Assembly (NCBI RefSeq): GCF_932294415.1 | Contig: NC_065538.1 | Location: 19,486,667-19,550,666, forward strand | Source of the DNA: Quercus robur | Lineage: Eukaryota; Streptophyta; Magnoliopsida; Fagales; Fagaceae | Reading direction: 5' to 3' | Length of the DNA stretch: 64,000 nucleotides | Shown here: in pieces, positions 1 through 64,000 of the stretch | How positions within the stretch are numbered: the first letter of the stretch is position 1 | How the letters are laid out: the number at the start of each line of letters is the position of its first letter | Notes under the pieces: model-generated | The model's database searches: none | Told to the model about the DNA's origin: nothing | The model's input: the letters and a program-made list of their open reading frames with translations, nothing else | Position numbers and translations under genes: made by a program

Positions 1-3000
1 CATTTCAATGAATTACGCTTGGCCCATACTTTCAATCTGGCATTATCTTAACAAATTTATATGAACTGAAGAGATCATAGAATTCAATGTCTAGGAAACT
101 TCCTAAATTTAATAAGAAATTAGAAATGTATTTGATATAAAAGTATTTTGTCGATCTCTTGCAAAACTGTAATTGGGCCAAGTTATGTTGTCTGCTAACA
201 TGTACAATTTCCATAGAATCCAATAACGAGCAATTTAATGGTAAAATGAAACTAAAAATTTGAAAGATCGTGTAGTTGGAGAGCAATGTAAAGAAAACAA
301 AATCTTTGTTGTAAGATGTGTCATTGGACGGTGACAAAGGTCAAATAAGACGAAATTCACCATCGGCCAATCATGTACCCACAGGATACATGCGCAACGT
401 ACCTACAAAAAATGGTTCGTAAGTTGGTTTTGTAACTCTTGAGAGGAAAATGGCCCATAAACTGTGCTAAACATGATGCTCTTTCAATAAGAGGCTAAGA
501 GCAAAGATTTCAATATTTTTTCTTGGTCCAAAAAATGTCAAAAGATAACTTTGCTGATCTTTTGTAATAAAGGAATTTTAGACATAAAAGAAGTGATAAA
601 CCGTTTCCTTGTGATGGAATTTTGATTGAATTGCCAATTGTGAGTCTAGATTATGCATTTATGCACTTTAAGTATTTGCACTCCCATGCATGTCCTACAG
701 TGAAGTTATCCTCTTCTAGCAAGTTAACATGAGAGTAGAGTCCTCTCTTCTCCTAATAAGATTTTATCCTATCATCTATTTGCTAAAGGAAAATTGACTT
801 TTTTTGGGGGGCAAATGCTCAAGAGCATTTTGACTTTAAAAAGGGGGAGGGGGTATGGGTATTAAAGTCATTACATAAACAAAAGCTTTTGACGATTTTG
901 GTAATTTCCTACTTCAACTTGTGGTTTGATAAACATATGGAGTTGCACGTAGTGCACTTATTAGACAATCCTTTGAGTCTTTGAAATTCTACATGCAGCT
1001 CTGCTGATATGTGCCAGTTAATATGTACAAAAGTTATAGCAATATCAATAGGCCAAGGTTTAGGAGGCTTTTGGTCAACTTGAGATTGAAAGTTAATAAA
1101 AATTCCCCTAATAGTCTGTATGAAAATATTAATTAAACATATGCTTAAGAATATTAATGTGAATTTGTTTGTTGCACTTTTGAAACTAATAAAAAATACA
1201 AACCAACTCTCTATTTGAAAATTTGTTCTACATGGCATTGTGCATATCCTTATTATGCATTTTGTAAAAAAGAAAAAAGAAAAAAAAAAGGCATTGCCTA
1301 TACTTGATTCATTGTTTTAAGTATTTGGTTGTTGATCCATCTTAACATCTTTTCACATGTTATAGAGAGAACAACGTTGTCAAAATGGGGAAGTTTCTAT
1401 ATCCAAGGGGTTTGAATCAAACTAAAAGGATCTATGAGGTAAAAAGAATTACAAGAAGACGAGATGCTTTGTATGAGTTCCTATTGATTTTCTCATTTTG
1501 TATTATGTAGTTTTTATAATAATAAAAATTATGGATTCTCTGCACATTAGCTAGTTTTCTTGTTTGTAGCTGATTTTTTTTTTTCTTTTTTTCTTTTCTA
1601 CTCTTTTGTTTCATTTCAGTACGTACCCTGTGTATTGGAATTGCAGTGATATTTACCTATCAAAAAAAAGTTATGTAGATTTTATTATTGGGATATGTGT
1701 GGGATAGGATACTTTTTTTTTTTTTTAAATGGCGGATAGGATACCAAAGATTTGCTAAAATTATGATTGATCTGTCTTTAATTAGCAAATTTATTTTATT
1801 CATTTTCATGTAGGGATTGCAATGCTAGATTTTCTCCCAATGTTTCTTTATATAGGTTAAATCTTTGTATCTAGATTTTGTGAGAAAAGCCATCTTCTGT
1901 ACTGCATTTTTGAAACTTTCTTAGATGGTTAAAAGCTGCATGAACTGAGATAATACAATCTCCTTGTGTATTAAATTAATATCTGTCTTAGGATTTTATG
2001 GAATGCAATTAGGAAGCATACCACCTCCAACCCACCCACCCCCGCCTCACCAAATTATCTTTTAAGATTTTTAAAGTCTTGAACTGCCTTGTCATGTTGA
2101 TTGATGTACTCAGAAAATGTGGTGTTAGGAGTTTTTTTTTTCTTCACTAGTTGCAAGTTGCAACTATGAGTTGAAAGAAATTCTAGTTTTTTTTTTTATA
2201 ACTTTTCTAATCTTATAATTAGATATGGAAGTATGAATTGAAAGTAATTGTCGTTTTTTTTTTGTTCAACGACGGGCAGTATTACAAAGTCATTCCTAAA
2301 CATGTAATGGAATCAAAACATGCCAATTGCGAAGTTTGCTCATATAACAAGTCTGAGTTATTTATATGTATAAGATTATAGAGTCCGAGTTTGATTCTTA
2401 CTTCCAGTAAACAAAAAAGGTGCATGTGTGAGAGAAGATCAACTATATTTACATAAATACGTGTAAAATGAAAGTATTTCCTTCAATAACAAAATATGTA
2501 GAGATACATGATAAATGTTCTAGCACTCACAAATTGGATATGGCTAGTAACAAATAAAATGTTGAGGTTAGACCACTGTCGGGGGATGTTTTTGCATCAA
2601 GGGCTGAAATGCTAGAATGAGCCCAAAACTCTTTTTGGTTCTTTAAAATGATTATTTTTGGAAAGCCAAGCTCAAAATTTCTAATGTGTGATAAACAAAG
2701 GCTATTGGTGATTTAGAAAGAGAATCAAAATTAGAATGACAAAAATGTAGAAATAATGCTTAGAACATCAGGTATGGTATTTTCCTCCTAAGACAGCAAT
2801 AGGAATTTGAGAGAGGTGGTGAAGGAGAGAGAAGACTCTTTGGTACCAATATTTTTACCCTTAAGCCTTAGAATGTCGTTTTACTCTTTGCTGGCTGAAT
2901 AAGTTGTTAGTCTGAAGTTATGGTTTTTGAGCCAAATGTGGCTTGCTCATTTTGAATTAATGAGAGGGTTTTATGCCAGCCTCAAGGTGCTGCTAAGTAC

Positions 3001-4627
3001 TACTTTTTGGTTAATGGATGAGGCTTTTATCTCCCAGGATTGATGCTAATTTGGTGTTTTTGTTTGGATTGCTTTTGTTTAGGGAAGAGATTGGTTTGCT
3101 TTTTGCATGGTTAGGAAATAATTTGACTAAACTCCATTGGTTGTTTTTCCCCCCCTTTTTTTAGGTCCTTGGGAGGTGCACTTAGTGGCAGTATGCAGCC
3201 AAGTTCAGCTAAGGGATCAGGCATGCTCTAGGGGCTAAAATTTGCTTGGTCAAAAAGTTCAGCTATAGACAGAAGAGATAGTGGCCACTATTTGGGTGAA
3301 AATTTCGGATACTAGACCTTTCCATGAGTTTTAGGTGCTACTAGCATCCCTAGCCCACTAAGCAGCACACATATCTTGGATTCGTGCAAAAGGTCCACAA
3401 AGGTCCACACCTCTCAAATCCCTATCACATGCATGGGCTTGGGCAGTGTTTTTTTTTTTTTTTTGGATGATTAAAAGAGACTCCATATTAGAAATGTCTG
3501 TCTACTCTTTGAGGCCCATAAAGAGGCTAGACTTGTAGAAAATTTGTCGTGAAAATGACCATCTACAAATATTTAGAGTAAAAAGCAACGTTTATTGCAC
3601 ACATTACCCAAAACAATTGATAAGGTGACTTTAAGTCACGATTTCGAAAAAGTGAGGACCATATGATGGTAACACTTTATAAGATCTAACAACTTGTGTT
3701 ACACAAATTGTAAGTTTAATGTAACAGAATCACTGATTTCTGGCCGTATATAAGGTAATTGTTGGATGGCCATGTTTATTGTTAACATGCATGAACCAAG
3801 AAGGGACCATGTAAGAATTTACCCTATAACACCCCCACCCCCACCCCAAGAAAGAAAAAACAGGGGAAAAGGTTTGTAGAAAAAGAGCATTTGGGCCAAC
3901 CCATAAGAAAACCTTGAAGGGTTGTATGTAGCCTGTGTTTGATTAACTTGTTTTGAGAATTAATTCTCAAAATTGATTTTCTATGTTTTCCCAACCCAAG
4001 AAAATGATCCGAACTGTTTGGAAATTTGTTTCTCAAAAATTTCCCCCCCTTTTTGGAATAAACCATCACAACCAGAAACACTCAAGAGCCACCCATTCCC
4101 ACCCAAAGTCACCACCACCATTGTGAACCCCCCCATCCACCCATAGAATCCACCCCGGCCGGTAGCCAAAAAAATAAATGTTGATTTGAGAATCCACACC
4201 AACTTGCTCTTCACTGATATAAAATAAGTGGGGTACCAAACACACTCCAAGGTTTCAAATCACTTTTACTACATAACCCTGGAAGGTATAAGAGATAGGA
4301 AAATCTGAACCCACTGGAGAAACCCATAGGGAATGGCTAAAATTAAGAAATTGTCAAAAGGTCCCAGAGAAGAAAGATGTATAACACTTTGGATTAACCC
4401 AAAAAATCTGGTAAGGTAACTAAAACATTAGTCCACACAACATATATAGACGGTGAAACCGTGAAAGAGCATCTAAGCATATAGAGATATACATCTGGAT
4501 CTTCCAAGTAATAGGGCTTTATAAAGGTTTAAAGTGAGAAATATCTACTAGTAGTTAGCAAAGATGAGGAAACTCAAATATATACTCCAAAGAGAGAAAT
4601 CCATGCAAAAGCTTTTGGGAGACTAAA
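1..4627. other. Intergenic DNA, no gene recognised
   Basis: Only short open frames occur, and none reads like a known protein family. The stretch is AT-rich with scattered A/T runs. The GC-rich patch around 4,070-4,180 gives two overlapping minus-strand frames of low complexity, which look like chance. I see no RNA gene and no clear transposon ends here. Confidence 0.6.
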
Positions 4628-4812
4628 TGTACGTTTGGATACAACTTATTTTGCTGAAAACTAAAAACTGAAAAATGAAAACAATAAGAAAATAATTTTT
4701 TTTACTGTTTATTACTGTTCATTGGCCTAAATTCACGTTCATGACCAATGAACAATGCATAACACGCTGGTTAAAAAAAAAAAAAAAAAAAAAAAAGCCC
4801 CAAACGCAATCG
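4628..4812. mobile_element. Possible hAT-like MITE
   Basis: The left edge reads TACGTTTGGATAC and the right edge CCCCAAACGCAATCG, which are imperfect inverted copies of a CGTTTGG-type end common in small plant hAT elements. Between them is non-coding DNA with a short inverted pair (GTTCATTGG and CCAATGAAC) and a long A run at 4,772-4,796. I could not find a convincing 8-bp target duplication, so the limits are approximate. Confidence 0.35.
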
Positions 4813-4940
4813 TGGACATAAATCCAAAGTGATCTTAAATGTTTTTTAATAGATAAATAGTAGGGAAGGGATGGTGGGGCATCTAACACTATAGGGTGTG
4901 TTACTATTACTATACTATCACTTAAACCCATTTAGGAGAC

Positions 4941-5519
4941 TCAATTGCCAATGGTGAGATCATTCATCTCCCTTGTGATTGCTGAAATGCAACTTGAACT
5001 CCTAGCAATCCCACCCTTCTTTAGCCCTCCTTTGTCTCTAGGACTAATAGACTTGGCCCTCACTCCTCTCCCTTCCAATTTGCTCTTCTTCAGCAATTCT
5101 CTCATGGCCTCAGCTTGGAACAAAACTGGATAAGCCCTACCACACTTGTTAAACCTAGCACAGGCACTCGTATGTGCATTCAAAGCCTCTTCTCCCTTCC
5201 CTCCATTCTTCTCCACCTCTTCCTTCACTGCTTCAGCACACAGCCCACATATCCACTTCCCGGAGAACTTGCTTCGCACCTTCTCAATGTACTCCGGCGT
5301 GCACTCCTCGCACATGCCACAGCACTCGCACCTTGCATCTTGAACCTCAGATATTGGTGGGAGTGTTAACTCGTCAATCACTTCTTTGCTAAGTTCGAAT
5401 GAAATATCTGAAACAGTTCTTTGAAGGCTATCGGATGACAGTCTTGTTGGCTGGGAGATGCTGTTGCTCCTAGTGTAAGAGCTAGCAATAGTCTCTCCAT
5501 GTGGTGCCATGATGAACAA
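4941..5519 (-). CDS. DUF1677 family protein
   Basis: A single-exon gene of 192 residues, or 189 if the second methionine (MAPHGET, start at 5,510) is used. The second start looks more natural because the family usually begins shortly before a Ser/Thr-rich stretch. Residues 55-150 hold the DUF1677 core: a Cys-rich block (RCECCGMCEECTPEYI; Cys 64, 66, 67, 70, 73), then GKWICGLC with Cys 91 and 94, then a segment around ARFNK. The C-terminal third is basic and Ser-rich. The paired cysteines suggest metal binding, but the family's biochemical role is unknown. Length and intronless structure fit plant homologues. It stands alone, with a TATA box about 110 bp upstream. Confidence 0.9.
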   Translation of the reverse strand: MFIMAPHGETIASSYTRSNSISQPTRLSSDSLQRTVSDISFELSKEVIDELTLPPISEVQDARCECCGMCEECTPEYIEKVRSKFSGKWICGLCAEAVKEEVEKNGGKGEEALNAHTSACARFNKCGRAYPVLFQAEAMRELLKKSKLEGRGVRAKSISPRDKGGLKKGGIARSSSCISAITREMNDLTIGN

Positions 5520-5626
5520 TACAATAACTTTCTTAAAGTTGCAAAAAGATCACTTAATAAGAGTGATTGAAATGACTTTGAGTTTTGAAGACTATCTGAT
5601 AATGGAAGATAGAAATTACAGCACTC

Positions 5627-5635
5627 TTATTTATA
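5627..5635 (-). promoter_or_regulatory. TATA box of the DUF1677 gene
   Basis: On the minus strand this reads TATAAATAA, a near-perfect plant TATA box. It lies about 108-117 bp upstream of the candidate start codons, which leaves room for a 5' UTR of 70-90 bp. Confidence 0.6.
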
Positions 5636-6135
5636 CTAGTGCAGTAGTGTTCCTAGTCGACTTACCAGTGACTTTATTATGTGGATCTTGGAAACACACA
5701 TGTGACATGTCAAATTAAAGATTAAGCGTGAACAGTCATGAACATGCTAGTGTTTTCAGATAAGTTTGGATTGGAAAGCAAGTTGTTCTCTTTTTAATCG
5801 GTTTTTATTAATTGATTTATTTAATTTTTGAAGTTCGAAATAAATAATAATTAACTATGCATGTAATTTTGGGACGGCGGCCAACTGCTTTTTGGCCCCC
5901 TTTTTTTTGTACTAAGGTTGGTTGTGAATCCATGAATGTGTTAAGGTATTTTTGCTTATTCACTTTTCTTTTCTCTTCTATTGGATAATAATAACATGAC
6001 GGGTGTGGCTCTCCATAACTGTACCGTGCATGGCTCTGCTTTTATATATTTGCAGTTGGTTCATCAATGAACTGCTACTGCATGCATTATCAACTACAAC
6101 TACACTTGCTCACGTCCTTAATCAGGTGATGCAAC

Positions 6136-6563
6136 AATGACGGTTTTAGAAATTTTTCTTAAGGTGTTTTTTAAGAAGCATAAATTATACAATTTAATAA
6201 AAAAAGAAATTCATATATTAACAACAACAACAATAAAAAAAAACATACAAATACATAAAGTTTACAATTGTGCCTTTTACGAGGTTTTCATATTTTGAAA
6301 TCGATGCATAATAGTTTCATTATTAATGCTACAAGCTACATTTCTTTCAATGTACATAACCCAGCAATTATTTATCCACTGAATGTTAAACAAATTATGG
6401 AACAAAATTTAATTTTATTAACATAAAAAAAACTTAGTGTTCTCAAAATTTTTTTTTGAAGGATAGACTAATAAACTTTTTTTTTAAATATTATATATAA
6501 AAAAAAAAATTTCAGGTCAGGGTGGTCCTGGGACCACCCTGCCCTTGAGGTGGCACCGCCCGT
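6136..6563. mobile_element. Non-autonomous hAT-like element
   Basis: The left end (AATGACGGTTTTAGAAATTT) and the right end (GGTGGCACCGCCCG, read inverted) resemble the degenerate GGCGGAGCCA-type ends of a common plant hAT group. The flanks are GATGCAAC on the left (6,128-6,135) and GATGCAGC on the right (6,564-6,571), an 8-bp duplication with one mismatch, as expected for hAT. The interior is AT-rich and non-coding. Confidence 0.5.
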
Positions 6564-8584
6564 GATGCAGCAATAGGAAAAGAAAATATTCCTTTTTTGA
6601 AAAAAAAAAAAGGGTAAAATATTAAATGGTCCAAATGAAATCTGGCTTGCGTTCACGTGTGTGGCAACCCTAGCGACACAAACCGTATGTTAGGGCAAAA
6701 CATGAAAAAGAAAAAAGAAGAACACATCCATAACCCCAAGCTATTCACGAGCAAATGACTCATCCGTGAGAGTGAAATTGAGGTTCTTAAAGTTGGGTAT
6801 CACAAGAAGTTAATAATAAAAACTAAGTTAACGTGTATTTTTTTTTTAGTAATAATCATGATAGGGAGCTTTTGTACATACATCGTCCAACTAGCAAATA
6901 TGTACCCATACACTCGGCCGACATGTTCTCCTCGTCAGACATGTACACCAATCAAGTGATCAAACTATGCCACATGAGTCGTCCGATACCTTGTACTCGT
7001 CTGTCATACATGCCTAAGTGGCTGACTAAACTACCTCAAGAGCAATTGATGATATGAGTCAAATCATCTGTCACTTATAGTTTCAGACGAGTAAAGATAT
7101 ACTTAACTCTTCGAAACTAACTACACATTCTACTTTGTCTACTCACATATAAAAACCGCTACACTAGTCATTTTACGACCCCGCATTAACTAAGTATGGG
7201 GACATTGAACCCAATGATTTTACGACCCCGCATTAACTCACAATTTCCATTACAATGATATTTACATTCCAGCAAATGTTGTTAGTCTAGACTCGTATAT
7301 AAACACCAAGATATCACAATTTTAAAGGTATGCAGAAAACACAATTTTTGAAATTTTACATTTTTAGAATTCTTGAAGATCATTGGTGTTACACCGATGC
7401 ACTCCGTAGGTATTTTTCTCTTCAAGTTTTCTGACGCCGCAGGTTCAGACAATTGACTTATTGACAAAATGGTCAAGTTACAACAAAGTAAAAAATGGAA
7501 ATATTAAAATTTGTGAATTATTATGGGTCTGTTTGGTACGTGTGTTTAAATAATAGTTTTCAGTTTTTTTGGAAATATGTGTGGATGAAAAAGTATATGA
7601 AAATACGTGTAATATTATTTAAAAACTAAAAACATGTAGTATTTAAATACATGTACAAAAAATACTCTACATTTCTTGGTCGATTGACATGCATGGAGAC
7701 AGACAAATTAGCAAAGCAAAGAGACAGGCAACATTTTAATTGCTATATTTGTCAAGGTGGGCTCACCACTCACCGAATTTGCTGGGCCAATATTGGGCTA
7801 GTGAAAAATTGGCATAGTTTCATGGACCTACAGCCTTGACACATGCATGTTGCCCGGTTCTAAACTAGATTCTGCCAGCCTGCCAGGCCATAGCTTTATA
7901 TATCCATGTGCATTTGTAATTTGTGGATTCGACAACTCCACCACTTCCAAAAAAGAAAAAATGTTTTCCACTTTTTTTTTCACATTTTATTGAGTTGTTT
8001 CATTGTAAAATTTGGTCAAACTTAAAAATAGTTTGTGTTGACCGTAAAATTTTTTGTGAAATTTTGTAATACATTTTATCAACAAAAATCTAGTAGAATA
8101 TTTTACAAAAACACACATTGGCTCCTCCCATCCGGTGGCTAGAACCATCAATCCGGTGGCTAGAGCCATTAATGGTGACTATGAGGCATTAATTTTGGTG
8201 ATTTGTGCTCGACAAAATTGTATATCATACAAAGTTGTACTTGAAATTTTTTTACTAAATATATATTTTATTTTACTTTTGAAAACATTTTACAACGAAA
8301 TAAATGGAGAAGTGGAGAAGGTACAACATAAAATACAAAGGTGATATAAAATAAAGTGAAACAAATAGAGCTCTGGAGAAGGTACCCAAAAAAAAAAAAA
8401 ACAAGGGTAATACAAAATAATCCTATCACAAGCCTCTAGAACATGTCTTACTAGTTTTTAATTTTTATAGAGCAGTGGCGGTTGCTACCTCTATTTATGG
8501 CATATGTCATCTCTTAGCTTCCCCAAAAAAGAAATTAAAAGAAAAAAGGATGGCAAAATTAATGTACTTGAAAGCTTGGGATGA
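6564..8584. other. Intergenic DNA
   Basis: No coding region is recognised. Two nearby copies of TTTTACGACCCCGCATTAACT (about 7,171 and 7,213) form a short direct repeat, and GGTGGCTAGA-CCAT-AAT is repeated at 8,133-8,172. No complete transposon could be delimited. Confidence 0.5.
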
Positions 8585-8593
8585 TATTTGTAA

Positions 8594-8778
8594 GAGAAAT
8601 GCTAACAGATGCCCTTAAGGTAATAGTTAATAATTCATTTAAATAAAGTTTTTATGGGAAAAAAAAATAAAACAATTAATATTTTGACAGCTTTTTTCAT
8701 TTTTCATAAAAGTTGTGTCAAAACTTTCTTAAAATGGATTGTTAACCATTGCCCTAAAGGTAGCCGTTAGCATGACCA
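8594..8778. mobile_element. 185-bp Mutator-like MITE, copy 1
   Basis: This short non-coding element has inverted ends of the form G-G-AATGCTAAC and GTTAGCAT-ACC. It is flanked by a perfect 9-bp direct repeat TATTTGTAA at 8,585-8,593 and 8,779-8,787, the size made by Mutator transposases. A second copy lies at 52,921-53,107 and shares the internal motifs TTTTTATGGGAAAA, TTTTGACAG and ATTGTTAAC, which supports one family. Confidence 0.8.
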
Positions 8779-8897
8779 TATTTGTAAACTCCAAAAACCA
8801 CATTTTAACCTAGCCAAAAATAAAAACCCATGTCTTATTAAAAAAAAAAGAAGGAAATCCATACATTTCTACTATGTTCTGCTGTCGCCCATACCTC

Positions 8898-9500
8898 GGT
8901 CTAGGGGTGTTCACCAAACCGCAAAAATCACACCAAAACCGCCTGCAAAATGGCATAACTGCACCACACCACATGGTGTAGTGCACTTTGCGGTTTTATA
9001 ATAAGAAAACCACACTGCATTCTCTCTATATATTAATATATTTATTTATTTTTAATATTAAATATATTTTTAATATTATAATAACCCTAGTTTTTTTCAA
9101 AAAAAAAAAAAAGTTTGATAACCTTAGCAAGTATTAACTAGGAAAGTCAGTCAAAAATAAAGAAAAACTAACTTAATAGTTTAAAACTTGGCTCAAAATA
9201 AAGGAAAAAAAAATTAGTTTTGGGCTAGGCAGAAAAAGACCGAAATTTGAAAAATATATCGACTTCAAATCATTCAAACCACATTTTATACACCGCACCG
9301 CATATGTGACTACAAAATGAGGTGCGGTGTGGTTATGGTTTTAGATAAACTCCAAACCGAACCATACTTCACCGCATCACACATGTGACCACAAAAATAA
9401 GGTGTGGTACAGTTATAGTTTTGGCTAAACTGCACCACAAAGTGTGGTGCTAAAAATGGCCCAAAACTGCACCGAACCGCACATCGAACACCCCTTGACC
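8898..9500. mobile_element. hAT-like element with subterminal repeats
   Basis: The ends match as a 15-bp inverted repeat with one difference: GGTCTAGGGGTGTTC on the left and GAACACCCCTTGACC on the right. The AGGGGTGTTC end is typical of a plant hAT group. Many copies of CCGCACCGCA and of its complement TGCGGTGTGG lie inside near both ends, as hAT subterminal transposase-binding repeats do. There is no coding capacity, and no clean 8-bp target duplication is visible. Confidence 0.6.
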
Positions 9501-9754
9501 ACAAGAGAGATATCAAGAAGTGTGGTGTTCCTTCAACAAAGGATGATCAAGTTTTGTTCCAAAAACCAAGCATTGACAAATCTTTTCTTTTCAAGAATGA
9601 ATGAAAGTCCACTTTTTCTTTTCCTTTTCTCTTTGAAGATACAATTTTCAAATATTTTGGCCCATTGCATTTCGGATTCATGCTCAATTGTGTTCACAAC
9701 TTAGTTTCATTATTTTTGCATTCCATATGTTTGGTAAATTGTCCCAATGAATAA

Positions 9755-9894
9755 GGGACCTATTTGGTAACATTGTTTAAATAACAATTTTTGTTATTTA
9801 AATAATACAATACATATTTTTACAACATTTTTTATCAACACATATTTTTACAATACTTAAACAATATTACTAATATAATGTTACCAAACGGGTG
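9755..9894. mobile_element. Small hAT-like MITE
   Basis: The left end CTATTTGGTAACATTGTTTA and the right end, inverted, CCGTTTGGTAACATTATATT are matching inverted repeats. The CGTTTGGTAAC end is common in plant hAT MITEs. The middle is AT-rich and non-coding. No target duplication was found. Confidence 0.4.
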
Positions 9895-10048
9895 ATATCT
9901 TAAGAATTTGGGTTTGGAGCCTATAGACCCATTCTGCCATTCATAAAACTTGCTTCTTCTTTTTGCGTTGTTTACTTGACATCTAAACATCGTTGGCACC
10001 GCCAAGTCACCCAAACAAAGGGATGTTATCATGTTAACGAAAGTTACG

Positions 10049-10057
10049 AAACTCAAC
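10049..10057. repeat. 9-bp target site duplication, left copy
   Basis: AAACTCAAC here is repeated exactly at 24,469-24,477, just outside the other end of the 14.4-kb element. Nine base pairs is the usual duplication size for Mutator-type transposition. Confidence 0.93.
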
Positions 10058-10269
10058 GGCGAAAATGGCCAATTGGCCTTAAAAACCAAACTATCTAGTT
10101 AGTAGGCGAGAATTAGAAACTTATTTGGTTAATAGCATCTCGAGTCTCTAAGGCTCGATTTTGGTCTCAAAATCGAGCCTTTAAGCCTCGATTTTCATGT
10201 GTGATCTGGCCTGCACACGCTGGAATGGTCCAGCTGGAAATCGAGTCTCTTAGACTCGATTTCCACGTG
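10058..10269 (+). repeat. Left terminal inverted repeat of the MULE
   Basis: These 212 bp match 24,257-24,468 in reverse with eight substitutions. The TIR is itself built of short palindromes such as GCTCGATTTT...AAAATCGAGC and AAATCGAGTC...GACTCGATTT. The same AATCGAG/CTCGATT core recurs in the internal array near 18.5-19.3 kb, so it may be the transposase-binding unit (inference). Confidence 0.93.
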
Positions 10270-10618
10270 TATTCCAACCGGAAATCGAGTCTTAGAGACT
10301 CGGTTTCCAATTGGGCTTTTTCAAAATTAACGTTCTCACTCTCTCACCCTCAGTCTTACATCTTCATTTCCCACACTCACAGAACTCTCTCATTCTCTCA
10401 TTTTCTCTCTATCTCTCACACGGCCTCTCACATTCACACACGCTCACACACACAAAGAACCCCGCCGGCGTCGACGAGCAGAGCCCAGCCCAGCCCAGCG
10501 ACGACGCCGACGAGGCTGAGCCCAGCCATCTGCTCCTCTCCTCATCTGATCCTTTATCCTTTTCTCCCTCTCTCTCATTACCACCCCCATACCCATTCAT
10601 TTTTCCTCACCATACCCA

Positions 10619-10845
10619 TACCCATTCCGATTTTGGTTGGTAAGTTATTTATATGATTTTTTGTTTTGATTAATGTGAAATTTTGGGTTTGGATTTGGAT
10701 ACTTAACATCTAGGTTATTTATTTAATTTTCAGTTTTGATTTTTGTGAAATTTGGGTTTGGATTTTGTGGTAGATACTTTATTTAATTTTTATTTTATGA
10801 TTTTTATGAAATTTGGGTTTGGATTTGGTGAGTGCAGATGACATT
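10619..10845 (+). repeat. 227-bp direct repeat, copy 1
   Basis: It runs from TACCCATTCCGATTTTG to GCAGATGACATT and matches 10,880-11,106 base for base apart from a few substitutions, with no length change. A 34-bp spacer separates the copies. Each copy carries one donor (GTAAGT) and one acceptor (GTGCAG). Confidence 0.9.
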
Positions 10846-10879
10846 CAACTCTCTTTGGCTGAAGTCAAATTTGCTTGGT

Positions 10880-11106
10880 TACCCATTCCGATTTTGCTTG
10901 GTAAGTTATTTATTTGATTTTTTGTTTTGATTATTGTGAAATTTTGGGTTTGGATTTGGATACTTAACATTTAGGTTATTTATTTAATTTTCAGTTTTGA
11001 TTTTTGTGAAATTTGGGTTTGGATTTTGTGGTAGATACTTTATTTAATTTTTATGTTATGATTTTTATGAAATTTGGGTTTGGATTTGGTGAGTGCAGAT
11101 GACATT
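10880..11106 (+). repeat. 227-bp direct repeat, copy 2
   Basis: Second copy of the splice-site-bearing segment. The equal length and few differences suggest a recent local duplication inside the MULE. Confidence 0.9.
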
Positions 11107-12668
11107 GTTGCTTGGATAGTGCATATTGTTGCTGCCATCCTTAAGAGTTTCCAAATTTCTGCCTTCAGGTTAGATTGTTATTGCTGATTAGGATTATAGC
11201 TTTTACGAGAGAATTGTATATCTCATTAGGCCCATTTGCTTGTCTATTAGGAGCTTAGAACTTACAAGTTTATATGAAATAGTTATCTCATATATTTATA
11301 GTGCTTGCGTACCATTACAAATTACTAAATTATATGCATATAAAAAAGCACTTAGTAGTTTGCTATTGAAGAAACAAATTACATAGTCTTTTTTCAGTTA
11401 TGTATTTTGGTTGATTGGTTATGATTTAGGTTTTTCGGTTAGGAATGGTTTTGTTTAATTAGTTTAAATAGATGGATTAGATTTAGTTTTGATTAAGGGA
11501 TTTTGGTTAGAAGTTTTGTTTACGTTAGCTGGCTTGGCATAAATTGGTTTTAGGTATCTAGAAATTTCCATATAAGGAAGTAATCTCCCAGCCTTTATCG
11601 GACTATTCCACTCCCAATTAATAGGACACCTCAGAATTCCCATGGACTGATAGCATAGAGAATGGAACATTGGATGTTTCTATATTAAAACTCAAAATAA
11701 AATTTCAAATTAATAGAAGAGCAATTCATTGTAAAAGTTACCAAATGACAATTTCCTTTTTTTATAAAATTAGAAAAATACCCTTAACACTAGGAAAAAA
11801 AAAAAAAAAAAAAAAACCACACCACCTTCCTACCTTCCCTGTCCCACTTCTCCTCACTGCACCACTGCCACCCCCTCCCACACCCCCCCCCCCACCCCAA
11901 AAAAAAATAAAAATAAAAAATACAGAAGCTCCTCCCACCACCGCATACTAACTTTTTGTTGGTTTTAACATAGAAATTTTGTGCAACCTTAGATTTTGTG
12001 CAAACAAATAGTAGAAAAAAAAATTTCAGATCTGAAAAAAAAAATAAATAAATAAAACTAATAATAATGATAAAAAAAATAAAACAATTTATTTTCCTTG
12101 AAAATATTGTGTAAAAAACATTTTTGCCAGGAAAATGCTTTACATAGTAAGAAACGGAACTAGTAATGCAGTTGCTGTCAGTGGAGCCACTCAAGTTTAT
12201 TATTAGTTCCAATGTGTAAGACTACTTTCACCAGGCCATCATTTTTTTATATATATTTTAACAAATTTTTCTTATTGGTATCATTTTTTTTATATATTTT
12301 TTTTAACAAATTACAATTTGTAAATTCATTACCCCACCATATTTGAGCATTGGGTAAATAACATAATCCATCTTAATCTGTCTCATACTGATGAGTGTAT
12401 CAACATGCATGTGTGCATACAACAAAATCATCCAAGACAACATCCTTTTCTTCAGCCTCCTGTACTAGGATAATCTACTCCTTGCGCTTGATTCATGATC
12501 ATATAGCTGTCTAAAAATTATACCAAAATCCATACTTATGTATCTTATAATAATTTCTATTATAAATTATCTAGAAAAACGTATAACTAAGTAGGCTCAT
12601 GGATATATATGAAGTAACATAAACAATATTTAGAGAAAAACAAGAAAAGATACAATTGATTACACTAC
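11107..12668. other. MULE interior, no gene recognised
   Basis: AT-rich DNA. It holds an A run at about 11,795-11,816, a C run at about 11,884-11,895 and a minus-strand frame (11,464-11,670) that I cannot match to any family. Part of it may be flanking DNA captured together with the VPS45 exons. Confidence 0.45.
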
Positions 12669-13512
12669 CTCAAATGCTGCCACTTGACCACCATTACAAG
12701 CCAACTCCTGCTCTGTTTCGGAAACTAACATGAGTTTTCTCTCTTCAACTATCTTGCTCATTTCTGTGACCAATGTCACATGCTTTGAAACATTTCCATG
12801 CATTTTTCTGTACTCAGGGTATTTGTCAACAAATTTGGCCATGTCTTCTGCAGAAATTCAAAATGTTGGAATGATGGAATGTTATACCTCAACCCACCAT
12901 GCTAATTTAGTAACATAATATCTCGTAAATCTGAATTTATCAAGCCTCATACAAACCTATTGTGTGGATGCTCTGGTTACTCTTTGAAATCTGCTGAAAT
13001 TCATCTACCAATCACTTGATATTCATCCCAATATCTCCAAAATTCTCATACATGTTAGCTTTGAAAAAGGCATCTTGTTCTGATGACAACACAACCTCCT
13101 GTGAGTGTGAATTGAACAAAGATCATTTTCTTAGCAACGCAAAACATAAAAATAAATATGCGCACTATAACAGGAAATGCAATGTAACCTTTTGATCCTT
13201 TGGAAGTTTGCCAATGTTTCTCAAATCCACCTTGTTGTCTTGAATACCTATCAATTCATGAACCATTGCCTATGGAACATGATGTGATAAATGAGTTCAA
13301 TAAATGATAAAACCATCCATGTTACATCAAAACAACGAGGCATTTCTCATATAAATGGTAAAATCTGTACTGACAACTCCAAATACCTAATAGGTCCACT
13401 GGTTTAGCAAAGGGGTCACAGGATCATCCCTCCTATCAATTACCAGCAACAATGGGGAAACTTCCATTCGCCTGAAATCAAAAGGCCCACTTTCCTGCTG
13501 GTACATCAGCTT
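12669..13512 (-). pseudogene. VPS45: Captured fragment of VPS45 (SM/Sec1-type vesicle fusion regulator), four exons with introns
   Basis: Minus strand, in order: exon at 13,387-13,512 ([20 protein letters not shown]...[13 protein letters not shown]), 13,189-13,269 (AMVHELIGIQDNKVDLRNIG), 12,957-13,098 (SSEQDAFFKANMYENFGDIG) and 12,669-12,847 (MAKFVDKYPEYRKMHGNVSK...ACNGGQ). These are successive segments from the middle of plant VPS45, which binds syntaxins at the trans-Golgi/endosome. Splice sites line up with the protein, so the copy came from genomic DNA, not cDNA. In-frame stops occur at the end of the first listed exon (Gln codon to TAG) and in the third (Arg codon to TGA), so it cannot make protein. 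It is antisense to the PMD gene within its probable leader intron. Confidence 0.88.
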
Positions 13513-13520
13513 CTGATACA

Positions 13521-14107
13521 TCCCAAAAAAGTATTAAAGTCAGATTTCTATGAACCTAAAATAGTAAAATTCAAAGGAGAAACTGCATCCAGTAAAATTA
13601 ACAATGATATGAAATATCATGAATACACATATCATCAATCAGTTTCTAGGGGAAAAAATATACATGTGTGTGTATGAAATTCTGAAAACAGATCTCCTGG
13701 TGTGTCTATAACATCCAGGATTCAAATCCCCCCTCCCCTATTGTAACTATCAAATTATAAAAAATAAATTACACATTAAAAAAAAAAAAAAAAAATCTGA
13801 AAACAGAATGCTTTAAAATTAATATGAAACTCGGTGATACATATATCATGAACAAGTAACATCTACATGCGTGTGCATTATTCAATATAGGGAAAAAAAT
13901 GGGAAGGTTATGAACACCTAAGTGTTCTCATTGGAGTATAGTAATTCTAGTTAGACCTAAGTGATCTCATTGAGATTATAATCAGCAAGTTTATATAGCT
14001 AGTAAAATATTAAATTATCATATTTTTGTTTTATTTAGCTCAGAAAAAACTTTTGCTATCTATGTTTACTTGCAATGTCAATATTACGTGCTAATTGCTT
14101 ATCATTC
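13521..14107. other. MULE interior between VPS45 fragment and PMD gene
   Basis: AT-rich, with an A run at about 13,777-13,795 and two loosely similar AAGTG-TCTCATT-GA blocks near 13,920 and 13,960. No coding potential is seen. It probably forms the end of the leader intron that closes at 14,115. Confidence 0.45.
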
Positions 14108-14116
14108 TTGTGCAGT

Positions 14117-15964
14117 ATGGATGCTGCAAATGCTGGACGGATTGACCATACACGGCCTGGCCCTATTGACGATTCGGTGTTAAAGTTGCAGTCCACCCAT
14201 CGGTCAGAAGCTATTTGGAATGGACAGGTACAATACAGCAGTAAATATTTATGTAAAATGTACACGTATTTAATTCATACAATATACATGCAGACGTTTG
14301 TCATATGTTAATCCAAGGATTCGTTTTGTGCAGGATCCAGGGGCCCTTACTTGCCGTGGCCGTACTGAAGAGTTCTCAAACCGAGAACCAATGGTAGATG
14401 ATCGAGTTGTTGACATTATTAAGGCATTGGGGTTGGAGGGACTGCTGAGGCAGCCGGGTAGAGAGCTTGACCACGGCCTAATTACAGCCTTAGTGGAGCG
14501 ATGGCAGCCCGAGACTCACACCTTCCACATGCCACATGGTGAGATGACCATTACATTGCAGGATGTGGAGGTGATTCTCGGGCTTCCTATCGATGGTGAC
14601 GCTGTAACAGGGAGCACACAGAAAACTTGGACGGCTGTGTGCGAGGAGTTCCTTGGCTTTCAACCTATAACTCAAGACCAGCATAAGGAACTTCATGGCC
14701 AAAGGATTCTCATCAAACGGCTTTTGGAGCAAGTTGCTAATCCATTGCCGCCTAATGCCGAAGAGGATGAGCTGTATAAGTACGCACGATGCTATATCCT
14801 AGCGCTACTGGGGGACACAATATTCATGGACAAATCTGGCGATAGGGTGCATCTAATGTGGGTGCAGCAGTTGGAAGATCTTCGCAACCCACGAAGGTAC
14901 AGTTGGGGGAGTGCTTGCCTTGCATGGTTGTACCGAGAGCTATGCAGGGCAAGCCATAAGGAAACCAGTCAAATCGGTGGATGCTTACTGTTGGTGCAGT
15001 ATTGGGTATGGGCCAGGTTTCCTTATTTGTGCCCGGCAATTGAGCGTGGCCCACCAGTAGGCGCTTATGGTCCTCCAGCGCGTGGTCCTCTGTACTTGAA
15101 GTAAGTCTCTACTTTATAAGGATTATTTCTTATTGTAGTGATATTATTAATTGCCTAGTTTTTATCTATAACATAATCTTAGTAGTTATATGTGATAACA
15201 TTATAGTTTTAGTCATGACATTATCTTAGTAGGAAAGTTATAAATATTAATCTTTTGTTCTTGACAACACTTGTAGGTGGGCGTGGGTCCCAAACAAGAA
15301 AAACAGGCCTGCCCACATCTTCAGGGATAGGTATCGCCAGCAAATAGCTTCAATGCTGCCAAGCCAGGTATGAAAATGCCTTGTTTAACATGTTAACATG
15401 TTTAGGAACAAGATATATGTTTGGTGAATTTTGAAATATAAACATAGTTGTCTAATATGTTGCGTACTTGTTTTTGGGCTACTGTAGGTGGTGTGGCAGC
15501 CGTACGAAGCCCATTTTGAGGACCTTCCGCCATGGTGCGTTGCAGGGAGGGCTGTGTGGACGGCAACGGTGCCGCTTGTATGTTTCCACCTAGTAGAGAT
15601 ACATACACCGGATCGTGTCGTTCGTCAATTTGGGATGATCCAAGAAATTCCCGAAGATGTTAACACTGACCCCGTGCTTCATGCCATTGATTTGAGGGGG
15701 AAGGTGGGCGTTGATTGGATGCGGAAACATGCCACCCATTTACTAAATTGGGGTAACCGCCTTCAACGGTGTTGTCAAGCAGTGCTTGGTGATATGCCTC
15801 CACAGCATGAGTACTTCGACTGGTTCAAAAGGGTGACTCGGAGGTTCATTGATGTTCCTGGTGCTACATTGACTATACTGGTAACTTCTCCACATCTTGT
15901 ACATTTTACCGTACTCCTTAGCATGAAACAATATTGCATGCATGAAGCAACATTACAAATTTGA
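14117..15964 (+). CDS. Plant mobile domain (PMD) protein carried by the MULE
   Basis: Four exons join in frame: 14,117-14,227, 14,334-15,100, 15,277-15,367 and 15,488-15,964, giving about 481 residues. The start MDAANAGRIDHTRPGP follows an acceptor (TTGTGCAG). Family hallmarks are LEGLLRQPGRELDHGLITAL, ERWQPETHTFHMPHGEMTIT, LQDVEVILGLPIDGDAVTG, WAWVPNKKNRPAHIFRDRYR and VWTATVPLVCFHLVEIHTPD. PMD proteins include MAIN/MAIL1 and the PP7-long type and are known both as host genes acting in silencing and as passengers of transposons; their biochemical activity is unknown. A donor-like GTAACTT at 15,881 could start another intron, so the last 28 residues are doubtful. It is convergent with the transposase gene. 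Confidence 0.85.
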
Positions 15965-17292
15965 TAAAAATCAGTTTTAGAAAATTCGGTAAACATGTTA
16001 CTAATTTATTCAAAAAGAGGGTATAGAAGAGCGGATATGAAGAAATTAGGTTTTATACCATTGGTGCTAAGAATAAGGAAGCATCTGCAACCCGGGAAGT
16101 TATTATCACGTTTGGCTGGTACTTCTCCAAACATTCAACAATAGGAGCAGCTCCTACATATGTACTAGCACCCTTAATACATTAAGACAAAAAGATAGGA
16201 TTCAGATTTACAAAGTAGTAATAAAAAAGAGGGGAATTTCAATAGTGATTAAATAATTCATTAAAAGAAAAGGTTTATTTATGCAAGCATCACATGCTAA
16301 TGAAAAGGTGCCTCAGATTATGTAGCCAGTGTAGTCAAAGGGAAAAAAAAATGAACTTAAGGCACATCCTCGTGAGTTGACAAAAAAGTGCTCACCTGAG
16401 TGAACCAAGGTACTGAACTCTAAATATAAATATTATAAATTGTATGTATCTAATGCTTGTTAGGCATGGTTTGAATTTTTCAAACTTTACAGTAATCTCA
16501 TATATACAATTAAAAAAAAAAAAAAAAAGGAGAGAACCAACTATTAAAGCTAAAAGATTATGATTGAAATCTAAAAAAATATATATATTTCTAAATTGAT
16601 GCATAAAGAAAGAGAGGTGAGAAAGAAGAATGCAAGAGAAAGACACACCCACTAACTTGAATTGAAGTATATAACTATCCTTTTTTGCCAAATTACAAAA
16701 CTGCCTCTCTTTTCCTTTTTTTTCTTTCCTTTTTGCTGAATTTCATTGAGACTCTTGCCTCAAATGCCTTACAGTCTGTTTAAGGTGCTCAGGTGGTTGC
16801 CTACAAGGCAAGAGTCTAGGCGAGTGCCTAGATGGCCTTTGACTACACTGTATGTGGCTAACATGTAACAACAGAAGTTTGAAAAATAAAAAAATTAGGA
16901 GTATACAAGTTTTTTTTTTTTTTTCTTTGAACATCAAATACTAATGAACAGAACATGCAAGACAAGAATCTTACGCCTCCCATTAAATATGATTTCTCGA
17001 GTGAGGATGGTGATCCTGGATACATAATGAAAATAATTGGGTTGTAAGTTGAAAGTCATTGCATCAAAACATAAAGGGAAAGAAACATCTTCATGGTAGA
17101 GCAAACATCTGCATTAATTGGTGCATTAATTAGATGACTCCCTCCCATTTCCTTTTTATTGGTGCATTAATTGCTCTACTTGGCATATGACCAAACCATT
17201 TCACATGACTCCCTCCCATTGCTCTACTTGGCATTAATTGCTCTACAAATTTTTATCAGGACCGTATCTATTTTTGAACTTTGCTCTGTACG
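15965..17292. other. MULE interior, no gene recognised
   Basis: No frame here continues the PMD domain and none resembles a known host protein. Local duplications of GGTGCATTAATT, GACTCCCTCCCATT and GCTCTACTTGGCAT lie at about 17,110-17,245, apparently from repeated slippage. A poly-A/T tract is at 16,910-16,924. Confidence 0.4.
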
Positions 17293-17504
17293 TAGGGTCC
17301 AAGGAAACTAATGAAAAGGCTACGAGGTTCGAAAGTTGGATATCTTGGACTGTTGGACACCAGAAAATCACTATCGATGGACTGAATCTAAGTGTTAAAC
17401 ATTTCTAGGTTTAGACCATCGGTAATGATTTTCTGGAGTCCAACCGTCCAAGATATCCAACTTTTGAACCTCGTCAGCCTTTTCATTAGTTTCCTTGGAC
17501 CCTA
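17293..17504. repeat. 212-bp hairpin (near-perfect inverted repeat)
   Basis: The left arm starts TAGGGTCCAAGGAAACTAAT and the right arm ends ATTAGTTTCCTTGGACCCTA. Arms of roughly 100 bp pair through AAAAGGCT, GTTGGATATCTTGGAC and CCAGAAAATCA, with only a few mismatches and a tiny loop near 17,398. It may be a foldback MITE nested in the MULE or a hairpin-RNA locus. No target duplication is evident. Confidence 0.8.
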
Positions 17505-17583
17505 CCTCTGAGGTCCACGAAAATGGAGGTGTATCATAAGAAGTCGGGTAGGTGTATTCAATCGATAAGTGGACCAAATGGGG

Positions 17584-17706
17584 ACTGTATGCCCGTCAGC
17601 TACTCCAGCTCAGTACATGGTCTTCTTCTTCGGGCTCTATCTGGTTGCTTTGGGGACTGGTGGGATCAAACCTTGTGTTGATCAGTACTGCCTTGATGAT
17701 TTAGGT
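17584..17706 (+). pseudogene. Captured fragment of an NPF (NRT1/PTR) transporter
   Basis: Translation gives [20 protein letters not shown] and then [11 protein letters not shown]. This matches a signature segment of the NPF nitrate/peptide transporter family, where [10 protein letters not shown] ends a membrane helix. After [10 protein letters not shown] a stop follows at once. Only about 40 residues of a protein of roughly 600 are present, so it is a fragment. It starts 80 bp after the hairpin and ends 137 bp before the SirB exon, in the same orientation. Confidence 0.8.
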
Positions 17707-17842
17707 TAGTTTTTAGTGCGTGTAGCGCTGCTGCTTGGTTTTCTTTCCTTTTTGGGTGGACATCATACTATGTTGCTTTTGTCATGGTTTTATTTCTGCG
17801 CAAACGGCTTCTCATTTATTGAAATATCTTTGATATGGGTAG

Positions 17843-18168
17843 GAGCTGGCAGAACCATCGATAAGAGATGCATTTTTTTCTTGCATTCAACAAGGTGCAG
17901 ATCATGTGATTGTAAGCCCATTTTTTCTCTTCCTTGGACGACACTGGCATCAGGTAGCTCGGCTTACTTTCCTCTGGTGCCTTGATTATAGATATACTGT
18001 ACAGAATTGGTGACTAGATTGATTTTTTTTTTTTTTTTAAATAAAAATGCTTTGTGTCACTTTACAGGATATTCTTTCGTTAGCTGCAAAAGAACACCCT
18101 TATGTGTCATATATCGTTACTGCACCTCTTGGTCTGCATGATCTACTTGTGGCAAGGAGCGAGATTGT
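17843..18168 (+). pseudogene. SIRB: Captured fragment of sirohydrochlorin ferrochelatase (SirB), two exons and one intron
   Basis: Exon 17,843-17,953 encodes ELAEPSIRDAFFSCIQQGAD and then HVIVSPFFLFLGRHWHQ. The exon from 18,068 encodes DILSLAAKEHPYVSYIVTAP and then LGLHDLLV. These are adjacent parts of the plastid enzyme that inserts iron into sirohydrochlorin to make siroheme. The intron between them (17,954-18,067) keeps GT and AG, so the source was genomic DNA. The exon edge at 17,843 is preceded by TAG, as at a true acceptor. Homology ends near ARSEIV and a stop. Only about 75 residues remain, including the SPFFLF and HWH region; the rest of the gene is absent. Confidence 0.85.
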
Positions 18169-18431
18169 ATGACAAGGTTTATATTATGAGATTTGTATTA
18201 CTGGAAATGTTTGCTCTGTAGAAATTTGTATTACAAGATTTATATTATGAGATTGTATGCTGGCCATTTACAAAGTTGGACAGTAATGTTCTTGGTGTAT
18301 GTTACTAATAATGTTATATTTAATAATTTCAAAATGCAATACATTTTGTTTTTAATGTACTACATTGTGGTTTTTGATGCTCTGTTTTGCTAGTCTAGAT
18401 AGGTGATTACTGAATACAGCCCTTTGAATCG

Positions 18432-19400
18432 AGTTTCTGGTTTACACCTACAGGAATGCAAAACAAATGAAAAAAAAAAAAAAAAAATTCCCAGTGGAAA
18501 TCGAGTTTTAGAAACTCGATTTCCAGTAAAATATTTACAAAAATGCCACTTCAATTACAGGAATGCAAAAAAATGAAAAAAAAAAAAAAACTTCCCAGTG
18601 GAAATCGAGTTTCTAAAACTCGATTTCCAGTAAAATATTTACAAAACTGCCACTTCAATTACAGGAATGCAAAAAAATGAAAAAAAAAAAAAAAAAAATT
18701 CCCGAGGGAAATCGAGTTTCTAAAACTCGATTTCCAGTAAGATATTTACAAAAATGCCACTTCAATTACAGGAATGCAAAAAAATGAAAAAAAAAAAAAA
18801 AAAACTTCCCAGTGGAAATCGAGTTTTTAAAACTCGATTTCCAGTAAAATATTTACAAAACTGCCACTTCAATTACAGGAATGCAAAAAAATGAAAAAAA
18901 AAAAAAAAAAAATTCCCGAGGGAAATCGAGTTTCTAAAACTCGATTTCCAGTAAGATATTTACAAAAATGCCACTTCAATTACAGGAATGCAAAAAAATG
19001 AAAAAAAAAAAAAAAAAAAACTTCCCGAGGGAAATCGAGTTTCTAAAACTCGATTTCCATTTGGGTGGCATTATCGCAAATAAATGACAGTAAGCAATTT
19101 ACAAAAATGCCACTTCAATGGAAATCGAGTTTTAGAAACTCGATTTCCACTGGGGGATTTTCTGCCAACCCGAGAGCAAAATTTTTTAGGGGGAAGGGTG
19201 AGAGCAAACTTCCCAGTGGAAATCGAGTTTTAGAAACTCGATTTCTGTTGAATGTGGCATTTTCGTAAATTGGTTAGTGTCATTTATTTGCGATAATGCC
19301 ACCCAAATGGAAATCGAGTTTCTAAAACTCGATTTCCACTGGGAAGTAATTTTTTTTTTTTCCCGTTTGTTTTGCAGTCCTGTAGGTGTAAATCAGAATT
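18432..19400. repeat. Array of nine 29-bp palindromes inside a larger inverted repeat
   Basis: Nine palindromes of the form GGAAATCGAG-N9-CTCGATTTCC start at about 18,496, 18,600, 18,707, 18,814, 18,920, 19,030, 19,120, 19,218 and 19,310. The first six recur with a period of 104-110 bp, each unit also holding GGAATGCAAAA, an A run and TGCCACTTCAATTA. The outer edges are inverted copies: GGTTTACACCTACAGGAATG near 18,438 and CCTGTAGGTGTAAATC near 19,380. A second inverted pair (TGGGTGGCATTATCGC and its complement) lies within. The palindrome is the same kind as those in the MULE ends. Confidence 0.9.
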
Positions 19401-20066
19401 ACTTTTGTCCCGTCCCCTACAATAGTAAAAGATATCCAGAACACATCATATGGTCAGCGGTAAAGAAGTAGATACAAGCATAATCACCAGTCAAGGAGAG
19501 AGTACATCAGATGCAAATAATTGGATTCAAACAGTTACTATTCATGGGCATTTTAGTTGCCCTTAGCACACAAAAACAGTCAATACATTATCATCGGTTC
19601 AAACAGTTCAAACAAGGCCGCTGTGGTTGAAGTTGGCAAAGTAGTAGTAGCTACATTGCCAATGCCATATCATTGCATTACAGGCAAAAGCTGCACAACG
19701 CAATTAATGTAACGAGTACAATGGATAACAAATGTTCAATTACCACAATATTTAGCAATAAACAAAATACAAACTAAGTCAATACAACATAGTCTACATA
19801 GTCGTCTAACACTTGTCCATACTAATACAACATACTCTACATAGTCACCTATAACATTTCCATACTGATACAACATAGTCTACATAGAATTTGCTGCACT
19901 TGTCCATACCGAACATAACCACAAGTCCCACGTACAATGCCATTCAAAAATCCAGTCTCCGCTCGCCTGACAACCACGAAGGTACAGTTGTTAGTTTCTG
20001 CAATGTGAAGAACAACAACCAAATGACATTCTGAGCATATTATATAAAAACAGTGACAACACTTGC
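19401..20066. other. Downstream region of the transposase gene
   Basis: No coding region. It holds three loosely repeated blocks of the type CCATACT-ATACAACATA-TCTACATAGTC (about 19,780-19,900). On the minus strand it would supply the 3' UTR of the transposase. Confidence 0.4.
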
Positions 20067-23000
20067 CTAGTTTGCAGCACTACCACTTGTCGAAGCCCCA
20101 TGGGAATTGGGACAGCATCTGCGGTTATGCCCCTCTTGATGACACACTCCACATCGTTGCCTTGGTTGAATCTCCCTCAAGTCCGGATCTTCCCTCCGGC
20201 TTCCCCGTTCTCGTTGTATCCCATCCATTTCATTCCTTAATCTTGACTTCACAGGACGACCTTTGCCCCGCAACAGCTGTGGGTTAGGCACCCATCGTGG
20301 TCCGCGAACATCCCTCCACAATGACTCTGATTTTGGCACCACAAAATGATGTGAATATGTCTGAATGGCGTTGTTCAAACTGTAACATGGGTCAATATAG
20401 CTGGTCGCATCGAGGTGCAGACCTTTAAGAACTTTAATTGCATGTGAACAAGGGATCTTCAAGTTTTGCCACTTCCCACAACCACATGTTTGCTCAATTA
20501 CGTGCACTTCATGACTGTGGTTTCCTCCTCCACCTCTATGATCGTTATACGGGGTAACCACTTGATATACACCAATTTCATGATTAAAATTCCTCAGAGT
20601 GTGTCCTGCAGTTTTCTGCTCATTTTTGTTATAGATCTTCATTGCATAATCACTCCACACCTTACCTTGAGAGAGATCAGAAAGAATTTTTTCATGTCGA
20701 TCGTAGAAATATGCAACAAGTTTGGACCATGTGAACTCAACCATTGCAACAATGGGCAAACCGCGGGCACCTTTAAGTACCCCATTAAAACACTCAGAGA
20801 TATTGGTTGTCATTGCCCCGTAACGTCTTCCACCATCCTGTGACTGGGTCCATTTATCAACATCCTCACTCATTAGATATGTGTAAGGCATATAGCGTAG
20901 GATGTGGCGATCAGTAGGGTCTACACCCCTCAGTAAATTAATCTCGGCCTCCTTAATAGTTTGCATTATGGACGTGAATTTTGCTTCATGAGTTGCATAT
21001 CCAGCTTTCAAGGCCAATGCCTTTAAAGTCGGGTCCTTAAATTTTGTGTTGAAGTTGCTAGCAACATGTCGAAGGCAATATCGATGATATACCTGTTCTC
21101 TTCCGTCCTCACCTATAGGCCACTCTCGAATGGCGCATTTGATACCTTTATGTCGGTCAGAAATAATGCAAATGCCATCCTTAGGTATGACATGCTCTAT
21201 GGAAGTCCTAACACACTCTAAAAACCAACCCCAACTAGGCCCTGACTCCTTGTCTACAACAGCAAAGGCGAGAGGCAAAACCTTTTGGTTAGCATCAGTT
21301 GCCATTGCAATCATCAACACCCCTTTGTATTTACCATACAAATGAGTCCCATCAATACTGATCACTGGCCTGCAATATTTGAATGCAGCAATGCATGGAG
21401 CGAATGCCCAATATACATAGTGAAGTACCGCAATACCTTCGTATGGCCTAGGTATGGTGTGATAGCTGTACTTGGTACCTGAGTCCTGATCCAAGTATGC
21501 CAACAACAATTTCCGCAACCTTTGGTAAGACTCCTCCCAATCCCCAAATATCTTAGCAATTGCCTTTTGTTTTGCGTCCCATACTTTATAGTAAGAAAGC
21601 TCATGATTATACTTAGTACGTATGATCTCCCAGAGCTCATCAATACGAGCAGTGTGATTTTGTCGCAATTTTTCCACAATTTCTGATGCAACAAAATTAG
21701 AATCCATCATTCTACCGTCTCTTTGCAGGCCAAAGGGTATACAAGTGTGTGGACCCACATAAGACGTGACCACCCACAGACCATTAAGTTTATTCTTCTT
21801 GAATGCCCCAACATACCACTTGCAGTTGTCATCAACGCATGCGACGCACAATTTTGTGGTGTTCGACCTCCGGGTTATAAAATTTCTATTATCATTTGCT
21901 GCATATATTGTCAATGCACGTTTCACCGCCGATTTATTTGCAAAAGTCAACCCTTTACAAAAATGCATCCCATCTTGCCAAGTACAAACAAATGGTTCTA
22001 ATAGACGTGAAGGATCAAACATATTTTCCCAAGTATTTGCGTAGAATGAGTCGGCAGGAGGTCTGTAGCCAGTGGTCGTATTTGTATCACGCTGGATGCC
22101 AATATCATCGTCTGCATCATCTTCATCATCGAACTCCATATTTTCCTCTTCAAAATGGGGAACGACTTCATGGTCATCCACATCGTTCTCAAGGTCACCT
22201 CGTTCAATCCTCTCTTCGTACTCATCCACACCATCAATACTTTCACCATCATTCGTAGCATGATCTTCGTCTTCGTCTTCGTCTTCGTCTTCAACATAGT
22301 CTTCGTCTTCAACATAGTCTTCGTCTTCGTCATCCTCCTCTAAATGTGTCTCTTGACAATGGAGGGTTTCACCAGTATTTACAACATGATCTTGAGATGG
22401 GAGCATATAATCTCCCATTGTATACCCTCCCATTGCAGTGCATCCATCATCAAGGGCTGTAAATTGTAAAGACGTAGTTGTTTGTTGCACCATCTCAGTA
22501 TCAACTTCCGCAAGCGGCTCTGAACTTATGTACAACTCAGCAGCATTTACTTGGGGCATTTTCTGGATCCTATTAAACATCATCTTCACATGTTTGTCTT
22601 CTTTAATCGCCATATACCCGTAATTTATCCGTTCATGTAGGACTTCTTGTGGGTAACGATAAATAATCTTGATGTCATACCAAGCAGAGTTCAAATTCAA
22701 TTCGTCCATTATTTTCAACTTCAAATCAATCAACGTCTTCAACTTACGACGTATCATCATGGGGTAGCATTGGATACCCGGCCCTGTAAATGGAAATCCC
22801 TCAATCCCCCCAGGATTGTTAAGAGGTCCACCGTAGTATACATTTATATCAATATTCTTCAGATGTTGTGAACCTATTAAAGAGTCAAGTATAATATGTT
22901 AGCGACATATTTTTTTCTTTCATTTAACCTCAATTACAAAACCTTTTCTATCTACTCAAAGTACAAAAATCACAAATTCTCACCCCACAATTGCATATAC

Positions 23001-23841
23001 TCACCCCACATCACATACAAACACACTCAATCATTATCATTTCGTACTCAAACAAATAAAAAAACTAAAAACAAAACTCACCCCCATTACAAAATTTCAA
23101 CTCAGCTCTAACTAATATAAATAAAAATATCAAACCAAACAACAAGAAAAATAGCCATGATAAAAGCCTAGCAATACAAATATATATCTACAATATTTTT
23201 TACTTGTTATAAAATCCTAGCAAATATATACATTAACTTGCAAAAATAGTCATGATAAAAGCCTAACAATACAAATATATATCTACAATATTTTTTACTT
23301 GTTATAAAATCTTAGCAAATATATACATTAACTTGCAAAAATAGTCGTGATAAAAGCCTAACAATACAAATATATATCTACAATATTTTTTACTTTGTAT
23401 AAATCCTAGCAAATTATATACACTAACTTGCAAAATTAGTCATGATAAAAGCCTAACAATACAAATATATACCTAAATATATTTTTTACTTTGTATAAAA
23501 TCCTAGCAAATATATACACTACCAAATATAACTTCTTACAAACCCCACATTTGCATATTCACATACAAACACACCCAATCATTATCATTTGTTTCCAAAA
23601 TAAAATAAAAAACTAAAAAATCATTAATTATACTAAAAAAAAAATAAAAAACTAAACACACAACTCACCCCATTACAAACTTTCAAATCATTCTATCAAA
23701 AATATAAAAAACAATATCAAACCAAACAAAAAAAATTAATCATGATACACATACCCATAAAAAAACCTAATAATAATATATATATATTATATTTATATAT
23801 GAAACTAACAATTAGAGAGATTGAGAAACCTTACCTGACAT
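20067..23841 (-). CDS. MURA-type Mutator transposase, two exons
   Basis: The large exon (20,067-22,873) is open for over 900 codons. A 7-nt first exon (23,835-23,841, ATGTCAG) joins in frame across a GTAAGG...TAATAG intron, giving MSGSQHLKNIDINVYYGGPL and about 937 residues; the downstream ATG at 22,760 is an alternative. Domains in order: N-terminal region, very acidic stretch (about 180-260), MuDR DNA-binding domain (295-385), MULE DDE domain with Asp in ISIDGTHL (about 510), Asp in IISDRHKG (about 575) and Glu in NISECFNG (about 696), SWIM zinc finger CGC...CSH (799-813), and CCHC knuckle CGVCHQEGHNRRC near the C-terminus. All catalytic residues are present. It would cut the element at its TIRs and insert it, making 9-bp duplications. 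Confidence 0.92.
23147..23527. repeat. 95-bp tandem repeat, four copies, in the transposase intron
   Basis: Copies start at 23,147, 23,242, 23,337 and 23,432, with the key motif AGTCATGATAAAAGCCTAAC followed by TACAAATATATATCTACAAT. Similar AACACAC-CAATCATTATCATTT and AACTCACCCC-ATTACAAA blocks occur on both sides (about 22,980-23,100 and 23,540-23,690), so an outer duplication embraces the inner array. Confidence 0.9.
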
Positions 23842-24256
23842 GAGGATGTGGGGTGACTTGAAGTTTATGCTGAAATGAAAATGAGTGAGAGGAAGGATGT
23901 GGGTCTCTTTTTCAAATTTGATAAATGTTGCTCCTATAAGAACTTAGCAATGAACACAGCAGTCAGGCTCTAACCTTACTTCCTCTAACCGAACAGGAGA
24001 AAGAGAAAAGTAAAAAGCAGCATGTGTGTACCTATAAGCCAGACAACTAAATGTAACTTACAATGAGCACGTGCAAACTGCAAAGGCTGACTCTGGAGCT
24101 GAGTGAGCATGTGCAAACTGCAAAGGCTCATCCTGGAGCTGTGGGACAAGACATGACCAGACATCAGACACGAATAAAGCAACAGAACTGTACAATAAAA
24201 TCGAGTTTGTGAGACTCGTTTTCCAGCTGGAAATCGAGTCTTAGAAACTTGATTTT
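23842..24256 (-). promoter_or_regulatory. Upstream region of the transposase gene
   Basis: Between the first coding exon and the right TIR lies about 415 bp. It holds a direct repeat (GTGCAAACTGCAAAGGCT at about 24,071 and 24,111) and two further AATCGAG/CTCGATTT-type palindromes at 24,190-24,255 that extend the TIR motif inward. This is the likely promoter of the transposase, but no clear TATA box was fixed. Confidence 0.4.
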
Positions 24257-24468
24257 CACGTGGAAATCGAGTCTAAAAGACTCGATTTCCAGCTGGACCG
24301 TTCCACCGTGTGCAGGCCAGATCACACAAGAAAATCGAGGCTTAAATGCTCGATTTTGAGACCAAAATCGAGCCTTAGAGGCTCGAGATGCTATTAACCA
24401 AATAAGTTTCTAATTCTCGCCTACTAACTAGATTGTTTGGTTTTTAAGGCCAGTTGGCCATTTTCGCC
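24257..24468 (-). repeat. Right terminal inverted repeat of the MULE
   Basis: Inverted match to 10,058-10,269, equal in length with about eight substitutions. It ends ...GGCCATTTTCGCC and abuts the target duplication. Confidence 0.93.
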
Positions 24469-24477
24469 AAACTCAAC
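24469..24477. repeat. 9-bp target site duplication, right copy
   Basis: AAACTCAAC, identical to 10,049-10,057. The first codon of the 6-phosphogluconolactonase gene starts 104 bp further on. Confidence 0.93.
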
Positions 24478-24568
24478 AAAATCTCAAAGAATCCGAAACC
24501 CCCACCAACAAAGAGAAACAGTGTGACATACAAACAGAGAGGTCACACTCACTTCAAAAACTGTCTGT

Positions 24569-24577
24569 TATAAAAAG
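24569..24577 (+). promoter_or_regulatory. TATA-like box very close to the first ATG of the lactonase gene
   Basis: TTATAAAAA lies only 4-12 bp before the ATG at 24,581. Normal spacing would start transcription near 24,600, after that ATG but before the in-frame ATG at 24,794. It may therefore be an alternative promoter for a short form, or simply AT-rich leader sequence. Confidence 0.35.
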
Positions 24578-24580
24578 TGT

Positions 24581-26652
24581 ATGGCTCTCCCCTTTACTCT
24601 CCACACTAAGCTCTCCATCTCCACCACTTCCGTACGATTGTTCCACGTGCCCATAATCTCACCCAGGGCATCACACAAGCCCTTCGAGGTCAACGCTTAC
24701 ACACTCAGACTCAGAGGCTTGTCTCTCTCTTTGGGGAGCGATAAAAGGTTGAGTCATTGTTGTAGTATTAGTAGTAGTAGAACAAGAGGGTCAATGGCAA
24801 CCAAGGGTGAGGTGAAGAAGGAGGTGTTTGAATCTGCAGAGGATCTGGCTGTGTCTCTCGCTAAGTACACTGCACAGCTGTCTGATAAGTTTTGCAAAGA
24901 GAGAGGAGCTTTCTCTGTCGTTTTATCTGGTGGGTCTCTCATCAATTCCCTCAGGTAACAACAATAAGTTTTTTTTTTTTTTTTTTGGGGTCTTAATTTT
25001 GACTGTCATTGTGTTTGTAAATGTTCTTACTTTTATTGTTTTTTTAGGTTTTTTAATATACCCAGATGATATATGTTTGTTTGGTTGATGGGAAAATGGA
25101 ATGTTGTAGGAAATGAAAACAAAATGGAAAATTGGGTTTAGAACCAAAAATGAACTATTGACTGTGCTTGATAGCAGGGGTTTGGTGAAAAAGAGGGAGA
25201 GAACAGAGAATTGAATCATGGGTTATTCATTATTAAGGACCACATGAAGTAGATGCAATTTTTTTTTTTTTTCCTCAATTTATGATGTTCAATTTTATTG
25301 AAGAGCTCAATTAACAAGTAAAAATGATTGCTTGTTTGTCTTTTACTTTGCGTGGTTTTATTCATTGTCAAAAGGAGGGTTTAAAGATAATTAGTACGGG
25401 GTTCTTAATAATGTGAGTGGGAGCCTTGGTAATTGCCTGATGATGGAATTGCAGGAAACTAGTGGAACCCCCGTACATTGATTCAATTGAATGGTCGAGA
25501 TGGCATATCTTTTGGGCGGATGAGAGAGTGGTGCCAAAGGATCATGAAGACAGTAACTATAAGCTTGCTTATGATGGGTTTCTTTCTAAGGTAGGATTGA
25601 TTGTTGAAAGTTTTCTGATTCCATATTAGTAAGAATTGCTGTAAGATGGTGCATTCAGATTGTGCTGTTCTTTGTGGTATATTTATGCTTTATTTTGAAT
25701 ATTATGTTGTGTTTGGAAAATTATTATAGGAACTTTAAAAACTGTGGATCTAAGACTAGTGGCTGCACTGCTTAGGTGTGGCTTTATTTGGGTAGAAAGC
25801 ATTGCCAGGACAATATTAAGGTCAAAGAGAACACTGGATCAGGCTAGTGAGAAAAGTTGTTAATATATTACGAACAAGTTTATGAGAGCATGGTTTGTTT
25901 ATGACTTTGTTGTGGTTAAATAATTAGTTTGGTTCAGGTAAATAAGCAAAGGTTTGGGTATTATTAAATGATAAAATGATGTCTTATACCATTTCATGAA
26001 GTTTGTAATCATTCTAGATGCTTATCTATGATTTATATGAAAGTGTATTCTTGGTCATATGTAGTTAGAAGGCTGGCTCATCTTCTTTAGTTAACTTTTT
26101 AATAGCAAATTTTATTTTGTCTATGGCTGTTCTGTTTGTGACAGTCTTTAGTTAATTTAAATCTGTTAAAAAAAATTTTCTGGGTAGGTACCAATCCCCC
26201 CTGGCAATGTTTATGCCATCAATGATGCCCTGTCAGCTGAGGGTGCAGCTGAAGATTATGAGACATGTCTCAGACATTTGGTTAAGAGCAATGTTGTAGA
26301 TATATCAGCAGCTAGTGGGTTTCCAAAGTTTGATCTCCAGCTGCTGGGTATGGGCCCAGATGGACATGTGGCTTCTTTATTCCCAGGCCACCCTCTGGTC
26401 AAAGAGAATGAAAAATGGGTCGCCTTCATTAAGGACTCTCCAAAACCACCTCCAGAAAGAATTACTTTTACCTTTCCAGTGATCAACTCATCTGCATATA
26501 TTGCCCTTGTGGTGAATGGTGCTAATAAAGCTGGAGCAGTGCAAAATGCTTTAGGAAATAGTCAAAATTCTGAGAAGCTGCCTGTTGCAATGGTTTCACC
26601 TGAAGGGGAGTTGGCTTGGTTCTTGGATACTGCTGCAGCTTCAAAGCTGTAG
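24581..26652 (+). CDS. PGL3: 6-phosphogluconolactonase, plastid/peroxisome type (PGL3-like)
   Basis: Three exons (24,581-24,954, 25,455-25,590, 26,188-26,652) encode 324 residues, close to the 325 of the Arabidopsis plastid enzyme. It hydrolyses 6-phosphoglucono-lactone, the second step of the oxidative pentose-phosphate pathway. Residues 1-70 are Ser/Arg-rich like a transit peptide. Met72 (MATKGEVKKE) marks where the conserved part starts. Family motifs are FSVVLSGGSL, WHIFWADERVVPKDHEDSNY, GMGPDGHVASLFPGHP and RITFTFPVINSS. The protein ends in SKL, a type-1 peroxisomal signal, as in known dual-targeted PGL3 enzymes. All splice sites are GT-AG. The MULE sits just upstream, so its promoter may be altered. 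Confidence 0.95.
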
Positions 26653-26931
26653 GAGTGGGAATTTCTACAGCTTTGTGAGTTGATCAACATATATATCAGC
26701 GTGTTTTATCTTGTACTGTGGTTCTATCAGAGATCATATAGGTGTTCTGTTATATTTTGTGATCTCTGTGGTATGTAACAACTAGTAAGGTTTTTCTATT
26801 TTCTGTGATGGTAATAAAAGAATGGTTTAAATAATATCTGGTTTGATATGCGATTGGATTTTAGTTTTTGTTTTGTTCATCCTGTTTTTCTCCCTTACAC
26901 TCACATAAATGTAATGTTTTTACATTTACTG
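26653..26931 (+). terminator. 3' UTR and poly(A) region of the lactonase gene
   Basis: A canonical AATAAA lies at 26,813-26,818, about 160 bp after the stop codon, with T-rich and TGT-rich DNA around it. This fits a plant 3' end. Confidence 0.6.
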
Positions 26932-28237
26932 ATGACTAAAATGCAAATTGCACCCTTTTAAGTTTGGTGTCATTTTGATTTAGTCCCTCATATTTAAAAT
27001 TTTTTATTTTAGTCCTTGATGCTTGACAGTTTTTTAATGTTGTCTTTCTGTCCATCCAGTTAATAATGTGGCTGTTAAATGCCATGCAAACCTACAATCA
27101 TTACAACTGGTCCAATTACAAAAATCGTCAACTCATTTAAAAAAAAAAAGTTCCTCTCTCATCTCCATTCTCTCCCTTTTCTGTTGTCATTGCTGCTGCC
27201 CTCTTGCCCTCAATCATTTTTCTTCCTTTTCCATTGAGCTCTCCTACTGACCATTCACCTGGATTCGGGGAATTTTGTGTCATCATTATTGCGGTCTAAG
27301 ATGGAGGAGTGAGAGGCCATGACAACAGCATTGGAGGCAATACCACAGTCACTGGCATGGGGACTGCACCCATGGCCGTGAGCGCCTTGCCTTCACCTTC
27401 AGCAGTCAGTGGGTTTTCTAACAATAGCACGAGTGAGCTTGCTATGGTGGTCTCATTGGCTCATTGCTCATGGAAGTTTGAAGCCCTCGCTTTTGGTTAG
27501 TGTAAAGGAGGTAAGGGATAATTTTTTTTCATGTTTAGTGTTTTTGAAAATAGGTGTCTAGTTTTCTAGGATTTATGCTACATATTTGTTTTGTTATGGA
27601 CTAATCTTTCCCTTTACTGGGAATTAGAATGAAATTATAAGGTCATAAACTGTTTTCTTTTCTAAATTTGGCAACATAGTTCAGTAATTAAAGGGATTTT
27701 CTTTCTTTTCATTTTTTATTGATTTGTTTTGAGTTTGGGTGGGAAAGTTTATAACTCTGTGTGTGGTTTGAGTCCATTGTTGTGATCATGGATGTAGGGT
27801 TTTGATATAAAAAATAAAAGATTCTAGGAAATGGTTTCTGGGTTTGGCACTTTGGCTAAAAATGCAGCAAGATCACAGAAAAAGGTGATTCTTTTTTAAT
27901 TCAAGATGGATTTTTCATGAAAAAATTGGTGTTAGATTTAAGTTTATATTTCAAAGTGTATGGTGGCTGGATGATTTTGCATGGCTGTGTTTTTGATGTG
28001 GTTGGAGAGTTAACTGGTGAAGGCTGGGGAGACAGAGAGGGAAGATAGATATTTTTTCCTGGTGTGTTCAAAATGACGTAGTTTTAAGCATCTCAGAACA
28101 ACATTGGTTTGAGTTAAACAAAACGATGGATGTTACAAAGACGATGATAAACATTAGGGGCAAAGATGAAAATATTTAAACATCAGGGCCCAAAATCAAA
28201 ATGATCTCAAACAAGGGAAAATTTATCATTGACCAAT
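26932..28237. mobile_element. Possible non-coding inverted-repeat element
   Basis: The left part (ATTTTGATTTAGTCCCTCAT then ATTTTTTATTTTAGTCC) and the right part read in reverse (ATTTTGATTTTGGGCCCTGA then TATTTTCATCTTTGCCCC) are imperfect inverted copies. This ATTTTGATTTAGTCCCT pattern is common at the ends of plant non-autonomous elements. The middle holds short frames of no known family. No target duplication was found, so class and exact limits are open. Confidence 0.35.
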
Positions 28238-28372
28238 TTGTGCTGCTACATTTTTTTACCTATCAAAAAAAAAAAAAAAAAAAAACTTGTGCTACTCCAC
28301 AGTGCAGTAATTAGTAGAGAAGGTAGCACAGTACTCTGCTGTTCCCATTTTTTTTCTCCCCTCCTTGTGACT

Positions 28373-28377
28373 CATTC
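28373..28377. repeat. 5-bp target site duplication of the copia element, left copy
   Basis: CATTC here and at 33,531-33,535 bracket the element. Five base pairs is usual for Ty1/copia. Confidence 0.75.
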
Positions 28378-28651
28378 TATAAAGAAACACACAGAAAATT
28401 TCTATATGTATATTAAATGAGAAACTAGATGCTATACATAATGTGACCTCTGTTCCTTATATAAGAATCTGAGATGAGCCAGAAATGTAAAACAAGCTAA
28501 GTAACTCTTACACGTGTGCCTAACTAACCTCCACATTTTAAGCTTAACTAAACTACAAATCGTTTACCTCTATGTACTTTCAAACCTACTTGTAGCTTAG
28601 ACAGAAAATACACTGCTGTACTATCTGATCCGCATATTTCAATCTTTAATG
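28378..28651 (-). repeat. 3' LTR of the copia fossil
   Basis: 274 bp, ending beside the purine tract at 28,652-28,661. It matches 33,239-33,530 nearly throughout. Confidence 0.85.
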
Positions 28652-31600
28652 CTCCCCCTTAAGATGGAGGAACAAAAACATTGAGTATACCCATCTTGTT
28701 AAGTAAGGAAAGAAACTGATGTGTGCTAAGTGGCTTAGTGACCAAATCAGCTAGTTGATGTTTGGTAGGAACATGGAAAGTCTTGATTACATTGGCTTGT
28801 ATCTTCTCTCTTACCAGGTGACAATCTATTTCGATGTGCTTAGTCCTCTCACGGAAAACTGGATTTGCGGCTATGTGCAAGGCTGCTTGACTATCACAGT
28901 AAAGAGAAACTGGTCTGAGATGTTGCACATGCAGATCCTTCAATGGAGCTAACAACCAAACAACTTCACAGGTAGTAACAGCCATAGCCCTGTATTCTGC
29001 TTCTGCAGAAGATCTAGAAACAGTTGTTCGTTTCCTAGTTCTCCAAGAAATCATTGAATCTCCTAAGAATACACAATATCCAGTAACTGACTTTCTTTTA
29101 TCTGGGCAAGAAGCCCAATCTGAGTCAGTATAGGCTTTCAAATGTAGCTGTGAATCAGCTACAAAAAATAGACCTTGACCTAGTTTTCCTTTGAGATACT
29201 GCAGTACCCTTTGTGCTGCTTGAAGGTGAATCTTTCTAGGCTTGTCCGTAAACTGACTTAGTTTATGTACACTATAGGTGATGTCTGGTCTGGTTAGAGT
29301 AAAAAACAAGAGTTTACCAACCAATCTCCTATACATGGAAACATCCTTTAACAACTCACCTGTATACTTTGACAACTTGCAATTTTGATCCATAGGAAAC
29401 TTTGCAGGTTTAGAAGCTAGCACACCAGTTTCTTCAAGTAACTCTAACGTATACTTCTTCTGACAAAGACGTATACCTTTAGCTGTTCTAGCAATTTCAA
29501 GTCCTAAAAAGAACTTTAGAGGTCCTAAATCCTTGAGCTTGATTTGATCATGCAAGTAATTCTTGAAACTGTTAGCAGCCGCAAGGTTGTTGCTAGCAAC
29601 CAAAATATCATCCACATACATGAACAATAAGAATTGTCTGCCCTTGAACCCGTGTGAACAAAGAGTAATCTGATTTTGATCGTTCAAAACCTTATTCAAG
29701 TATAGCACTTGTTAGCTTAGCAAATCATTGCCTACTAGCTTGCTTCAAACCATGCAGTGATTTATTCAACTTGCAAACCTGTAACTCCCCCTTGCTAGCA
29801 ACCTCAGGAACATATCCAAGTGGCAAACGCATATAAACCTCTTCAAAGAGATCACCATGCAGAAATGCATTGTTGACATCAAGTTGAATGATGTGTCAAT
29901 CCTTAATAGCAGCTATAGCCAAGAGGGTCCTCACTGTGACAAACTTAGCAACAGGTGAGAAAGTTTCAAAATAGTCTAACCCTTCTTGTTGAGTAAAACC
30001 CTTAGCCACTAAATGAGCCTTATATCTCTCCATACTACCATATGCTTTCAGCTTAATTTTATACACCCATTTAGAACCAATTGCTGTCTTCCCTGGAGGC
30101 AAAGAGGTTACTGTAAGTATCATTGGCAGCTAAAGCCTGCAGTTCAGCTAGCATAGCCTCTTTCCATTCAGGAATTTGGGCAGCTTGGTTGTAATGAGTA
30201 GTTTCAATATCAGTGAGAAGAGCAATGCTGAAAGCTTTATGAGTTTGGGTAAGTTTAGAGTAGGATAAAGTATCAGATATAGGATAGGTTGCATCTGGAA
30301 AAACAGGAGCAGCACCCTGAGCAAGAGAACAATGGTAGTCTTGTAGGTATGAAGGAGAATTGTGTGATCTAGTGGATCAACAATGGGAGAAGGCGGTGGA
30401 AGAACAAGTTCTAGAGGAGTATCTGTAGGTTGGAACTGCAGAAAATCTGCAGAATTCTGATGTGGGATCACGAGCATCTGAGATGGTTGAATGATTAGGT
30501 GAAAGAGTTTTAGAAGCTAAATCAAGAACTTTATAGCCTTTAATACCAGCCAGATAACCAATGAAAACACAGGGCTTAGCCCTAGGATCAAATTTGGATT
30601 TGTTCTGTGGAAGAGTTGAAACAAAACATAAGGAACCAAAGGTTCTAAGATGAGTATAAGAGGGAATGTGTTTAAGCAGCTTTTCACAAGGACTTTTGTT
30701 GTGCAATAATGGAAAAGGCAGCCTAGTAATGAGGTAAACAGCAGGTAACACACACACGCCCCAAAAATGTAAAGGAAGATTGGATTGAACCTAAAGCTCT
30801 AGCAACCTGCAAAATATTCTGGTGCTTTCTCTCAACCACAGATTTTTGTTGAGGGTTTCCAACACAAGAAAACTGATGAAGAGTACCTTTGTTTTGGAAA
30901 AAATCTGGAAGTTTAAGTTCAGGAGCATTATCTGATCTAAAACATTTAATTTTGGTGTGGAATTGTGTTTCAATCATTGAAAAGAAGGCTGGTATGTGTA
31001 TAGAAGACTCAGACTTTGATCTTAGAGATAATTCCAGGTTGTTCTAGTGCTATCATCCACTAAGTTAAGAAAATACTTATAACCTTCTAAGGTAGGTGTT
31101 GAAAAAGGTCTTCATGTATCACAATGAATGAGATCAAAAGCATTAGGAGCCACATGACTAGCATTAGGAAAAGGTAGTCTTTTCTGTTTAGCTAAAGGGC
31201 AAATAGAACAAGAAAACTGAACATCTTTATTCAAAGTAATTTGTGGAATACATTGAGAGAGCAATAGCTGTCTAGAAATGGAGGGATGTCCAAGTCTAGC
31301 ATGCCATAGATGAACATTATGACACTTAATCTTGACAGAAGTAAGAGAATCAAAACAAGCAGATACAGATTCTGCAAAAGTCTTATTTTGACAAGTAACA
31401 TTTGAAGCAATATCAATGGAAAAAGAAGGAAAAACAGTAGCACTTGTATCCAAAAGATACAAGTTTTCCTTTGCTCTACCAATCCATTCGTCTTCCATGG
31501 TTGAAGGCCCTGAATAAAGCAAAGGGTGTCCAGAAATATCAAACAATAAGGATTATTTCTAGTCAACTGACTTATTGAAATCAAGTTAAAAGAGAAGGTT

Positions 31601-33238
31601 GGGACACAAAGGACATTAAAAAGATTGAGAGTGGATGTTAACTGTATTGTCCCTATGTGAGTTACAACTGCCTTATGTCCATTGGGAAGATTGACAACAA
31701 GATTAACAATAGAAGTAATGGATGTAAAAAATGAAATTGAATGGACCATATGGTCAGTAGCTCCTGTGTGTAAGATCCAATCTTGAGATGAAACTAAGGA
31801 AGATCTTGTAAAATTAGCTGAAAACACCGAGTGTTCTAGAGAGTTAAAAGGGTTACCTGCCATGTGATGCAAGGCTGCAAAATTGAAGCTTGTGGGTCAA
31901 AAGCTGCAAAGGTAGAGGCTTGTGGATACGAATCAGTAGATTGAGTCACCGCATGAGCAATTTGTGGCCCAGCAGATGGGGCTAATGCCTGAGAAGACCG
32001 AGAATCAATAGAATTGGTCTCCATTTCAGAAAATTGTGAACTTAGCATGGCCACATGTTTCATGAGTTCTTGACATTGAGGCTGAGCCTGTGATAGTGCG
32101 AATTTGGGAATATCAGAGAAAGCTTGACCAGGAACCCCAGTAGCAGATTGATTAGGAACCATGGCTGCTGCAGCTTGATGTGGTTGACTTCCTCTTCCTT
32201 TATTCCTATGTCCAGGTGGTAAACCATGGACTCTATAGCACTTGTCAATTGTATGGCCTTTCAATCCGCAATGAGAACAAAATGGCTTGTCTTTGTTCTT
32301 GGAATTATATCCATAGCTAGCAGAACTCTCAGTTCTTGTGGCCAACAAAGCAGATTCCACAATTGTATTCATCTTCAACCCAACCGATCTTTGTTTTTCT
32401 TCCTGCTGAATTAAAGAAAAAACCTAGTTGATAGAAGGAATAGACTCTAGCAATAAAATTTGCCCTCTAACATTGGCAAAAGACTCATTTAGCCCCATGA
32501 GAAATTGAAGTACATATTCTTCTTGAAACAAGTCGTGAACTTTCATCATAGCAACACAAGGACAGTTAGGTAAAACTCTGTAACTCACTAATTCTTCCCA
32601 CAAACACTTCAGTTTAGTGAAATATTCCCCAACATTAAGGTTTCCTTGTACATGGCAAGCTAAAGCTTTCTTCAATTCAAAAGTTAAGGACCATTTCTTT
32701 GAATGAACCTAAATTTCGATCCATCCAAGTTTCATGAGCTTTATCTGAATAAATCTCACTGCTAGCTATATCTGTAGAAAGTGCATTGATGATCCATGAG
32801 AAAACCAACCATGTCATTACACCTCCACCACGCTTGATACAATGGAGAATCAGGATCAGATGGCTCTGGAATTGAACCATTAACAAAACATAGCTTGTTC
32901 TTTGCTGATAAAGCCTTGGTCATTGATCTAGTCCACCATGGACAATTCTCTGTTGTGAGTGGTTTTGAAACCAAAACGATCCCCGGATTATCTGCACTAG
33001 GAGGAAAGTAAGGACTCGATGGTTTATAAATATCATCAGCAATTGAAGAAGATCGAGTTGGAGGAGCAGAATGAGAACTTGTATTCTCAGTAGAAGCCAT
33101 GGAAATCTTTCAGCTAAGCAAGAACAAAAGCTTGGAAGGAGAAAAAAGAGAAAACAGAGAACAAAATACTTTTTGGAAAGCAAGAAAATCAAAGAGAAAG
33201 AAATTAGTTGCGGAAGGAGATTGTTGCTCTGATATCAG

Positions 33239-33530
33239 ATAAAGAAACACACACAAAATCTAGAGAGAAAATTTCTATATGTATATTAAATGAAAAACTA
33301 GATAATATACATATTGTGACCTCTGTTCCTTATATAAGAATCTGAGATGAGCTGGAAATGTAAAACAAACTAAGTAACTCTTACACGTGTGCCTAACTAA
33401 CCTCCACATTTTAAGCTTAACTAAACTACAAATCGTTTACCTCTATGTACTCACAAACCTACTTGTAGCTTAGACAGAAACTACACTGCTGTACATCAAC
33501 TATCTGATCTGCATATTTCAATCTTTAATG
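33239..33530 (-). repeat. 5' LTR of the copia fossil
   Basis: About 292 bp, next to the Met-tRNA primer site on its inner side. It differs from the other LTR by a few substitutions and small length changes. Confidence 0.85.
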
Positions 33531-33617
33531 CATTCTCTATTAATTTGATGGCTGATGCTTTAGCTTCTAAAAACTAGATCCTTGTACAGCAGTACAGTAC
33601 ATTTGTTTCTCTATTGA

Positions 33618-36065
33618 CTTATGATTGTTTGGGCTATTGTAGAAATCTATAAACATAAATTTATTTCTAAATAATTTCTTCCAACCACGGCTGAGTTGAT
33701 TTTACATTTGTTGTCTTTTGAGAATTGTATTATTTATCAAAACAATAGGTGTGTGCAGAGACGATGATTCCACCACTATTCTGCATTTTGTGGTGCAAAA
33801 AGGCAATGTTTAAACTAATTTTTTGTATTTGCCACTGCTTAATTGGCAGATACAACTGATTAGGTCAATCTAAGACAACATTTGTCTTGGAGATTTAATT
33901 AAGTTTCTTGATTGATATCTCTAATATAATATGATTTTTTTTCATCCTTTTTTACTTCGTTTCTCCATTATCTGAAGATATATTCTGCCACACTTCGTGC
34001 ATTGGTCAATGGTCAGACCTCCATATGATGATGATGATCATATTAGTGATGAAGATGATGTTGAGAAAGAGCTTGATCTTGATGTAAGGAAAATGTCTAT
34101 CACACCCAGGAACCCATTGAGTTAATGGATTTCGAATGGATTAGATGAACCTAGAGGAATGCCTGCAAGAATCAGACCCTCGACAAGTCCAGAGTCTTTG
34201 TGATGTCAAAGTCCTTTTTGTCTTTGACTCTGCTGGAAGAGATGAAAACAAAGTCTACCTTGCTTGTGCTGAACAGAAGAACATGCTTCTAAATATGACA
34301 TATTATAGCTCAGTTAACCTCAAATGTGTGCTGCTCAGCTGACTGGAAGTAAAAGTTTAGCCAGCCATTACAATTTTGGGCTTTTTATTTGTGATCTATG
34401 ACTTTTTCTTTTCTTCTACTGCGAAGAATTGTAAAATTAATTAAAGAAGCTGATTAGTACATGTCCGATATGAATTTTGAGTTGGTCCATATTGATTGTA
34501 ATAGAAGAAATACAGAGGAGTGGATAACTTCATTGTGATGCATTGGATCTCCAGCTTGTACATTTTTTGTATTTATGATTAGATTTCTTCTTAGGTCTTT
34601 GGGGGCCTTTTTGACATGAGAGTTTGTGGAGCACTTTGTGCTTTACATGTGTCTGGCTTCCCTGGATTCGGGTCATGTTGTATATTTTGAGACACAGCTA
34701 CAACTGTTTAGATTATAAGCGGCATTGTTATACATCTTTAGTCTTTAATTGCAGTGGGTGCTATCATCAGCTGGTGATGTTCTAGTCTTCTTGTGTACTG
34801 TTTTAACAGAATTACTGTCTTAGAAAATTGAACAACCCAACTTGTTGAAAGATTGGTAAAAGCATATAAGCCCAAAATTGAATTTGACAATCATGTTTAC
34901 GAGAAGTTTGAAGTTTGAGAATAGGAGGTGTCTAAGTTAACCAAGAACTGACACATCCAAACATGAAGTGAATCAGCCTGGCATTCAAGTTAATTTTGTT
35001 AAATGTTAAAAAATAATAATAATAAATAAAAAAGAAGAAAAAGAAAAGGCTGAGAATGCTTTTAGTCAAACTGACATTTTCTAATTATAAATTGGGTAAG
35101 ACAATTTCTAATTATAAATTGGATAAGGCTTGAGTCTAATGTTTAGTTGTACTGGATCAGTCAAGATATTGACATATATCCACTTTTGGACATGTGTCAT
35201 CATCTTAATGAGTCAAACACAATTGGACACTAGATCCAAGCTAAGTCCTTACAAATGGGTGAGGCTTGGGTTTAGTATTTAGTTACGTTGGATTAGTTAG
35301 GTTAATGACACCTTATTTAACTTTTACATTTCACATACATTTGGTAATTGTGTACCATACAATAGCTAGGGTTATTTCACACAGTATCGGCATATGGGTT
35401 TCACAGGTATATGGGCCCTATCAATTGGGAAGCATTGCATGCATGTACTAACTGCAGGAGATGTGTATACTTTTATAGTTTTGCACTTTTGCTATCTCTC
35501 TAGTCACCAGACTCGCACAGAATCACCGACTGGCTATTGTTTCTATGTTCCAAGTTCCAACTACTACTTAATCACTGAGATCGTACAACAGTCATATTGT
35601 AATTTACAATAAGTATCGTAAATCAATTTTTATTATTATTTTATTTTAATTAATGTAACGTTTCATAAAATGGTACACAAACATGTTATAAAATGAATTT
35701 TGTTAATACTTTCATAGGGAGAATGTATCTAATGAAAATTGGTTTATGGAGCCCCCGTTGCATTGGTGGGCCCCACAAACTTGTGAGGACCCACATGTTA
35801 TACAGGATGCTAATTTTATTACGGAGTATAAGAAAATGTGCATTTAATTCTCTATTAAACGATGTTTTTATATCTTCTTCCATCTCAAATTGTTGATATA
35901 TTTCAAAATGTAGTCATTTTAAAAAAATTAAGAAATAAAATGTCAGTTTCTTTAAAACCTTTTCCTCTCTCTTCGTGTATATGTGTTAAAAATACTTAGT
36001 ATTCTAAAAAAAAAATATTAAAAAAAATACTATTCTTTCTATAAAGTTTAAATTAATGAGGGTAA
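33618..36065. repeat. Segmental duplication, copy A (flank part)
   Basis: From CTTATGATTGTTTGGGCTAT to about AAATTAATGAGGGT this DNA recurs at 57,474-61,985, more than 90% alike by eye outside insertions. A GA-rich patch (GATGATGATGATCATATTAG near 34,025) and a frame at 34,145-34,342 look gene-like, but the frame is not kept in copy B and matches no family I know. Copy A lacks about 455 bp present at 57,808-58,262 in copy B and lacks the later LINE, TRIM and tandem repeat, so it serves as the empty-site reference. Confidence 0.85.
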
Positions 36066-36350
36066 TTTTGAAAACTTGTACATTTTTAATTGATAAACAA
36101 TGCGTTAAATAATGTTTCCTTAAAAAGTTAGATTAATAAAAAAAACCAATAATTTGGGAGAAAGTTAGTACATTTTAAAAAAAAATTAAAGCAAAATTAT
36201 GTACAAATATCAAGAATATCTCATGTGAGTGATGCAACCACAATATATTTGTAGTGAAAATACAATTTTGGTTCTTACATTTTCGTAATAGTCAATTTGA
36301 TCCATATTATTTTTAACTTGTCATTAATTTGGTCTTACCGTTGACTCACT
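36066..36350. other. AT-rich intergenic DNA
   Basis: No coding signal. In copy B the matching stretch is cut off by an LTR element at 61,986. Confidence 0.4.
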
Positions 36351-36838
36351 AATCAAAATTGACTTTAAGTTGAAAATAACATGAACCAAATTTATTACTA
36401 TCAAAATGTAGGAACCAAATTAATTGTAACCCTAAAATGTAAGGATCAAAATGATATTTGTTGTTATGTTTGCATGTGCAAACCAAATTAATAAATTATT
36501 GATAAATGTTTCTCATTTTGAAAAATGTGCATTACGAATTTACAAATCAAAATATTTATTATTTCGTAACTTATAAGAGACTTATTAACAAGATATATAT
36601 AATCAAAATTAACTGTAAGTTGAAAATAACATGGATCAAATTTACTGCTATCAAAATACAATAACCAAATTGATAGTAACCCTAAAATGTAAGGTCTAAA
36701 ATGATATTTTTTTATTATATTTGTATGTGCAAACCAATAAACTATTGATAAATGTTTTCATTTTGAAAAATGTTTGTTGCGAATTTACATCTCATAATAA
36801 ATATTTATTATTTCCTAACTATAAGAGACTTATTAACA

Positions 36839-36845
<7 letters not shown>
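36351..36845. repeat. 250-bp tandem duplication
   Basis: AATCAAAATT-ACT-TAAGTTG starts at 36,351 and again at 36,601. Both units run through AACCCTAAAATGTAAGG, TTGATAAATGTTT and TTATAAGAGACTTATTAACA and end in an AT dinucleotide run (about 36,840-36,870). Similarity is high, but with enough differences to be old. Confidence 0.85.
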
Positions 36846-36872
<27 letters not shown>

Positions 36873-36877
36873 TACAA

Positions 36878-38148
36878 GAGATGGGTTCAAGTTACACCTG
36901 GTGTAACGTGTAACTCTAAAGAGTTACACATTTTTTTAAACCATTGGATTTAAGTAGCTCTAACGGTAAAAAAAGACACTCATTAATGATAATATTTAGA
37001 TTAGGATTTCATTAATTATTCTTTATTTATTACATTCCATACCTATCTCTAAACCTAAAAAAAAAGTATACGTCTCTCTCTCTTTCTCCTCCACTATTGG
37101 TTTCTCTCTCTTTCTTTCTCCTTCACTGCTCTTCCACCTCCATGGCCAGGTTGCCGGCAGAAAGAAAAAAAAAAAAAAGCTGCAGCCACTAGACGCACAA
37201 TTGGAATTTCTAATCACCAGATTCACCACACTTTGCTTGGGCCTTTGGTTTATTTAAAAGGAACTGATAATTTCACATATTTTGTAGCCTATAAGGCCCA
37301 TACGCGACTGAACTAGTGCTCCATATATGATTATTGGAATGTAAACTCGTCCACTACAAAATTTTGAAGATGATCAGTACTAATGCGAATACCGCAATAC
37401 CAAGTTACTAACTAAATTGACTAACATTTTCACCAAAAAAAAAAAAAAAACTAAATTGACTAACATATTGGTCCATAAAATTTTTCTCCTGCATGTGCTT
37501 TTGCTATGTTTCCTTTTGTAATTAAGCAAAATTGAAAAGAATATCCAGAGCCTAGACCAGTAGTTTTTGCTTGTTAGGTGACAGATCCACCAAGTCCTTT
37601 TCAGTGTAACACTAAATTAAGTCGTTATTTGAGTTGTTATACTAGATATGTCACACTTTCCCAACCTTTTTATTTTTATTTTTTGGGTTGTTGAAGTCTG
37701 AATTCTGAACAAACAAATATAAGAACAAAACCTTTTGGGGGAATAATACATTTAATAATAAGGTTTAACTTTTTATTAGATGGACCATAAAATACATTTA
37801 ATAATAGGGTTTTATTTTTTATTTGTTCATGTTGATGAGGCAAGGAGCATGCTGGTGAGATTGGAATTAAGAGAAAGGCAGTGGAATTGATTTGGGGAAA
37901 ATCAATGGAGGAGAAAGAGAGAGAAGAGAAAAATGTGAATCATGGAGGAGAGAGAAAAAAACATAGACCATTTTTTTGGGTTTAGAGATAGGTATAGAAT
38001 GCAATAAATAAGGGATAATTAATGAAATACTAATCAGAATATTAATATTAATGAGTGTATTTTTTGACCGTTGGATTTACTTAAATCCAATGGTTTAGAA
38101 AAGGTGTAACTCTTTAGAGTTACACCAGGTATAACTTGAACCCATCTC
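36878..38148. mobile_element. Non-coding long-TIR Mutator-like element
   Basis: Both ends begin GAGATGGGTTCAAGTTA-ACC and stay inverted copies for about 190-200 bp, through AAACCATTGGATTTAAGTA, CACTCATTAAT, TTTCATTAATTAT and ACCTATCTCTAAACC. The flanks carry a perfect 9-bp duplication ATCCTACAA (36,869-36,877 and 38,149-38,157), which points to Mutator. The 1.27-kb element has no transposase frame. CT-rich tracts sit just inside the TIRs. Its TIRs are unrelated to those of the 14.4-kb MULE, so another transposase would be needed to move it. Confidence 0.88.
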
Positions 38149-38157
38149 ATCCTACAA

Positions 38158-39610
38158 ATGATTAATTTGATTATTACTGCAGTTATTTTTAATAAAATTA
38201 ATGGTCCAAATTTTGCAGGCAGAGAGAAGCAAAAAGCACTGTTAGACACATTATTTATTGGGCTGAACTGTATGGTCCAATAAATTTGTATTGAAAACAA
38301 GTGCCACAAAATATTGAACTCAAATAAAAACACAAATATTAGCAAAAACCCCAATTTAAACGTATATATCGTCCAATACATCAAATTAATTTGACACAAT
38401 ACGATCTATATGATACACATATATATGTGTTATACGATTCGTAAGCATATTCAATATAGACGATACAATATTTTTTGGCTCAATTCAGCACATATTTAAT
38501 GATAAGAATCACCATTGTGTCCAATACTAACAACTTTACTCATACTTATAAACAAGCCACCTTCTTGCATAACCTACGGTTTAGTTTCATGAAGATAGGC
38601 TTTCATTTTTTTTTTTTTTTTTCCCTTGGAATTCCTGTAGCCAATGATTTCCCGAGAAAGTACATTTATACTTCTTAATTACTATTGTTATTTTTTTTTT
38701 TTTGCATCTTAGGGTTTCAAGCATATATGCAACATTTAATCAATCCTTAAAAAAAAATTTCTCACATAAGATAATTTCCTTTGAAGATTAGCCTTCCCAG
38801 GGAAAATAACAGACAGTACACTATTTTGATTATTAGACTCCATTTTGATTGTGATGCTTGGAGACTATAGATGGTATGACATCATAAACCTTCAAAGATA
38901 AATCTTAGCACACCTAAATTTAATTGTTTTTTCCTCTCTAGAAAATTACTCTATCAAAAAAAATTTTCACATGGTAGACTAAAACACATTTTCTTACACT
39001 TACAATAAAAGTACAACACATTTTCCTACACTATTAGTAAACCTCATATTTGATATTTCAGTTTATTATACAAATGGAATCTTTGGTGGTTGCTAAGAGT
39101 CTTATGATTTAATGATATTATCCAGTTCTCTCCACGAAGAACACGGATTTAATCTCCCTACCCCACAAATTGTCAAGGGAAAAAGAAAAAAAAGAAATCC
39201 CTGATTACTAGAGTTTTAAATGCAATCCTAAACAAGTGTGGTCTTCACTTGAGAAGAGTAAGAAAAGAGGAATATTGTAACATTGCCTCAATCATGAAAT
39301 ATAGTTGGTATCCTTATTTGTTATATAGGTCAAGCAATTGGCTAAAGAGAAGTCCACAGCATATATGTTAAAAAAAATTAATTGAGTTTGGATCCTAAAC
39401 GGAAGGGATCCAGCTGAAAATGTATACATAATCAATGTATAGACAAAATAAAATAAAAAAATAAAAAATAAAAAAGTATAGAAATCCCACTCAATTGGAG
39501 AAATTGGGATCAAAGATAGTTCACACCACCCCCCCCCCCCCCAAAAAAAAAAAAAAAAAAGGAAAAAAGAAGAAGCAAATTATTGAAAGAAAATATGTAA
39601 GCCAATTTCA
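38158..39610. other. Intergenic DNA
   Basis: No gene recognised. It contains T runs near 38,607 and 38,690 and a C14-A18 homopolymer junction at 39,529-39,560. Confidence 0.45.
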
Positions 39611-42600
39611 TAATAATTGAGAATTTATTGTTATGAACCAATATGTACAGCCTCTACAGCATCATCTACAATATCATCAGACTCATCAACTATCATCTCA
39701 TTTTTAAAAAGCAGTTTTAAGTATGGAAGAACCTTTGGAAGTACTGGCAAATCTGCTATATTAACATATTAACACTCATCATGTCAAATGCAATGCAAGT
39801 CTTATGCATGTGTCTCATCAAATATTGGAATTTTTGGATATCTCTGGCTGAAGTGGGTAAGGATAATGCGGTACACCCCAGCAGAGTCCCCAACTTCTAT
39901 TGCTTCCATTGTTGTGCTATGGTTTCTTGCTATAGCCTCATCCACCATGCCATCCTCAAAAGTAGCCTGCAACATTGACAAGGACAATTAGTCAATTACA
40001 GTCTATAACAATAATTTTACCTTGAACATGCTGATTAATAATTCAACACCTACAAGAAAAGTCAAAACAAGCATGAAAAAGTTACACATTCATCTGATTT
40101 GCCACTGAACAGTGTATAAACGACTTCATCTATAATGGAAGTATAATTATACCATGCTTCAAAATGCACCTTGTCTGGGATTTTTTTAATAAGTAAAATG
40201 TACCATACATGGGAATTTGATTTAGAATTTATATCTGATTGGACCGTGCCTGCTTGGCAACAGTTTTTTCTTTTAATTTTTTTAGCTTAATTGCTTATGG
40301 ATAGCTTTTTAAAGTATCACTTCTTCTGGGTACAACTATAACTTACTTTCAAAAAAAATAAGCAAATAAGCTTTTAGCAAAAAAGTTACATCCAACCGCA
40401 TTGAAATAATTTAATTTTAATCCTTTTCATCAATACATTGCCACTGAACATCTTGGAGCAGACCCATAAAAAATAGTATAAAATAAATAAAAAGAAGGAA
40501 AAGGGAGAGATAAGGAGGGGGAGGGGGGAAGAGAGAGAGAAACAAAGCATCTTCTCAGGACCTTTCAAACAATTATAATCATAAATATCATTAAATTTTA
40601 TTCAATATTATTCTAATTTTATTTTTGAAGCTTCAACATATCTTTTATTTTTTTATAATTCAATAGTTACAATAAGAGGGACAAGGGGATTTAAACCTTG
40701 ATTCTCCTAGTAAAGGAGGGTAGGTTATTGCCACTAAGCTACAAGACTATAGGCAAAAAGGGAAGAAAATTGGTGTATAACAATCTCAGATTGCATCATG
40801 TTATCGAGGGAAGAAAACAATTTCTGTAAACTATAATGATAAACCGGGAAAAAAATCAGTGATAACTTGCCTCATGTATAAGAACTGTTGCACCATGGGA
40901 TGCTTCTATCAATTCTGGGCAGGGCCTGGTGTCGCCTGAGTACACAATCTTCCACCCTGGTATCACTTTTCCAACGCTATTGATTCTCTTTGCTGCCTTC
41001 AATGCAACACCAAATGCCTGTGGACAGTGCACGACGGGAAAACTAACCAAGGCCTCTAAACCAGCTTCCCTTAGTGCTTTCTTCAAGGTCTTCAGGATTG
41101 GCAAAGCCATCCTATTATCAACTGGACTACCTGGTCTCTTCCAATAGCTCTGCATTTGGGATCCTCTAGCAAACAGAGTACAATCAATGTTCTGTCCTGT
41201 TGGGCCATCTAAAATTTTATTGGTCATATCCTCAACCATGGCTCTTCAACAAAAACTTTACTATCTTGCAAGGAAGTTATCTCCTCTGTCTCTCTGGACC
41301 CGTGCCAGAACTGACTGACACATTGGGCAGCATCTACAATCTCTGGAATCTCTGTCACTAACTCATCAATGATTTCTGTGGGAGTCGCTGAATTTGGAAT
41401 ACCAGATCTATCCAACCCAAGGTGCTCATAAGGACGCAAAGTGAACTGTTCAACATACAGAAGAAAAAATGCCATCATTATATGGCGTGCGTCTATAAAA
41501 GATCAGAAAAATCAAGAGCCTCATAATATATCTTTAACGCATGCCTTCTGGAACCCACCATGATATTTTCGCGATCTGACTTCACTGAATTTCCGAGTTG
41601 CAGTTCACGATACTTTGGGTCAGGTTTAAGACCAAGAGACATAGATTTGGCTGGGTCAAATTTCCCCTTAATCTCAGGCAATTCACAGACATATCACCAG
41701 GCTTCATTATAGACCCTGTTTTTCCATTTGGATCCATTCTCACATCTAGACCCCTTTCTGAAGGATTCTGCATGACAGGTTCTTCATTCAAGTGTGGAGA
41801 CCCATCCAAGCAACTTGGTCGTAGGAGAATGGCTGATATCTTGACAACCTCATCATCAATGAGAACAATGGGTTCCTGAAACTGACTTGAATCAGGCATA
41901 GAAGCAGTATCAGAACTTAACATGGGCCCAAAGCTTCGAGTGTGAACCATGGCAGCATTTGGGATGAAAGACTTCATGGCATCAACTAGATACTTAAGAT
42001 CTGATGGACCCCAAACATTGACCTTCAAAACAACAGAAACTCTTATTAGAAATAATATAAGATAGAATTGCAAATCAACATTTTACAAATTAACTGGAGA
42101 GACAATATATATATATATATATATATTTTTTGATCTGATACTCACAGACATTCCTTCGTCTCCCATGCCAGCCAAAGTCAATAGTAAACCTGTGGAGTTA
42201 AATTGAGCAATTCAGTGGCCTGAAGAACTCTCACTTGAATTACTATTCAGACATTTAGACACACTACAGATGTTTATATACTACAAACTAAAACATTTTC
42301 TTTGGTTATAATCCGAAATTGAAATACAGTTAATGATCACAGAGACATCATTGCTGATCTATCAAGATACAAACCTGGAAGACCACGCGCAGTCTCTGAG
42401 CAGACTCGAGAGAGAAATATGTGATCTATCTGAAGAAAGATACAAAACATTAATGTCTTCCCACATGCAGGAAATATCTGATTTATCATTTTTATTAACA
42501 GAAGTTGGAAAAAAAACTTTATATATATGTATTTACACAGTAAAGAGTGAAGTTTCCAGACATCTCATACCTTTGATAACTTAATCTAATGCTCTGTGCA

Positions 42601-42615
42601 AAATCGTTGCAATCC
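39611..42615 (-). pseudogene. Decayed long-form tRNase Z (tRNA 3'-end endonuclease) gene
   Basis: Recognisable exons in order: 42,571-42,615 (GLQRFCTEH), 42,375-42,429 (IDHIFLSRVCSETARGLP), 42,146-42,189 (LLLTLAGMGDEGMS), about 42,022 down (VNVWGPSDLKYLVDAMKSFI), about 41,680-41,520 (PEIKGKFDPAKSMSLGLKPD), 41,460-41,235 (QFTLRPYEHLGLDRSGIP), 41,220-40,870 (FPVVHCPQAFGVALKAAKRI, IVYSGDTRPCPELIEAS), and the end near 39,980 (ATFEDGMVDEAIARNH, RIILTHFSQRYPKIP). The family cuts pre-tRNA 3' trailers. Here the 5' exons are absent, an in-frame TAG lies in the first exon, the stretch with the HxHxDH metal site is missing near 41,230, and a 2-bp loss near 39,810 and an 8-bp repeat near 39,770 shift the end. 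One intron starts GC (GAG|GCAAGT at 40,870). It is almost surely non-functional. Confidence 0.88.
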
Positions 42616-44601
42616 CTGCAATGAGAATAATAAATTAAGATAAATAAACAAATAAATAAATTCCATAGGTTTATACAAGTTTTTTTTTTTTTTGGGGGGG
42701 GGGGGGGGGGGTGGGGGGGGGACTATGCCTTGAATTAGATATGAGCATCAAATTAAGTTCAGTTTCATTTCTAAATTTTGATTAAAAAATAAAAATTCAG
42801 TTTCAATAAACACTCGACAATGACAAACCAGTATTTTAGAATCCACGTGTTCATCTTAGATTAGACTCTAATTGAATTCCAATTTGAAATCTAACTGGAT
42901 TTTCTCTCAACTTCACCTATTAATATATATATAGATATTGATTAGTTTCAAATTCCTTTAACTCTTTGTTAATAGAGTTTTAGTTGGAATATAATTTATA
43001 ATTTCTTAAAATTTTAAAAACAAAGTTTTACTTTACCTAATTCATATAATATAAGATAAATAAAATTATAGTTAGAGTAGAATTTTATAAATTCTTGAGG
43101 GATCAACATTATAGTTTTGCCAATGAGTTAACTCTGAGATGACAAGGGAACTAATATATGTAACTTAAAGCAGTCACATCAATCTCAATATTCGTATTCA
43201 ATATGCTCATTAGTTTAAATCAAAAAAAAAAAAAAAAAAAAAACTCAAACCTTTTTCCGTTTTTAGCTACTTCATATTCTCAAGTACATACACTAGGCTC
43301 TTTTACTCTTTCTCCAATTTATTTAAATATTATTAAAATTTAACTATTTTTTTTCTGGGCATGTTTGGATGGTGAGAGGGAAAAGAAAATCATAGAATGC
43401 TTTTCTCAACAAGGTCTCAAATCATCAACCAAGAACAAAATGAGCCAAGCCAAAGCCCAGAGCAGAGAACCAGGACTAAAGCTAGTTAAGAAGATACCCA
43501 TTGAGTCTTCCCTTGAGAAACCCACACTAGGGCCTCAAAGAGAAGATGAGAATACCGACCCTCTTGTACGAAGCAGCAAAGCAAGCTTGTGTAGCTCTCT
43601 TGAACTGGTTGGGGAGCTCTGGTGGAGAGATTGAAGTAGACGTTAGGCACTAGCATTAGCATTAGCCTTAACAAAACCTCATTTTAGCAAAAATTTGGCT
43701 AAACTCAACCAAAAACACCCCTGCATTAGCCTCAACAAGTTGTCCAATTTTCTTTTTTAATCTATGAAGTATGAACAAAGCTAATTTTTTTTATTTGTTG
43801 TACAATAAAGGAAATATGAGAGTAAAATTAGACTTGAATTACTTATTTTCTAATGGTCATCCACCACGTCATATGATTTCCAATACTGAATACATATATC
43901 TCCCTTTGTTCTTTGTCTCTCAGTGCTTCTCCATTGCTATTTGTCTCTTACAATGAGATTTGAGAATATATTGGAAATGGGAGAGACTGTAGGGGACAAG
44001 GCATTAACTTGGGTGGCTACATTTCTACCCTTAATAAATAGGATGGATTGCTAACAAGCTGCTTAATGCGGATAATGAACAAGGGCATGCAAGAGATATT
44101 GCCTACCTTTTGTAATTAGGGTGGGTGGCTGAAAAGTCAGTCATGTGAAAATAAACAGAGAGATATATTTAACATTATTGTTTTCATTTGTTCTGTGAGA
44201 CTCTCTTACAAAGTGTGAAATAAGGGGCTAACAATTGATTGACGTGATGAGCAACATTAGAGATATTAGGTCTCCAATATCTCTCCAATGGCTAGGATTG
44301 AGAATTGAAAAAAACAACTTTCAAATTGAATAAAAAAAAATGAGCAAATAAAAAAGTGAAAGTGGTAAAAAGTTTTTAAGAGTAGGGAGGGGGTAATTGC
44401 ATTAGGTGTGGTACCACATCCGATCTTGATCCCAACTAATAGTAAGACATCTAACTACTCTTGAAATAGTGTGGCATGAGTAGCTCACTGTCAAGGAGGA
44501 GTGAGTCATGTATTAGTCTTGATAGGAGTTTCAACAATCTTACTACATACAAGAGATTTTTATGAGAAAAGAAATTTTTAAGGCATACTTAGCCTATGTT
44601 A
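42616..44601. other. Intergenic DNA
   Basis: I searched here for the missing 5' exons of the tRNase Z gene and found none. It holds a T-run/G-run junction at 42,680-42,721 and an A run at about 43,221-43,243. The frame at 43,365-43,634 (SQAKAQSREPGLKLVKKIPI) matches no family I recognise. Confidence 0.45.
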
Positions 44602-45108
44602 GAGCATCTCTAACAAACTCTCTAAACCCAAAATCCTCTTTAACTTGGAGAGTAAACCCACAAAATGTTACTCTAACGGACTCTTTAAGTTATTGTTCCT
44701 TAGCAAAAAATCATTTGCTAATGAACAATAACTCTCTTGGTCTGATGACCTACTGTTCATTAGCAAAAGGATTAACTAGAATAAAAAATTCAACTAACCT
44801 ATTAAAATATTCAATTTTTTTCTCAACATTCACAATGGCTAACAACTTGACCCAATTCCTCTCTCTCTCAAATGTCTCTAAACTCAAGAGAAGACACAAT
44901 CCAAACACAAACGAAAGCACAAAACATAAACTTAAAACTAATCAAATAAATAAAGAAGACACAAGCCGATCTAACCTATTTGGGCAACGTGTCCTTTCAG
45001 CTATAGGTAGGAGACGGAAGCGGGGTGGAGTGAATGACTTAGCTTTGCACGGTGAACGCCGATTTCCGTTGGCTTGAGTCCTCTGAGTGACTCTCTTTTC
45101 AAATTTTG

Positions 45109-45143
<35 letters not shown>

Positions 45144-45340
45144 AAATAAATTTGTGGTCCTTGTGTTTTTGAGTGAAAATGTGTGATCTTTTAAATATTA
45201 TTTCTTTCTCAAAAAAACGGAATAAAAAAATGATAGAGAATTTATTAGAAAGTGTATTTGAAAATGTAGGTATACAAAAGGTAAAAGCTACTGTTTACTC
45301 GTTAAATAATACAAAAACATAGAGAGCGCTAAAAATGCTC
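44602..45340. mobile_element. PIF/Harbinger-like non-autonomous element
   Basis: The ends are inverted copies over about 23 bp (GAGCATCTCTAACAAACTCT and, reversed, GAGCATTTTTAGCGCTCTCT). They are flanked by TTA on both sides (44,599-44,601 and 45,341-45,343), the usual PIF/Harbinger target. The 739-bp interior has a CT dinucleotide run near 45,115-45,138 and a frame ending ...RRRKRGGVNDLALHGERRFP that I take as chance. Confidence 0.6.
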
Positions 45341-45343
45341 TTA

Positions 45344-46078
45344 GATAACCATTACTATCAATAGTGAAATTGAATTTAACATCAAACCCATCCGAATCTG
45401 ATCGAGACATACCCAAAACAAGTCCAATCCACTGGCAGCTAGACTCAGCCATGCCCAACTAAGAAAGGATAAGTGAAATTAGAACAAAAGTGATTCTAAC
45501 ATGATGTTGAGTTGGAATTTTTATTGACATGATAAATTTGGATTAGGCCAACTCCTACACATGGCAGGTATCGTAGGTTGAGAGATTACTAGTAATATTG
45601 TCCCGATGGTATTTCTTCAACTCTAGTTTTAAATGCATGTTATATGATTTGGCAAGTCCAGAAACACCAGCAGCGAGTAATTGGTAAGCTATAGTTCATA
45701 AGAGTGTTACTTAAAGTAACTGGTAGTAATTATTGCAGCAGAGTGCAGTTGAAATCAAATACTGGGTTGTGAATGGATATACCGTGGTTGCTAAAATGCT
45801 AAATTTAAGCCCTACACAAATGAGACATATGAGAAGCCACGTATTGATCTAAATTAAAAAACTGGGATCATTTTCAATAAATTTCTGACAAAATTTGTTA
45901 TTTGTGATGCTGGCTGTCCCAGCAAGATTTTTGAAGTATTGTACTGACTTGCTGTAATATTTTCTTTGAAATATAATTTGCTAATTCCTCAGGGGCGAAA
46001 AAACTGGCAAAATAATATAATTGCCATTCAAAAAATATAACAGATAACATTGTATAGGAAAGCGATAAATGTTTCCAG
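45344..46078. other. Region 3' of the SDA1 gene
   Basis: AT-rich with no coding signal. The part next to 46,079 should hold the SDA1 3' UTR on the minus strand. Confidence 0.4.
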
Positions 46079-49000
46079 TCATTTCCACGCTTTCCTCCCA
46101 CGAAACTGTTTGCCTGCACGCTGTTGTTTCTTCTTCTTCTCTAGTTGAGACCTTGCTACCTTGGCTTTCTTTGCTGCCATAGGCAGATTCTTCTTGCGCT
46201 CCTTCTGCCTATTGCTCAGACCACCAGTCTGTCCAATGACAAAATGGTACAAGAAAAATTCAAATAAAGTAACTATATGATGGCATCACAGCCTAATACT
46301 TATCATAGATTGAACACGATAAGTAATAAAAAGAAAAAGGATAAGATGTTCAAGGCTGTGCTATTCTTAATTATCTTATAGGTTAAAGTTGTAACATTAT
46401 TGAACAGAAAGAAAGAAACAAAGATAGCATTGGAGAGAGAGAGAGAATCTGAAGCTAAGGGGCTGGTCAAATAACACCTTAAGGAAGAAGAGAGGAAAGC
46501 ATGGGTTTTCAAGAGATTGAGGAAAGGAAAATTAAACCAAGTATTTTGCCATTATACCCTCCTTTTCCGCTATTAGTTTGTGGATAGATTGTAAAAGTGG
46601 ACCTGTGAGGGAGGGGATCTTTCCCTCTCTGATTCTCACCTTTTTTTTTTTTTCATCTAGAGGATCCAAAAAAGGGAGGGGAGCTATCCTTCCCTCCCTC
46701 ATTTTCCAGATCTTTCCCACCAACCCCTTGATACAGGCTGTTTGGATTCTGAGGTAAGGATGTTATACACATAATTCTCAAATTCAAAGCCTAACTTAGA
46801 AGAGAACTAATGAATTGCACACCAATTTAACATCAGTATTCTAAAAGGCAAGTATATGAAGAACATGAAGTGTCAGAAATGGAATTACCTTTTTCTGCTT
46901 TACAGACGTTCGAGCCTGGTACTTCCCCCTGTCCTCCCTCCCTGCCCTAACTAACGCTAATCTTTCCTCCTTGCTCATCTTCTTTTTTACATGAAACTAC
47001 AAAATACATGAAAAAGTGGATCAGTATAAGTTTTAAAGGAAGAATCTTATGTGTTAGGAGAAAACAATTAAACATAATGAGACAAAATGAATATGTTGCA
47101 ATAGATTTACAATATGAAAAACTTCTGCTTTGTAACATAGAATGCATTTCCAACTTAAAAACCGTTCCAACACTCAATTGCTCAATGTACTTTTTTCAAT
47201 CAGTAAGTTTACACATGCACCTAGTTGGTTTAGAACCCACACACAATGTTCCTATTTCTGAAGGCTTCTTGCTCCCCACCCCCTCTTTCCATGTAGGGAG
47301 GTAACCTTTCACCTTAGCAGCAACTGCAGGAGGTCCCCCCCCACCCCCCCACAACTCTCTTTTTTCCTCTGACTCCTTTGATGACAGGATTCATTCTCTT
47401 CATATAAAATAAATGAACTAAGATACACGAGCCAGTAAAGAAATAGAAAACTTACTTCAAGTTTGGCAGGATCGACTCGTTTAGTACTCAGTTGATCAGA
47501 ACTTGGGATACCCTTTCTTAACCCATGTTTAACCAAAGCATCATTTGCATCCTTCTTTGCCTAATAAAATAACCACAAAAGCACCCAATAATCAACATGC
47601 AATGTTATGAAATCTAGTATTACAAATATTAAAGAAACTTTGCATCATCGTTTTCCATGGCACAAAGTTAAAAATTAACCCCATTTTTTCCTTCAAGTCT
47701 GATAGCAATACAATACCTTCAATTCCTTGATTCTTTGGAAGTCCTCATTAGAAAGAATTCCATCAGTTGAGTCTGGTGAGGTTTGCCCCATCGTCACTCC
47801 TGCCAATCTCTTTAGAGCCCGAAGGCTTGAGTCAGCAGCAAGCAATTGTCCATCAAAATCAGACAACTTCCTCTTTTTTGCTTTAGATTCTCTTCCTCCA
47901 GTTTCACTATCCCTAGTTTTGCTGGAACATTTTGCTGCCTCCATCTCCTCCTCTTCTTTCCCATCATCATCATCATCATCATCATTGTCACTAACATCAC
48001 TGTCATCACTATCAATAATGTTATTTCCATCTTCATTTTGAGCTACTTCATCATCTTCTAATTCATCATCTTCACTTCCAGTAATATCACCATATAGCTG
48101 ATTTTCTTCATCATTGCTGGCAACATCAACCTCATTATCATGATCATCATCAGAATCATTGGATGAGGACCTTTCAGCGTCACTAATATCCTCCTCATTA
48201 TTGTCATCTTCTTGTAATAACTCTACACCAGGAACATTGCTGCTCACATTGACTTCTCCATATGCTTTTGGCCTTGCCTTCGGGTCTGTAGGGCGCCCAC
48301 GATCCTTCTTGATTAGCAGTGCGGGGCAAACCTGCACATAAATGAATTAGCAATTATTCCTAAATTGATTGTGGGCACGCATAGGCACACATATGCACAA
48401 GCAAGCACACAGAGAGAGAGAGATATCACAGCTAGACAGTAGTTTCTAATACCTCTCTAAATAAAGTAATTAGTGAACGAGCTGCTATTGAAACTGCTTT
48501 CTCATGTGATTTCTTGTACAGTGCAAGATCTTGCAGCAAATCTTCTGTCATCAACTAGTTGCCAGGAACAAAAATATTAATCCTAACACATTAACAGCAC
48601 TAAGAAAACAGAGTTACAAAAGGCTATACATGAAAGGCAAAAAAAAGAGATAGAACATGATGGATAGGTCCAATTACCATTTACAAAAAGTTATTAGACA
48701 ACTTTGAAACCACCATGATAATCTCAGATAGAGAGAAAAAAAAAAAAATGAAATGTATAGGTAGTTACCAATGGCATGCGTAAACAAATCTCCCTTATTA
48801 CATTCAGTCCAACAGCAATGGCCTGGAAAAAACAAGTTGACTTAGAGACAAATCCATAAGTAACTGAAAAGGAAAACTTATTATAATGCAGCTGTGAAGT
48901 GGCACCTCTGGGCGTGAACGATCATGTACAAACTGATTTACTATCTTTCTGAATAGTGGTTCAACTGCATCAGGTGGCACCTGTTTACAACACAGTCAAT

Positions 49001-52000
49001 TGAATTATTTATAGGTGAATTCTTGAAAGTTCAAATTTCAAAAGAAGAAACTTGGGGGAGGGACAGATGAAAATAATCAAATTTAGCTATAAATTACAGT
49101 ATAGTATCCAATCAAGCAAAAGAGAAAAAGCTTAATACCATATCATGACAGGCCTGAACTGCTGCTGCAAGTAAACTTGTGACATCACGTTGATGGGGCT
49201 GCATTTATCAAAATAGTTACCACCTCAGGCATCAAGGTAATTACAACTTAATTGCATGAGTCAGAAAATACCTGAATATATTTCTCAATGAAATGATAAA
49301 AATTCAACAGAATCAAGCGGTGAAGCCCAACTGTTCGAGCTATTACTTTCAGCATCATCATCCTAACCTGAAGTTTACACAGGGTAATAATCAAAAGAAA
49401 GAATCATTCAGATTCAGCAACATTTGTAAACAGTAAGAACTAACAAAAAAATTTAGATCTCATTTCTTTTTTCCTTATTAAAAAAAAAAAAAAAAAAGGT
49501 TTACTGCAGAGCATTCAGTATTTAGTTACTCTTAATTGGTGAATCACTTTGCTCAGTGTAATTCATGAATTAATTAGAATTAACAAAGAAACTTATGTAT
49601 TAGAACAATAGGCTGCAAAAGTTGTGCAATACGAACTTTACTCTAGAACATGGTTCAAAACTTTTATACAAATTAAAAGAAAATAACAGATCCTAAATTC
49701 TGGGGAAAAAAAGGGAATTAAATCTATCCTTCTAATTCATAGAAATCATTTTGAAATGAAGATAACAATAGGTAACACTTGCATGTGTTCCTGATATCAA
49801 CCAAATAGATTGTTTCAGTATCTCCTCTGTTAACCATTCCTTTCCAACACCCAACAATTTCCCTGGTTCAGTCCTCAGACTATCTCTAAACAAATAATCT
49901 TCTTTTATTATGTACAACTTTGTCTTAGTTTCCCCATAATTCTACAAATCTAAACGTGATCCAATCTTTCTTTCATCTTAGCTTCTCATGCCAAGAACAA
50001 TTAACAAACCTAAGCTGGCAATAAAATAAAAAAAATGGCTCATTGACATAAGTAATCCCATTTTCAATGACTTTAAAGCAGAAAATTTGTTATTATTTAA
50101 CAGAAAAATGAAACATAATTTCTCACCTCAAAACGTTCATTGCATGTTTGAAGCCGAGAGAATAACTTCTCAACAAATCCCTACAGGCAGAATGGAAATC
50201 TAAAATCACCTTCTATCCACAGAAAGAATATTAGAGTAGAATTCACTTGACCGAAGATAGCAACGAGAAAACTAAAGTACCTGTGCATCTTTAAGATGGT
50301 TAAGTGGGGAATAATTATTCGATGAGACATTTTCTGATGACAGACGTTGTTGCCTTTTCATGCTACGCATTGCACGCTGCAATTTTGCTTGCTTTTTCTT
50401 CTTGCTTGAAACTGTTCCTTTATGGTGTGCCTGAAATCATTAGAAAATTACATTACAATACAATCAACCAGCTGCAATTTTAAAGTTTTACAAACAACTT
50501 TTTAAAAATACTTGCCATCGGCACTCTAAATGCATCACCAAAAAAAAAGTACTCTAGTTTTCTTCATATAATACATTGCAGTAATCTGTATAATTGAAGT
50601 GAATTTTCTATATAAAAAGTGCAACTAACGTTATAAATAGCCTGTTTATTGATGACAACATGAGGAGCTTGGGGATTCGGGTCATCTTCACCACTTGAAG
50701 CATCACTATCATCATCGTCTTCAATCTTCTCGTAATCAAGAAGAAACGACAGAGCAGCAATCATGATCCTGATTAATTTAAGAAACACAAAATTGTGACA
50801 TCCGAAATCCAAGACTGGAAAATTTTACTAATGCTACATGACTAATAACTACCTTGGCGACGAATGAAAACATGCAGTAGCAATGGCATTTGCGGTTCTA
50901 TCATCGAACCACAACTTCCTCCGGTGAAGCTCACATAGCGTGGTGAGAGCTCTCTTGGCTTTTGCTTCATCATCTTGCTATCATATTATACACAAAAACT
51001 CAAATTATTAACCCAATTGACCTCAAATTCATGGTTTTAACTTTTCAGCAAACAAAAAAGGAAAAATGATTAGTACTACAGACCTGTAGCATTGCAAACA
51101 CGATATTTTGGAGCTTACGATTCTTAGCATCATTCTTGTGCTTCTGATTCATTCGCTTAATGCTATGAATAACATGAGAGAAAGCCAATTTTCTTAAAGG
51201 CTTATCACCTAGAGTCTGTAAGTCCATGAACAATGCTAGGGTTTCTTCAATATCAATCATCTAAAACAACCAAAACAGAACAAAGAAAACGTGTCAATGT
51301 TCCAAAAATGACTCCATTCGTATAAACATATATGAGTTGGGTTCATATTAAATTTTACATCACTCAATATTGTTTTAATGGATGCAAATTTTAACAAAGC
51401 CACCGGTTAGAATTACAATATCATCTATAAAATGTTTAAATTAGAAGTTTTTGTGTTCGAGTCGAAACCAATTTTTAAATTAACACGAGATTTTGAATCG
51501 AATAATAAATAACAACCAATCAGCATGAAATTTGGCATGCTCGTGTTACCAACATAGAGAACACATAATTCATCATCGAAATTCACAAAATTTTAATCCA
51601 ATAAAAAAGAGTTATTAGCTCATTAGAATTACAATATCATCCGCAAAATGTTTAAATTAGAAGTTTTTGTGCTCGAGTCGAAACCAATTTTTAAATTAAC
51701 ACGAGTTTCTGAATCAAATATTAAATTTGGCATGCAAGTTACCAACATAGAGAACACATAATTCATCATCAAAATTCACAAAATTCAATCCAATAAAAAA
51801 GACTTACTAGCTCGTTAGAATTACAATATCATCCGCGCAAAATGTTTAAATTGGAAGTTCTTGTGTTTGAGTCGAAACCAATTTTTAAATTAACACGAGT
51901 TTCTAAATCGAATTGGAAATAACATCCAATTCGCACAAAATTTAGCATGCTCGTGTTACCAACATAGAGAACACATAATTCATCATCGAAAATGTGTCAA

Positions 52001-52685
52001 TGCTCCAAAAATGACTCCGTTTATATAAACATATATGGGTTGGGTTCATATTAAATTTTACATCCCTCAATATTGTTTTAAATTAACCTTGTCATTTTTA
52101 TTCAAACAAAAGACGAGTTCCTGAATCAAATAGTAAATAACATCCAACCGACACAAAATTTGGCACGCATGTTAGAGAACAGATAATTCATCATCAAAAT
52201 TCACAAAATTTCAATACAATAAAAAAAATTAAAAAAAAGTGTGAAAAACATTACTTAAAGTTACACGAGAGGATGGAAATACCTACCTGTCGATTGGAGA
52301 GTAGAATGAGAGATTGGGCGACGTGGCACCGGAGGCCGGAGGGAAGCGATCTAGAGGCGGAGGAGAGCAAACCGGCGAGTTGTTTGGGGAAGTCGGCGAG
52401 GTGGTTGGGGTAAAAAGGGGTGACATGGGCCAAAATCAAGGCTCTGTCGCCGAGGTCTTTGGCGACGGAGGGGTCGCTGCCGATGCCGCTGATGGAGGTG
52501 AAATTGAGCGCCGCTTGTTGCTGGAAGAGTTCGAGGGAGGACTTGAATTGGCTGTAGAGGAGGATTAGCTCCGATTCGTAACCGTCCGGGTCGGACTTCA
52601 TCTTCGACTGGAGTGTTGGGAGGCTCAGCTTCTCGGAGCTCCGGCCCGAGGCTGAGAGCGCCTCCGCGCCCTGGTGAGAAGGCAT
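46079..52685 (-). CDS. SDA1: SDA1 family protein (60S ribosome biogenesis)
   Basis: Fifteen exons give about 800 residues, the usual plant length. Approximate exons: 52,287-52,685; 51,084-51,260; 50,853-50,977; 50,630-50,768; 50,281-50,430; 50,127-50,180; 49,272-49,367; 49,139-49,198; 48,906-48,980; 48,769-48,822; 48,453-48,554; 47,717-48,331; 47,457-47,560; 46,889-46,996; 46,079-46,228. SDA1 acts in the nucleolus in maturation and export of pre-60S particles. Family blocks include KLSLPTLQSKMKSDPDGYES, MIDIEETLALFMDLQTLGDK, GLNVIREICLRMPL, KKDRGRPTDPKARPKAYGEV and SKEERLALVRAGREDRGKY. The large twelfth exon encodes a long Asp/Glu/Ser-rich tract, and the C-terminus is strongly basic (KERKKNLPMAAKKAK). 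No disabling change was seen. Intron 1 carries tandem repeats. Confidence 0.94.
51285..52250. repeat. Higher-order tandem repeat in SDA1 intron 1
   Basis: A unit of 192-216 bp starting TTAGAATTACAATATCATC occurs at about 51,407, 51,623 and 51,815, each with AATGTTTAAATT-GAAGTT, AACCAATTTTTAAATTAACA and ACCAACATAGAGAACACATA. It is bracketed by two copies of TGACTCC-TT-ATATAAACATA...AATATTGTTTTAA (about 51,310 and 52,008). The whole lies between SDA1 exons 1 and 2. Confidence 0.85.
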
Positions 52686-52911
52686 TCTTTTTTTTTTTTT
52701 TTGGTTCAGAGAAAAGGAAACCCTACAAAAACCCCTATATTCTATTCAGCAATTATTATTCTTGCTTTGTTAAACCTTGAACGAAGAAGAAAGAAGTAGT
52801 TTAGCTGAGACCGGGTTTTGTTTTAAAATACAATTTTTCCCTTTAAAAAAACAAATAGTAAGATTATTTTCAATCAAATAGGTTTTATTAGTAAGCTAAT
52901 ATAAAAACCAA
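52686..52911 (-). promoter_or_regulatory. Upstream region of SDA1
   Basis: 226 bp between the SDA1 start codon and the target duplication of a MITE. AT-rich, with a T run at 52,687-52,702. It must hold the core promoter or 5' UTR, but no unambiguous TATA box was picked. Confidence 0.35.
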
Positions 52912-52920
52912 TATGTTAAA

Positions 52921-53107
52921 GGGAAATGTTAACGACTACCCTTAGGGTATTGGTTAAAAATTCAATTAAAGAAAGTTTTTATGGGAAAAGAACAAATAAT
53001 AATTAATGTTTTGACAGTTTTTTTTTCATTTCCCATAAAAATGATGTCAAAATTTTCCTAAAATAGATTGTTAACAAGTGCCCTAAGGACACTCGTTAGC
53101 ATAACCC
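52921..53107. mobile_element. 187-bp Mutator-like MITE, copy 2
   Basis: The ends GGGAAATGTTAACGA and, reversed, GGGTTATGCTAACGA are flanked by a perfect 9-bp duplication TATGTTAAA (52,912-52,920 and 53,108-53,116). It is the same family as 8,594-8,778 and shares TTTTTATGGGAAAA and GATTGTTAAC. It lies about 235 bp upstream of the SDA1 start codon. Confidence 0.85.
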
Positions 53108-53116
53108 TATGTTAAA

Positions 53117-53761
53117 TTATTTATTAACTGTAAATAAATTAATTAAAAACAAGAAGAGAATTTTTTTTTGAAATTTAAATAGGGTTATTGTGTGGGTCAA
53201 AATTAAACAATTGTATAACTTTCACATTTTTATTTATGTTAATGTTGAGAGGTTCACAATGGAAGAATTAAAAATAAAAATAAAAATAGCAACAATGAAA
53301 GAAATATTGCATAATAAATCTGGTCTCAAACTCCAACTTGACTGAGGTTCATGTTATTGGTGAAATCGTGATTGTGCTCAAAACTGGTGATGATTATATA
53401 TATATTTGTATAAATAATAAAATAAATGATTCTATGATATATTCTACTATTTAAACCCTCAATCAAAAACTTGCAATATCATTTTTTTAAAATATATATT
53501 ATAATAAATAATTTCATATACAAACACAATCATAACAAATATTTATTAATTGTCATAATATTTGTTATACACAAACAAAATCAAAATAAATTTGTATTAA
53601 TAACTTTCTTGCGGGAAATATAATTTTTCTTGAACTTATTTTCTAAAATTTTAAATATATACCTACTATTTAATGTTTTAAAAATTTTGGGGGGACCCCC
53701 TCAGCCTGTACATGGTTCCGTCTCTGGGCAGCGCCTCTCTCTTCCAGCAGCATTAGGTTTG

Positions 53762-53797
<36 letters not shown>

Positions 53798-54171
53798 CTA
53801 AGTAAACCAAATGACAATAGAAACATTCCTATATCCCTGACTCTTCCTCCACAGTTCGCTATACCCATTTCTCTGCACCATAGTTTCATCACAAAATTGT
53901 CTTTCACAGAAAAAAATTTCTATTCAATCTGTTGGGTATTGAGAAAAAACAAAAGAGTTTGATTTTGTTCATTGAAAATGGTAGTTTTGTATTATGTTGT
54001 TTCAATTGTCTTTCACGATATCATATTTTCAATGTTTATACTCTAGCTGCACAATATCATGTGTACTTCTTAGTTTATTTTGGTATGTTGTTTCAAAATA
54101 GCACACATTAATAAAACTATAAAAAATAAATAATGTGGATGTATCTTTTTTTTTTTTTTTGGCAAGAATGG
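53117..54171. other. Intergenic DNA
   Basis: AT-rich. It contains a CT dinucleotide run (about 53,765-53,793) after a CCCCCTCAGCCTGTACATGG patch. No gene is supported. Confidence 0.45.
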
Positions 54172-57100
54172 AAGCTGTTCTAGCAATTTCAAGACCTAAA
54201 AAGAACTTTAGAGGTCCTAAATCCTTGAGCTTGATTTGATCATGCAAGTAATTCTTGAAACTGTTAGCAGCTGCAAGGTCGTTGCTAGCAACCAAAATAT
54301 CATTTACATACACAAGAACAATAAGAATTGTCTGCCCTTGAACCCGTGTGAACAAAGAGTAATCTGATTTTGATGTTCAAAACCTTATTCAAGTATAGCA
54401 CTTGTTAGCTTAGCAAACCATTGCCTGCTAGCTTGCTTCAAACCATCTAGTGATTTGTTCAACTTGCAAATTTGTAACTCCCCCTTGCTAGCAACCTCAG
54501 GAACATATCCAAGTGGCAAATGCATATAAACCTCTTCAAAGAGATCACCATGCAGAAATGCATTGTTGACATCAAGTTGAATGATGTGCCAATCCTTAAT
54601 AGCAGCTATAGCCAAGAGGGTCCTCACTGTGACAAACTTAGCAACAGGTGAGAAAGTTTCAAAATAGTCTAACCTTCCTTGTTGAGTAAAAACCTTAGCC
54701 ACTAAACAAGCCTTATATCTCTCTATTCTACCATCAGCTTTCAGCTTAATTTTATACACCCATTTAGAACCAATTGCTGTCTTCCCTGGAGGCAAAGAGG
54801 TTACTGCCCAAGTATCATTGGCAGCGAAAGCCTGCAGTTCAGCTTGCATAGCCTCTTTCCATTCAGGAAATTGGGCAGCTTGGTTGTAATGAGTAGGTTC
54901 AATATTAGTTAGAAGAGCAATGCTGAAAGCTTTATGAGTTTGGGTAAGTTTAGAGTAGTATAAAGATATCAGATATAGGATAGATTGCATCTGGAAAAAC
55001 AGGAACAGCACCTTGAGCAAGAGAACAATGGTAGTCTTGTAGGTATGAAGGAGAATTGTGTGATCTAGTGGATCTCCTAAGTAAAGAAGAATCAACAATG
55101 GGAGAAGGAGGAAGTGGAAGAACAAGTTCTAGAGGAGTATCTGTAGGTTGGAACTGCAGAAAATCTGCAGAATTCTGATGTGGGATCAAGAAAATCTGAG
55201 ATGGTAGAATGATTAGGTGAAAGAGGTTTGGAAGATGTGGAAAATGGAAAAATATGTTCAAGAAAGTGGACATCTCTAGAAACAAATATAGTTTTGGAAT
55301 CTAAATCAAGAACTTTATAGCCTTTAATACCAGCCGGATAACCAATGAAAACATAGGGCTTAGCCCTAGGATCAAATTTGGATCTGTTCAGTGGAAGAGT
55401 TGAAACAAAACATAAGGAACCAAAGGTTTTAAGATGAGTATAAGAGGGAATGTGTTTAAGCAACTTTTCATTAGGACTTTTGTTGTGCAATAATGGAAAA
55501 GGTAGCCTATTAATGAGGTAAACAGCAGGTAGCACACACTCACCCCAAAAATGTAAAGGAAGATTGGATTGAAACCTAAAGCTCTAGCAACCTGCAAAAT
55601 ATGCTGGTGCTTTCTCTCAACCACAGAATTTTGTTGAGGGTTTCCAACACAAGAAAACTGATGAAGAGTACCTTTGTTTTTGAAAAAAATATGGAAGTTT
55701 AAGATCAGGAGCATTATCTGATCTAAAACATTTAATTTTGGTGTGGAATTGTGTTTCAATCATTGAAAAGAAGGCTGGTATGTGTATAGAAGACTCAGAC
55801 TTTGATCTCATGAGATAAATCCAAGTTGTTCTAGTGCTATCATCCACTAAGTTAAGAAAATACCACAACCTTCTATGGTAGGTGTTGAAAAAGGTACTCA
55901 TGTATCACAATGAATGAGATCAAAAGCATTAGGAGCCACATGATTAGCATTAGGAAAAGGTAATCTTTTCTGTTTAGCTAAAGGGCAAATAGAACAAGAA
56001 AACTGAACATTTTTATTCAAAGTAATTTGTGGAATACAATGAAAGAGCAATAGCTGTCTAGAAATGGAGGGATGTCCAAGTCTAGCATGCCATAGATGAA
56101 CATTATGACACTTATTCTTGACAGAAGTAAGAGAATCAAAACAAGCAGGTACAGATTCTGCAGAAGTCTTATTTTGACGAGTAACATTTGAAGCAATATA
56201 TGGAATGGAAAAAGAACGAAAAGTAGTAGCAGTTGTGTCCAAAATATACAAGTTTCCCTTTGCTCTACCAATCCATTCGTCTTCCATGGTTGACGGCCCT
56301 GAATAAAGCAAAGGGTGTCCAGAACTATCAAACAATAAGGATTATTTCTAGTCAACTTACTGAAATCAAGTTAAAAGAGAAGGTTGGGACACAAAGGACA
56401 TTAAAAAGAGAGTGGATGTTAACTGTATTGTCCCTATGTGAGTTACAACTGCCTTATGTCCGTTAGAAAGGTTGGCAACAAGATTAACAATAGAAGTAAT
56501 GGATGTAAAAAATGAAATTGAATGGACCATATGGTCAGTAGCTCCTGTGTCTAAGATCCAATCTTGTGATGAAACTAAGGAAGATGTAGTAAAATTAGCT
56601 GAAAACACTGAGTGTTCTAGAGAGTTAAAAGGGTTACCTGCCATGTGATAAGGCTTCAAAAGTTGAAGCTTGTGGGTCAAAAGCTGCAAAGGTAGAGGCT
56701 TGTGGATATGAATCAGTAGATTGAGTCACCGCATGAGCAACTTGTGGCCCAGCAGATGGGGCTAATGCCTGAGAAGACTGAGAATCAACAGAATTTGTCC
56801 CCATTTCAGAAAATTGTGTACTTAACATGGCCACATGTTTCATGAGTTCTTGACATTGTGACTGAGCCTGTGATAGTGCGAATTTGGGAATATCAGAGAA
56901 AGATTGACCAGGAACCACAGTAGCAGATTGATTAGGAACCATGGCTGCTGCAGCTTGATGTGGTTGACCTCCTCTTCCTTTGTTCCTATATCCAGGTGGG
57001 AAACCATGGACTCTATAGCACTTGTCAATTGTATGGCCCTTCAATCCACAATGAGAACAAAATGGCTTGTCTTTGTTCTTGGAATTATATCCTTAGCTAG

Positions 57101-57263
57101 CAGAACTCTCAGTTCTTGTGGCCAACACAGCAGATTCCACAATAGGATTCATCTTCAACCCAACCGATCTTTGTTTTTCTTCCTGCTGAATTAAAGAAAA
57201 AACCCAGTTGATAGAAGGAATAGACTCTAGCAATAAAATTTGCCCCCTAACATTGGCAAGAGA
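54172..57263 (-). mobile_element. Second, partial copy of the same Ty1/copia family (fossil)
   Basis: It is collinear with about 29.5-32.5 kb of the first fossil and has the same orientation: reverse transcriptase (YVDD-type box), integrase with LWHARLGHPS, protease, and a gag-like region with the zinc knuckle. It lacks both complete ends and is broken, with several interruptions. Because the DNA beyond it (57,474 on) also repeats the DNA beyond the first fossil, it most likely arose by segmental duplication after the copia insertion and not by its own insertion. Confidence 0.88.
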
Positions 57264-57473
57264 CTTTCATTTATTATACATATAGAAATTTTCTCTTTAG
57301 ATTTTCTGTGTGTGTTTCTTTATTTGGTATCAGAGCTACAATCTCCTTCCTCTACTAATTTTTTTCTCTCTGATTTTCTTGCTTTCCAAACAGTATTTTG
57401 TTCTCTGTTTTTTCTTCTTCTTCTTCTTCTTTTTTTTTTTTTTTTTTTTTTTTTTTTCAAGCTTTTGTTCTTG
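57264..57473 (+). mobile_element. Copia LTR end and leader piece in opposite orientation
   Basis: ATATAGAAATTTTCTCT...GTGTGTTTCTTTA is the end of the copia LTR. It is followed by the Met-tRNA primer site TTGGTATCAGAGC (about 57,324-57,336) and a leader like the one at 33.1-33.2 kb, but here on the plus strand, facing the body of the partial copy. A long CTT/T run (57,415-57,457) follows. This marks a rearrangement at the joint between the partial element and copy B. Confidence 0.8.
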
Positions 57474-58978
57474 CTTATGATTGTTTGGGCTATTGTAGAA
57501 ATCTATAAACATAAATTTATTTCTAAATCATTTCTTCCAACCATGGCTGAGTTGTTTTTACATTTGTTGTCTTTCGAGAATTGTATAATTTATCAAAACA
57601 ATAGGTGTGTGCAGAGACGATGATTCCACCACTATTCTGCATTTTGTGGTGCAAAACAGGAAATGTTTAAACTAATTTGTTGTATTTGCCACTTCTTAAG
57701 TGGCAGATACAACTGATTAGGTCAATCTAAGACAACATATGTCTTGGAGATTCAATTAAGTTTCTTGATTGATATCTCTAATATAATATGATTTTTTGTC
57801 ATCCTTTTTTAGATTTCTATGTTCTGTCTGTCAGTTTTTTTTGGAAATTTTCTTCCTTTGTCATAGCTGTAGCGTAAACATTCCCTAGAACAAGGCCTTC
57901 CTTTCTCATGGTATTGTGAAGAGAATCACATGTTGTAGTTGTTACCCATCCTTGGTATCTGGAGGAACTTGATTTTACTACAGACATGGGGATGCCAGGA
58001 TCTTTCTCTTGGAATTTAGTAGTTTGTTAAACTAAAATGATGAAAACAAACGCATATTAACTCATCTTATCATGGGGGGCCATTTATTGGAGCTTCTAGT
58101 CAGTTGGTATAAGTCTGTTAGCCATAGGAGTGGTTCTGGTTACTGTGCATGTGTATTTTTAGTTACATGACCTATTTAATAAGTCATATGACTTGTATAA
58201 ATAAGTTCTAATGAAACTTTTACATTTTTTTTTGTATTTGTTTTATTAGTTTACTGGCATTACTTCGTTTCTCCATTACCTCTGAAGATATATTCTGCCA
58301 CACTTCGTGCATTGGTCAATGGTCAGACCTCCATATGATGATGATGATGGTATTAGTGATGAAGATGAAGTAGAGCAAGAGCTTGATCTTGATGTAAGGA
58401 AAATGTCTATCACACCCAGGAATCCATTGAGTTAATGGATTTCGAATGGATTAGATGAACCTAGAGGAATGCGCAAGAATCAGACCCTCGACAAGTCCAG
58501 AGTCTTTGTGATGTCAAAGTCCTTTTTGTCTTTGACTCTGCTGGAAGAGATGAAAACAAAGTCTACCTTGCTTGTGCTAAACAGAAGAACATGCTTCTAA
58601 ATATGAAATATTATAGCTCAGTTCACCTCGAATGTGTGCTGCTCAGCTGACTGGAAGTAAAAGTTTAGCCAGCCATTACAATTTTGGGCTTTTTATTTGT
58701 GATCTATGACTTTTTCTTTTCTTCTACTGCAAAGAATTGTAAAATTAATTAAAGAAGCTGATTAGTACATGTCCGATATGAATTTTGAGTTGGTCCATAT
58801 TGATTGTAATAGAAGAAATACAGAGGAGTGGATAACTTCATTGTGATTCACTGGATCTCCAGCTTGTACATTTTTTGCATTTATGATAAGATTTCTTCTT
58901 AGGTCTTTGGGGGCCTTTTTGACATAAGAGTTCGTGGAGCACTATGTGCTTTACATGTGTCTGGCTTCCCAATTCGAT

Positions 58979-60090
58979 ATGGATCTGGGTCATGTTGTAT
59001 ATTTTGAGACAGAGCTACAACTGTTTAGATTATAAGGGACATTGTTGTACATCTTTAGTCTTTAATTGCAGTGGGTGCTATCATCAGCTGGTGATGTTCT
59101 AGTCTTGTTGTGTACTGTTTAACAGAACTACTGGCTCAGAACAACCCAAGTTGTTGAAATATTGGTAAATGCATTTAAGCCCAAAATTGAATTTGACAAT
59201 CATGTTTATGAGAAGTTTGAAGTTTGAGAATAGGAGGGGTCTAAGTTAACCAAGAACTGACACATCCAAACATGAAGTGAATCAGCCTCATATTCAATCT
59301 AATTTTGATAAATGTTAAAAAATAATAATAATAAATAAAAAAGAAGAAAAGGAAAAGACTGAGAATGCTTTTTGTCAAGCAGACAATTTCTAATTATAAA
59401 TTGCATAAGGCTTGAGTCTAATGTTTAGTTGTACTGGATCAGTCAAGATATTAACATATATCCACTTTTAGACATGTGTCATCATCTTAATGAGTCAAGC
59501 GCAATTGGACACTAGACCTAAGCCAAGTTCTTACAAATGGATCTGGGTCATGTTGTATATTTTGAGACAGAGCTACAACTGTTTAGATTATAAGGGACAT
59601 TGTTATACATCTTTAGTCTTTAATTGCAGTGGGTGCTATCATCAACTGGTGATGTTCTAGTCTAGTCTTGTTGTGTATTGTTTAACAGAACTACTGGCTT
59701 AGAAAATTGAACAACCCAAGTTGTTGAAAGATTGGTAAATGCATTTAAGCCCAAAATTGAATTTGACAATCATGTTTATGAGAAGTTTGAAGTTTGAGAA
59801 TAGGAGGGGTTTAAGTTAACCAAGAACTGACACATCCAAACATGAAGTGAATCAGCCTCATATTCAAGCTAATTTTGATAAATGTTAAAAAAAAAAAAAA
59901 ATAAATAAAAAAGAAGAAAAAGAAAAGGCTAAGAATATAAACTGGATAAAGCTTGAGTCTAATATTTAGTTGTACTGGATCAGTCAAGATATTAACATAT
60001 ATCCCATTTTAGACATGTGTCATCATCTTAATGAGTCAAGCGCAATTGGACACTAGACCCAAGCCACGTCCTTACAAATAGGTGAGACTT
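58979..60090. repeat. 558-bp tandem duplication within copy B
   Basis: ATGGATCTGGGTCATGTTGT begins at 58,979 and again at 59,537. Both units pass through CATCTTTAGTCTTTAATTGC and CCAAGAACTGACACATCCAA and end near CTTACAAAT. Copy A has a single unit, so the duplication came later than the segmental event. Confidence 0.88.
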
Positions 60091-60252
60091 GGGTTCAGTA
60101 TTAAGTAACATTGAATTAGTCAGGTTCTAGTGACTTTTGTTTCGTTAATAGGTCTTGTAATAAAGTTGCCGATGTTTTGGCAAAGAAAGCCAAGTCTGGT
60201 TTAGAACTTCAGGTCTGGCGAGATGACATGCCTGGGGATATAGCCTCTTTGG

Positions 60253-60575
60253 TGTTAAATATTAGCATTGATATACCATGTTGAATATGCTAGTATGGAT
60301 GCGGAAGCGAAAGCATAAAATATAAAACACAATAACACACGAGGATTACGTGGTTCAGCCTAACGGCCTACATCCACGGAAGAAACCCTAAAGGGCTATA
60401 TCAATAATATATTAGAGTGTAGTACAAATCCTGTGTTACAATGAATCATAACATGTGTATATATAGTAGACTAAACCCTAGATTAATAGACTTCTAGTAC
60501 AAGTAGGAGACTTGGCTTGCACACAAAGTAGAATTAGGCTTGGGCCTATACTAATGGGCTAATATATCTTTAACA
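60253..60575 (-). repeat. 3' LTR of the TRIM
   Basis: 323 bp, TG...CA ends with TGTTAAA/TTTAACA inverted termini. It borders the purine tract. Confidence 0.9.
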
Positions 60576-60869
60576 CCCCCTCTCAAACTCAAGATGGAAG
60601 TTTGATGAAATCTTGAGATTTGATAAGGTTGAGAAGATCCCTTGAATGAAGTTTGGCTCTGTGACGGTAGTTTGAGGAAGGCAATGGTCTTGCAGTGTTG
60701 ATGCGACTTCTAACAGTAGCTTGACTATACCGGAGAGTTTTGACGGCAGTAGTAGGAAGCCAAAAAAAGATGAACGCAGCGAAGAAAAACACCGAGGAAG
60801 ACAAAGATTGCTCTTAAATATACCGTAAGGACAGAAAACCATGACCACAAGAAGATGGCTCTGATACCA

Positions 60870-61192
60870 TGTTAAATATTAGCATTGATACACCATGTTG
60901 AATATGCTAGTATGGATGCGGAAGCGAAAACATAAAATATAAAACACAATAACACACGAGGATTACGTGGTTTAGCCTAACGGCCTACATCCACGGAGGA
61001 AACCCTAAAGGGCTATATCAATAATATATTAGAGTGTAGTACAAATCCTGTGTTACAATGAATCATAACATGTGTATATATAGTAGACTAAACCCTAGAT
61101 TAATAGACTTCTAGTACAAGTAGGAGACTTGGCTTGCACACAAAGTAGAATTAGGCTTGGGCCTATACTAATGGGCTAATATATCTTTAACA
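60870..61192 (-). repeat. 5' LTR of the TRIM
   Basis: 323 bp, borders the primer site and is followed by the second TTTGG at 61,193-61,197. Confidence 0.9.
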
Positions 61193-61985
61193 TTTGGTTT
61201 TTGCTGATATACGTTAAGTTTGGTTTCTGGTTTCTTTCAATAAAGTCCCTGCCTGGTCTTCCAGGTTGGCTTCTCAAAAAAAAAAAAAAAAATGACACCT
61301 TATTTAACTTTTACATTTCACATACATTTGATAATTGTGTACCATACAATAGCAAGGGTTATTTCACACAGTATCGGCATCTGGGTTTCACAGGTATATG
61401 GGCCCTATCAATTGGGAAGCATTGCATGCATGTACTAACCGCAGGAGATAGGTATACTTTCATAGTTTTGCACTTTTGCTATCTCTCTAGTCACCAGCAA
61501 TGCACAGTATCACCGACTGGCTATTTTTTCAATGTTTCTATGTTCCAATCACTGAGATAGTACAACAGTGATATTGTAATTTATAATAAGTATCGTAAAT
61601 CGATTCTTTTATAAAATATTTAATGTACCGTTTCATAAAATGGTACACAAACATGTTATAAAATGAATTTTGTTAATAAATGTTATATGGAGAATGTATC
61701 TAATGAAAATTGGTTTATGGAGCCCACCTCGTCACATTTGCTGAGCCCCACAAACCTGTGAGGATGTTATAGGGGATGCTCCATAACCCCATTTCATAAG
61801 ATAATTTTTATTTTAAGAAAATTTGCATTTAATACTTATTTTTTATATCCCCTTCCATCTCAAATTGTTGATATTTCCCAAAATGTAGTTATTTTTGAAA
61901 AGTCAAGAAATAAAATTTCTTTCTTGCCCTCTTTTTAAAAAAAAATCAATAATATTCTTTCTCTAAAGTTTAAATTAATGAGGGT

Positions 61986-64000
61986 TGTAGGGACTCAATT
62001 CGTGACGACCCCAAGATGATATTGGGCTCGTACGTAAAGAGGGCCCAAACAATATCATTTGTAGAGCGTGGGTTTGAAGGGTTAGGCCTTGGTCATTGGT
62101 CGGTGGATAACCATGGTGTTCATACAAAAGTAAGCCATGTTCGCTTCGAGGAGTCTTTCTCCTTGATACGGTCTAGGAGGCTCTGGTTTTTGGCCTTTTT
62201 TCCCAGCCTCTCTTCCGGATTGCTTGCTTCTCCTTTTATATTAGCCTGTATCCCTTATCCTACGTTCACGTGTAGGTTCGACTTTCTAGGACTGATACTT
62301 GTCCCATCAACCCATACCCAAAGTGGTTGGGAGTGGTTGTAAAAACTGAAGAGCATGACTCTGTTAGGTGCAGAGTATTCAATGGCGGTAATGGCAGCTT
62401 TCCCTTTGTCCTTGGTCGTTATACTATCCAGCGTCCCTTTCTCTATTAACATAGATATTTTAGGTTTTTCCCAAAACTGTTCCTATACCGCTCTTGCCCT
62501 TTCTTTCAGGAGGACCTCGGATATGCCAAGGACAGAATTATCCTCGGCTATGTCTCAAGACTACTTGGACTTTTATTACATGTCCTCGGCTATACCTCTC
62601 CTCGGCTCGGGCCTTGGACCCCAATGTAAAAATAGGCCAGGGCCACAAATTCTTGGGCCCCACAATAGCCCCTCAAAATCCTGCTGTTCGACCTCTTAGT
62701 CGGAGAGGAGGGTTTTGGTGATGTCAAGTCTTTATTACAGCTCGTTTAGCTCTGACCTTCATTAATGTTGGTGTCCCTTCATCTATTTAGGAAATGCGCC
62801 GGGTTACGAGACATTCGTCTAGATTTTCACACGGGGCGCTCCTGCCGTTTCAGTGTACGAGGCACATCTTTAATAGATTTACATTACGAGGCCGATCAAA
62901 TTTGTCGGTTATAGATGACATTGGGAAGTTGAACAGACGCTACCTCATTTGCAGATCTTCTTGGAAATCTGTACGGATTAAATGCCATTGAACTTACCTT
63001 CCATATAAGAAGCCAGACGAGAGGGTATTCCCTTCGCGTAAAGACCCTTTATCCTTTCTAAAGCCTAAAACCTCAAGCTATGCTCAAAGTTTTCCTTATC
63101 AGCACAGTCAAAGCTTATAGTGTGACACGTTTGAGGTAGAAGCGGGGATGAAAAGATCACATCCTTCTCCGAAGCGTTATGTCCCTCCGAAACTTAAAAT
63201 GGCTCGGTCAGGGCAGGGTTGGCAGAGACTCAAGATACTTCCCACCCTCCTTCAGCCAAAATCCGAAACAGGTGCTAGTTGCATCAAGCTTTTGGTGCGA
63301 TTGAGCTGGGGTTATCCATTATCAGTACCGGCCGCTCTCCTATGAGCATAGCTAATATGGCACCAGCGTGTTAGGAGTCAAGGCTGACGCAGGGACTAAG
63401 TATCCCTACTTCTTCCTCTGTTCCTTCACTGGTGCCTCCTTTTGCCTCCCCTTCTTCTTCTTTCCCATCACCAGATCCATCCTGGTGCTTTTACTTCTTC
63501 CTCTTCTTCTCCTCTTCCATCAAAAGGGGTCCTCCTCTCAATATGGTGGCTACTAGAGCAGAATTTAGAAAGACTTCTTATTGTTGTTTGTTTTGTTGTT
63601 TTCTTTTTTTTTTTATTCTTGTTTTTGTAATTTGTTTCCTATATAGGCTTGTTTAAACCCTTCATTGTACGCTGTACTACTTCTTTACATTAATAAAAGT
63701 TGCCATTGTTTTATTCTATGTATTCTTTCTTTCCTGCAATGGTTATGCCGTGAATGGACGTACTACCGTATGACTTCTTTTCATTTTTATACTCTGAACG
63801 ATGCTTAGGGCCGAAATCCCTGTTAATAAAAAGACCTTACTTTGCGCTTATTGAAACTATCCAGCACAATAATGCCGACTTGAACAAATGATACTTAGGG
63901 CAGAAACCCTTACAAAGAAAAAAGATGTTATTATGAACTTGTTAGAGCTGTCTGGCATAATAATGCCGACCTGAGAAAACAATGCTTAGGGCCGAAACCC
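61986..64000. mobile_element. Part of a long LTR retroelement, cut off by the window end
   Basis: Copy B of the duplication stops exactly at AGGGT|TGTAGGGACTC, so an insertion starts at 61,986 with a TG end. The sequence is more GC-rich than its surroundings and has TATA-like CATATAAGAAG (about 63,002) and AATAAAAGTTG (about 63,691) signals, as an LTR would. A repeated ATGCTTAGGGCCGAAA-CCC motif (about 63,803, 63,890 and 63,984) starts a tandem array of roughly 95 bp at the edge. No coding domain is visible yet, so family (gypsy-like?) and orientation are unproven. Confidence 0.55.

Follow-up and report, generated by a model that had tools for sequence, protein, structure and literature searches.

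We identify positions 10058-24468 of the window, a 64,000-nucleotide stretch of Quercus robur DNA, as a single MULE (W; coordinates are window positions), very probably a young member of an oak lineage whose large MULEs have two genes and capture host DNA. W is ~14.4 kb long, in a family whose complete transposase-bearing copies span 11.7-24.3 kb, and its layout, as read from sequence, runs from a terminal inverted repeat (TIR) through a rightward PMD gene, a variable zone and a leftward transposase gene to the second TIR. Host gene fragments lie mostly between the two genes, with VPS45 just upstream of the PMD gene. The 212-bp TIRs (10058-10269, plus strand; 24257-24468, minus strand) differ by 8 mismatches, the left being 96% like the right, and a perfect 9-bp target-site duplication, AAACTCAAC, stands on either side (10049-10057 and 24469-24477, no strand assigned). 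Both had been claimed in a sequence-only reading of this DNA, and both hold. With a MULE-type transposase domain, these long TIRs and the duplication are what is expected of a MULE.

W is not unique. Among its relatives elsewhere in the Q. robur genome, which we call E1-E10, E1-E3 diverge by 0.18-0.83%, each with its own 9-bp duplication, and E1 has the layout of W at another site at 0.18% divergence. Among large or deleted copies, all seven for which both ends were examined (W, E1-E6) are flanked by perfect 9-bp duplications. Comparison shows that W arose by deletion from a larger form, represented by the 24.3-kb E3, about 9.9 kb of which is missing at a joint at 17098-17153; E4 is a 4.5-kb deletion derivative. 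Beyond the joint, W holds a dispersed inverted-repeat unit adjoining the NPF fragment (17292-17518) and tandem 107-bp units (18356-19343; repeat families D1, D2 and D3) with a palindrome shared by both TIR regions, neither assigned a strand. A TIR search gave 926 candidate places, of which 40 were scored and 25 of these read, of which 17 are ends that belong to ten large or deleted copies (W, E1-E9) and 8 belong to four 1-kb elements, S1-S4. The TIRs of these four are 96-98% like the left TIR of E6, and their duplications are perfect over 9 bp in S1 and S2, match over 8 bp in S3 and match in S4 only after a one-position end shift; we rejected them as Pack-MULEs, their interiors being GC-rich (56-70%) tandem repeats. 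E10 (C37:43.78 Mb), whose transposase is 99% alike with an open frame, was rejected as a complete copy, being truncated at W position 19238 beside LINE-like sequence (by eye). E7, E8, E9 and the C41 copy were compared over part of their length.

The transposase frame of W (20067-22898, minus strand) runs for 943 codons with no stop, in agreement with the open frame that had been reported and as expected of an autonomous MULE, and is identified by Pfam, homologues, dN/dS and fold. Its start codon is not placed, and the first in-frame ATG would truncate a predicted PB1-like domain. Since the full-length predicted fold is of modest confidence (pLDDT 65.6), we used domain-level matches only. Of 48 transposase copies scored, 23 match at full length without stops, including 4 of the 11 in W's subfamily (subfamily letters A, B and C are our own labels, by rank among scored copies). 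The frame of E3 is open; there is one stop each in E1, E5 and E6, two in E7, three in E8 and four in E9, and in 9 of 9 copies the gaps in the alignment span multiples of three. Deeper comparisons depart from neutrality (dN/dS 0.43 for W-E8, p 0.004; 0.41 for W-E9, p 0.001), while young pairs (W-E3 0.78, E5-E7 0.81, W-E5 0.60) give weak evidence or are near neutral, and the pairs tested are not mutually independent. In the transposase tree, W, E1, E2 and E3 split from E5-E9 with support 89.

The PMD gene is best read as a second gene of the element, apparently under constraint. Its exons (~14117-14227, 14331-15100, 15277-15367 and 15488-15880; gene 14117-15880, plus strand) derive from a Pfam PMD match and a splice model, with the first exon and edges taken from gene model P0045. 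The PMD gene named in the sequence-only reading is present, with its last exon missing, and the gene is better read as belonging to the element than as cargo. That final exon is absent in W, E1, E2 and E5 and present at 11239-12006 of E3. With the best 101 of 151 PMD matches used (the rest match less well, most at below 68% identity or over a short length), PMD lies within 30 kb of at least 41 of the 48 transposase copies, against a random expectation with mean 0.38 and maximum 3, under a null that used guessed sizes for five contigs. Among the matches listed, 41 of 41 are convergent with the transposase and 7 of the 48 copies have no nearby PMD. The convergent pair is common to three transposase subfamilies, in which PMD stands beside the transposase in at least 10 of 11, at least 17 of 19 and at least 14 of 18 copies. 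Because convergent PMD genes lie near most transposase copies, against 0.4 by chance, we take PMD to be an element gene; its reading as captured cargo was rejected, as it travels with the transposase in three subfamilies and shows constraint. Between W and E5, 5 nonsynonymous changes stand against 8 synonymous (p 0.003), and the counts for W-E1, W-E2 and W-E3 are too small to tell constraint. In the exons compared, the PMD gene of E3 is interrupted by one stop and that of E6 by two, and the genes of E7, E8, E9 and the C41 copy also contain stops. PMD is perhaps an accessory gene that counters silencing.

The clearest capture concerns VPS45. The captured block (11564-13875, minus strand; Sec1 Pfam match, PDB Vps45 5e-15) consists of ~190 bp (11564-11756) followed by 2.1 kb of VPS45 exons and introns. 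A donor-like locus differs from W at 37 of 2103 positions over 11757-13875 and runs on into further VPS45 exons (by eye), and no TIR match was found in the 5 kb examined there. The block is present in W, E1, E2 and E3; between the same junctions, E5, E6, E8, E9 and the C41 copy have other, mutually alike DNA. These junctions identify the block as a replacement of element DNA still kept in five sister copies.

Comparison likewise identifies an NSF segment as an addition to E3, an element with an open transposase frame. The insert has 22 differences over 1571 positions from a host-like locus (1.4% diverged in substitutions) and is accompanied by a ~48-bp duplication; E6 and E7 are uninterrupted across the site. 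A nested transposon was rejected, given edges without TIR (by eye) and the ~48-bp duplication. NSF occurs at six places in the genome, all scored, of which only E3 is in a known copy and three lie at C5:56.16-56.26 Mb (one of these read by eye over 3.5 kb). W further contains an NPF (NRT1/PTR) transporter exon fragment (17569-17706, plus strand; PDB NRT1.1/NPF6.3 4e-4, SLC15A1 2e-5) and SirB (CbiX) fragments (17843-18169, plus strand; Pfam CbiX 3e-8 for 17843-17953, second exon by eye). Both are old, with sources partly identified (94% over 101 bp at the host-like NPF exon C3:32661547-32661647; 73% over 195 bp). Pfam and PDB matches bear out the VPS45, NPF and SirB fragments named earlier. A fourth host gene that had been overlooked, AtuA/DUF1446, is represented by a fragment at 16056-16172 (minus strand; Pfam AtuA profile 143-180, E 3e-7), with an N-terminal part in E3. 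In subfamily B one element has RPN10 and JmjC-demethylase fragments, and in subfamily C one has a dynamin fragment. The VPS45, NSF, RPN10/JmjC and dynamin fragments collectively indicate that transposase-bearing element lines capture host DNA repeatedly.

The genome search for relatives that the sequence-only reading had suggested found the same transposase with partly different cargo, and the VPS45 and NSF captures sit in lines carrying a full-length transposase frame and PMD. We regard its proposal that the element both encodes the machinery and captures DNA as partly supported by these comparisons. Its further suggestion of a source of Pack-MULEs is not supported, since the 25 TIR places read (40 scored, 926 candidates) included no element that has a gene fragment but lacks a transposase. 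The same observation bears on the improbable alternative that cargo was first gathered by non-autonomous Pack-MULEs and then handed to autonomous copies by recombination. Recombination within the family is likely, the TIRs of W being 96% alike and the left TIR of E5 and E6 only 81% like that of W, and the places read are 25 of the 40 scored; however, no Pack-MULE with these fragments appeared among them, two of four other good VPS45 places in the genome were examined with no TIR match in 5 kb, and nine of ten strong NPF/SirB places lie in copies with a transposase match (the tenth is at C2:70.7 Mb). That chance or an assembly artefact joined unrelated ends around unrelated genes has a negligible probability, refuted as it is by E1-E3 and by E1's repetition of the layout with its own duplication; nothing was found in its favour.

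It is also unlikely that a pair of adjacent MULEs moved as a single unit with host DNA trapped between them, a fusion needing no repair synthesis. E3 (10887), E6 (7358) and E7 (1426) each contain an internal 50-bp copy of the left TIR (94%) in the same flank, where the block that bears AtuA and interrupts the PMD gene has its right border, and this copy hints at such an origin for part of the middle; the E7 copy had been a candidate left end and was rejected as one, E7 being larger. Nevertheless, no right TIR was found inside the elements at the sensitivity used, and fusion cannot make the VPS45 and NSF blocks, since each has element DNA on both sides and matches other loci. A further, rather unlikely alternative is that W, despite its autonomous appearance, is silent and depends for any movement on the transposases of its sister copies. 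The unplaced start codon and the many sister copies with open frames are consistent with this, but the 943-codon frame is open, showing 0 synonymous differences from E1 and 1 from E2, and nonsynonymous changes are fewer than neutral in the deeper comparisons.

We favour a lineage of two-gene MULEs that itself captures host DNA. Transposase from the right-hand gene would cut the element at its TIRs, with reinsertion producing the 9-bp duplication. When the element breaks or a fork stalls within it, repair may sometimes copy a foreign locus together with its introns, using short matches where the switches occur. The copied locus would either replace element DNA, as with VPS45, or add to it, as with NSF in E3 and its ~48-bp duplication, and the grown element would move whole or with internal deletions. 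W would be one internal-deletion derivative, having kept the transposase frame and lost the last PMD exon. Against this, the copies may have been mobilised in trans.

By definition, Pack-TYPE elements are non-autonomous (PMC8903248), and the Pack-MULEs of Jiang 2004 measure up to 7 kb (as cited in PMC6431247). W resembles them in having MULE ends and a 9-bp duplication around host gene fragments (VPS45, NPF, SirB and AtuA) and introns, amplified with the element, but has its own open transposase frame, in a family whose size range exceeds theirs. Ikeda 2017 describes PMD-C fused to MULE transposase in grasses and Amborella (PMC5418596); the oak elements share the association of a MULE with a plant mobile domain, whereas in them the PMD gene has several exons and stands apart from the transposase gene, convergent with it. 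KAONASHI and VANDAL are likewise transposase-bearing MULEs with a further kept gene, ULP1 (host-derived) or VANC (PMC13317346, PMC2528002). In contrast, W has long TIRs and, in addition to the gene that is kept, several fragments in decay, and a six-frame Pfam scan of 10058-24468 gave no match to the ULP1 protease domain at E up to 0.01. Also comparable are the grapevine hAT, PIF, CACTA and one Mutator family of Benjak 2008, which combine a transposase with a variable remainder including intron-containing gene pieces (PMC2528002). The passages of that report on the Mutator family give, apart from ULP1, one gene source, and sister copies in the unoccupied state are not described there, whereas the oak line has several fragments in one MULE line and keeps the unoccupied state for two captures.

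The origin of Pack-MULEs has been called perplexing (PMC8277862). Here, capture order and junctions can be read, because unoccupied sister copies and donor-like loci survive in the same genome and NSF is so little diverged. One of these MULEs has reached 24 kb and has a full-length transposase frame. As a practical point, protein P0045 of the Q. robur annotation ('phosphatase 7 long form homolog') equals the E2 PMD at 100% over residues 37-293, and its record probably describes a transposon gene. More broadly, a plant mobile domain that travels with MULEs as a separate gene bears on how elements may evade silencing. We tentatively propose, at somewhat less than even confidence, a Fagaceae lineage of giant (~12-30 kb) two-gene MULEs, in which a separate PMD gene would be under selection as an anti-silencing helper to the transposase and the intergenic zone would be a capture site still gaining host fragments by template switching, such that autonomous elements, and not only their non-autonomous derivatives, may be agents of capture.

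Searching the 786-Mb, 42-contig Quercus robur genome with the 212-bp terminal inverted repeat (TIR), as the sequence-only reading had proposed (40 places scored out of 926 candidates, 25 of the 40 read), we found relatives of the MULE at window 10058-24468 (W), which is hence not unique. For six of them both ends were retrieved: E1 (15.3 kb), E2 (11.7 kb), E3 (24.3 kb), E5 (12.8 kb), E6 (19.7 kb) and the deletion derivative E4 (4.5 kb). Perfect 9-bp duplications accompany all seven copies with both ends, W included. Over the compared blocks, E1, E2 and E3 differ from W by 19/10569, 29/9728 and 84/10178 substitutions, respectively; the transposases of four partly fetched copies (E7, E8, E9 and one on contig C41) are more diverged. 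Four elements of about 1 kb (S1-S4) have TIRs 96-98% like the left TIR of E6 and tandem-repeat interiors of 56-70% GC (window, 36%). Fifteen occurrences of a 40-nt unit, which holds a palindrome around AAATCGAGT...ACTCGATTT, are spread over the two TIR regions and a tandem array of 107-bp units inside the element (window 10224-10307, 18484-19336 and 24184-24357); the unit is a candidate transposase-binding motif.

Comparison of the copies resolves two captures of host genes, VPS45 and NSF. The VPS45 fragment (W 11564-13875) is common to W and E1-E3, and E4 keeps 198 bp from its left edge. Between the same two junctions, E5, E6, E8, E9 and the C41 copy carry different, mutually similar DNA (0.73-1.76 kb), so the fragment replaced element DNA. 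The transposase tree separates W and E1-E3 from E5-E9 (support 89, with E8/E9 taken as the deep side), which places capture after that split; the 12/2115 differences between W and E3 in this block make it older than the split of these two. W 11757-13880 has a 97.1% match, gaps counted, at C38:48.82 Mb (37/2103 substitutions up to 13875), a locus that by eye runs on into more VPS45 exons and shows no TIR match within the 5 kb fetched. This locus is one of four VPS45 places outside MULE copies (with C38:25.15 Mb, C38:49.37 Mb and C2:26.11 Mb). Three of the four are 96-98% like the captured fragment and one is 87% like it, hinting that the donor was duplicated. The NSF segment, E3 8853-10412, matches C5:56.20 Mb with introns included (22/1571 substitutions; 96.6% with gaps). 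Its insertion site is uninterrupted in E6 and E7 and carries a duplication of about 48 bp in E3, where the switch points show short matches; W and E1 lack the region owing to a deletion.

The transposase lineage appears to have been maintained. In the nine copies that cover the full region, the lengths of the alignment gaps are divisible by three, and stops number zero in W, E2 and E3 (937 open codons in the latter), one each in E1, E5 and E6, and two, three and four in E7, E8 and E9. Nonsynonymous changes fall below neutral for W-E8 (dN/dS 0.43, p 0.004) and W-E9 (0.41, p 0.001); the remaining pairs span 0.26-0.81 (W-E3, 0.78), a spread that leaves recent branches of little informative value. 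In a genome-wide survey (48 copies scored of 1830 candidates), 11 transposases were at least 95% identical and the rest 81-84%, and 23 of the 48 had no stop.

On comparative sequence evidence, the plant mobile domain (PMD) gene is the element's second gene. On the same contig, a PMD match lies no more than 30 kb from at least 41 of the 48 transposase copies (101 of 151 PMD matches used), convergent in 41/41 pairs across gaps of 2.2-28.9 kb, and seven copies have none within 30 kb among the matches listed; under random placement, with five contig sizes guessed, the mean was 0.38 such copies and the highest count 3. Nonsynonymous changes in PMD are rarer than neutral across copies, in pairs that are not independent (nonsynonymous vs synonymous: W-E5, 5 vs 8, p 0.003; W-E6, 9 vs 7, p 0.05; E3-E5, 3 vs 9, p 0.0002). 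The last 40 residues of a Q. lobata PMD model (P0049) are antisense to transposase, hinting that this oak shares the convergent layout. The C-terminal PMD exon lies about 0.1-0.35 kb after exon 3 in one element each of the sister transposase subfamilies B and C. In E3 it lies about 5 kb off, beyond a block that holds AtuA and NSF together with an internal 50-bp stretch 94% like the left TIR (E3 10887-10936, also at E6 7358 and E7 1426); this stretch sits at the edge of the block splitting the gene. No match to this exon was found in W, E1, E2 or E5, its region being deleted in the first three.

Host fragments differ between the two sampled sister elements: in nine kb read of each, RPN10-like and JmjC-demethylase-like pieces lie between PMD and transposase of a B element (C40), and a dynamin-like piece lies between those of a C element (C39). 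The fragment at L050 6255-7766, in a B-subfamily MULE, resembles KDM3-type JmjC histone demethylases; a plant relative, IBM1, counters gene silencing. E3 13898-14047 is RLK-like by eye only. An inverted-repeat unit at window 17292-17518 adjoins the NPF fragment and has 26 further genome places at 87-94%, some between PMD and transposase of B-subfamily elements (e.g. C40:1912416).

MULEs favour 5' gene regions, and W's site is in line with this: the first ATG of a 6-phosphogluconolactonase-like gene (window 24581-26649; Pfam, second exon 4e-44, first exon below cut-off) lies 113 bp to the right of W's right end, placing the insertion within the presumed promoter or 5' UTR. Elsewhere in the window, two minus-strand retrotransposon remnants with the Copia-type RVT_2 (28662-33234 and 54032-57092) are alike by eye.

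Pack-TYPE elements are non-autonomous by definition (PMC8903248) and none of the Pack-MULEs of Jiang 2004 exceeds 7 kb (as stated in PMC6431247). Grapevine elements with transposase plus captured fragments are described (PMC2528002), so the general idea was already known; ULP1-carrying MULEs (PMC13317346), additional TIRs in MULEs (PMC3310237) and Mutator elements inside centromeric satellites of another oak (PMC13042303) are also covered. Listings of open-licence PMC texts showed no paper on a MULE in which PMD is a gene of its own, nor one on such elements in oak, which leaves absence unproven.

From the ends, duplications and constraint, we infer that the element would be transposed by its own transposase or that of a sister copy. 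Junctions inside the element, introns kept in the fragments and short matches suggest that host DNA would be captured when repair or replication copies from an ectopic locus, and the gap-filling and fork-stalling models in PMC8277862 describe outcomes like these. Ikeda et al. (PMC5418596) speculate that PMD is an anti-silencing helper, a role that the PMD gene may perhaps play here.
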